Source: a virus. From it: a DNA stretch of 36,251 bases. The DNA is taken from the IMG/VR virus record IMGVR_UViG_3300042987_002718, positions 1 to 36,251 of that record. One strand, written 5' to 3'. Below the pieces are notes generated by a model. It saw only the letters and a program-made list of their open reading frames with translations. It ran no database searches and was not told the origin of the DNA. Positions 1 to 36,251 of the stretch are shown in pieces; position 1 is the first letter of the stretch, and each line of letters begins with the position of its first letter. Position numbers and translations under genes: made by a program.

Positions 1-57
1 GGTGGCAAACGCGCCCGATTTTTCTAGGCATAAAACAATTCAAAAATAAGTACGGTT

Positions 58-567
58 ATGGCGCAAAACAAAGCAGTAGAGCAGTACGTTTCTGGCAGGG
101 AAGCCGCCGAGTGGTTGAAAATGCACACGCGCACCATTGAAGGCTGGGCCAATAACCAGAAAATCAAGAAGGGCCCTGATGGCTATCCTCTGCTGGCTTG
201 TTTTGCCTATGCGTTGGAGCAGGAGCGGGAACGGGCTAAGCGCAAAGAGAAAGCGGAGTCTGGCGGTGATGAGTTGAGAGAAGCCCAGATCCGCAAAACG
301 CTGGCGGAGGCGATGATCAAGGAATTGGAATTAGAGGAGCGCAAGGGCCAGTTAATTGAGATTAACGAGGCAATAGGCGAGGTTAAAGACGCTTTTGCCC
401 GGATTAAGAGTAAATTGACGGCTATTCCCTCACGGGTGGCCCTGGAGCTGTCAGGGTTGAGCAATCCCAAGGCGATCTCTGTTTTGCTTGAGGGAGTGAT
501 TGACGAGGTATTGCAGGAACTATCGACGGATTTTGCGAGTGGTGAAGACGATGCCCAGGAGGTCTGA
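58..567 (+). CDS. terminase small subunit, Nu1-like
   Basis: Likely recognises the phage packaging site and recruits the large terminase. The N-terminal part (residues about 10-50, SGREAAEWLKMHTRTIEGWA) has the winged-helix style of lambda Nu1-type proteins, where a helix-turn-helix is followed by a long charged helix. Residues 55-100 are a Glu/Lys/Arg-rich coiled coil, and the tail (about 110-169) is helical. The length of 169 aa is normal for this family. The stop codon overlaps the start of the large terminase, so the two are translationally coupled. The ATG has no clear Shine-Dalgarno. Assignment rests on position plus fold-type features; sequence identity in this family is usually low. 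Confidence 0.8.
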   Translation: MAQNKAVEQYVSGREAAEWLKMHTRTIEGWANNQKIKKGPDGYPLLACFAYALEQERERAKRKEKAESGGDELREAQIRKTLAEAMIKELELEERKGQLIEINEAIGEVKDAFARIKSKLTAIPSRVALELSGLSNPKAISVLLEGVIDEVLQELSTDFASGEDDAQEV

Positions 568-2453
568 TGGGCCGCCTGATTGCCCGTTGTTCCCAGGCTA
601 TTGCGCCGCCGGTTCGTTGGTTGCCGTCGGAGTGGGCGGATAATCGGCGGTTTTTGTCGCAGGAGTCGGCCGCTGAACCAGGGAAATGGCGGACGGACAG
701 GGCCCCTTACCAGCGGGGAATCATGAACTCAGTTGCTGAGCCGGGACTGCGGGAAGTAGTGGTGATGTCCTCGGCACAGGTAGGGAAGACGAGTATTCAA
801 GAAAATGTCCTGGGTTATTTCATCGACCTAAAGCCCTGCCCGATCCTCTGGGTGGCCCCGACGCTGGAGATGGCAGAGACTACCAGCAAAGACCGCCTAG
901 CTCCGATGTTCCGGGATTCGCCTTGCTTTAGGGACAAAATCAAAGACCCTCGCTCACGGGACTCTGATAACACATTGCTGAGGAAAGGATTCCCAGGGGG
1001 CCAGTTGACGCTGGCAGGGGCCAATTCTCCGGCCTCGCTGGCCTCTCGTCCTATTCAGGTTTTGATAGCGGATGAGGTGGATCGTTTCCCTTTCTCGGCA
1101 GGGACAGAAGGTGATCCAGTATCTTTGTCCCGCAAAAGAACTACCACCTTCTGGAATAGCCTCGTCATTATGGTCTCGACTCCAACGATTAAGGATCAGA
1201 GCCGCATTGAGAAGGCTTGGAAGCAGTCCGACCAACGCCATTATCTGGTGCCATGTCCCCATTGTGGCTTTGAACAGGCCCTGGTGTGGGAAAACCTGCG
1301 CTACACGGGCAAGGGAACGGAGAAGTATGACCTAGAGGGCCTGGCTTATTTTTGTGGTTCCTGTGGGACGGCAATCCAGGAATCTCACAAGGCGGAAATG
1401 CTGAGGAAGGGCCGCTGGCAGGCTACGGCAAAATCGGAGGGGATTGCTGGCTTTCATCTCAATGAGCTTTATTCCCCGTGGTCGAGCTGGCGGGATGTGG
1501 CCCTGAACTACGAGGCGGCCAGGGAAGACCCGAATCAATATAAGGTCTGGTACAACACTTCTCTGGGCCTGCCGATTGAGGACGACAACCGGGAAAAACT
1601 GGATTGGGAGATTCTGGTGCCCCGTCGGGAGGAATCGGACTACAGCCAGGGCCAAATCCCAGAGGGAGTGCTATTGCTGACCGCTGGTGTTGACGTACAG
1701 GCTGACCGGCTGGAATGTTCTGTTTATGGCTGGGGTGAGGGTGAAGAATGGTGGCTGATTTCCCATAGCGTATTTTTTGGCGACCCCATCGACCCTGACC
1801 CCTGGCAGGCCCTGGATGACTTCTTGGAAACGGTTTATCCCCATCCCCTCGGTGGCACAATCAAGGTCAAGTTGGCCTGTGTGGACTCTGGCTTTTTGGC
1901 TCCGGAGGTTTACCGGGAATGTTTGAAGCGGCGCACCTGGGCGGTGGTTAAGGGCCGCTCTGGGGATAAGCAGATTGTGTCGGCCCCCAGCTATCAGGAA
2001 GTCACTCTGAATGGCCGCAAACTTAAGAAAGGGGTGAAACTGCATCTGGTGGGCGTTGATCAGTGCAAATCTGTCCTGCTGAACAGGGCCAAGTTCCAAA
2101 AGCCAGGGCCAAGGTATCTGCACCTTCCCGCTGACATTGAGAACACTTGGCTAGAAGGCTTTTTGTCTTCCGAAACCCAAATCAAAAAGCACCGCTCTGG
2201 CTCGGTTTTCTACGTTTGGGAGAAGGTTCCCGGTGCAAAACGGAATGAACCGCTCGATACTACCGTTTACGCCTACGCCGCCGCCCATCTCTGTGGCCTA
2301 ACGCGCCTGGATTGGAAAAAGCTACGCAAAAAGTTAACCGTCTCCACTGTTGAACCAGTGGCCCCGCCGGCCCCGGAACCGGAACCACCACCATCCAAAA
2401 GGCCCAGATTCCCAAAAACAGGCCCTGGGCAGAACTGGGCTAAAAATTGGTAG
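567..2453 (+). CDS. terminase large subunit (GpA family)
   Basis: ATP-driven DNA packaging motor with a C-terminal nuclease that cuts concatemers at the portal. The N-terminal ATPase has a Walker A at residues 69-75 (SAQVGKT, Lys74) and a Walker B at about 166-170 (LIADE, Asp169-Glu170). A zinc-binding-like insert with two CxxC-type pairs lies near residues 230-270 (CPHC and CGSC), as in lambda GpA-like proteins. The nuclease part begins near residue 370 with GVDVQADRLE. The tail is Pro-rich (PPAPEPEPPPSKRP). At 628 aa it is full length. It overlaps the small subunit stop by one base (TGATG arrangement). No defects seen. Confidence 0.95.
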   Translation: MGRLIARCSQAIAPPVRWLPSEWADNRRFLSQESAAEPGKWRTDRAPYQRGIMNSVAEPGLREVVVMSSAQVGKTSIQENVLGYFIDLKPCPILWVAPTLEMAETTSKDRLAPMFRDSPCFRDKIKDPRSRDSDNTLLRKGFPGGQLTLAGANSPASLASRPIQVLIADEVDRFPFSAGTEGDPVSLSRKRTTTFWNSLVIMVSTPTIKDQSRIEKAWKQSDQRHYLVPCPHCGFEQALVWENLRYTGKGTEKYDLEGLAYFCGSCGTAIQESHKAEMLRKGRWQATAKSEGIAGFHLNELYSPWSSWRDVALNYEAAREDPNQYKVWYNTSLGLPIEDDNREKLDWEILVPRREESDYSQGQIPEGVLLLTAGVDVQADRLECSVYGWGEGEEWWLISHSVFFGDPIDPDPWQALDDFLETVYPHPLGGTIKVKLACVDSGFLAPEVYRECLKRRTWAVVKGRSGDKQIVSAPSYQEVTLNGRKLKKGVKLHLVGVDQCKSVLLNRAKFQKPGPRYLHLPADIENTWLEGFLSSETQIKKHRSGSVFYVWEKVPGAKRNEPLDTTVYAYAAAHLCGLTRLDWKKLRKKLTVSTVEPVAPPAPEPEPPPSKRPRFPKTGPGQNWAKNW

Positions 2454-2454
2454 A

Positions 2455-2481
2455 TAAAAAAAATACCCCATAGGGATGGGG
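2455..2481 (-). terminator. leftward-facing intrinsic terminator
   Basis: A hairpin with CCCCAT/ATGGGG arms (2466-2481) and a 4-nt loop. On the minus strand it is followed by a run of eight T in TATTTTTTTTATC, the classic order for an intrinsic terminator acting on leftward transcription. On the plus strand the tract after the hairpin is purine-rich, so it is not a good rightward terminator. Neighbouring genes all run rightward. Confidence 0.6.
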
Positions 2482-2581
2482 GAGGGAAAAGTCTCCAAAA
2501 AACAACGCGCCCTTCTGTGCGAAAGGACAAATTCATTTTAGAACAGGCCCTGACAATGTTTTGATGGCAATAGCGATAATC

Positions 2582-2597
2582 TGTCTAAACTCAAGAT
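2582..2597 (+). promoter_or_regulatory. dispersed 16-bp motif, copy 1 (variant)
   Basis: Reads TGTCTAAACTCAAGAT, 13 of 16 matches to the window consensus TGTCTAAATCCAGAAT. It lies 24 bases before the preferred GTG start of the connector gene. A possible host-type promoter (CTGACA at 2550, GATAAT at 2575, 19-bp gap) lies just upstream. Confidence 0.5.
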
Positions 2598-2620
2598 ATA
2601 AAAAACCGTCCCTGACTACC

Positions 2621-3166
2621 GTGGCTATTACTTTTCCTACTTCTGCCGTAGCTGGCGACTTGATCACATTCCTGTCCTCCGACAACATCAGAAGCGCGGA
2701 GGAATACAGCCTTTCATGGTCGCTCAGAGGGCCTAGCACCCTAGACGTAACCAGCACCCAGGAAGGCTCCAACTGGCGAACGACTATTGCTGGGGCCGAC
2801 ACGGCCGACCTGGCCCCAGGGGCCTATCAAGTCTGGGGATTTTTGGTTGATGGCGATGACGAAAGAACCACCGTCTATTGTGGCCAAGTGTTGGTCAAGG
2901 CCAATCCCGCCGATGTCACCGATCCCTATGACCCCAGGACGGAAGCCAAAAAGACGCTGGACGCTATCAACGCCACCATCAAGGCCAGGGCCGAGGGAGG
3001 GGTGAGCAATTACAGCATCGAGGGCCGCTCGGCTACCTATTTCAGCCTGGATGAACTGCTAAAGCTGAGAGACAAGTACACCTGGATTGTTCGCCAGGAG
3101 GAAGTGACGGCCGCCGCCGCTCAGGGCCTGCCCAATCCGAACCGGCTCAGAGTGAGATTTTATTGA
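2621..3166 (+). CDS. head-tail connector-like structural protein (gpW-like tail)
   Basis: Probable head completion or connector protein. The first ~110 residues look like an Ig-type beta sandwich (AVAGDLITF... alternating with LAPGAYQVWGF...GQVLVK). The last ~65 residues, from TLDAINATIKARAEGG to ELLKLRDKYTWIVRQE, resemble small helical gpW-type head-tail joining proteins, a combination common between terminase and portal genes in siphophages. Start choice: the frame is open back to a TTG/ATG at 2561/2564, but that extension holds the dispersed 16-bp motif and a poorly conserved-looking leader. The GTG at 2621 leaves about 10 residues before AGD, so I prefer it. Directly upstream of the first ADP-ribosyltransferase-like gene. 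Confidence 0.6.
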   Translation: MAITFPTSAVAGDLITFLSSDNIRSAEEYSLSWSLRGPSTLDVTSTQEGSNWRTTIAGADTADLAPGAYQVWGFLVDGDDERTTVYCGQVLVKANPADVTDPYDPRTEAKKTLDAINATIKARAEGGVSNYSIEGRSATYFSLDELLKLRDKYTWIVRQEEVTAAAAQGLPNPNRLRVRFY

Positions 3167-3172
3167 GGGCTT

Positions 3173-4240
3173 ATGGCTGTCGTTATCAATTTGAACTTTG
3201 GAAAACGCTCGGTATCGGTGCCTATTGCCGAGAACATGGACGCTGAGCCGGAGGCCATTCGTTACCTGATTTATGAAGGGTTAACGCCGCTGGATATTTT
3301 CCAGTACCGAGCGGCCGCCAAAGGCAAGGGGAAAACCGGGAAACAGTGCAAAACGGGGCAGGCCTGCGGCAATACCTGCATCAGTAAAACCAAGACTTGT
3401 AAAAATGGCTTGAGCGGGGCAACCAAGGAAAAGGCGAAAAATGCCAAAGCAAAAACTGCGGCCAAGAGTAAATCCAAGCCTGCCACACCCCAAAACAATG
3501 AATCCGCAATCCCTCCTGAATTAAAAACGGAGCATCAACGCAACCTGTATTTAGTGGCGACAGGTGGAGCCGACAGCCGAGATCCAGACGTAATTCGTCG
3601 TCAAGACAAAGAACTGGAAAAAGACAACAACAGCAAATATTATCAGTACGATAAAATTGATAGGCTTATGGAAGAAGGGCTGACAGAGATAGAAGCCCAT
3701 GGTGTAGCGGCTTGGATTGACAACAATTATGAGCCGATTAATCGAGCTATCTACGCGCCTGAAATGTTAAAATCAGATGCGGATAGAGACTACGCAGAAG
3801 GCACTGGCATCCGCGCATTGCAAGGATTGCAAAAATTACCACCTTACAAGCACGAAGATCTTAAAAAAGCGGCAGATGGTGAAGAGCTTCTGGAAGAGGG
3901 AAGGCTACGGAGAGGAATCACGGTCTCAAGTGACAATCTAGCCAATGTGTTGAAGCCCTATCAGGATGCCATCGGAAAACCGGAATACCTAGAGCCGACA
4001 TTTTTTGCAACCAGCGGAAATAAAACCATTGATTTTGTCAAATCCGCCAACGTTGTCATCGAAGTAAAATCAAAATCGGATGGGACTGGACAAGGCCGAG
4101 CGATTGATAAGTTCAAGGGTGATCTTTTTGAGGGTGAGGTTTTGTATCCACCGTTCAGCAAGTTTAAGGTAACTGAGATTAAGGAATCCAAGGGAGAATC
4201 CAATCAATCTCAATTTATTGTCTATATGGAGGAACTATGA
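3173..4240 (+). CDS. ADP-ribosyltransferase-like protein 1 with Cys-rich module
   Basis: Likely transfers ADP-ribose from NAD to a protein target. The C-terminal half shows the three marks of the R-S-E class: Arg247-Gly248 in LRRGITV, FFATS at 277-281 in the STS position, and E320-G-E322 in EGEVLYPP followed by SKFKV, the usual ExE-VL-P-FkV context. Residues 175-192 (GVAAWIDNNYEPINRAIY) match the helix that opens such domains. The N-terminus carries RYLIYEGLTPL (about 30-40), then a C-x5-C-x3-C-x6-C module (about 59-77, CKTGQACGNTCI) and a Lys/Ala linker. A paralogue lies after the portal gene. The 3' end overlaps the next gene by 4 bases, and its last codons (YMEEL) supply that gene's Shine-Dalgarno. 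The 3' half is AT-richer than its neighbours. Target unknown. Confidence 0.75.
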   Translation: MAVVINLNFGKRSVSVPIAENMDAEPEAIRYLIYEGLTPLDIFQYRAAAKGKGKTGKQCKTGQACGNTCISKTKTCKNGLSGATKEKAKNAKAKTAAKSKSKPATPQNNESAIPPELKTEHQRNLYLVATGGADSRDPDVIRRQDKELEKDNNSKYYQYDKIDRLMEEGLTEIEAHGVAAWIDNNYEPINRAIYAPEMLKSDADRDYAEGTGIRALQGLQKLPPYKHEDLKKAADGEELLEEGRLRRGITVSSDNLANVLKPYQDAIGKPEYLEPTFFATSGNKTIDFVKSANVVIEVKSKSDGTGQGRAIDKFKGDLFEGEVLYPPFSKFKVTEIKESKGESNQSQFIVYMEEL

Positions 4241-4479
4241 AGGTTGATACGACTAAAAAAAATGCAGAGAGATTATTCCGTGGCATCTTAGCGGGAAACG
4301 GTGACATATACGGAAGAATGGTTAATGGAATAGGTGTTAAGCCAGCCTACCCAAATGGATTAGAGGATATTATTCCAAAGTTGTACGGGGCATTAGAGGC
4401 TGGACAGGTTGAAGATGGGAGAAAGCTTGCAGATAAGTTTTTGGAGTCTGCCACCTTTCTGGGTGATGTCGATTCATAG
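4237..4479 (+). CDS. small partner of ADP-ribosyltransferase-like protein 1 (putative immunity or adaptor)
   Basis: 80 aa, no known family recognised. It starts inside the stop of the transferase gene (ATGA overlap), with GGAGGA seven bases upstream inside that gene. It is related to the 106-aa protein that follows the second transferase gene: both have GILAGxGDxxxRM near residues 17-30, then a P-x-YP-x-x-L segment and a helical tail. The repeated pairing with an ART-like gene is what one expects for an immunity or chaperone/loading partner. Acidic and soluble, with no membrane segment. Function is inference from context only. Confidence 0.65.
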   Translation: MKVDTTKKNAERLFRGILAGNGDIYGRMVNGIGVKPAYPNGLEDIIPKLYGALEAGQVEDGRKLADKFLESATFLGDVDS

Positions 4480-4493
4480 CCCGTTGTCATGAT

Positions 4494-4509
4494 TGGCTAA
4501 ATTCAAAAT
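4494..4509 (+). promoter_or_regulatory. dispersed 16-bp motif, copy 2 (variant)
   Basis: Reads TGGCTAAATTCAAAAT, 13 of 16 matches to the consensus. It lies in the gap between the first transferase/partner pair and the portal gene, 23 bases before the portal ATG at 4533. Confidence 0.5.
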
Positions 4510-4532
4510 GGGCACAGCAATACTTGACTGCA

Positions 4533-7500
4533 ATGCCTAACTTTTTCCAGAGACTCTTTAGCCGGGGTGGTGCCGACAAAATCCAGAAGCGGGTTTACAG
4601 CGGGGCCAAGACGACTGGCCTGAATATTTTGGATTGGCGTACCTCTGGGGCTTCTGCCAATAGCGAGATTTTTAGCGCCCTGCGGCCGTTGCGAGAACGG
4701 AGCCGCGACCTCTGCCGTAATGACCCCTACGCCAAGTCTGCCGTCAATACCTTCGTCTTTTCGGTAATTGGCAAGGGGATGGATCTACAGGCCAAGGTGG
4801 AGAATCGGCGCGGGGGCAAGCTCAACGATAAGCTCAATACTCAGATTGAAGTCACCTGGAGAAAATGGGCGGATAAAGGCAATTGCACTCCCTGCCGTCG
4901 CTACAGCCTGCATATGCTCCAACGGCAACTCCTACGGAGCATGATCGTCGATGGGGAAGTCCTGCTGAGAATTGTCAAAAAGAAAGTCGGCAAGTCTCCT
5001 GTCGGCTTATGTTTGGAAATTATCGAAGCCGACCAACTAGACGATAGAGACACGGATCGCATCGCCTATAACGGCAATCGCATTTTTATGGGCGTTGAGG
5101 TGGATGAATGGGGAGGGCCAGTTGCCTATCACCTGTTGCCGTACCATCCTGGCGATTACCAATTCACCAATCGCACCTATCAATCCTCTACCAGGGTTCC
5201 CGCTAACGAGATTATTCACCTATATGTCTCCGAGCGGCCAGGCCAGATGCGGGGCGTTCCCTGGCTCCACAATGTCATCGACAGAATCAAGAATATCTCT
5301 GGCTACGAAGAGGCTGAGATTATCCGCTCTCGGGTACAGTCCTGCGCCGTCGGGGCCATTACATCCCCAGAGCCGGACGCGATGACCGATACCACCGATG
5401 CCGATAGCTCTGATTACAAATTCCTGTCCCCTGGTGAAATTCTCCGGCTGGCCCCAGGGGAAGAGTTCACCATGGGAAATGCGGCCGCACCGAACCCTTC
5501 CCTAGAAAGCTTTATCCGCTCGATTGCTCGTTCCATTGCCGCTGGCATTGGGGTGAGCTACGAATCCCTAACCCGTGACTTTTCCAATACCTCCTACAGT
5601 TCCGCCCGGACGGCCCTGTTGGCAGAGCGTGACCTGTACGAGGTGATTCAATCCGAATTTATCGAGTCTTTCCTGTGTCCCTTTTATATTGACCACTGGC
5701 TCCCGGCGGCCGCCATGACCGTTCCAGGGCTGGGCTACTACAGCGGCAATGAGGAATTTCACGAGAAACACCGCTGGACGCGCCGGGGTTGGCCCTGGGT
5801 TGACCCGCTCAAAGACCTCCAAGCTTCTGAACTGGCCCTGAATCTGAACTTGACGACCCTGACCAGAGAGCTGGCGACCCAGGGGATCGACATTGAAGAC
5901 CTGCTGAAGGAGCGGGCCGCCGAGAAGGAACTGCTGAAACAGTATGGACTGGGAGACGAGGAACAGCCTACCGAGGAAGGCGCGGCCGCCGCACCGGAGG
6001 AAGAGGAGAACGTGCCGATCATGCCTGGCCTAACGCCGATTGATGGCGGTATTGCTGTCACTGAACCGGCCCCGGTTGAGCCGACCCCAGTAGAAGCGGC
6101 CCCCAGGGAACTAGAAACTGCCATTACGGCCCTGAGCCGAGCGGTAGAGGTGATGGCAGAAGTTGTCAAAACCAGGCCCTCGGATAGTCGCATTCCCCAA
6201 GAATTGCTGGATAGCCTGCGGGAACTGAAGCGGGAACGGCAAGAGGACAAAATCGAAATCAATCTCAATCTGCCGGAAGAATTGGCCCAGGCTTTACAGA
6301 CCGATGTGGCTGGCCCTGAGCCTGTCGAGGAAAGGTCCTATGAGCCGATCCGCTATCTGATTTACGAGGGGTTAACTCCTTTGGGTGATCTGGCCCTGAG
6401 GGGTGCTACTAAGGGCAAGACCTGTAAGACCGGACAGGCCTGTGGCAATACCTGTATTGCTCCCAGTAAAACCTGTAAGCTCAAGTTACAAGGGAGCCAA
6501 AAAGAGAAAGCCAAAAATGCTAAGGCAAAGACAAATCGAGGCGTTACCAGTGATTCTCGCAAGCCCAATACAAAACTAGCGGGAACCATTGGCGAAATTG
6601 ACCCGGCAACGATTGAAGTAGATCCTAAGCGCTTTCAATACAAAATCATTGGTGAGCATACCCAATCTGGAGAGGTGGGCAGTCTCTCTGGTGTTCAAAA
6701 ATACGATCCTCAATTGGCTGGGATTTTACAGGTATGGCAAGATCCTTCTGATGGCAAAACCTATGTTGTGAATGGGCACAACCGCCTAGCACTGGCTAAA
6801 CGAGCCGGAGCCGAGAGAGTAGCCGTCAGATATTTGGATGTTCAGAATGACAAGGAAGCCAGAGCCGTTGGGGCCTTGACCAATATTGCAGAGGGACGGG
6901 GAACGGCAGAGGATGCGGCTAAATTCTTCAAAGATACCGGCTTGAGCGCTGAGGATATTCGCAAAAAAGGCATCCCCATGAAGGAGAAAATTGCTACCGA
7001 TGGATTGGCCCTTAGCAACCTGGATGACGTAATCTTTAAGAAGGTGATTGATGGGGACATCCCCACCGCCAGGGCTGTCATTATTGGCAAAAGCAATCTG
7101 GACAAAGACCAGCAAAAGTCTCTGGTTGAGCTGATTGATAAACAGCCTAAGAGTAAGAAGATCACCGATGAAGTTTTGTCTGAATTAGTGGATACGGTGG
7201 CCGCATCTTCAAAAACTTCTAGTTTTCAGATGGATCTGTTTGGCGGCAGTACGACGGTACAAACCAATGCGATAGAACGAGCTAAGGCGCAAGCCGCTAT
7301 CCGCAAAAAGATGTCCACCGACAAGAATCTATTCGGTACAGTATCCAAGACCAAAGCGGCTCAGTCCCTGGCCCAAGCCGGCAATGTGATTGATGTCCTT
7401 GGCTCTAAACAAATCAGCCAGGATGCCAGCGTGGCCCTGAATGTTTTTGACAAGCTTAAAAATGTCTCTGGCCCTGTGTCCGACTCTATCAATAAAGCGG

Positions 7501-7592
7501 TAGAGCGCATCAGCAACGGGGAACCCCAGCGCAAAGTTTATGACGATCTTTATAAAGAGGTGACAGAGTATGCAAAATCAAACATTAAATGA
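4533..7592 (+). CDS. portal protein fused to Cys-rich module and ParB-like domain
   Basis: Residues 1 to about 470 are a lambda-type portal: the dodecameric ring through which DNA enters the head (RLFSRGGADKI start, KSAVNTFVFSVIGKG, SRIARSIAAGIGVSYESLTRDFSNTSYSSAR). A Pro/Glu linker and a helical segment follow to about 600. Then come RYLIYEGLTPL and the C-x5-C-x3-C-x6-C module (about 602-647), also found in the two neighbouring transferase-like proteins. From about 680 there is a ParB/Srx-like domain with VVNGHNRLALAKRAGAERVAV (about 744-765) and NIAEGRGTAEDAAKFF, ending in a long helical region. At 1019 aa it is about twice the usual portal length. An upstream TTG at 4524 is in frame; I chose the ATG. 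It overlaps the next gene by 23 bases. Whether the C-terminal part is processed off is unknown. Confidence 0.85.
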   Translation: MPNFFQRLFSRGGADKIQKRVYSGAKTTGLNILDWRTSGASANSEIFSALRPLRERSRDLCRNDPYAKSAVNTFVFSVIGKGMDLQAKVENRRGGKLNDKLNTQIEVTWRKWADKGNCTPCRRYSLHMLQRQLLRSMIVDGEVLLRIVKKKVGKSPVGLCLEIIEADQLDDRDTDRIAYNGNRIFMGVEVDEWGGPVAYHLLPYHPGDYQFTNRTYQSSTRVPANEIIHLYVSERPGQMRGVPWLHNVIDRIKNISGYEEAEIIRSRVQSCAVGAITSPEPDAMTDTTDADSSDYKFLSPGEILRLAPGEEFTMGNAAAPNPSLESFIRSIARSIAAGIGVSYESLTRDFSNTSYSSARTALLAERDLYEVIQSEFIESFLCPFYIDHWLPAAAMTVPGLGYYSGNEEFHEKHRWTRRGWPWVDPLKDLQASELALNLNLTTLTRELATQGIDIEDLLKERAAEKELLKQYGLGDEEQPTEEGAAAAPEEEENVPIMPGLTPIDGGIAVTEPAPVEPTPVEAAPRELETAITALSRAVEVMAEVVKTRPSDSRIPQELLDSLRELKRERQEDKIEINLNLPEELAQALQTDVAGPEPVEERSYEPIRYLIYEGLTPLGDLALRGATKGKTCKTGQACGNTCIAPSKTCKLKLQGSQKEKAKNAKAKTNRGVTSDSRKPNTKLAGTIGEIDPATIEVDPKRFQYKIIGEHTQSGEVGSLSGVQKYDPQLAGILQVWQDPSDGKTYVVNGHNRLALAKRAGAERVAVRYLDVQNDKEARAVGALTNIAEGRGTAEDAAKFFKDTGLSAEDIRKKGIPMKEKIATDGLALSNLDDVIFKKVIDGDIPTARAVIIGKSNLDKDQQKSLVELIDKQPKSKKITDEVLSELVDTVAASSKTSSFQMDLFGGSTTVQTNAIERAKAQAAIRKKMSTDKNLFGTVSKTKAAQSLAQAGNVIDVLGSKQISQDASVALNVFDKLKNVSGPVSDSINKAVERISNGEPQRKVYDDLYKEVTEYAKSNIK

Positions 7593-8940
7593 TAACGAGA
7601 AAAACTCTGTGCTTGATGAATTGCTGTTCATGGCGGCAACGGGCAACCTCAACTATCAATCTGATGACGACCTGAAGCAAGAAAAGCGAGACTTGGGATT
7701 TAACCTAATTCGCCATGCCGACGGATTTACCTTTCTAACGCCGGTTATCTCGCTGATGTCTAGATCTGTGAAGCAATGCAAAAACGGGCAAGCCTGCGGA
7801 AATGCCTGCATCAGCAAAGCCAAGGTCTGCCGCAAAAACTTGGGGGCCAAGCAAGCGGCAAAAGCTCAAGTAGCCAAAACCAAAACGACCAAGCAGACCA
7901 AATCCAAATCCGCTCCGCAGGCAATCGGGAAAACTGGCTATAGCGCAGACGAGCAAAGTAAATTGGCGACCCCTCACCTACAGAACCTGTATGGCCTCGC
8001 CATGGGCCAATCCGATACCAGAGATCCCGACAAGGTCAAAATCCAAGATGCGAAGCTGATCAATTCCAATGTTGGAACCTATCAATATGAAAAGATCAGA
8101 AGGCTTAAAAAGGCTGGACTAGAGGAAATGGAGGCGCATGGGGTCGCCGCCTGGATTGACCACAGCTACAAGCCGATTAATCAGGAGATCTATGCTCCCA
8201 CTGGGGATAAATACGGAGAAGGGGCTGGGGTAAGGGCCGCCCAAGGTATTCACAAGCTACCGTCCTACAAGCATAGCGAGATGGTCAAGGAAGGTAATAA
8301 AGCCGGATCATCTTTACTGCCAGAGGGAGAGTTGCGGCGAGGTGTCAAGATTCCCGACCTAGATGCTTTTTTGAAGCCCTACGAGGAGGCGGCCGGGAAA
8401 CCAGAATTTAAGGAACCGACCTTTTTTGCTACTACGGCAAGGCAATCTCTAGGATTCACAGATCCCGGCAGGGCCAATGTGCTCTATGTGATCAAGGCAA
8501 AATCTGATGGCACTGGACAAGGCCGAGCTGTTGACAAATATAAAAATCAAGCTTTTGAGGGAGAAGTGTTATATCCGCCCTATAGTCGGTTTAAGATAAA
8601 TAGGGTAGAGCGCCAGTCCCAGGGGTTTCGCTTGCTGACTCCGCCAGGACAAATCCCAGATGCGCCTGAATTTGTTAAAAAAATGACTAGCCAAGAGTTT
8701 TTGGCTTTCATTCCCAAAATCCACGATGCTAGGCAGTCTGTAAATGCAGTAGCATCAGCCATGGTATTTAATGAACCTGGCATCAAAAAAAAGCAATCTG
8801 AGGCAAGAAAAAAAATTGCGGCATTGGGATTTGACGTTAAGGGTAAAAAATGGCAGGAAGTTGCTTATAGCATGGCTTTTGCTTATCCCTATTATCAAAC
8901 CACGCCTGGCCAAGCAAAAATTTATATGGAGGAACTTTAG
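7570..8940 (+). CDS. ADP-ribosyltransferase-like protein 2 with Cys-rich module
   Basis: Paralogue of the protein at 3173-4240. Key residues are conserved: Arg257-Gly258 in LRRGVKI, FFATT at 285-289, and E330-G-E332 in EGEVLYPP followed by SRFKI. The Cys module (CKNGQACGNACI, about 71-89) and the MEAHGVAAWIDHSYKPINQEIY helix are also present. It differs by a new N-terminus, without RYLIYEGLTPL, and by about 100 extra C-terminal residues (QSQGFRLLTPPGQI to the end) before the shared final YMEEL. The start lies inside the portal gene with GAGGTGA upstream, so it is coupled to portal translation. Probably an NAD-dependent effector carried in or made with the virion; target unknown. Confidence 0.75.
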   Translation: MQNQTLNDNEKNSVLDELLFMAATGNLNYQSDDDLKQEKRDLGFNLIRHADGFTFLTPVISLMSRSVKQCKNGQACGNACISKAKVCRKNLGAKQAAKAQVAKTKTTKQTKSKSAPQAIGKTGYSADEQSKLATPHLQNLYGLAMGQSDTRDPDKVKIQDAKLINSNVGTYQYEKIRRLKKAGLEEMEAHGVAAWIDHSYKPINQEIYAPTGDKYGEGAGVRAAQGIHKLPSYKHSEMVKEGNKAGSSLLPEGELRRGVKIPDLDAFLKPYEEAAGKPEFKEPTFFATTARQSLGFTDPGRANVLYVIKAKSDGTGQGRAVDKYKNQAFEGEVLYPPYSRFKINRVERQSQGFRLLTPPGQIPDAPEFVKKMTSQEFLAFIPKIHDARQSVNAVASAMVFNEPGIKKKQSEARKKIAALGFDVKGKKWQEVAYSMAFAYPYYQTTPGQAKIYMEEL

Positions 8941-9261
8941 ATGGTTAAAATACCCAAGCAGGAAATCGACGATCTGATTGACGGCATTCTGGCGGGAGAT
9001 GGAGACGTTGGATCTCGCATGGCCAGCTCTGTCGGGGGTGAGCCTCCTTATCCTGGGCTTTTGAGCAATGCGGTTAGCTACCTAAACAGGTTTATCGACG
9101 AAAACGGATTGCCAGACGAACAGCAAGCGGCAACACTAAAAGAAAACGTTTTCAAGGTGCTTCATTTCCCGGATAGTGGGGTGGAAGTTGATCCTAAGAT
9201 GTACGCTGACGATGAATACTTGAACTGGATGCAAGGCGATGACCTTGAGGAAGACGACTAA
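8941..9261 (+). CDS. small partner of ADP-ribosyltransferase-like protein 2 (putative immunity or adaptor)
   Basis: 106 aa, acidic. Homologous to the 80-aa protein after the first transferase: IDGILAGDGDVGSRM...GEPPYPGLL aligns with FRGILAGNGDIYGRM...KPAYPNGLE. The start codon directly follows the transferase stop, and the GGAGGAAC used as Shine-Dalgarno is inside the transferase's YMEEL codons. The tail (about 85-106) is Asp/Glu-rich (PKMYADDEYLNWMQGDDLEEDD), which could mimic nucleic acid or bind a basic surface. The stop codon is part of a dispersed 16-bp motif. No family recognised; an immunity role is inference. Confidence 0.65.
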   Translation: MVKIPKQEIDDLIDGILAGDGDVGSRMASSVGGEPPYPGLLSNAVSYLNRFIDENGLPDEQQAATLKENVFKVLHFPDSGVEVDPKMYADDEYLNWMQGDDLEEDD

Positions 9262-9270
9262 ATCCAGAAT
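9255..9270 (+). promoter_or_regulatory. dispersed 16-bp motif, copy 3
   Basis: Reads CGACTAAATCCAGAAT, 14 of 16 matches to the consensus. Its TAA is the stop codon of the preceding gene. It lies 24 bases before the ATG of the next gene (9295). Confidence 0.55.
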
Positions 9271-9294
9271 TAGAAAAAACGCTGATTAACCACC

Positions 9295-9513
9295 ATGGCC
9301 CTATCTGAAGCACAAACCGCCTGGCTAGAATTTCTCTCTGACCCCGAAGTTTACCCCAACTCAATTGAAGCGATTGGGGAGCCGTACCTAGACGATGCAG
9401 GTAATGCTGTCTGTGTCTTCCAGGACGGTAAGAAGATGATCGAATTTAAGTTGATTGGAGAACCACCGGAAAGCTACGAATCCAAAATCCTGAATCCTAA
9501 CGACCTCGACTAG
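9295..9513 (+). CDS. small hypothetical phage protein
   Basis: 72 aa, acidic, not recognised. Begins MALSEAQTAWLEFLSDPEVYP; the middle (AIGEPYLDDAGNAVCVFQDGKKMIEFKLI) looks like a short beta sheet. It sits alone between two copies of the dispersed 16-bp motif, after the second transferase cassette and before the capsid gene. No Shine-Dalgarno is visible, so expression may depend on the upstream element. It could belong to the transferase cassette or to head assembly; sequence does not decide. Confidence 0.6.
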   Translation: MALSEAQTAWLEFLSDPEVYPNSIEAIGEPYLDDAGNAVCVFQDGKKMIEFKLIGEPPESYESKILNPNDLD

Positions 9514-9516
9514 AAC

Positions 9517-9532
9517 TGTCTAAACCCAAAAT
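9517..9532 (+). promoter_or_regulatory. dispersed 16-bp motif, copy 4
   Basis: Reads TGTCTAAACCCAAAAT, 14 of 16 matches to the consensus. It starts just after the stop of the preceding gene and is 26 bases before the ATG of the protease-capsid gene. Confidence 0.55.
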
Positions 9533-9558
9533 AGGGCCAGTGAAGACAGAAGGCCCTT

Positions 9559-11469
9559 ATGAAGACTTTTATTGAGATTCCTAAGTCCTTGTCCCGTGGG
9601 ATGCCTTTTGAGGTGATGGATACGGGCCGGGATTATTTAGATTTTAGCTTTAGCTCTGAGTATCCCGTTGAGCGAGACTTTGGCGTAGAGATTTTGAGCC
9701 ACCGGGAGGGATGCGCCGATTTTAGCCGTATCAATTCTGGCTCCTGCCCCTGGCTATTCAACCACAACCGAGATCAATACCTGGGCATCATTAAAAAGGC
9801 CTGGATTGATGGCAAAAAGGGAGTCTGCCGGGGCCAGTGGTCTAGTGCTTCTGAAGTGGAGGGCACATGGGCCTATTCCACGCGCCAGGACATCGAGCGG
9901 GGTATTTTGCCTAATACGTCTCTGCTGTATCAGGTGGTTGAAGTAAATCCTGACAGGCAGGACAACTATGTGATCACCAAATGGCGAGTCATGGAGATCT
10001 CGACGGTGACAATTCCTGCTGATGCGACTGTAGGCGTGGGCCGTTCCCAGGAAGATGGCGGAGTGATTCGACTGCCGTATAAATCCACAATCGAGATTAA
10101 TGAACCGAAACGAGAGGCCGCTATGACCGTCGAGAACTTTGAAGAGGAAAAGTTGGATGCAGTGGAGCAGGAACGTCTGAGAATCCGATCCATCACTGCC
10201 CTTTGCCGTAAACACAAACTAGAAGCTCTGGGAGAGCAGTTGATTGAGGATGGATCGACGATTGACGATGCCCGCGCCGCTGTCCTCGATAAGTTGGAAC
10301 GCCATCAGCCAGAGCCTCAACCCATCGCCCAGCCTATCGGGGCCCTGGGACTGAGCAACAAAGAACGCAAATCCTACAGCCTCCTGCGGGCCGTTGATGC
10401 CTTCCTAAATAAAGACTGGAAAAAAGCCGGTCTGGAGCTGGAGTGCTCCCGCGAGATTGCCAAGCTAACCGGGCGGGAACCTACGGGCTTCTTCTTCCCG
10501 ATGAACGATGTCAGCGTGGCCCCGGAAGCCGTCAGCCGGGCCTCTCGGGCGATGGGCCGCCGCGATCCCTACCAAGTTGGCTACAATCCAGCCGCTGGCT
10601 TCACTGTAGAGACGATGCTCGATGCCGCCAACTTTATCGAAGTTCTGCGGAACAAAGCCTTGCTGTTCCAGATGGGCTGTAAAATGCTCAACAACATTCA
10701 GGGCAACCTGGATATTCCCCGTCGTACTGGCACCTCAACCGCCTACTGGGTATCTGAAGGCCAAGGGCCAACGGAATCCCGTGGGGTGTTTGATACGATC
10801 CAATTCCGGCCCAAGACCCTGGGGGCCTTATCCAGCCTGACCCGGCTGATGATGATGCAAAGCTCTCTGGATATTGAGATGCTGGTGCGCGATGACCTGG
10901 CCCAGGTGATTGCTCTGGAAATTGACCGGGCGATCATTGATGGATCTGGTGTGGGCGATGAGCCTCGCGGGATTCTCAACACTCCCGGAATTGGCTCCGA
11001 AGCCATGGGTGCCGATGGTGCGTCCCTAACCAACATTGACCCGCTGATTGACCTAGAGACCGATGTTGCAGTGGCTAACGCTGACTTTGGTAATCTCTAC
11101 TACCTGACCAATCCTAAAGTAGTTGGCCGCTTGAAAAAGCTAAAATCCACCACCAACGAATATCTCTGGAATGGCTACGAGGCTCCCGTTGCCGCTGGTG
11201 TTCCCGGTGAAATCAATGGCTACCCTGTTGGCCGGACTAACCAAGTCCCCTCCAACAAAGCCAAAGGGAATGGCACGAACCTCTCCAGCATCATCTTTGG
11301 GAACTTCTCCGATGTTTATGTTTGCAACTGGGGGGTTCTGGACATTCTGCCTAACCTTTATGGCGTTGGATATACCGCCGGCAACATCGAGATCCGGGCC
11401 CTGCAAACCATGGATATTCAGCTTGGTCGTGCTCAATCCTTCTCCGTAATCACCGACATTATTGCCTAG
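9559..11469 (+). CDS. prohead protease - HK97 major capsid protein fusion
   Basis: One polypeptide joins the prohead maturation protease and the major capsid protein. Residues 1 to about 170 follow the HK97 protease pattern: YPVERDFGVEILSHREGCADFSRINSG, the His of LFNHN, DIERGILPNTSLLY around the Ser, and VMEISTVTIPADATVGVGRS at the end. Residues about 195-270 are a charged scaffold-like delta region. From about 290 to 636 is an HK97-fold capsid subunit (GGFTVETMLDAANFIEVLRNKALLFQMG, IDRAIIDGSGVGDEPRGIL, DVYVCNWGVLDI). Such fusions are known in siphophages; the N-terminal part should be cleaved during assembly. A dispersed motif lies 26 bases upstream. Confidence 0.92.
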   Translation: MKTFIEIPKSLSRGMPFEVMDTGRDYLDFSFSSEYPVERDFGVEILSHREGCADFSRINSGSCPWLFNHNRDQYLGIIKKAWIDGKKGVCRGQWSSASEVEGTWAYSTRQDIERGILPNTSLLYQVVEVNPDRQDNYVITKWRVMEISTVTIPADATVGVGRSQEDGGVIRLPYKSTIEINEPKREAAMTVENFEEEKLDAVEQERLRIRSITALCRKHKLEALGEQLIEDGSTIDDARAAVLDKLERHQPEPQPIAQPIGALGLSNKERKSYSLLRAVDAFLNKDWKKAGLELECSREIAKLTGREPTGFFFPMNDVSVAPEAVSRASRAMGRRDPYQVGYNPAAGFTVETMLDAANFIEVLRNKALLFQMGCKMLNNIQGNLDIPRRTGTSTAYWVSEGQGPTESRGVFDTIQFRPKTLGALSSLTRLMMMQSSLDIEMLVRDDLAQVIALEIDRAIIDGSGVGDEPRGILNTPGIGSEAMGADGASLTNIDPLIDLETDVAVANADFGNLYYLTNPKVVGRLKKLKSTTNEYLWNGYEAPVAAGVPGEINGYPVGRTNQVPSNKAKGNGTNLSSIIFGNFSDVYVCNWGVLDILPNLYGVGYTAGNIEIRALQTMDIQLGRAQSFSVITDIIA

Positions 11470-11479
11470 GAGGTGATCC

Positions 11480-11665
11480 ATGCTTAAGCGCGTCCGCCAA
11501 GGCTTTACGGTGCATCTGCGTAATTCCTCCTTTGCCGCTGGCTCGGTTCTAGACCTGACGGACAAGGAATATCTGCTAATCAAGCACCAACTAGAAGATG
11601 TTCCCGAACCGCCGGAACCGGCCCCGGAACCCAAGAGCCGGACAAAAGCCAAATCCGAAGCGTAG
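11480..11665 (+). CDS. small head-associated protein
   Basis: 61 aa. The N-terminal half (VRQGFTVHLRNSSFAAGSVLDLTDKEYLLI) has the pattern of small phage proteins found after capsid genes. The C-terminal half is a Pro/Glu then Lys/Arg tail (PPEPAPEPKSRTKAKSEA). The product at 12205-12426 has the same layout, so the two may be paralogues. It is preceded by a strong AGGAGG (11469-11474) and closely follows the capsid gene, with a terminator after it. Role in head completion is inferred from position. Confidence 0.65.
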   Translation: MLKRVRQGFTVHLRNSSFAAGSVLDLTDKEYLLIKHQLEDVPEPPEPAPEPKSRTKAKSEA

Positions 11666-11679
11666 TAACTCCTCACTGG

Positions 11680-11702
11680 CCCCCATTATTGGGGGTTTTT
11701 TA
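11680..11702 (+). terminator. intrinsic terminator after capsid operon
   Basis: CCCCCA/TGGGGG-type stem with a short loop, followed directly by a run of six T (11696-11701). It ends the capsid transcription unit. A dispersed motif starts two bases downstream, consistent with an end-then-restart of transcription. Confidence 0.85.
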
Positions 11703-11703
11703 T

Positions 11704-11719
11704 TGTCTAAATCCAGAAT
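11704..11719 (+). promoter_or_regulatory. dispersed 16-bp motif, copy 5 (consensus)
   Basis: Exact TGTCTAAATCCAGAAT. It directly follows an intrinsic terminator and heads the next gene block (ATG at 11768), the clearest argument that the motif could restart transcription. Confidence 0.65.
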
Positions 11720-11767
11720 TAGGTAACTGTGACGAAGAGCAGAATTTGTCCTCTACCCCTGTGAGCC

Positions 11768-12202
11768 ATGACTCTCCCTAATCCTCCCGTCCCTGTCCAG
11801 TCCTACGTTGCCGATGGGCTGGAATTTGGCACTATCTCCGAGATTGTTGATCTTTCTACTGCCGCCGCCAGCTTTGCTTTTGGCACGGTTCCCAAAGGGG
11901 CCTGTGTTGTTTCGGTGGCTTTAACCGTTCCCGCTACCATCAGCGCTACCACTGCCGTCAAGATCGGTGTGGGAAGGTTGACGAGCACCGCTGACCCGGA
12001 TAAATACTTTTTAACCTCCGCTCTAACCGCTGGGGAATTTTCCACGACTCTGGCCTGGACTGCTGGACTAGCCGCTAATGAATCTGTTGGCATTTTTGCT
12101 TGTGCTACGGATGGAACTGCCGCTGGCTCTATCGGTGGGGCTGGTCAATACGTCCAGGTGCGTGTTGTTTACGCCAAAGCCAAGGCCCTGCCTACCCTGT
12201 AA
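11768..12202 (+). CDS. structural protein, likely head decoration or fibre
   Basis: 144 aa, rich in Ala, Thr and Val with alternating beta-strand segments (GACVVSVALTVPATISATTAVKIGV). No enzyme motif. Proteins of this type, with a beta-sandwich repeat style and TSALTAGEFSTTL-like segments, occur as head decoration or fibre proteins next to capsid genes. First gene of the block after the terminator, and separated by 2 bases from the next gene. I do not recognise a named family. Confidence 0.6.
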   Translation: MTLPNPPVPVQSYVADGLEFGTISEIVDLSTAAASFAFGTVPKGACVVSVALTVPATISATTAVKIGVGRLTSTADPDKYFLTSALTAGEFSTTLAWTAGLAANESVGIFACATDGTAAGSIGGAGQYVQVRVVYAKAKALPTL

Positions 12203-12204
12203 CT

Positions 12205-12426
12205 ATGACGATCTATCAAGTCAAGCCGGGACGGATTATCTACGTTGACAAGGTGGAATACCGGGAAGGGGCCAGATTAAAACTGACTCCATCCCAGGCG
12301 TTACGCCATGCCCAGAGCATTTTTGTGGCGGAAATCCCAGACGAGGAAGCCGTGGAAGTGCTCAAGGCCTGTCACAACCAGCCCTGGCCGGATATTCCCG
12401 ACGAAGACCCGACACCGGAAGAATAG
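12205..12426 (+). CDS. small head/neck protein
   Basis: 73 aa. ATG at 12205 chosen; the frame is open upstream, but that part overlaps the previous gene. Layout as in the 61-aa protein at 11480: a VKPGRIIYVDKVEYREGARLKLTPSQAL core, then an acidic, Pro-rich tail (PWPDIPDEDPTPEE). A small gateway or stabilising protein at the capsid-neck junction is plausible; function unproven. Confidence 0.6.
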   Translation: MTIYQVKPGRIIYVDKVEYREGARLKLTPSQALRHAQSIFVAEIPDEEAVEVLKACHNQPWPDIPDEDPTPEE

Positions 12427-12428
12427 TG

Positions 12429-12704
12429 ATGCTGACAGAAGATCTCTCGATATTTCTAGGCGATTTTGGCGAACCCGCTAACCTGAATAATTGCGCTCAG
12501 GTGACGGTAATTTTCTCCTCCAACTATGATCCGATGGCGTTAGGGGCAGATGGCCGTTCCCTTGTGGCCCTGGGCCGCACAGACGAGATGGGGACGGTAT
12601 TGCAGGGAGATCGCTTAGAAATTCGGAATCTGTATTACACGGTAGTCAGCGCTGAGCCGATCCAGGATGGCCGGTTCACCCGTCTGCAACTGGAGGAAGT
12701 CTGA
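12429..12704 (+). CDS. head-tail joining protein, gpFII-like
   Basis: 91 aa. Begins MLTEDLSIFLGDFGEPANLNN and continues through a small beta barrel (VTVIFSSNYDP..., VLQGDRLEIRNLYYTV, RFTRLQLEEV). This fits the lambda gpFII/XkdH-type head-tail attachment family in size and pattern. A GTG three bases upstream is an alternative start. Overlaps the next gene (TGATG). Confidence 0.7.
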   Translation: MLTEDLSIFLGDFGEPANLNNCAQVTVIFSSNYDPMALGADGRSLVALGRTDEMGTVLQGDRLEIRNLYYTVVSAEPIQDGRFTRLQLEEV

Positions 12705-13102
12705 TGGCGACCCGCTGGAACCTAACCGGAGAATATGCCATTGTCCAGGGCCGCACCTTTGACAAGCTGGACTTTTTATTCCCTGGGGATGTCTCGCTCT
12801 ATTTGCCCAAGGCCCAGGTTCGCAAGCGCTGGCACTACAAAGAGGCAGGCAAAGATCCGGTCATTGAGTTTGCATTTCTACCCCTGATCTATGACGATGA
12901 CACCGATAAAACTCTGGTAAGGCCCCGGCTGACGGCTACTCAAACAGCGGCCCTGCCCGTCACGGTTTACCAGGGAGACGGCATCCCGGAAGAGGCGACT
13001 GCCTACGTCTGGGATCTGGAGTTAACGGATGAGGATAGCGGCCGGGTGATTGGCTTGGATTGGGGTTGGGTTCAGATTCGGCCGGAGGTAACGGTGGAAT
13101 GA
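12704..13102 (+). CDS. head/neck structural protein (hypothetical)
   Basis: 132 aa, beta-rich. Core motifs are IVQGRTFDKLDF at the N-terminus, RLTATQTAALPVTVYQG in the middle and YVWDLELTDEDSGRVIGLDWGWVQIRPEVT at the end. The latter pattern (a description of an input polymer property followed by a terminal strand) recurs in phage genes located between neck and fibre genes. Coupled by ATGA overlaps at both ends. No enzyme signature. Confidence 0.6.
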   Translation: MATRWNLTGEYAIVQGRTFDKLDFLFPGDVSLYLPKAQVRKRWHYKEAGKDPVIEFAFLPLIYDDDTDKTLVRPRLTATQTAALPVTVYQGDGIPEEATAYVWDLELTDEDSGRVIGLDWGWVQIRPEVTVE

Positions 13103-13395
13103 GCGCTTGCACCCAAGTAGAGGTCAACGCCTACCCAGTACAGGTAGAGGTGACAGCCTCCCCCGTAACGGTTGAGGTTTTGCGGGACTCCAATCTAACC
13201 TTTATCCAAGACGTTGATTTTAATGCACTGCCAATCTACCCAAACAATCAAGCCGCATTAAATGGTGGGTTAGTATTTGGAGAAGCCTATAGAACCGTGG
13301 ATGGATTTGTGAAGGTGGTTATTAATTATGTTGGATTTTCAAACTTAGCTCTAGATTTTTCTACTGGTTATTCGTACCTCGTGAGGGCCTTTTGA
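13099..13395 (+). CDS. short fibre/decoration-like protein
   Basis: 98 aa. Starts at the ATG overlapping the previous stop. Contains a small internal repeat (QVEVNAYPVQVEVTASPVTVEV) and then an AT-richer segment with a beta pattern. The change in base composition begins inside this gene (about 13200), suggesting that its C-terminal part was exchanged together with the following fibre genes. Not recognised as a named family. Confidence 0.5.
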   Translation: MSACTQVEVNAYPVQVEVTASPVTVEVLRDSNLTFIQDVDFNALPIYPNNQAALNGGLVFGEAYRTVDGFVKVVINYVGFSNLALDFSTGYSYLVRAF

Positions 13396-13396
13396 T

Positions 13397-14140
13397 ATGG
13401 CAAATTTACCGGCAGTGGCGGCCGATGGAGCAACTATTGTGTACCTAAAATCGTTTGGCGCAGGGACAGACCTAGATCCCTATGTTCCTGGTAACGCTCT
13501 AATTGACGACGACGGGAATGCTTTTTCCAGTTTGCTGGCGGGAACAAAGCGAACCTTAACAGTGGCCCTGGTTGATGACAATGGCGATCAAATCCTTAAC
13601 TTTGGTGGCGATGCTAGTGCGGCAAATCAAACAACAGGCAACCTAATCCTGTCCTCTATTGATTCAAGGCTGGCGGGAACATTATCCGCTACTCAATCGG
13701 GAGCTTGGACTGTTGCGATAAGTAATTTCCCCGCTACTCAACCCGTTAGTGCTTCCTCGCTCCCATCTGTTACCCTCTCCTCTGAATCCGGGTTCTTAAC
13801 CTATCGAAATACAGCGCTCACCAACACGGCTGTTGCTGTTAAAGCCTCTGCTGGGAGTGTCATGGGCTGGAACTTTATCAATGTCAATACTGTTCCTGTC
13901 TATGTCAAGTTCTACAATATTGCTGCTGCTTCTGTAACGGTTGGAAGCTCGGCAGTTGTGTTAACGATTATGGTTCCTGCTGGGGATGGGGTAACACCGG
14001 GTATGTTCTTTATGGAACCAGGACTGATTCCTGTTGAAGTATTTTCCACCGCTATCTCTATCGCTTGCGTCACAGGCTTGGCAGATAACAGTAATGCGGC
14101 TCCCAGCACAGCTATTCATGCAAGCGTGAGGTATAAATAA
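13397..14140 (+). CDS. fibre-like structural protein
   Basis: 247 aa, Ser/Thr/Ala/Val-rich. The N-terminal part resembles a structural attachment domain (GTDLDPYVPGNALIDDDGN). The middle (NFPATQPVSASSLPSVTLSSESG) is a typical linker of phage fibre and decoration proteins. The C-terminal ~110 residues form a predicted beta sandwich (GWNFINVNTVPVYVKFYN). It overlaps the next gene by one base. Likely exposed on the virion; position among head-completion genes makes a head fibre possible. Confidence 0.6.
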   Translation: MANLPAVAADGATIVYLKSFGAGTDLDPYVPGNALIDDDGNAFSSLLAGTKRTLTVALVDDNGDQILNFGGDASAANQTTGNLILSSIDSRLAGTLSATQSGAWTVAISNFPATQPVSASSLPSVTLSSESGFLTYRNTALTNTAVAVKASAGSVMGWNFINVNTVPVYVKFYNIAAASVTVGSSAVVLTIMVPAGDGVTPGMFFMEPGLIPVEVFSTAISIACVTGLADNSNAAPSTAIHASVRYK

Positions 14141-14754
14141 TGGCACAGATTATTCAACCGATTCGTAATCTTGTTAATGGTTCCCGCATTAACGGGGTCG
14201 AGCACATCTATCAAACCTCTAAGCCCACTACAAGAGTAGATGGTAGTGCTTTGGTGATAGGGGATAGATGGTGGAAGACCGATGATGGAACGGAGTGGTA
14301 TTGGAATGGGACTTATTGGTTAACTGAAACTTATATTCAGAACGCACACGGACACCAATCTACAACTTGTATATACCCAAATGTTGCTGCCACATTAAAC
14401 AACCCTTATTATCTGTTAATAGGGGCAATAGACTTTCCAATTTTCTTACAGAGCGTAGATTATTTAATTGGACTACCGGCAGTGTCTACTTCCGCAGACC
14501 TTTCTTTTTACATAAATTCTATAACCCCTTATGGTACTACACAGTATAACCCAAGTACAAATTCCACTTTAACAATGACTAATACCAGTGGGACACAAAC
14601 TCCTTTTGTTTGGAATACAATTTATAATGCCTTGATTCCTTTAAGTCCGAATAATGTACTTAACACTATAAACATTAAACCAACCGCAAAAACTGGGGCC
14701 CCTAGTATCCTTTGGTTTGCTTGCACAATCAACTACAAAAAGGTTTTTCTATGA
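14140..14754 (+). CDS. fibre protein with DRWWKTDDGTEWYWNG motif
   Basis: 204 aa. The N-terminal region TRVDGSALVIGDRWWKTDDGTEWYWNGTYWLTE matches a motif often seen in fibre or decoration proteins of cyanobacterial phages and prophages (from memory, not searched). The C-terminal ~130 residues are Asn/Ser/Thr/Tyr-rich and AT-rich in coding, as in variable receptor-contact domains. Overlaps both neighbours (ATGA-type). Confidence 0.6.
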   Translation: MAQIIQPIRNLVNGSRINGVEHIYQTSKPTTRVDGSALVIGDRWWKTDDGTEWYWNGTYWLTETYIQNAHGHQSTTCIYPNVAATLNNPYYLLIGAIDFPIFLQSVDYLIGLPAVSTSADLSFYINSITPYGTTQYNPSTNSTLTMTNTSGTQTPFVWNTIYNALIPLSPNNVLNTINIKPTAKTGAPSILWFACTINYKKVFL

Positions 14755-15230
14755 AAAGAAATTCAAGTACATTGTTTCTTGTTTCCCCTGGGGAAACTAC
14801 TACTTTTATCCCTTGGGTTAACAACACGCCTGACTTTTCTGTATTCACCGAACCCACTCTATCGGTACTTCAACAAGCATGGCAAGACTTTCTTGACAGT
14901 GGAGAAGAGTTGGAGGTTGTTCCCGATCCTGAGCCGATACCAGAGCCTGTTGTGCCGAACTGGGACGGGTTCAATGCGTATATGCTCACTGATCCAATGT
15001 TCAAGTCCTATCGTGATGCTGTTAGAGTGATTGACGGAGATTTGAATGCCGCACTATTTAATGCTTACGCACTAATTGAACGTAACGGTGTAGCAGCGTT
15101 TACCTTAGTTTGGGGTCAGTGGACTCAGTTATCGGGGATTACAACAGAGGATAGAGAAGTGATTGCCACAGTGGCGGAATCGTGCAATCTGCCTGATGAT
15201 TTTGTGGATGTGGTCAGAGGGCTAGGCTAG
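14751..15230 (+). CDS. hypothetical fibre-associated protein
   Basis: 159 aa, starting at the ATG that overlaps the stop of the fibre gene. The N-terminal third is polar; residues about 57-73 are an acidic Pro-rich linker (EVVPDPEPIPEPVVPNWDG); the rest is helical (FNAYMLTDPMFKSYRDAVRVIDGDLNAAL...). It looks like a fibre chaperone or a short C-terminal assembly protein of the upstream fibre. Family not recognised. Ends two bases before the next gene. Confidence 0.5.
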   Translation: MKRNSSTLFLVSPGETTTFIPWVNNTPDFSVFTEPTLSVLQQAWQDFLDSGEELEVVPDPEPIPEPVVPNWDGFNAYMLTDPMFKSYRDAVRVIDGDLNAALFNAYALIERNGVAAFTLVWGQWTQLSGITTEDREVIATVAESCNLPDDFVDVVRGLG

Positions 15231-15232
15231 CC

Positions 15233-15580
15233 ATGGAGTTGCGATTTGTCGGCACAGAATTGGGGCTACCGTCTGCTCCGGTGATTACTAATTTCCGTCC
15301 TGCGGTTGTTACGTTTGGCGGAGGATTACTGGTGACGGGGCGCGGCTTCCAGATTGTGACAGCAATCAAAATCAATGGACTAACACTAGATTATTTGACT
15401 GTTCTAAGCGACACGGCCGCTTTTGGCACGATTCCATCGGGGGCCACAACAGGGTTAATAGAGGTAGTCAATAGCCTAGGGATTGCCGTTAGCAGTGAGG
15501 ATTGCATCGTAGATCCCAATAATATCTATGAATGGTTTCGGCTTTACGCTCAGCCTGAAGATTTCCTATTCAAGTTGTAG
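15233..15580 (+). CDS. IPT/TIG (Ig-like) domain protein
   Basis: 115 aa. Residues 14-90 (APVITNFRPAVVTFGGGLLVTGRGFQIVTAIKINGL...) form an IPT/TIG fold, an immunoglobulin-like surface-binding domain often found on phage virions. The short tail NNIYEWFRLYAQPEDFLFKL may be an anchoring peptide. A second IPT domain sits at the end of the tail-tip protein (22141-24573), so the phage uses the fold twice. Confidence 0.65.
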   Translation: MELRFVGTELGLPSAPVITNFRPAVVTFGGGLLVTGRGFQIVTAIKINGLTLDYLTVLSDTAAFGTIPSGATTGLIEVVNSLGIAVSSEDCIVDPNNIYEWFRLYAQPEDFLFKL

Positions 15581-15588
15581 GAGTTGTC

Positions 15589-15771
15589 ATGCCATCACAC
15601 AACGCCAGACCTGTCAGAAATACAATCACAGGGGAAATCTATCCCTCGATTACCTCTGCCACCGCTGAAACCGGATTCTGTAGAAATTCGATTCAGTATT
15701 GGCTAAATAAATCCTTGTCTGGTAAGCCTTCTGATTGGGAGTACGTCAATGGCTCTGCCCCGACGGGATAG
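15589..15771 (+). CDS. NUMOD1-like small DNA-binding protein
   Basis: 60 aa. VRNTITGEIYPSITSATAETGFCRNSIQYWLNKS resembles the NUMOD1 helix-turn-helix (TGE-Y-S-x-x-A pattern) that usually accompanies homing endonucleases. Here it stands alone, so it may be a regulator or a leftover of a selfish element. Good Shine-Dalgarno-like AGGAG precedes it. Overlaps the next gene by 23 bases. Confidence 0.55.
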   Translation: MPSHNARPVRNTITGEIYPSITSATAETGFCRNSIQYWLNKSLSGKPSDWEYVNGSAPTG

Positions 15772-16057
15772 ACGAGACCGGCTCAAGGAATTCTTTGAGG
15801 ATAGCTCTGGCTTTTATTCGATGGTGCGCCTAGGTTATTTCATCAGTTTGTGCCTATCTGGCTTCGTCGTCATCACCTGTACCCTCCGGGGCCAACCGAA
15901 TCAAGCGACGGAACTGGTTCTAGTGCTAAATGGTGTTGGGGCCGCTGGCAAAGTGATTCAGAAACAAGTGGAGGAAAAAAATGGCAACCCGGCTGGAGAT
16001 TCTACAGGGGGCCTTGGCCCAGTTGGCGACGATTACCCTAGCCAACGATTTCAGTAG
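15749..16057 (+). CDS. small membrane protein (holin candidate)
   Basis: 102 aa. After a charged N-terminus (RRDRRDRLKEFF), residues about 25-45 (MVRLGYFISLCLSGFVVITC) form a clear membrane segment and about 54-70 (ATELVLVLNGVGAAGKV) a weaker second one. The tail is polar. Size and topology fit a holin-like or inner-membrane phage protein, but it is far from the endolysin (21.4 kb). Its 3' end overlaps the tail terminator gene by 77 bases. Confidence 0.5.
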   Translation: MALPRRDRRDRLKEFFEDSSGFYSMVRLGYFISLCLSGFVVITCTLRGQPNQATELVLVLNGVGAAGKVIQKQVEEKNGNPAGDSTGGLGPVGDDYPSQRFQ

Positions 16058-16403
16058 TGATATTGGGCTAAATACCGTCTATTGGGATGTTTACGATCAG
16101 GACTACAATGGCCCTGCGACGGTGACGATTCGGGATGCCGAGGAAGATACCGATAAGGTGAATCAATACCGCCAGACGTTGCACCTAGAGGTTGAAGCCA
16201 TCCGCTATTCAACCCAGGCTAATAAGTTGGCAGATGGCTTGGCCCTGTTGGCAGATCTTAAACAGGTTTTGATTACTGATTCCTGGGCCGGCCCTGGGGT
16301 GATTGTGCGGCCTACGGGAAACAGCAAGGACATTGAGGGCAAAGGCAAGCAGGCTATCCGGGTGACGCTGATGATTGATGTTGAATACCGAGAAGATGCC
16401 TAG
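15981..16403 (+). CDS. tail terminator / tail completion protein
   Basis: 140 aa. Begins ATRLEILQGALAQL and has a beta-rich middle (YWDVYDQDYNGPATVTIRDAEED, TLHLEVEAIRY) and a C-terminal strand (AIRVTLMIDVEYRED). This is the layout of gpU-like tail terminators, which cap the tail tube. Strong GGAGG at 15970-15974 upstream. Position, just before the tail-tube gene, supports the call. Overlaps a convergent minus-strand gene by 4 bases. Confidence 0.65.
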   Translation: MATRLEILQGALAQLATITLANDFSSDIGLNTVYWDVYDQDYNGPATVTIRDAEEDTDKVNQYRQTLHLEVEAIRYSTQANKLADGLALLADLKQVLITDSWAGPGVIVRPTGNSKDIEGKGKQAIRVTLMIDVEYREDA

Positions 16404-16939
16404 TCGAAGTCCTTGTGTCGGTGGCGGAATAACTTGATTTCCACTGGGCAATTGAGATAGTGGGACAACACTACCGAAAGCTCTGAATCGATCCGAGACA
16501 GAAACTCAGAATCATAGCGATAGGTGGCATGAACCGCCGCGCTTAGCTCTTTGGTGACAACCTCTAAATGATCAATGTTGGATTTTATTGATTTGAATCG
16601 AGCATCGTTTTCGTCGGATTGCCGAGAGACGTAATCAATTTGGATTGAAACCTTCTCTATTTTGAGGTCTATCTGAGTTTGCAGGATCTGAATTTCCTTG
16701 CTGATAATGCCTGACATCTCAGCGATCAAAACGTCCTTAAATTCCTCTCGGCCTAGCTTGGCTTCGTTTTGAGTGGTGCGTCTCACCCAGAGCAACAGTC
16801 CCCCAAGAATAGGCAATAGCAGGGCCACAATGACATCTGGCTCAGTGGCTTTATACAACCAGGCAACGACGGGATGCGGGGGCGGTTGATTCGGGGCGGG
16901 AGTAAACGCCAAACTGGCCCAGAGGAGGAGTCCAAACAT
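16400..16939 (-). CDS. membrane-anchored coiled-coil protein (moron)
   Basis: 179 aa on the strand opposite to its neighbours. An N-terminal hydrophobic segment (MFGLLLWASLAF) and a second (DVIVALLLPILGGLLLWV, about 36-53) are followed by a long helical coiled coil (about 60-145; EIQILQTQIDLKIEKVSIQ...). It could be an envelope protein that blocks superinfection, or a lysis-associated protein. Inserted between tail terminator and tail-tube genes, so it is likely a moron. No family recognised. Confidence 0.6.
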   Translation of the reverse strand: MFGLLLWASLAFTPAPNQPPPHPVVAWLYKATEPDVIVALLLPILGGLLLWVRRTTQNEAKLGREEFKDVLIAEMSGIISKEIQILQTQIDLKIEKVSIQIDYVSRQSDENDARFKSIKSNIDHLEVVTKELSAAVHATYRYDSEFLSRIDSELSVVLSHYLNCPVEIKLFRHRHKDFD

Positions 16940-16985
16940 GATGCAAGTGATTGAAAATCCTGCTCTATTTTCGGTTTAGCCATAT

Positions 16986-17001
16986 TGTCTAAATCCACAA
17001 T
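16986..17001 (+). promoter_or_regulatory. dispersed 16-bp motif, copy 6
   Basis: Reads TGTCTAAATCCACAAT, 15 of 16 matches to the consensus. It lies between the start of the minus-strand moron and the tail-tube gene, and 27 bases before the tail-tube ATG. Confidence 0.6.
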
Positions 17002-17028
17002 CAGGATCGTTGAAGTTGGTGGAGAGCC

Positions 17029-17586
17029 ATGGCGAATCGGTATTTTAGGGGGCAGGGCCGGATCTTTGTCGGCACCCGCGATGTGGATGGGGAACCCGTC
17101 TCCCTGCGTGACATTGGGAACTGTCCTGAGTTGATGATCGAGACAACCCAGGATGTAGTTGAGCACAAGGAATCCCAGACCGGGGAGCGTCGGGTGGATT
17201 TGCGGATTTATACCAGTACCGCAGTAAACATCATGTTTACCTGTGAGAATACGGAAAAAGAAAACTGGCAACTTGCCTTTCAGGGCGCGTTAGGGGCCAG
17301 TGGTGCCACTGAGGTAATCGAGGCGTTCAATGCTCCTCGGGTGGATTATTATATTCGCTTTGAAGGGCTAAACACGGTCGAGAACAAGAACGAGGTGACT
17401 GTTGATATGTTCAAAGTCTCCCTGGAATCGGCCCAACAGATTGCTTTGATTGGGGATGATTTGGTGACTTTCCAGCTTCGTGGTTCTGTTCTGTACGACG
17501 AACTACATGAAGACGTTGGGGGTTTCTTTACTGTCACCCAGAAAGATTTGACCTACGTTGCTCCTGCTCCACCTCCAGGGCCCTAG
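17029..17586 (+). CDS. major tail tube protein
   Basis: 185 aa. Opens with RYFRGQGRIFVGTRDVDGEPVSLRDIGNCPE, a typical siphophage tail-tube start, followed by beta-rich stretches (RRVDLRIYTSTAVNIMF, YYIRFEGLNT, VTVDMFKVSLESAQQIALIGDDLVTFQLRG). Ends with a Pro-rich tail. Directly followed by a terminator, in keeping with high, separate expression. A dispersed motif is located 27 bases upstream, and GGAGA precedes the ATG. Confidence 0.85.
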   Translation: MANRYFRGQGRIFVGTRDVDGEPVSLRDIGNCPELMIETTQDVVEHKESQTGERRVDLRIYTSTAVNIMFTCENTEKENWQLAFQGALGASGATEVIEAFNAPRVDYYIRFEGLNTVENKNEVTVDMFKVSLESAQQIALIGDDLVTFQLRGSVLYDELHEDVGGFFTVTQKDLTYVAPAPPPGP

Positions 17587-17604
17587 ATTCCCTCCTAGTA
17601 GTGC

Positions 17605-17632
17605 GGTGGTCTCTGGGCCACCTTCCTTTTTT
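17605..17632 (+). terminator. intrinsic terminator after tail-tube gene
   Basis: GGTGG (17605-17609) pairs with CCACC (17618-17622) around an 8-nt loop and is followed by TTCCTTTTTT. A short stem, so it is probably partial, which would give more tail-tube than chaperone mRNA. Confidence 0.6.
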
Positions 17633-17655
17633 CAATTATCCAATTCCTATTTTTT

Positions 17656-18114
17656 ATGGCAGATAAGCTAAAAGTCCTTATTCCGAGCCAGTCCTACGAC
17701 ACATCTATCGGCAAAGTTACGCTGGCCCCTTTCAAATTTAAGCAATTTCCTCTGGCCTTAAAGTTAGTTGAGCGCTACTCAGAAATTATCTTTGGGGAGA
17801 AGACGGAAATCATCGAGGGCCAGTCTGTCAGTGTTCCCAAGTCGGGTACGGATATTGCGCGTGAAATCTTTGCCAAGTCTGAAGCCGATGAGACCTATGC
17901 CGTGCTGTCGGACATTGGGGAAATGCTGGCCCTGGTATCCGGTGGAACCTTGACGGATCTCGATGATCTTGGCTATGACGAAGTGGTGGCCCTGTTGATT
18001 GAGGTGATCCAAATGAATCTGGATTTTTTCAGCCGGATCGGGAAGCGACTGAGTACCAAGGGGCCCGACGATACGGAAAAACCGAAGACTGGCATATCCG
18101 CATCAGCCGCTTAA
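17656..18114 (+). CDS. tail assembly chaperone, short (G-like) product
   Basis: 152 aa unshifted product. The domain (KLKVLIPSQSYDTSIGKVTLAPFKFKQFPLALKLVERY...) followed by a helical part (LGYDEVVALLIEVIQMNLDFFSRI) matches siphophage G-type chaperones that coat the tape measure during tail assembly. The last ~25 residues (KGPDDTEKPKTGISASAA) are low complexity, as is common downstream of the frameshift site. No clear Shine-Dalgarno. Confidence 0.75.
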   Translation: MADKLKVLIPSQSYDTSIGKVTLAPFKFKQFPLALKLVERYSEIIFGEKTEIIEGQSVSVPKSGTDIAREIFAKSEADETYAVLSDIGEMLALVSGGTLTDLDDLGYDEVVALLIEVIQMNLDFFSRIGKRLSTKGPDDTEKPKTGISASAA

Positions 18115-18296
18115 TCCGATTCGGTCATTCCTGGCATGAAATCCAAGACTATACCCTGGCCCAGATTCAGGCTTTTCTAGAGGCCGCTAGCAAGCTGGAG
18201 TTAGAGGAACGGCGTAATGCCCTGCTGGAAAATGCGATCAGTAGCCAGGGGGATCAGAAGGCCATCAAGAAGGCCGTGAAGCAATTGGAGCCTTGA
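17656..18296 (+). CDS. tail assembly chaperone, -1 frameshift (G-T-like) product
   Basis: A second coding frame, one base back from the G-like frame, is open from inside that gene to a TGA at 18294-18296. It encodes TEDWHIRISRLIRFGHSWHEIQDYTLAQIQAFLEAASKLE, a pattern typical of the T part of lambda-like G-T chaperones. A canonical slippery heptamer T-TTT-TTC in the right frame lies at 18024-18030. A second, less regular site (GGAAAAA at 18075-18081) is closer to the stop. The T part has no start codon or ribosome site of its own. Its last 32 bases overlap the convergent oxygenase gene. Confidence 0.7.
18024..18030 (+). other. -1 ribosomal frameshift heptamer
   Basis: TTTTTTC read as T-TTT-TTC in the chaperone frame, fitting the X-XXY-YYZ rule. 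Slipping here leads into an open -1 frame that runs to 18296. The alternative GGAAAAA site further down would also join the frames. Confidence 0.6.
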
Positions 18297-18855
18297 TGAT
18301 CTGCCAGAGTGTTAGGGCGTATTTGATCCCTTGCTTGATTGGCTTGGCTTCGTGGAGTGTTTGGTCGTTGGTGGCAGAGTCGTAATCATATCGAAAGGAG
18401 AGTAGTCTCCCTACCTGTGGCGCTACCCCAAATTTAAGCTTAGGGAAATAGGTCTCACCGCCAGCCTCAACATCGGACAAATAGATCACAAACGTCCTGA
18501 CTCGTTGATGATTTAGAGCGTTCTTGTTGGACTGGGTGATGTAGTGATCGTAATGGGGCTTGTAATATTGCCCCTGTTCGTATCTCAGGAATTGTGGGGT
18601 TTGGAACTGGCCCTTATCTAACCCAAAGGCATCGTAAACCTTCTGAGCTATTTCTACCGCCACAGGGGCCAATTGTGTTGGTTGCCATTGATAGGAGTTT
18701 CTGTAATCACTCCGAATCCTCTGGCTAGTGGTCGGGTCTAAAACAGTCGAGGGGATGAGATTGGGCGCTATCCACTCGATCAAGGACTCGCAAAGCTCTC
18801 TCTCGATAAAGTTATCGATTACGAATACTTCAGGCTTTTCGGAGAGCAGTTCCAT
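18265..18855 (-). CDS. 2-oxoglutarate/Fe(II) oxygenase (prolyl 4-hydroxylase type)
   Basis: 196 aa. The iron ligands are visible as His101-Tyr-Asp103 in KPHYDHY and His168 in QTLHEAKP, with Lys178 ten residues on for 2-oxoglutarate, the P4Hc pattern. The N-terminus (EVFVIDNFIERELCESLIEW) is the usual start of this fold. It would hydroxylate a protein or small-molecule substrate; cyanophages often carry such genes. ATG at 18855 is chosen because the upstream extension enters the promoter of the divergent antirepressor gene and looks non-coding. The 3' end overlaps the chaperone gene by 32 bases, so it was inserted tightly as a moron. Confidence 0.85.
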   Translation of the reverse strand: MELLSEKPEVFVIDNFIERELCESLIEWIAPNLIPSTVLDPTTSQRIRSDYRNSYQWQPTQLAPVAVEIAQKVYDAFGLDKGQFQTPQFLRYEQGQYYKPHYDHYITQSNKNALNHQRVRTFVIYLSDVEAGGETYFPKLKFGVAPQVGRLLSFRYDYDSATNDQTLHEAKPIKQGIKYALTLWQIIKAPIASRPS

Positions 18856-18900
18856 TTTATTAACCGATTTCACCCGAGCATGACAATGTTTTGGTAATGA

Positions 18901-18923
18901 TAGCAATATTTCATTGCTACAAT
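18901..18923 (+). promoter_or_regulatory. promoter with palindromic operator, antirepressor-like gene 1
   Basis: TAGCAAT (18901-18907) and ATTGCTA (18913-18919) form a perfect 7-bp inverted repeat with a 5-bp spacer, a likely dimer-binding operator. It overlaps a -10-like TACAAT (18918-18923). The core TTCATTGCTACAAT recurs at 28839 and, with changes, on the minus strand at 30973. No good -35 box is seen. Confidence 0.55.
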
Positions 18924-18937
18924 AGGGAAATTCAAAA

Positions 18938-18987
18938 GCCCTCGCGGGATGACCGTCCCCAGGGCCAGTAACACCTAAACAGCAGGT
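18938..18987 (+). ncRNA. structured 5' leader, copy 1
   Basis: Two predicted hairpins lie between promoter and ATG (18995). The first has an outer stem GCCCT/AGGGC (18938-18942/18961-18965) and an inner stem GGGA/TCCC (18946-18949/18956-18959) with a 6-nt loop. The second is ACCT/AGGT (18973-18976/18984-18987). Copy 2 at 28867 keeps the same geometry while the inner stem differs on both sides, supporting a real RNA structure. It may control translation or attenuation, or bind a protein. Confidence 0.6.
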
Positions 18988-18994
18988 ATCACCC

Positions 18995-19822
18995 ATGACA
19001 AGCATTGTAAAACAAGACATCGCCAACCTGATTGACGGATGGTTAGAGGCAGAATCAAAGGGCGTTCAGTTCCCAGTTCCTTTTGATTTGGCATGGCAAA
19101 TTGCCGGATACAGCCGCAAAGACTCAGCTAAGCGTAAACTCCCCAAATCCAGTCAGGGCAAGGTTTACCACATTTCGGTGGAAAACCCATCTATCGAAGG
19201 GGGTCGCCCTCGGGAAGTGATAACGCTATCCTGTGATGGACTAAAACATCTCTGCTTGATGGCCGAGACAGAGCAGGGTGATCAAATTCGTCAGTATTTC
19301 ATCGAGGCAGAGAAGAATTGGCGATTAGTCCAAGAGCGCTACCCGTCCATTGCCCATGAAATGGAGCTTATGAAGCTTCGCAATGAGGGGCTGATGTTGG
19401 AGGCTCAGAAGGAAATGGCGATAGCCCAAGCCAAGCAAGCGGATCTAGCCCTAACTCAATTTCGCCATACCATCGTCAATACTTGCCCCGAGCCGGTACA
19501 ACAGAAAATTCTGGGATTTAGTGTCGTCGAGAAGGTGGAATACCGGGATCGCATCATCCTTGGTGATGAAGTCGTTAATGATGGCGGTACTGTTACCAAA
19601 ACTTATCTTTGTGACCGCTATGGCTTCAAGACCAAGAGCGGCAAGCCTGACTACAAAGCCCTTAACCTGTTTCTGGCTCAGACTGGCTTAGAATCGCTCT
19701 CTGATGCCTGGCAACTATCCGCCTATGTTCAAGAATCTCAACAACTGAAGCGGGAATACCTGGGCGAACTAGACCGCCGATTTCATCAGGTACAGTCGAG
19801 GCAATTGTTTCTAGGGGAATAG
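18995..19822 (+). CDS. phage antirepressor-like protein (AntA/BRO type)
   Basis: 275 aa. The N-terminal ~110 residues (LAWQIAGYSRKDSAKRKLPKS, VITLSCDGLKHLCLMAETEQGDQIRQYFIEAEKNWR) have the pattern of AntA/BRO/MSV199-type DNA-binding domains. A helical Glu/Gln/Ala-rich linker (about 125-160) follows, then a C-terminal domain (YLCDRYGFKTKSGKPDYKALNLFLAQTGLESL). Likely counters a repressor or acts as a regulator. Its promoter, leader and first 7 codons (MTSIVKQ) are repeated at a second antirepressor-like gene at 28931. The upstream palindrome suggests it is itself repressed. Confidence 0.7.
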   Translation: MTSIVKQDIANLIDGWLEAESKGVQFPVPFDLAWQIAGYSRKDSAKRKLPKSSQGKVYHISVENPSIEGGRPREVITLSCDGLKHLCLMAETEQGDQIRQYFIEAEKNWRLVQERYPSIAHEMELMKLRNEGLMLEAQKEMAIAQAKQADLALTQFRHTIVNTCPEPVQQKILGFSVVEKVEYRDRIILGDEVVNDGGTVTKTYLCDRYGFKTKSGKPDYKALNLFLAQTGLESLSDAWQLSAYVQESQQLKREYLGELDRRFHQVQSRQLFLGE

Positions 19823-19825
19823 GAC

Positions 19826-20125
19826 TTATCCCAACTGGGCAACCAAGACAACGATTAATCCAAAGCAGATACCAATAAAAGCCCAGCCAATGTTAATTAG
19901 CCAATAATTCCAGTCATTTAGCCTTGTTTCAATGTTTGAGAGGCTGGATAGGGATTTCTCCCTTTTGGCTAGTTCAGACTCGATGTTTTTAGTTGAAATA
20001 CTCATTCCGTCTAAAGACGAACTTATTTCTTCTAAAGACGATTTGATGCCTTGTAGCTGGGCAATGGTTTTCTCTATGTGAGACGAAAAAAGGGTTTTTA
20101 TTTCTTCAATCTCTGGATTGCTCAT
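19826..20125 (-). CDS. coiled-coil protein with C-terminal membrane anchor
   Basis: 99 aa, convergent with the antirepressor-like gene. Residues about 1-70 are a coiled coil with heptad-like pattern (ISSSLDGMSISTKNIESELAKREKSLSSLSNIETRL). Residues about 77-96 (IGWAFIGICFGLIVVLVAQL) are a membrane segment. This topology and size match XhlA-like, holin-associated proteins, but also small superinfection proteins. It may be related functionally to the minus-strand coiled-coil protein at 16400. Confidence 0.6.
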   Translation of the reverse strand: MSNPEIEEIKTLFSSHIEKTIAQLQGIKSSLEEISSSLDGMSISTKNIESELAKREKSLSSLSNIETRLNDWNYWLINIGWAFIGICFGLIVVLVAQLG

Positions 20126-20209
20126 TTGAAATCCTTAGTAGTTCATTATGGTTGAATTTAAGACGATTGAATTTAAAGTCTATCTTAGTCCTTGGCAGGA
20201 GAAGTTGCA

Positions 20210-21160
20210 ATGAAAGGGCGGCGATTAACAACAGAAGAATTTATCCAAAGAGCAAGAGAGGTACATGGCGACAAATATGACTATTCGCAGACTGAATACA
20301 TCCACTCTCAAAAAAAGCTAAAAATCATTTGCCCTGAGCATGGCTTATTTGAACAAGATGCAATGAGTCACTTGAGAGGATGTGGATGCCGAAGTTGCGC
20401 CAAAGAAAAGATAATTGAAAAGAATAGTTTAAATACAAAAGAATTTATCCAAAGGGCGAAAGAGATACATGGTGACAAGTATGACTATTCACAGACCAAG
20501 TACACCAAGGCTCTCGAAAAACTAAAAATTATTTGCCCTAAGCATGGTGTGTTTGAGCAACTGGCAACTACCCACCTTAAGGGATCTGGTTGCCATGGTT
20601 GTGGCAGAGAAAAGATAAATGAAAAGAAAACCTCAAATACAAAAGAATTTATCCAAAGGGCAAAAGAGATACATGGTGACAAGTATGACTATTCACAGAC
20701 CAAGTACACTAAGGCTCTCGAAAAACTAAAAATCATTTGCCCTAAACATGGTGTATTTGAACAACAGGCAAGCGGGCACTTGCAGGGAGCTGGTTGCAGA
20801 AGTTGCCAAAAGACTGGCTTCGACCCAACTAAGCCCGGAGTGCTTTACTTGCTCAAGTTTGAGAAACATTTTGTCACGTTCTGGAAAATCGGGATAACTA
20901 ACCGCTCCCCCCGCAGTAGATTTGGGGCTGAGTTTGGTTTTGTCACTACTCAGCATACATGGGAATTTAAGACTGGCATTAATGCACAAGAGATAGAAAA
21001 GCGGGTACTCAAGAAATTTAGCAAGTATAAGTTTGATGACCTATTCTTGTTTTCCATCCTCGATAACGCCGGGGAAACAGAATGTTTTGCCCTTTCCCTG
21101 CCCTACAACAAGGTCATCTCCTTTGTTGAGCAACAAATAAATTCAGTTTGTCCGGGGTGA
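20210..21160 (+). CDS. GIY-YIG nuclease with three treble-clef zinc repeats
   Basis: 316 aa. Three tandem 68-residue units each read F-IQRA-E-HGDKYDYS-T-Y...LKIICP-HG-FEQ...H-G-GC-C, a zinc-binding treble-clef pattern typical of phage endonuclease accessory domains. The C-terminal ~105 residues (GVLYLLKFEKHFVTFWKIGITNRSPRSRF...GETECFALSLP) fit a GIY-YIG nuclease with Arg and Glu catalytic positions. Probably a free-standing homing-type or host-DNA nuclease. ATG at 20210 is chosen over the in-frame TTG at 20192 because AGGAGAAG lies 5 bases upstream. AT-richer than neighbours, consistent with recent arrival. Confidence 0.8.
   Translation: MKGRRLTTEEFIQRAREVHGDKYDYSQTEYIHSQKKLKIICPEHGLFEQDAMSHLRGCGCRSCAKEKIIEKNSLNTKEFIQRAKEIHGDKYDYSQTKYTKALEKLKIICPKHGVFEQLATTHLKGSGCHGCGREKINEKKTSNTKEFIQRAKEIHGDKYDYSQTKYTKALEKLKIICPKHGVFEQQASGHLQGAGCRSCQKTGFDPTKPGVLYLLKFEKHFVTFWKIGITNRSPRSRFGAEFGFVTTQHTWEFKTGINAQEIEKRVLKKFSKYKFDDLFLFSILDNAGETECFALSLPYNKVISFVEQQINSVCPG
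20227..20812 (+). repeat. 204-bp tandem repeats inside the GIY-YIG gene
   Basis: Three units start near 20227, 20431 and 20635. Units 2 and 3 are nearly identical over about 130 bases (most differences are silent), so the last duplication is recent. Unit 1 is more diverged. Confidence 0.85.
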
Positions 21161-21226
21161 GTGCCGGGCCTGTTGCTCGACCCTTCCTGCAATTTTGTAG
21201 AGGTTTGGGTGAACCCGGCTCTTTTA
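21158..21226 (+). terminator. possible terminator after GIY-YIG gene
   Basis: GCCGGG (21163-21168) can pair with CCCGGC (21214-21219), followed by TCTTTTATT. The loop is long (about 45 bases), so this is a weak call. Confidence 0.3.
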
Positions 21227-21254
21227 TTCTGCCTGATTCAAACAGGAAAAGGAA

Positions 21255-21377
21255 ATGAGTTTATTGATTCTATTTTTGTTGGCATCTGTGGCCTGTCCCC
21301 TCTGGTTTTTGGCTTCTGTCGCTGATATTCACCATCGAACCCTAATCGAGCTTGGGGACGAGGATGGCCCTGTCTAA
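21255..21377 (+). CDS. 40-aa single-span membrane protein (lysis accessory candidate)
   Basis: A short gene with a strong AGGAAAAGGA ribosome site (21243-21252). The product begins MSLLILFLLASVACPLWFLA, a single hydrophobic segment, followed by a polar acidic tail (DIHHRTLIELGDEDGPV). A Cys sits at position 14 in SVAC, which resembles but does not fully match a lipobox. It lies immediately upstream of the endolysin, so a small holin, spanin-like or release protein is plausible. Its TAA stop is part of a dispersed 16-bp motif. Confidence 0.5.
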   Translation: MSLLILFLLASVACPLWFLASVADIHHRTLIELGDEDGPV

Positions 21378-21386
21378 ATCCAGAAT
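21371..21386 (+). promoter_or_regulatory. dispersed 16-bp motif, copy 7 (consensus)
   Basis: Exact TGTCTAAATCCAGAAT. Overlaps the stop codon of the 40-aa gene and lies 24 bases before the endolysin ATG, so it could separate lysis gene control from the nuclease block. Confidence 0.65.
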
Positions 21387-21410
21387 GGGGAGGACATCCA
21401 GGGCCTGTTT

Positions 21411-22148
21411 ATGCAACTCCATCACCTGCTGAACATCGACGACCAGCCCCTTGGCCAACTCTCTGAGCCACAAGTCCGGGAACTGCAAACGGCCCTGGCG
21501 CATCTAGGCTATCCCGTGGGACAGATTGATGGACTGATTGGCCCAAGGACTCGGAACGCCTGGGCTGAGTTCAAAGAGGATATTTTTCAGGGGAAACCAG
21601 ACTGGATTGGCAAAGGTTCCGTCCAGGCATTGAAAGGGAAGCTACATAAGGGCGGAGAGCATGACTTCTCCACCAAAGAGGGAACCGTCAGGGCCATTAC
21701 TTTTGAGTGCCGACGGCAAGGAATTGGCCTGCCGACCCAGATGGCTTATGTCCTGGCCACCACGGAATGGGAGACTGCCCATACCTTTAAGCCGGTGCGA
21801 GAGGCCTATTGGAAAACCGAGGCTTGGAGAAAAGCTAATTTCCGCTACTGGCCTTACTACGGGCGCGGCTATGTCCAGCTAACCTGGCGCACCAATTACG
21901 AGAAATACAGTCGCATCTTGGGCATTGATTTGGTGAATAACCCGGATCTGGCAATGGATGGCAACGTGGCCCTGTTTATTCTGGTGCATGGCTTCAAAAC
22001 GGGGGCCTTTACCGGCCGCAAAATCACCGACTACATCAACGATTCAAAGATGGATTACGTCGGGGCCAGACGGTGTATCAACGGCACCGACAAGGCGCGG
22101 GAAATTGCAGAGCTGGCCCGACAGTGGAGAACCCGGTTAAATGGCTAA
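21411..22148 (+). CDS. endolysin: peptidoglycan-binding domain plus GH19 chitinase-like domain
   Basis: 245 aa. Residues about 18-72 (QVRELQTALAHLGYPVGQIDGLIGPRTRNAWAEF) form a PG_binding_1 domain. Residues about 85-240 form a glycoside hydrolase 19 fold with Glu119 in TTEWET as the likely acid, RYWPYYGRGYVQLTWRTNYEKY as the signature and NNPDLAMDGNVAL. GH19 phage lysins cut the peptidoglycan glycan strands at lysis. No signal peptide, so it needs a holin. Overlaps the tail-tip gene by 8 bases. Confidence 0.9.
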   Translation: MQLHHLLNIDDQPLGQLSEPQVRELQTALAHLGYPVGQIDGLIGPRTRNAWAEFKEDIFQGKPDWIGKGSVQALKGKLHKGGEHDFSTKEGTVRAITFECRRQGIGLPTQMAYVLATTEWETAHTFKPVREAYWKTEAWRKANFRYWPYYGRGYVQLTWRTNYEKYSRILGIDLVNNPDLAMDGNVALFILVHGFKTGAFTGRKITDYINDSKMDYVGARRCINGTDKAREIAELARQWRTRLNG

Positions 22149-24573
22149 CTTCCTGATCACAGCGGCGGTAGGACTCGGGGCCAATGCGATTGTCCCTCTG
22201 TTTGGAGGCGGCAAGACCACCTATCAAACTGTTGAGCGGGGCAAAGAGGAAAACTTTCAGAAACCCCTGAGCCGCTATGGTGAATATATCCCGCAGGTTT
22301 GGGGTAAGGTTCGGGTGCCGGGGATTCTCATCTGGGCCAGTTTTCCGCCGAGGGAAGAAGTCAGCGAGGAAGTGAGCCGTACCGCCGGGGGCAAGGGCCA
22401 GCCCAGTACCGTCACCACAACGAGAACCTATAAGTATTTTGGCAACTGTGCCTTTCTGCTGAGCCAGTCCATCACCGAGGATATTCCTAAAATCTGGTTC
22501 AATGGTGAACTGCTATACGAAAACAACAATATTAATCCCCGCATCAGCGGTGTCACTGTCCGCAAATATCAAGGCTATGGCACCATTAACGACAATCCCG
22601 ACCCGCTCCTGGAGAGCTTTGGCAATCAGCAGACCTACCGGAAGCGGTGCTATGTCGTCTTTGAGAATTTGCCACTAGAGGCCTTTGGCAATCGCTATCC
22701 CCAGATCAGCGCTGAGGTTACCAATGGCCAGCCCAATCTCTCCGATATTATTAGCGATATTCTGGAAGACCACGGCTATGAAAGCACCGAATACGATGTT
22801 TCTGAGCTAAATGAGATTGATGTTCCCGGCTTCAAGATTGATCGGGAAATGTCCTGCAAGGAAAAGCTCGGCTTGCTCCAACAGGCTTACTTTTTTGAGA
22901 TGGTGGATACCGGGGACAAGCTCAAATTCATCACTCAATACAGGCCCACTGTCTCATCTGCCATCCCCCTCACCTACCTAGCCAGCCATGAAGATGGCCA
23001 ACAACGGCCCGAAAACTTCCAGGAAACCGTCATCCCAGAAACCCAGCTACCGACCCAGATCGAGGTGGGCTTTGCTGATCGGTTCCGCAACTACCAGGAT
23101 GGATTGCAACGTTCTCCCCTATTCTCGATTGCCCTCTACGAGAACAAGCAGAGGGTAGAACTGCCCATCAGCCTAAGCGAATCGGAAGCCAAGTCTATCG
23201 CCAACAAACAGCTATTGCTGAGTTGGGTTCGCCGCCGCCGCTATAAATTCAGCCTGCCTCCGTCCTATTCCCTCCTGGAGCCGGGGGATGTGGTGGAGGT
23301 GCCGTTCCACAGTGAAGATGGCATCCAGGTTCAGATTTCCCGCATTAACCACGGGGCCAATGATGTTGTTGAAGTGGAGTGCTTTGGCTACCAATCCACT
23401 CTGTATGACTTTCAGTTCACCGTTGGCAATTCCCAACAAGGCGGAGGGACAGCCAATCCAGATACCACTATTTACCTGGGCGTTAACCCGATCCTGAGTT
23501 TTGAAAAGCTCACCAATGCCGATGGTTCCGTCACCTATGAACTAGGAACGGACTACACGGTGAACCTAGCCGCTGGCACGATTACTATCCTGGGATCTGG
23601 TTCCATTCCGCCAGGTAGTGAGGTGGTTTGGTATTTCACCGTGGCCCAGGATGAGCCAGAGCCACCGGACTGGACTCCCTCCGACACCATCCTAAAAATC
23701 CTGGACATCCCCAAAGTTTACGATAGCGATGGCAATGTGCTCTACGTCCTAGCGGATGGTGATAGCAGCTGGCGCAATGCCTCGCTTTACGTCTCTCGCA
23801 ATGGGGGAGTGTCCTATAATTTCGCCGCCAATATTATCACCCGCTCAATTTTTGGCGATGTGCTTAACACTCTAGCCGATGGCACAACACCGGATAGCGT
23901 CAACGATATTGATATTCAGGTTCCCTTTCATGCCGTGCTGGAGACTGTGCTAGAGGCTGACTTGGATGCTGGGGAAAATGTGGCCCTGGTGGGCAATGAG
24001 ATCCTGCAGTTTAGGACAACCAGCCTCACCGGCAACGATGGGACTGACCGGCTCTATACTCTATCCAATTTGAGACGAGGCCTGCGAGGAACCTATGCCG
24101 AAACCGCTACCCATACCGCCTCCGAGGAATTTTTCCTCCTGTCTGGCTATCTGGTTCGCATCCCAATTACCGAAGCGGATATTGGCGAAACGCTCTACTT
24201 TAAGGCGATTACACCGGGCCAAACTCTGGACGACGTTACTCCAGTCACCATTACTGTTACGGGTGAAACTTTCCAGTCAGTATCAACCACAATTCTGGAT
24301 TTCTCGCCCCGCTCTGGAGAGATTGGAACAGCCATAACCATCTATGGCTCCCGATTCACCGGGGCCACCGGTGCCACTGTCAACGGGACAGACTTGGCTA
24401 ATTTAACAATAGTGGATGACTCGACGATCACCGGGGAAATTGACACCGGCACCACTACGGGCAAAGTTTCTGTAATTGGCCCTGCCGGAACGGCAATAAG
24501 CCTGGTTGATTTCGTAATTGGCCCTGGTGCTGATGTCGAATCCGACATTGAACTAATCAGATTTTTACTATAG
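22141..24573 (+). CDS. tail tip / host specificity protein with IPT domain
   Basis: 810 aa. The N-terminus (NFLITAAVGLGANAIVPLFGGGKTTYQ) and the central part (KLGLLQQAYFFEMVDTGDKLKFITQYRPT, RRRYKFSLPPSYSLLEPGDVVEVPF) match J-like / Phage-tail_3 tip proteins that form the central hub. The segment around 440-520 looks like an inserted beta domain. The last ~85 residues (STTILDFSPRSGEIGTAITIYGSRFTGATG...) are an IPT/TIG domain. Coupled to the endolysin gene by an 8-base overlap. It is on the plus strand although the other tip genes (26.1-28.8 kb) are on the minus strand. Confidence 0.8.
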   Translation: MANFLITAAVGLGANAIVPLFGGGKTTYQTVERGKEENFQKPLSRYGEYIPQVWGKVRVPGILIWASFPPREEVSEEVSRTAGGKGQPSTVTTTRTYKYFGNCAFLLSQSITEDIPKIWFNGELLYENNNINPRISGVTVRKYQGYGTINDNPDPLLESFGNQQTYRKRCYVVFENLPLEAFGNRYPQISAEVTNGQPNLSDIISDILEDHGYESTEYDVSELNEIDVPGFKIDREMSCKEKLGLLQQAYFFEMVDTGDKLKFITQYRPTVSSAIPLTYLASHEDGQQRPENFQETVIPETQLPTQIEVGFADRFRNYQDGLQRSPLFSIALYENKQRVELPISLSESEAKSIANKQLLLSWVRRRRYKFSLPPSYSLLEPGDVVEVPFHSEDGIQVQISRINHGANDVVEVECFGYQSTLYDFQFTVGNSQQGGGTANPDTTIYLGVNPILSFEKLTNADGSVTYELGTDYTVNLAAGTITILGSGSIPPGSEVVWYFTVAQDEPEPPDWTPSDTILKILDIPKVYDSDGNVLYVLADGDSSWRNASLYVSRNGGVSYNFAANIITRSIFGDVLNTLADGTTPDSVNDIDIQVPFHAVLETVLEADLDAGENVALVGNEILQFRTTSLTGNDGTDRLYTLSNLRRGLRGTYAETATHTASEEFFLLSGYLVRIPITEADIGETLYFKAITPGQTLDDVTPVTITVTGETFQSVSTTILDFSPRSGEIGTAITIYGSRFTGATGATVNGTDLANLTIVDDSTITGEIDTGTTTGKVSVIGPAGTAISLVDFVIGPGADVESDIELIRFLL

Positions 24574-24581
24574 GAGACAGC

Positions 24582-24896
24582 ATGGCAACGATTACGCCCA
24601 AGTTTCTAGGCGGCATAACGCTAACCAGTACGCCAACAGACGCTTACGTTTGTCCGGCAGATACTACGACACGGGTAGAGCATCTGATTATTTCTAACGG
24701 CTCAACAGCGGGAACCGTGACAGTTGCCTTCCGCCGGTCTAGCACAGATCGAGAGTTGCTAAATGGCTATACAATTACCGCCAATGGCATTCTAGAGTTG
24801 TTCAACGTGATTTTAGAGGCTGGGGACTCTATCAGGGCTTCGGCTACTACTACCACTGGCGCAAAAATCACTTTGTTTGGGACTGAAAGTGTTTAG
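24582..24896 (+). CDS. small tail fibre/tip protein
   Basis: 104 aa, all-beta pattern (TRVEHLIISNGSTAGTVTVAFRRSS, GILELFNVILEAGDSIRA). Such small proteins follow J-like tip genes as trimeric decorations or fibre adaptors. GGAGA precedes the ATG. Overlaps the next gene. Confidence 0.6.
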   Translation: MATITPKFLGGITLTSTPTDAYVCPADTTTRVEHLIISNGSTAGTVTVAFRRSSTDRELLNGYTITANGILELFNVILEAGDSIRASATTTTGAKITLFGTESV

Positions 24897-25389
24897 AACT
24901 GAGACGCTCAGAACGGATCTAGCCTTTGCTACCAATCAGGGGACGACGCAGGCATCTAGCGACTTCCCCGGACTTCAGTCTGGCGTCAGAGCAAACATGG
25001 GGCAGGCTGAACCGGCGGAGTCTAGTCCAGCTATTGTTGCATCCCCAGTTCGCGTCGATTTGGGGCGGATAACTATTCCCTCTGGGCGGAAAACCCAGCG
25101 CATTGCGTCCGTATCAACGGAGCAGGTTCTGACTCTTTCCAGTGAATACTGGCAGTTTTTGACACCCACTGCATCCAGTGTCGTGGTTAAGTTGCCATCG
25201 GTTACAGGTAGCGATTATTTTGAGTGCGAGATAGCTAATGTCAGTGCCGGAACTAATGCTCTGGCTATTCAAGAGTTTAGCGGTACGGCAGTAGTTACTC
25301 TGGTTAATTCTGGAGATAAAAACCGTTCTATTTACGCTTATTGGGACGGCTCAACTTGGCAGGTTTGGGTAAGGGGGTATTATGCCTAA
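24877..25389 (+). CDS. tail fibre-associated beta-rich protein
   Basis: About 170 aa. The middle has RITIPSGRKTQRIASVSTEQVLTLSSEYWQFL and the end YAYWDGSTWQVWVRGYY, a typical C-terminal motif of small fibre proteins. The frame starts at a TTG (24877) within the previous gene; an in-frame GTG at 24889 is an alternative and no good ribosome site is seen for either. Overlaps the lectin-like gene by 8 bases. Confidence 0.55.
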   Translation: MGLKVFRTETLRTDLAFATNQGTTQASSDFPGLQSGVRANMGQAEPAESSPAIVASPVRVDLGRITIPSGRKTQRIASVSTEQVLTLSSEYWQFLTPTASSVVVKLPSVTGSDYFECEIANVSAGTNALAIQEFSGTAVVTLVNSGDKNRSIYAYWDGSTWQVWVRGYYA

Positions 25390-26101
25390 CATTTTGTATA
25401 GGGGAAAGGTGGGCGCGGGAGAAAGCGATCCCCTGTGGAGTAACGTTGTTTTGTCATGCTCATTTGAGGGGGCTAACAACTCAACCACATTTACTGATCT
25501 GACAGGGAAAAATACATTAACAACCGTTGGAAATGCCAGAATTACCACTAGCGACAAAAAGAACGGGAATAGTTGCTTAAACCTTCCTGATAATACCAGC
25601 CGCATAACCATACCTCATTCCGCGGATTGGACTTTTTCAAGCAATGAGATTTCTGTTGATTTTTTTATGAAAAAAAGTGGAAATCCCTCGGTGAATTTTG
25701 CTGGAATTTTAGATAAAATAACCTCGCTAGTGGGAGGCTTTGCTTTTGATCTTGGATCTTCGACGTCAAGCAATCTTGGCCGTGTTAGATTTTTTTCTGC
25801 AACGACTGGTGGGCAATTTCCCACCGTCACATCATCAATGAATGTTTGCGATAATCAGTGGCATTGGATTGTTGGTGAGGTTAGTGGCGGATGGTTGTTT
25901 TTATTCGTTGACGGTGTGCCACAGGGGGCGGTAAATATGGGTTCGGCGGTCTTGAATAATACAGGAAGCGGCTTATTTATAGGTGGCGATGGTGCCTCAA
26001 CTAACTTTATGGATGGCATCTTGATTGACTCCCTGCGAATAACAAATCGGAGAAGATACATTAGTCTAACCACCCCAGCATCAGAGTTCCCAGCAAGTTA
26101 A
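25382..26101 (+). CDS. LamG/concanavalin-like receptor-binding protein
   Basis: 239 aa. Residues about 22-235 fit a laminin-G/ConA jelly roll: VVLSCSFEGANNSTTFTDLTGKN at the start, SRITIPHSADWTFSSNEISVDFFMK, WHWIVGEVSGGWLFLFVDGVPQG and FMDGILIDSLRITN...Y at the end. Such lectin domains bind host surface glycans. AT-richer than the tip gene, as expected for an exchanged receptor-binding module. Stops convergently with the minus-strand tail gene, with a 4-base overlap. Confidence 0.7.
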   Translation: MPNILYRGKVGAGESDPLWSNVVLSCSFEGANNSTTFTDLTGKNTLTTVGNARITTSDKKNGNSCLNLPDNTSRITIPHSADWTFSSNEISVDFFMKKSGNPSVNFAGILDKITSLVGGFAFDLGSSTSSNLGRVRFFSATTGGQFPTVTSSMNVCDNQWHWIVGEVSGGWLFLFVDGVPQGAVNMGSAVLNNTGSGLFIGGDGASTNFMDGILIDSLRITNRRRYISLTTPASEFPAS

Positions 26102-27516
26102 GGGCAAGCTATATCAATGTCGATCACAATGTTTCTAATATCAATAACAACCTCTCTTGGTGTATAGACATTTATGGAATTGCTGTTATACCGGCTAACG
26201 GCAAAGGTTATTAATCCGCCATTGTTGAAGTTGATCAATGCCGAGTTGGTAAATGTTGCCCAGTCTGTGTTACCTCCCCCAGTTAGCACAATAGATTGAG
26301 TGTTCGATCCCTGCTCGACAATCAAAGCAAAAGGATAAACGTCGCTAGTGTTGCTGGACACTTTTTTGATTTCGGCGGAAAAAGTTATTGTTATGATTTC
26401 GTCAGTTGTTAGTGGCTGATAACTTAGCCCGTTTGACCAGGTGATAGAAGCCGCTATTCCGACACTAGGGACACCATAGTTTAGTGTTGTGCGCCAGAAT
26501 CCATTGCTGGTGTCAAGATTATACGTTGCGCCAGTAAATATTCCGTCCGTTCTTGCCTCGATAACCGTCCATGAAGACGATAAGGGATCGGACAAGACAA
26601 GGTTTCTTGGCGTACAGTCCGGCGGCGGTGGGGGCGGTGGCGGCTCAGTGGCCAATTCCGTTGCAATAACCTCTAGCCCAGAAAGTTGCCAGATCGCCTC
26701 TTCGTCACTGGAACGATAGGCATCAAAACGAAAGGAGATCTCATCCTGGGCAAAACGGACGACTACATTCTGCTCTGTCTGCCAGTCCTTAAATGTCCAG
26801 GGGACAGCGGCCCCACGGCATACCCTAAACCAGGCAATCAGCTCTGCCAATTCGGTGCTGTTCAGGGTTCTATCGCCAATATTCCAGCGGCCTTTTGGGG
26901 TTTCCCAGTTGGCGCGGCGATTCTCCCAGCCGGCGTTATTGCCAGCGGTGGAGGTGCTAAAAACTGGCCCTCCCGTCGTCTCGTAGTCATAGCCCAGATC
27001 CAATAGCCCGAGGGTTCCCGGTAGAGGGTCAAGGGCCAGTGGGGTTTCCGGGGCCTGGCGGATTTCTACCAGGGAGAGGTTTTCTAGAGTGAAGATTTTG
27101 GCCCCATCACCGGGACGATACGCCTTGAATCGAAAATCAATTTTGTCCTGCTCAAAGCGCACCGGGACGGTAAAGGTTTCTCCTCCAGTATCGGGGTGGA
27201 GAATAGGCCTGGTGACAGTTTCCCCGTCGGCGGTATAGGTTTTGCTGGCTCCTCCGCCATAGCGATAGTCGGCCCAGTCTTTGAATAGGAATCCCTGATA
27301 GGAGCCTTGCCGAGCATTGAAAAACGCCAGCAGAGTGTCGAGCGTATCACCATCAACGTCCCGCTGGCCAATCTGATACCGGGCCAGTGGCTGATTCCAG
27401 CGGATAATTCGCTGTTCTGAACCATCCCCCAGCACAACAATGGTGGTATTAAAGCGGTAGGTGACGATGGTGCCGTAGGTGATGCCCAGGTCTAGGATGG
27501 TCGGCGTAAAGCTCAT
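26098..27516 (-). CDS. DUF2460-like tail tip protein with duplicated domain and variable C-terminus
   Basis: 472 aa. An N-terminal DUF2460-like unit (about 1-105; ITYGTIVTYRFNTTIVVLGDGSEQRIIRW...FLFKDWADYRYGG) is followed by a second, related unit (about 165-250; LDLGYDYETTGGPVFSTS...NRRANWETPKGRW...WTFKDWQTEQNV). After a run of eight Pro (about 295-302) comes a beta-rich, AT-richer C-terminal domain (~170 aa) that looks like a carbohydrate-binding module. DUF2460 proteins are distal tail parts, as in gene transfer agent tails. Overlaps the NlpC/P60 gene start by 4 bases. Confidence 0.75.
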   Translation of the reverse strand: MSFTPTILDLGITYGTIVTYRFNTTIVVLGDGSEQRIIRWNQPLARYQIGQRDVDGDTLDTLLAFFNARQGSYQGFLFKDWADYRYGGGASKTYTADGETVTRPILHPDTGGETFTVPVRFEQDKIDFRFKAYRPGDGAKIFTLENLSLVEIRQAPETPLALDPLPGTLGLLDLGYDYETTGGPVFSTSTAGNNAGWENRRANWETPKGRWNIGDRTLNSTELAELIAWFRVCRGAAVPWTFKDWQTEQNVVVRFAQDEISFRFDAYRSSDEEAIWQLSGLEVIATELATEPPPPPPPPDCTPRNLVLSDPLSSSWTVIEARTDGIFTGATYNLDTSNGFWRTTLNYGVPSVGIAASITWSNGLSYQPLTTDEIITITFSAEIKKVSSNTSDVYPFALIVEQGSNTQSIVLTGGGNTDWATFTNSALINFNNGGLITFAVSRYNSNSINVYTPREVVIDIRNIVIDIDIACP

Positions 27517-27935
27517 GGGATTTGGGGAAATTTGAAATAAGTCAGAGCCAGATTGCTCCAGGTCGGGTCAAGTCCATGCTCTGTGACTTTAGCGACGGTC
27601 TGATAGGCATGGATAAGAGTGGCTTGGTAGGAGCGATTACCGATAATGCCGCAGTGGATTTGGTGGCGGATGCGGAAAATGGCAATATCACCGGGCATCG
27701 GGGCCTTAGTTTCGGTGCAAGTTTCCTGAAAGTGTTGCAGGAATGCTTTGAGGGGAGGAGTGCGGGAGTAGCCGTCAATATCAAAGGTGCTCAGCTCTAA
27801 ATCCCTAGCGACACAGATAATTAATCCACAGCAATCCACTCCGGCCCCCTTGGCGCGGCCCTGGTGAACATAGGGAGTGCCGATATATTCCCGCGCTTTG
27901 AGCAGAACATCTAGCCGTGTCTTAACTGTTTTCAT
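27513..27935 (-). CDS. NlpC/P60 cell-wall peptidase, tail-associated
   Basis: 140 aa. Catalytic Cys35 in VDCCGLI, a His in HQIHCGIIG and another in LIHAYQ follow the NlpC/P60 triad, which cuts peptidoglycan stem peptides during DNA entry. The ATG at 27935 (MKTVKTRLDVLLKAREYIGTPYVHQGR) is chosen; the longer open frame upstream lies inside the DUF2163 gene. Sits between DUF2163 and DUF2460 genes, as in gene-transfer-agent-like tail clusters. Confidence 0.85.
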   Translation of the reverse strand: MKTVKTRLDVLLKAREYIGTPYVHQGRAKGAGVDCCGLIICVARDLELSTFDIDGYSRTPPLKAFLQHFQETCTETKAPMPGDIAIFRIRHQIHCGIIGNRSYQATLIHAYQTVAKVTEHGLDPTWSNLALTYFKFPQIP

Positions 27936-28785
27936 AGCCAGAGGAGAAATATTGATCTGTGCCGGGAATATCTTTCTCGCCGCCAAAGTTCGCTGTATTG
28001 TTGAACTGGCCACAGTCTCGCCATGTCTTCTGGCAACCAGGGATGGCATTGAATTGGTCGCCAGCCTGGATGGGATTGGGGGGAGTATAGGCCAGCCAGA
28101 TATTTTGTCCATTGCTCTGGGTGATCATGGACTCCAGCCCCGCATTGTCCCCGGTTGTCCAGGTGAGCAGGCCCCCAGCCAGGAAATTATCCTCAAAACT
28201 CAGGTTAGAGGTGAAGAAATACGGCTCGGCCCCTGGTGCATTTACCGACATCCCATAGGTGAAAGCGGCGACGTTGGCATTACAGTTGCTATCCCCAAAT
28301 TTGTAGCGACAGGTGGAGCTGGTCAGGGCGGAAGTTTTTGTTTCAAGGAGTTTTTGGAGGCTTTCGACTTCAACAGTGAAGGTTTGGTCGCTGAGTCGGA
28401 CTTGGCCGAGGAATCCCCGGAGACGGGTAAGGTATTGTGCAGGGCTAGCAGAGAGACTGCTAGGTAGATTGAAGCAATCAACGCGAAAGACGTGGATTCG
28501 AGCATAGTCGTAGACTCCGCTAGATAAATCGGCTTCTGAGATAGCGTCGGCACTGAGGAAGCTGGCTATCTCGATATTGCTGGGGGTGGCATCCAAGCCA
28601 GAATCCACGTTACTGGCGGTGAATCCAGTCGCGGCCTGGTAGGTAACGCCATCAATGATTAAATCCTGGTCAAAATCCGTAAAGCCCAATTGAACTTCAT
28701 CTCTGCGGGTGATCAGCCAACAGGTGGCCAGCATGGACACCCCATCACTCAAAGCGGTTTGCAGAGAAGCGGCAACAGATTTCAT
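27922..28785 (-). CDS. DUF2163 / BR0599-type tail tip protein
   Basis: 287 aa. Residues 1 to about 165 (LATCWLITRRDEVQLGFTDFDQDLIIDGVTYQAATGFTASNV...) match DUF2163. The C-terminal part has CRYKFGDSNCN and GCQKTWRDCGQFNNTANFGGEKDIPGTDQYF, the BR0599-type Cys-rich end known from GTA gp13-like hub proteins. First gene of the minus-strand tip operon. A consensus 16-bp motif ends only 6 bases before its ATG, leaving no room for a Shine-Dalgarno. Confidence 0.85.
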   Translation of the reverse strand: MKSVAASLQTALSDGVSMLATCWLITRRDEVQLGFTDFDQDLIIDGVTYQAATGFTASNVDSGLDATPSNIEIASFLSADAISEADLSSGVYDYARIHVFRVDCFNLPSSLSASPAQYLTRLRGFLGQVRLSDQTFTVEVESLQKLLETKTSALTSSTCRYKFGDSNCNANVAAFTYGMSVNAPGAEPYFFTSNLSFEDNFLAGGLLTWTTGDNAGLESMITQSNGQNIWLAYTPPNPIQAGDQFNAIPGCQKTWRDCGQFNNTANFGGEKDIPGTDQYFSSGYENS

Positions 28786-28791
28786 GGCACC

Positions 28792-28807
28792 ATTCTGGAT
28801 TTAGACA
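28792..28807 (-). promoter_or_regulatory. dispersed 16-bp motif, copy 8 (consensus, minus strand)
   Basis: Exact TGTCTAAATCCAGAAT on the minus strand, in sense orientation to the minus-strand tail-tip operon and 6 bases from its ATG. This reversed copy shows that orientation follows the gene, not the genome. Confidence 0.65.
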
Positions 28808-28838
28808 AATGCCAATGATTTGGCGGTAGCGCTAATGA

Positions 28839-28852
28839 TTCATTGCTACAAT
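28839..28852 (+). promoter_or_regulatory. promoter of antirepressor-like remnant
   Basis: TTCATTGCTACAAT, identical to the copy at 18910-18923, with TACAAT as -10-like box. An imperfect inverted arm (TAGCGCTAATG) lies upstream instead of the perfect TAGCAAT arm of copy 1. Confidence 0.5.
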
Positions 28853-28866
28853 GGGGCAAGATTAAG

Positions 28867-28925
28867 GCCCTCGCGGTGCGCTAACACCCAGGGCGATGTA
28901 AACCTTTCGTTTAAGCTGGTAGGTT
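28867..28925 (+). ncRNA. structured 5' leader, copy 2
   Basis: First hairpin: outer GCCCT/AGGGC (28867-28871/28890-28894) and inner GGTG/CACC (28875-28878/28885-28888) with a 6-nt loop. Second: AACCT/AGGTT (28901-28905/28921-28925). Same architecture as the leader at 18938 while inner stem, loops and spacer differ. The start codon follows at 28931. Confidence 0.6.
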
Positions 28926-28930
28926 CACCT

Positions 28931-29131
28931 ATGACAAGCATTGTAAAACAATCCGATCAGTCTCCGTTTGATGCCATCCGTCATTTTGATGGGAATGGTA
29001 ACGAGTTTTGGTCGGCCCGTGAGTTGATGTCCGTTTTCTTGCCTGGGTTGGCAAAGAAACCAAAAAGAGTATTTCGGGGAAATAACCATGGATTTCAGAG
29101 AATCCCTAAGCCTTGTCCTAGAAGAGATTGA
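28931..29131 (+). pseudogene. truncated antirepressor/DinD-like N-terminus
   Basis: 66 aa. Shares MTSIVKQ and its leader with the gene at 18995. SPFDAIRHFDGNGNEFWSARELMSV is the opening of BRO-N/DinD-type antirepressors, which normally continue for more than 100 residues. Here it ends after an unrelated basic tail (FQRIPKPCPRRD) read out of frame through the start of the next gene. It may be a remnant cut by arrival of the downstream gene, or a short peptide kept for coupling or leader control. Confidence 0.5.
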
Positions 29132-29348
29132 GCAGATGTTGCTGAGCAAAAACGCCGCCTATGGCAACTCGGCCCTAGACCCCCTGCGAGTGTTCAGCAA
29201 GGCCAGCCCGGAGGAGCAGATCCGGGTGAGGATTGACGATAAGCTCAAACGCCTGCAAAACCAAACGCCAGGGGATGCAGAGGACACCGAACTAGACCTG
29301 ATCGGTTATCTGATCCTGTTGCGGATTGCCAAGAAGAGGGCCAACTAA
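29088..29348 (+). CDS. nucleotide-modification-associated domain protein (small, all-helical)
   Basis: 86 aa. LLSKNAAYGNSALDPLRVFSKASPEEQIRVRIDDKLKRL and DTELDLIGYLILLRIAKK match phage proteins annotated as nucleotide modification associated or MazG-like in fold (from memory). Likely acts on nucleotides or on modified DNA metabolism. Starts inside the preceding truncated frame, GGGGAAATAACC upstream; its stop overlaps the next ATG. Confidence 0.65.
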   Translation: MDFRESLSLVLEEIEQMLLSKNAAYGNSALDPLRVFSKASPEEQIRVRIDDKLKRLQNQTPGDAEDTELDLIGYLILLRIAKKRAN

Positions 29349-29866
29349 TGGCTTTATCAGGACTCAAGCGCAGAATAGCCAAATCCCGCGCCAAATCCCT
29401 AGATCCCAAGGGCTTTGGTCAAAATACCAGCAATAAATTTGCCTGGTATTCAATCGAATGGAATAAAGAAAATGACAATGATGCTGAGCTTGTCGAATTG
29501 CACTGGATCAAGGTAGAGAGGCCCTGTTCTAGCCGCCGCCGCCGCTTCCAGGTTGCCATGGATCATGCCCAGGTTCCTGACAATCTCAGTGTTGAGGATT
29601 TCCTATCTGTCCTATATCTCGGCAAATGCACCGAGGACAAGCGCTTGATTGACCTTGGCGTTAACGCTGGCTTCCTCTTCCGGGCCAGCAAGAAAGGCGA
29701 CTGCACCATTAGGGATGTGGTGGCCCAGGTGTTTGGGGTCTGGACTGACGAGGCTATACCAGAGGAAGACATAGTGAACGTCATGGCCTGGCAGTATGTA
29801 GCCCTGGATGAGGTGGTGCCAGGGGAGCAGGTCAACCTGGCCAATCGGCGGTTGATTCGGCGCTAG
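29348..29866 (+). CDS. hypothetical accessory protein
   Basis: 172 aa, not recognised. N-terminus basic (LKRRIAKSRAKSLDPKG), then FAWYSIEWNKENDNDAELVELHWIKVERP and a mixed alpha/beta middle with RRRRFQVAMDHA; C-terminus WQYVALDEVVPGEQVNLANRRLIRR. Start overlaps the previous stop, so the two are cotranscribed. Probably an early or accessory function. Confidence 0.5.
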   Translation: MALSGLKRRIAKSRAKSLDPKGFGQNTSNKFAWYSIEWNKENDNDAELVELHWIKVERPCSSRRRRFQVAMDHAQVPDNLSVEDFLSVLYLGKCTEDKRLIDLGVNAGFLFRASKKGDCTIRDVVAQVFGVWTDEAIPEEDIVNVMAWQYVALDEVVPGEQVNLANRRLIRR

Positions 29867-29875
29867 AAAAAATTT

Positions 29876-29942
29876 TCTCCGTGGGGGTTGACATCTCTGT
29901 GCAAGTTTTGTTATATTGAAGATGTCAGCACAACCACGGAGA
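29876..29942 (+). promoter_or_regulatory. strong promoter inside an interrupted inverted repeat
   Basis: TTGACA (29888-29893) and TATATT (29912-29917), 18 bp apart. Flanking arms are TGACATCT/AGATGTCA (29889-29896/29920-29927) and TCTCCGTGG/CCACGGAGA (29876-29884/29934-29942). The outer right arm contains the Shine-Dalgarno for the gene at 29950. A similar promoter with only the inner arms stands at 30427. Confidence 0.75.
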
Positions 29943-29949
29943 CAAACCA

Positions 29950-30171
29950 ATGACCGCTATCACATTTACCGCCAAAGCCGATTCCTTAGAAACCATGCTA
30001 GATGCCAAGGTTTGCGGATTTGGAGCTTTTTCTAAATTTCAAATTAACGGCACTACCGCCACAATCACCTACATCATCGAAACTAACAATCAAGAATTGG
30101 CACTAGAAGAGGCAATGAGCGAGATTAACGTTAACTGCCTAGAAGACCTAGGTGTTAGCCTTTTTGCCTAA
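29950..30171 (+). CDS. small hypothetical protein, own strong promoter
   Basis: 73 aa. Alternating beta/alpha pattern (ITFTAKADSLETMLDAKVCGFGAFSKFQINGTTATITYII then ELALEEAMSEINVNCLEDLG), resembling a ferredoxin-like fold; no known family. Served by the TTGACA promoter and CCACGGAG ribosome site; followed by a terminator. Likely made early or constitutively. Confidence 0.6.
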   Translation: MTAITFTAKADSLETMLDAKVCGFGAFSKFQINGTTATITYIIETNNQELALEEAMSEINVNCLEDLGVSLFA

Positions 30172-30181
30172 GCCACGCAAA

Positions 30182-30218
30182 GCCCCTCAGCAACAACCAC
30201 GGAGCGAGGGGCCTTTTA
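30182..30218 (+). terminator. intrinsic terminator with ribosome-site-like loop
   Basis: GCCCCTC (30182-30188) pairs with GAGGGGC (30206-30212), followed by CTTTT. The loop contains AACAACCACGGAG, identical to the ribosome-site leader of the gene at 30491 (30471-30483) and nearly so to that at 29929. Confidence 0.75.
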
Positions 30219-30226
30219 ATTATCCT

Positions 30227-30430
30227 ATGAACTGCCCAAACTGCGGAAGCGAGAAAACCTACAAACGGGGCAAGCGTCGCTCTTGTCCCAACTGTGGTCA
30301 TTGGTGGACACCCAATCCCGTGTCACCACCCCAAGGGGGCCGTCCCCTAATTGGCGACAAACCCCTAACCGGGTATCAACGCCTCAAGCGGCATCTAGAC
30401 AAGAAAAAAAATTCTGAGCCAAATGCTTGA
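30227..30430 (+). CDS. small zinc-ribbon protein
   Basis: 67 aa. MNCPNCGSEKTYKRGKRRSCPNCGHWW forms a CxxC...CxxC zinc ribbon, followed by a basic tail (YQRLKRHLDKKKN). May bind nucleic acid. ATG at 30227 lies 9 bases after the terminator, without clear Shine-Dalgarno, so expression may be low. Its stop overlaps the -35 box of the next promoter. Confidence 0.55.
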   Translation: MNCPNCGSEKTYKRGKRRSCPNCGHWWTPNPVSPPQGGRPLIGDKPLTGYQRLKRHLDKKKNSEPNA

Positions 30431-30467
30431 CATCTCTGTGCAGGTTTTGTTATATTGAAGATGTCAA
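30427..30467 (+). promoter_or_regulatory. strong promoter, second copy, with inverted repeat
   Basis: TTGACA (30427-30432) and TATATT (30451-30456) spaced 18 bp. TTGACATCT (30427-30435) and AGATGTCAA (30459-30467) form perfect 9-bp arms. Nearly identical to the promoter at 29888 over about 40 bp. Confidence 0.75.
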
Positions 30468-30490
30468 GAAAACAACCACGGAGACAAGCA

Positions 30491-30682
30491 ATGAACATTC
30501 TAGAAATGAAGCAAGTCAAATCTTTAGAGCCCGGTCAAACCAAGGCTGTTGCTCAACCAGGAAAAGACGGTCAATTGATGGCTAATCGCTCCAAGGATAA
30601 AGATGGGAGAACCCTGACAATCTATCGTCAATTGACTACAGGAGGAATTGAATTAATATCTGTTGTCAAATTCCCCGCGTAG
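30491..30682 (+). CDS. small hypothetical protein, second strong promoter
   Basis: 63 aa: MNILEMKQVKSLEPGQTKAV, then a charged segment RSKDKDGRTLTIYRQL and a final beta strand GIELISVVKF. ATG at 30491, preceded by CCACGGAGACAAGCA; the in-frame upstream start at 30455 falls inside the promoter and is rejected. No homology recognised to the 73-aa protein, although their promoters and leaders are duplicates. Confidence 0.6.
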   Translation: MNILEMKQVKSLEPGQTKAVAQPGKDGQLMANRSKDKDGRTLTIYRQLTTGGIELISVVKFPA

Positions 30683-30697
30683 TTTTCTTTGTGTGAT

Positions 30698-30946
30698 CTA
30701 ATCCATAACCGACGCAGAAAAAGCCACATCAATTTCAGCCAGGGCCTTATCAATGCTCTGGCTTCTTTTTTGCCAGGTATCGCCCCCGTCTAAGCCTCGA
30801 CAGGGGTTGATGCACTTCCGACCCTTGGCAGAGGCATTGCAGACAAGTCCCGCTAAATCCAATTCAGAGCCGGGTTTGCCCGTTGACCAGTAGAGCTGAT
30901 CATCGATCCATTTGGCTTGGCAGGTAGGGCAAGTTTTGGTAGTCAT
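30698..30946 (-). CDS. Cys-rich hypothetical protein
   Basis: 82 aa. KTCPTCQAKWIDDQLYWSTGKPG...LVCNASAKGRKCINPCRG gives five to six Cys that could hold a zinc ion; the C-terminal half is helical. A GTG 9 bases upstream (30955) is an alternative start. A promoter-like TTCATTGCTATTAT, similar to those of the two antirepressor-like genes, is located upstream (30973-30986). It lies between the accessory cluster and the tape measure gene on the same strand as the latter. Confidence 0.55.
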   Translation of the reverse strand: MTTKTCPTCQAKWIDDQLYWSTGKPGSELDLAGLVCNASAKGRKCINPCRGLDGGDTWQKRSQSIDKALAEIDVAFSASVMD

Positions 30947-30972
30947 GGGGAACACTCAACAACAATCCATTG

Positions 30973-30986
30973 ATAATAGCAATGAA
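30973..30986 (-). promoter_or_regulatory. promoter-like element, third copy (minus strand)
   Basis: TTCATTGCTATTAT on the minus strand aligns with TTCATTGCTACAAT at 18910 and 28839, with TATTAT in the -10 position. Start codon 26 bases downstream (30946). Confidence 0.45.
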
Positions 30987-31010
30987 GTATCGTCGAGATG
31001 GTAAAATTGC

Positions 31011-34000
31011 CTACCGGATTGTGCGGCGGATCATCTCGGCTTGTTCCCTCGCCATACTGCGTTCGCTACGACGGAACCGATCCTCTGGATTGTTGTAAAC
31101 ATTCTGAATCGTGACGTTCATCCCTCCACTGGAACCACCCCCAGAGCCAGACTCCATCGCCATAGTCAGCACGGGCAGGCGGCCAGTCTGGTTAACTGAA
31201 GCCAACAGGGCCGGCCCGAGGTTACGGGTAGCGGCGGCATTGAGGACAAACTCGCCCCGGTGAACAATGCCGGCTGGCTGGGACGGACTCCCAGGGCCAG
31301 TGTAGCCACCAGAAGCAAAGCCAAATAAGCCACCAAAGAGATTGCCAAGCATTCCCAGGAAACCACCGCCACCGCCTTTATTGGCTCCCGATAGGCCCTC
31401 GGTGGAGAGTCCCAGCATTTTGAATAGTTCCACTGTGGCCAACTGTGCCGCCAATTGGGAGACGGTTTGCAGGATAGAACGGGCCATGTTGCCAAAGGCA
31501 TCCGACAGGCTCTGAGTACCCGATAGGACGTTCTCAAAGAAAGTAGATAACGCTCCTCGGCCAATATCCTCTAGTTCTTTGGCAAGGGAGCCGACTTGCT
31601 CTAGGGATTTAACCCGAGCATTGGAAATGGCGGTTTCCTGTTGAATGGCCCTGTCTTTTTCCTCGGTAGTGAGGTCTGTCCGTTGCTGGATTTCTAACAG
31701 GGTAAGCCTCAGGGCCAGTTGTTCCCGCAGGATTTCCAGCTTCTTCACCTCGGCGGCGTTCTGCTCCAATTGGGCCAGGGTGATGCGGCGATTCACCTCC
31801 TCTAGCTCCAGGCTGACGTTTTTCTGTTGGTCGGCAAGGGAAAGAGCAAAGTCTCCCCCAAAAGGAGCAGGGCCTGGCCCTCCAAAGCGCGGTAGGTTCC
31901 CTTCTCCGATTTGATAGCTGAGATTGCCGGGAAAACTGAGGGAGGATTGAGAGACGCTGGTTACTAGGCCCTTGCTGGCCTCGACAACGGCAGAGGTCAA
32001 AATCTCCTTGAGCGGGTCGAGGATCAGGATAGTGGAAGCCTGCTTACTGATACCTTCCAGCGTGGCACTGCCCTGGAAAATAGATCCAAAGATTTGACTA
32101 CCAAATTGGGGAATCGTCGGGGTGGTGGTGCCGAAGCGGGGCAATCTCATTCTCGGGTCGAGGTAATATGCCCCTGGTTCCTGGCGTTGGGCCAGGGATA
32201 AATCCAGGTTAGCCATGGTTTGCACCTGACGCTTTTCCTCCCGGATGGCCCTGAGTTCTAGTGCGATGTTGCGGCTATCGGTGACACGTTCCCCTGCCTT
32301 CTGGCGGCGAATCTTATCGGCCTGCTGGGCCTGTAGGTTTTCCTCGGCAAAGGTCAACTCCTGGAGCCGGATTCGGGCCTGTTGGGTGATGGTTTGGCTC
32401 TCGGTGAGCTTGCCCTGCTTTTTGTCTAGTTCTAGCTGGAATTTGAGCCGGTCTAGTTGTTGTTTCTGGATTTGCTGGCGTTCCGTGCTGGCCCGGTTAA
32501 AGGCCTCTTGCTGGATTTTATCTAGGCTTTCCTGTGCATTTTGTAATTGGCTAAGGGTCTCACTAGAGCTTTTAATCTGGCCCTCGACGCTCTCTTTGAT
32601 TTTTAGGACGCTATCAGCATAGCCATAGCCAGCGCTTAGATTGCCTGTCCCTGCGTTATAAGCGGCTAGGGCCTTGCGGGTATCCCCGTTAAACTTGACT
32701 AGCAATTTCTGGAAGTACCGAATCCCAATCTCAATGTTTTTCTGGGGGTCGTAGCGGTCTTCTTTCTGGTAGCCAGCCTCAACAGCGGCCCCCCAGCCTA
32801 CCTGCATAGAGCCAACAAAAGGCCCGTAGGCGTTGGTGCTAGGTGATTGCAAGATTTTCCCTGTCCTCCGGTTCAGGTGGGTGATATTCTGGGGATTGCC
32901 TCCACCGGATTCTTTGGCGGCAATGGCGATGGCTGTTGATGGATCAAGTCCAAGCTGCCGGGCCGTGTCGTAGATTTGCTTGGCTATAGGGTTAGAGAAT
33001 AGTGCGCTAGTTGATTGACTGGTTGAGGATGCGGCACTGAGGCTTGTCCCTAGAATTTGCCCCAGAGGGGATGATGTTATGCCCTGTTGCTTTAATCGTG
33101 GTAATGCCATTTTTAAAGCATCGACCACAGCCTGTTTGCTTTTAGTCGTTCCCGCATTGCCCCTTGCATCTAGAGCATCGTGCAGTAATACAATATCCCC
33201 TCCTCCAGCTTTTAGTATTTGATTTGCAATTGATTGGGCGCTAGTAGAAGGCTTCCAGTCGTTGGTATCAACAGACCAGTATGCAGTGCTTAACCCCATT
33301 TGATTGACTCTTTGCTGGTATGCTTGCTGTCCGTTGTAGCTACCGGCACCATAGGGGAATCTAAACATAGTAGGAGTGTAGTCTGGGACAATCCCTTTCA
33401 AAACTCCCAATGTGTCCTCAATTTCCTTTTTCTGTTGAGCAGGAGTGATTTTTGTAAAATCGGGGTGAGTCATGCTGTGTACACCCAACTCATGCCCCTC
33501 GTTAACTATTCTCCGAATGATTTCCGGGTATTTCTCCGCTCGTTGTCCTACGACAAAAAACGTCGCCTTCATCCCATTTGCTTTTAGCTGATCCAATACT
33601 TTATTCGTCCAATTTGGATCTGGCCCATCGTCAAAGGTGAGTGCAATTTGATTTTTGGGAATTTTCTGTATCTGCTGACTAATATTGCTGGCATTAATGT
33701 TAATGGGATCTCTGCGACTGACTTGCTGATTGCTTGACTGTGACTTAGCTGGTTGAGTTGCTCCTGTTGGGACGGGTCGGCTGGTGGTGGTAGAACCTGA
33801 CTGACCTCCATTTTTTAAGTATTTATCATCAAAAGCTACCACTAAATCCGATGCTCCGCTATTGGTTACCCAACTAGCAATTTTCTTGATTTGGTTTGGA
33901 TCTGTGAAAACGAGGCACCCAGCACTTCCAGGCGTAATATTGTCTAAGTGAAATCCTATTCCGCTTCGATTTGTTGAAAAAGTTGGAGTTAACCCAATCC

Positions 34001-36098
34001 ATGCCGGGCCAATATTTCCACTAGGAAGCTTTTGTTGGTTATAACCGCTCAAGTTTTGATTTAATACGCTTTTGGCTTCTGCTGTGTTTATTTTCCATGT
34101 TCCCTCTGGAGGTGGAGCCATGCTTTTTGCAACGTTCGTTTTTCCCTTCCCAAAATCCCCCTGCGTTCTGCGTTGCCCTGTAGATCCGCCAATGAATGTA
34201 TCAATGACTTTTCCATCCTTTACAAGGCTATATTGCAGAATATCCAATCCATTCGCGTCTTTCTGTCCGGTTCTGGTCGCTACAATTTTAGTCCCCTTGA
34301 TTGATGAAAAATCAAATCCAGTGGAACCAGAGCTGTTACCTCCCCCATAGCCAGATGAGCGCATGGCCCGTTCTCCTGGGGTATCGGGAACACCGCCGCC
34401 CTGAGCCATGAAGTTCTGAGCTACAGTCTCGGCTACTTTTTGCCGATTACCTGGGAACCACATTGGCATACCCCGAGCCTCCCAAGCTTTTGCCTCTGCC
34501 TCAAAGGCCGCCATATAAGCCTTGGCTTGGTCTTCTCCCATGGATTCGGCTATCTGACGAGCGATCCGCTTCTCTGGGGAGAGCATCCACTCCCATCCCT
34601 CCCCGGCTTTGTTGATTTCCTTGCCCAGGGCCACCATTGCCTGAACAGCCAAGCCGATAACTTTGACGAATCCCTCCATCGCCTCCACTGCATCCTGGAT
34701 AGCTCTGGGATTCTCCTGGAGGTATTGCAACAGGCCTTTGGCTAGTTCCGTAACACTTTGCAGGGCCACTTTAACGCCAGAGGTCAACGCCTGATTTAGA
34801 GCCTTAGCAATGCCTGGGTTTTGGCTGATATAGTCCTTAAAGCTTTGGGCCTGAGCATTTAGGTCTTTCCATATTTCCTGATTGTTGCCGAGGGGGTCTA
34901 GGGTCTGGACAATAATATCGAGCACTGCCGACAGGGCCGGACTAATGCCCTGATAGATGCTGTTGTAGATCTTGGTGAAGGCATCATTCAGGTTAGACAA
35001 TTTGACGGCAGTAGTAGCCCCCAATTTATCCATCAGCCCAAAGAAGCGGCCCCCTTCTGAGGTGACGGATCGGAGAACCTTGTCCACCTCCTCAAAGCTC
35101 AACTGTAAGCCCTCGCTGGAACCCTTGATCTGGCCCAGTTCCTTAGCGGATTTGCCCAACGCCTTGGCAATGTCCTCCATGCTCAGTCCAGCATTGAGCA
35201 ATTGGTTAATATCCTGGCCCAGGGCCCGGCCCTGGTTCTTGATTTGGGTATAGACAAAGAGAAGCTGGCTCAGGGGTTTGTCGGCCCCGGCGGCGATTTC
35301 CCCAAGCATCTTGATCGTCGGGATTAGCTGATCCGCTGGGGTTTTGGTGGCTAATAACTGCTTGGCGGCCTCGGTGACTTCGGGTAATTCAAAGGGCGTA
35401 GTTGCGGCAAAGTCCCGGACTTCCTTCATTACCCGTTTGGCCTCTTCGGCGGAACCCAGGAAGGTTTCAAAAGCCACTGCGGTTTTCTCCGTCTGTGCCC
35501 CGACTTGGATCACGCTCCCGGCTAATTGTTGCATCGAGGAGGCTAGATTCTGGATGACGGAGGTGGCCAGGTTGGCCAGGACATTCTTAAAAATGCTGTA
35601 GCCTTCCCCAGCCTTTTGCCCTGCGATAGCCAGAGCATTTATTTCCTTGGTGGTTTCCTTGGCTGATTCTCCCGTCTGATCTAACTGCCGGTCAAGTTCT
35701 GCCAGTTTTTGGGTGAGCTTGGCTTGGGCATTAGCCACATCCTGAGCACTGGCCACACCGCTGGACTTGATGGCATTGAAGGCAGAGATCGCCGCCTGCT
35801 TCTGGTTCTCAATGCTCTGGGAGGTCTTCACCCCCAACTCCCGGAAGGCATTATTAACAACGGTATTCACCTGCTTAACCGCCGATTCCAAGTCTTTTGC
35901 GGCCTGTTGAGCGGCCCTGGGGTTCTCGGGAATTAGGGCACTACCGGCGGCCGCCTTCACACTCTGCTGGGCCTGGCGTACACTTTGCTGGGCCTGTTGG
36001 AGCGCATTCTCAAAACTGGCCCCGACCCGATTCATGGAGGCGATGGCCTCGTTAAAGCCTTCGGTGCTAAATTTGACGCTAAGAGTTCTGCTCGCCAT
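31011..36098 (-). CDS. tape measure protein with L,D-transpeptidase-like, NodB deacetylase and SLT domains
   Basis: 1695 aa. Residues about 1-385 are a tape measure core (FLGSAEEAKRVMKEVRDFAATTPFELPEV...). About 700-745 show GIGFHLDNITPGSAGCLVF (His717, Ser725, Cys728), like an L,D-transpeptidase/YkuD catalytic motif. About 815-1015 form a NodB polysaccharide deacetylase (TFDDGP with Asp823-Asp824, His874, His878, RFPYGAG, DTNDW). About 1040-1175 form a lytic transglycosylase (Glu1063 in AAKESGG, AYNAGTGN). Coiled coil follows, then a Gly-rich end (FASGGYTGPG...HRGEFVLN) typical of tape measures. It sets tail length and likely opens the wall during injection. A dispersed motif lies 27 bases upstream. 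Distant from, and opposite to, the chaperone gene. Confidence 0.9.
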   Translation of the reverse strand: MASRTLSVKFSTEGFNEAIASMNRVGASFENALQQAQQSVRQAQQSVKAAAGSALIPENPRAAQQAAKDLESAVKQVNTVVNNAFRELGVKTSQSIENQKQAAISAFNAIKSSGVASAQDVANAQAKLTQKLAELDRQLDQTGESAKETTKEINALAIAGQKAGEGYSIFKNVLANLATSVIQNLASSMQQLAGSVIQVGAQTEKTAVAFETFLGSAEEAKRVMKEVRDFAATTPFELPEVTEAAKQLLATKTPADQLIPTIKMLGEIAAGADKPLSQLLFVYTQIKNQGRALGQDINQLLNAGLSMEDIAKALGKSAKELGQIKGSSEGLQLSFEEVDKVLRSVTSEGGRFFGLMDKLGATTAVKLSNLNDAFTKIYNSIYQGISPALSAVLDIIVQTLDPLGNNQEIWKDLNAQAQSFKDYISQNPGIAKALNQALTSGVKVALQSVTELAKGLLQYLQENPRAIQDAVEAMEGFVKVIGLAVQAMVALGKEINKAGEGWEWMLSPEKRIARQIAESMGEDQAKAYMAAFEAEAKAWEARGMPMWFPGNRQKVAETVAQNFMAQGGGVPDTPGERAMRSSGYGGGNSSGSTGFDFSSIKGTKIVATRTGQKDANGLDILQYSLVKDGKVIDTFIGGSTGQRRTQGDFGKGKTNVAKSMAPPPEGTWKINTAEAKSVLNQNLSGYNQQKLPSGNIGPAWIGLTPTFSTNRSGIGFHLDNITPGSAGCLVFTDPNQIKKIASWVTNSGASDLVVAFDDKYLKNGGQSGSTTTSRPVPTGATQPAKSQSSNQQVSRRDPININASNISQQIQKIPKNQIALTFDDGPDPNWTNKVLDQLKANGMKATFFVVGQRAEKYPEIIRRIVNEGHELGVHSMTHPDFTKITPAQQKKEIEDTLGVLKGIVPDYTPTMFRFPYGAGSYNGQQAYQQRVNQMGLSTAYWSVDTNDWKPSTSAQSIANQILKAGGGDIVLLHDALDARGNAGTTKSKQAVVDALKMALPRLKQQGITSSPLGQILGTSLSAASSTSQSTSALFSNPIAKQIYDTARQLGLDPSTAIAIAAKESGGGNPQNITHLNRRTGKILQSPSTNAYGPFVGSMQVGWGAAVEAGYQKEDRYDPQKNIEIGIRYFQKLLVKFNGDTRKALAAYNAGTGNLSAGYGYADSVLKIKESVEGQIKSSSETLSQLQNAQESLDKIQQEAFNRASTERQQIQKQQLDRLKFQLELDKKQGKLTESQTITQQARIRLQELTFAEENLQAQQADKIRRQKAGERVTDSRNIALELRAIREEKRQVQTMANLDLSLAQRQEPGAYYLDPRMRLPRFGTTTPTIPQFGSQIFGSIFQGSATLEGISKQASTILILDPLKEILTSAVVEASKGLVTSVSQSSLSFPGNLSYQIGEGNLPRFGGPGPAPFGGDFALSLADQQKNVSLELEEVNRRITLAQLEQNAAEVKKLEILREQLALRLTLLEIQQRTDLTTEEKDRAIQQETAISNARVKSLEQVGSLAKELEDIGRGALSTFFENVLSGTQSLSDAFGNMARSILQTVSQLAAQLATVELFKMLGLSTEGLSGANKGGGGGFLGMLGNLFGGLFGFASGGYTGPGSPSQPAGIVHRGEFVLNAAATRNLGPALLASVNQTGRLPVLTMAMESGSGGGSSGGMNVTIQNVYNNPEDRFRRSERSMAREQAEMIRRTIR

Positions 36099-36124
36099 GG
36101 GGGATTCCTATCAAGTCCTCTCCC

Positions 36125-36140
36125 ATTGTGAATTTAGTCT
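36125..36140 (-). promoter_or_regulatory. dispersed 16-bp motif, copy 9 (minus strand)
   Basis: Minus strand AGACTAAATTCACAAT, 12 of 16 matches to the consensus. Its TAA is the stop of the upstream partial gene, and it lies 26 bases before the tape measure ATG. Confidence 0.5.
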
Positions 36141-36251
36141 GGCCCTGACTGCTCTAGCTTTTTCCGTCTGCGGTATTCGCGCATATACTCGGCCCTGTTA
36201 CGTCTCTGATCGTATTGTCGTCGCATTTCCCTAACATCTTCCTTTTGTCGA
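36134..36251 (-). CDS. basic protein, 3' part only (runs off the window)
   Basis: The last 38 codons of a minus-strand gene: REMRRQYDQRRNRAEYMR and then REYRRRKKLEQSGPD. Very Arg-rich and helical, as in the C-terminus of small phage proteins preceding tape measures. Position would fit a chaperone or an HNH-associated protein; not identifiable from this piece. Confidence 0.4.
   Translation of the reverse strand, partial: RQKEDVREMRRQYDQRRNRAEYMREYRRRKKLEQSGPD

Follow-up and report, generated by a model that had tools for sequence, protein, structure and literature searches.

Two similar stem-loops precede two genes in a viral genome record of 36,251 bases (the whole record, hereafter the window, with genes for a terminase and a major head protein), raising the question of what kind of element they form and on which strand it works. 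A sequence-only reading had described them as a two-hairpin RNA leader with covarying inner stems and an identical 21-nt start region, controlling two antirepressor-like genes. Both leaders were located in the window (Table 1), with hairpin 1 (HP1) reading GCCCT-CGC-GGGA-TGACCG-TCCC-C-AGGGC in copy 1 and GCCCT-CGC-GGTG-CGCTAA-CACC-C-AGGGC in copy 2, and the 21 nt ATGACAAGCATTGTAAAACAA recur identically at 18995 and 28931. In both copies the outer stem is GCCCT/AGGGC (5 bp), the internal loop is CGC/C and the inner hairpin spans 14 nt; about 0.1 such hairpins would be expected in the window by chance. A covariance model trained on copy 1 and three relatives, with copy 2 left out, recovered copy 2 at E=4.6e-14.

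Table 1. Features of the two leader copies in the window.
Feature	Position	Strand	Remark
Sense -10 box TACAAT, copy 1	18918..18923 (approximate)	+	14 nt before the stem; read from sequence and family spacing
T-rich tail TTTTGAATTTCC past HP1, copy 1	18926..18937	-	possible 3' end of the antisense RNA
HP1, copy 1	18938..18965	either	outer stem of 5 bp and inner stem of 4-6 bp, joined by the CGC/C internal loop
Hairpin 2 (HP2) of the putative antisense RNA, copy 1	18967..18993	-	11 bp; over the Shine-Dalgarno region; model R3 match 18937-18992
Antirepressor-like gene, copy 1	18995..19822	+	275 aa
Antisense -10 box TACAAT, copy 1	19004..19009	-	codons 4-5; antisense start predicted near 18996
Sense -10 box TACAAT, copy 2	28847..28852 (approximate)	+	14 nt before the stem; read from sequence and family spacing
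Moderately T-rich tail CTTAATCTTGCC past HP1, copy 2	28855..28866	-	base composition
HP1, copy 2	28867..28894	either	inner stem GGTG/CACC
HP2 of the putative antisense RNA, copy 2	28898..28928	-	8 bp; model R3 matched only HP1 here
BRO-like gene remnant, copy 2	28931..29131	+	66 codons; intact relative in contig L121
Antisense -10 box TACAAT, copy 2	28940..28945	-	motif

The covariance-model search that had been proposed did find homologues in phages, and the family comprises at least 102 distinct hairpin copies from T4-like aquatic phages, from phages of Rhizobium, Agrobacterium and Sinorhizobium, and from cyanobacterial phages. This size is a lower bound, as a scan fixing only the late promoter and the 5' half of the hairpin (ATAAATAA N2-4 GTNNNTCGCGG) returned at least 120 stretches. 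Cultured carriers are Planktothrix phage PaV-LD (three copies), Sinorhizobium phage phiM9 and Agrobacterium phage Atu_ph04 (two copies each), and Rhizobium phages RHph_I46 and RHph_N34. Four viral contigs carry relatives of the antirepressor-like protein of the window, and Xenococcus also has a homologue; the leader is present in the viral relatives whose upstream DNA was examined (L002, L004 and L005), and the sequence upstream of the Xenococcus homologue (L001) is an unrelated leader. Model searches found no element in T4, Aeh1, Aeromonas phage 25, S-PM2, P-SSM2, Ma-LMM01, phiM12, P10VF or CL131. The element is not specific to cyanobacteria. No true match with models R1 or R2 or with patterns was obtained in 386 cyanobacterial genomes, where the few candidates scored per genome limit sensitivity and make this weak evidence of absence from chromosomes. 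Nothing in the window reached a gathering threshold of Rfam 15 (best sub-threshold E=5.7), searches of 13 member loci against Rfam returned unrelated matches only, and no paper with the sequence or such a leader was found in a literature search that covered few subscription journals. The two leaders of the window are members of a large and apparently undescribed two-hairpin RNA family spread over many phages.

Several matches were rejected as chance. One of them (L012) falls midway along a 571-aa RND-transporter-like ORF, in antisense orientation to it; L013, L051, L052, L060, L066, L067, L073-L075 and a set of GC-rich matches are without the outer stem; the Bacillus SPbeta matches (L045/L046) have the inner hairpin only and were also discarded. 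A hairpin on a GC-rich viral contig (L015, 1239-1276) has the full family geometry, with 24 nt to the ATG and TCTG past the stem, in front of a tyrosine-recombinase-like gene, and is probably a real distant member. Another contig (L008) bears tandem HP1 hairpins about 85 nt apart (7074-7111 and 6988-7025, minus strand), the upstream one lacking a gene of its own and having a hairpin identical to copy 1 of the window. Known RNAs were also seen in member contigs, namely a freshwater-2 RNA (Rfam RF02980; L019, 3657-3731, minus strand) and a group I intron (RF00028; L021, 5481-5688, minus strand).

The pairing of HP1 is kept across these genomes. When the outer stem was left free in a scan of viral contigs for the inner hairpin pattern, the result was bimodal, with at least four further Watson-Crick outer pairs in 27 of 33 distinct contexts and none or one in the other six. 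Conversely, among the matches listed, contexts picked by the late promoter and the 5' half alone had a perfect 6-bp 3' partner in 79 of 80 distinct cases, and all 79 partnered contexts kept the unpaired C; the CGC/C loop and its flanking pairs are almost invariant. In an alignment of 22 members 97.0% of cells were paired (covariation score 0.727 vs 0.178 shuffled), and in one of 50 sequences 99.2% were paired against 72% after shuffling (0.685 vs 0.147), with both sides changed in 124 cells vs 28 (0/500 shuffles); the members are related, so that the p-values given here and below overstate significance. Loss of pairing in homologous leaders, which would have spoken against a selected element, was therefore not observed, and HP1 is, as judged from these alignments, under selection for pairing. 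The claim of a selected, structured and covarying element in the leader region is thereby upheld in many genomes, outside Rfam. Pair types in the 102 distinct hairpins are almost exclusively Watson-Crick (outer stem 606 Watson-Crick, 3 G.U and 0 A.C; inner stem 383, 8 and 8), and HP1 is therefore equally constrained on both strands; a requirement that HP1 fold on both strands would account for the scarcity of G.U. Moreover, L002 and L004 match almost completely near the site (around 2940-2970) but differ in HP1 type (GGTGCGCTAACACC vs GGGACGGCTATCCC) with pairing kept, which suggests that hairpin types get exchanged and, more speculatively, that they may matter for specificity.

HP1 pairs equally well on either strand. 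A strand preference is found in the spacer between HP1 and the ATG, which folds better antisense in 106 of 108 cases (80/82 late-type members, 17/17 sigma70-type and 9/9 others). Minimum free energies were -7.8 kcal/mol antisense vs -3.5 sense in late-type and -10.0 vs -4.4 in sigma70-type spacers, with a median shuffle p of 0.017 antisense vs 0.28-0.6 sense. In 52 late spacers we counted 69 sense A.C against 8 sense G.U; A.C mismatches of the sense HP2 are G.U pairs on the other strand, and HP2 thus belongs to the antisense strand. Alignment of the antisense two-hairpin structure in 23 late-type members (A9, in-register members only) gave 99.7% pairing, with 11 of 17 pairs doubly changed, whereas the same HP2 helix read in the sense direction was 79.5% paired and included one pair that was never formed (0/16) and is an antisense G.U in 23/23. 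The second hairpin proposed earlier for the sense strand (ACCT/AGGT, AACCT/AGGTT) was dropped as a family feature, its best helix of 3.5 bp being no better than the 3.0 bp of shuffled sequence, while a strong hairpin of 8-11 bp does exist antisense. Given the antisense-biased folding and the one-sided G.U, we take the sense hairpin 2 to be the shadow of the antisense hairpin.

Model R3, trained only on late-type antisense RNAs, finds most of the sigma70-type ones, always opposite the gene, although part of its score comes from the strand-symmetric HP1; its match at copy 1 lies on the minus strand with E 2.3e-5. Two members, L072 and L076, have no good HP2. Covariation and folding together argue that there is a structured RNA on the antisense strand, predicted to cover the Shine-Dalgarno sequence and the start, so that the strand assumed earlier was half right: HP1 pairs on both, and the two-hairpin RNA lies opposite to the gene. 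An antisense RNA describes the element better than a classical mRNA leader does.

Promoter cores were found on both strands. On the sense side, the stem usually starts 3-7 nt past TAAATA in late-type members and 11-14 nt past TATAAT/TACAAT in most sigma70-type ones, and ends a median of 27 nt before the ATG (mostly 25-27 nt in late-type). The antisense late-promoter core TATTTA occurs just past the ATG in 77 of the 84 late-type members among the matches listed, vs 16 of 640 other ORFs (2.5%). Its offset differs between reading frames, the Ile codon there is ATT in 72 of 75 cases vs a background of 47%, and the preceding base is always T, which indicates that the constraint acts on nucleotides. 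Likewise, antisense TANNNT is present at offset 5-10 in 15 of 17 distinct sigma70-type starts vs 9 of 138 other ORFs (6.5%), and the class of the antisense core (late or sigma70) is that of the sense promoter. The antisense -10 is absent in L110 and L119, rhizobial members have only a partial TATTT, and no TTGACA-type -35 was found on either strand at the two window copies. An antisense tail with at least 5 T of 8 past HP1 was observed in 83 of 84 late-type members, and a T-rich sense tail in only 2 of 84, both among the matches listed; the corresponding sigma70-type counts are 12/16 and 0/16. In late-type members the tail coincides with the complementary strand of the sense late promoter, and so it may not be a terminator signal.

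The genes behind the module proved to be diverse. Late-type members sit before GIY-YIG or HNH proteins, and of 63 late-type proteins among the matches listed, 36 match PHROG 314 and 19 PHROG 655 (both homing endonuclease), with the Pfam domain NUMOD3 in 23. In RHph_I46 and RHph_N34 the element lies in front of an annotated homing endonuclease, and the genome site differs between the two phages. Sigma70-type members are followed by antirepressor-like, BRO-like, KilA-N, BstA-like, HNH or uncharacterised genes, the downstream gene in cyanobacterial phages being an antirepressor, KilA-N or similar. Within the window, the gene of copy 1 is indeed antirepressor-like and matches PHROG Ant, but that of copy 2 is the truncated remnant of a BRO-like gene, whose intact counterpart follows a leader of this kind in L121. 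Control of regulators as the common function did not hold up, since the element is not regulator-specific and homing endonucleases of T4-like phages make up most of the downstream genes found. In another contig (L024, 3930-4292) the gene behind the leader resembles part of the abortive-infection protein BstA (PHROG 6287), and by eye the proteins of L018 and L119 seem to join a common N-terminal domain to a C-terminus of PD-(D/E)XK-like type. Elsewhere in the window, a 2OG-Fe(II) oxygenase gene (18265-18855, minus strand) adjoins copy 1 upstream in divergent orientation, an endonuclease-like gene with repeats of the motif GDKYDYSQTxY (20192-21160, PHROG 681) is without an HP1/HP2 leader, and a cysteine motif of the CKxGQACGNxC type recurs in three ORFs of the head region (3173-8940), followed by related C-terminal parts, as a repeated protein module.

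The hairpins and their covariation, the strand preference, the promoter cores on both strands, the spacing, the T-rich tail and the gene association are read from the sequences themselves, and the account of them that we favour, with some reservation, is that at each site a mobile phage gene bears a portable sense/antisense module at its 5' end, with the antisense RNA as a self-carried brake. A sense promoter, sigma70-type in the window and T4-like late in myoviruses, would place the mRNA start at the base of HP1 or slightly ahead of it, and a convergent promoter of the same class, in about codons 2-6, would start the antisense RNA near the start codon. This RNA of some 65-70 nt would consist of HP2, with a loop that in most cases contains CUCCU, complementary to the Shine-Dalgarno sequence, followed by a short linker, HP1 and a U-rich tail, and would cover the Shine-Dalgarno sequence and AUG of the selfish gene. 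Being fully complementary to the 5' UTR, it should block translation. We infer activity of both promoters, an end of the antisense RNA past HP1 and repression of the gene by this RNA.

HP1 could also act within the mRNA or as DNA. In the first case, HP1 at the mRNA 5' end would act in cis on stability or translation, or bind a phage or host protein, and the antisense RNA would be irrelevant; its position just past the promoter cores, the tightly kept distance to the AUG in late-type members and the near-invariant CGC/C with its flanking pairs all fit such a leader, which we nevertheless consider unlikely, because HP2 folds antisense, antisense promoter cores are strongly enriched and HP1 avoids G.U almost wholly, which is unusual for selection on a single RNA strand. 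Still less probable is a DNA element, in which the hairpin and convergent promoter cores would mark a cassette border or a single-strand DNA site in gene shuffling, pairing being kept by templated quasi-palindrome repair. This would suit stems that are Watson-Crick only, a leader common to unrelated genes and at different sites in RHph_I46 and RHph_N34, and the swapped hairpin type within the nearly identical L002/L004; the G.U of HP2 on one strand only is, however, RNA behaviour, and the spacing to the start codon is fixed. We give very little credence to the notion that the antisense-strand RNA has targets besides its own gene, either silencing a competing phage's copy of that gene in trans or serving the nuclease as an RNA partner. 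That single phages hold several copies with different hairpin types and that types are swapped between close relatives are in its favour, but the downstream proteins share no common domain, which argues against a common RNA-guided enzyme. Finally, an I-TevI-like switch, known for T4 endonucleases (PMC2988022), in which base-pairing between promoter sequence and start region conceals the ribosome-binding site in read-through RNA while RNA from the own promoter lacks the promoter arm, was rejected as highly improbable despite the complementarity of promoter core and start motif (ATAAATA/TATTTAT; TACAAT/ATTGTA), as Shine-Dalgarno-AUG accessibility in folded late-type read-through RNA equals that with a shuffled arm (0.482 vs 0.482), leaving no extra occlusion, and the antisense -10 of several sigma70-type members mismatches their own promoter.

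The proposed self-carried antisense brake has precedents. In SymE/SymR and type I toxin-antitoxin systems, a gene that is nuclease-like or harmful has a small RNA encoded against its 5' end, over the Shine-Dalgarno sequence and start codon; the phage module would share this layout, but unlike SymR it is a recurrent two-hairpin RNA on many unrelated phage genes. In IS10 RNA-IN/RNA-OUT, an opposing promoter in the start region of a mobile gene drives a short, structured RNA that is antisense to the ribosome-binding site, and the phage module would likewise combine a mobile gene, an opposing promoter at its start and a structured antisense RNA. RNA-OUT, however, is one hairpin in a transposon, whereas the module has two hairpins, phage genes and mostly T4-like late promoter cores on both strands. 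PeSL cassettes of RB49-type phages are reportedly small mobile regulatory cassettes, early promoters with terminators between genes. The module resembles them as a small mobile promoter and stem-loop cassette, but its hairpin lies past the promoter inside the 5' UTR and a second promoter core is on the other strand; we did not assign it to PeSL, as the rarity of T-rich sense tails leaves no sense intrinsic-terminator signature. T4-family endonuclease genes (I-TevI, segB, mobE, seg43(25)) have leader hairpins together with late promoters (PMC2988022; PMC3014915), and the module is similar in having RNA structure and a late promoter at the 5' end of homing endonuclease genes. Except in seg43(25), the T4-family hairpins hide the Shine-Dalgarno sequence in upstream transcripts (PMC2988022), whereas HP1 leaves it free; models R2 and R3 found nothing in T4, Aeh1 and Aeromonas phage 25.

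Few selfish genes are as common in phages as those of homing endonucleases. If the favoured reading is true, a portable antisense RNA carried with the gene, able to work with promoters of host type or of T4-late type, would explain in general terms how they keep from harming the host phage once they have moved to a new place. A bolder and rather doubtful extension is that this antisense-RNA family travels with phage homing endonucleases and antirepressors, that the hairpin types are specificity groups, and that a resident copy would silence selfish genes of its own kind on a competing phage, as trans immunity between mobile genes. The antisense RNA would also add a new family to the RNAs of cyanobacterial and rhizobial phages, directly testable in the cultured phages PaV-LD, phiM9, Atu_ph04 and RHph_I46.
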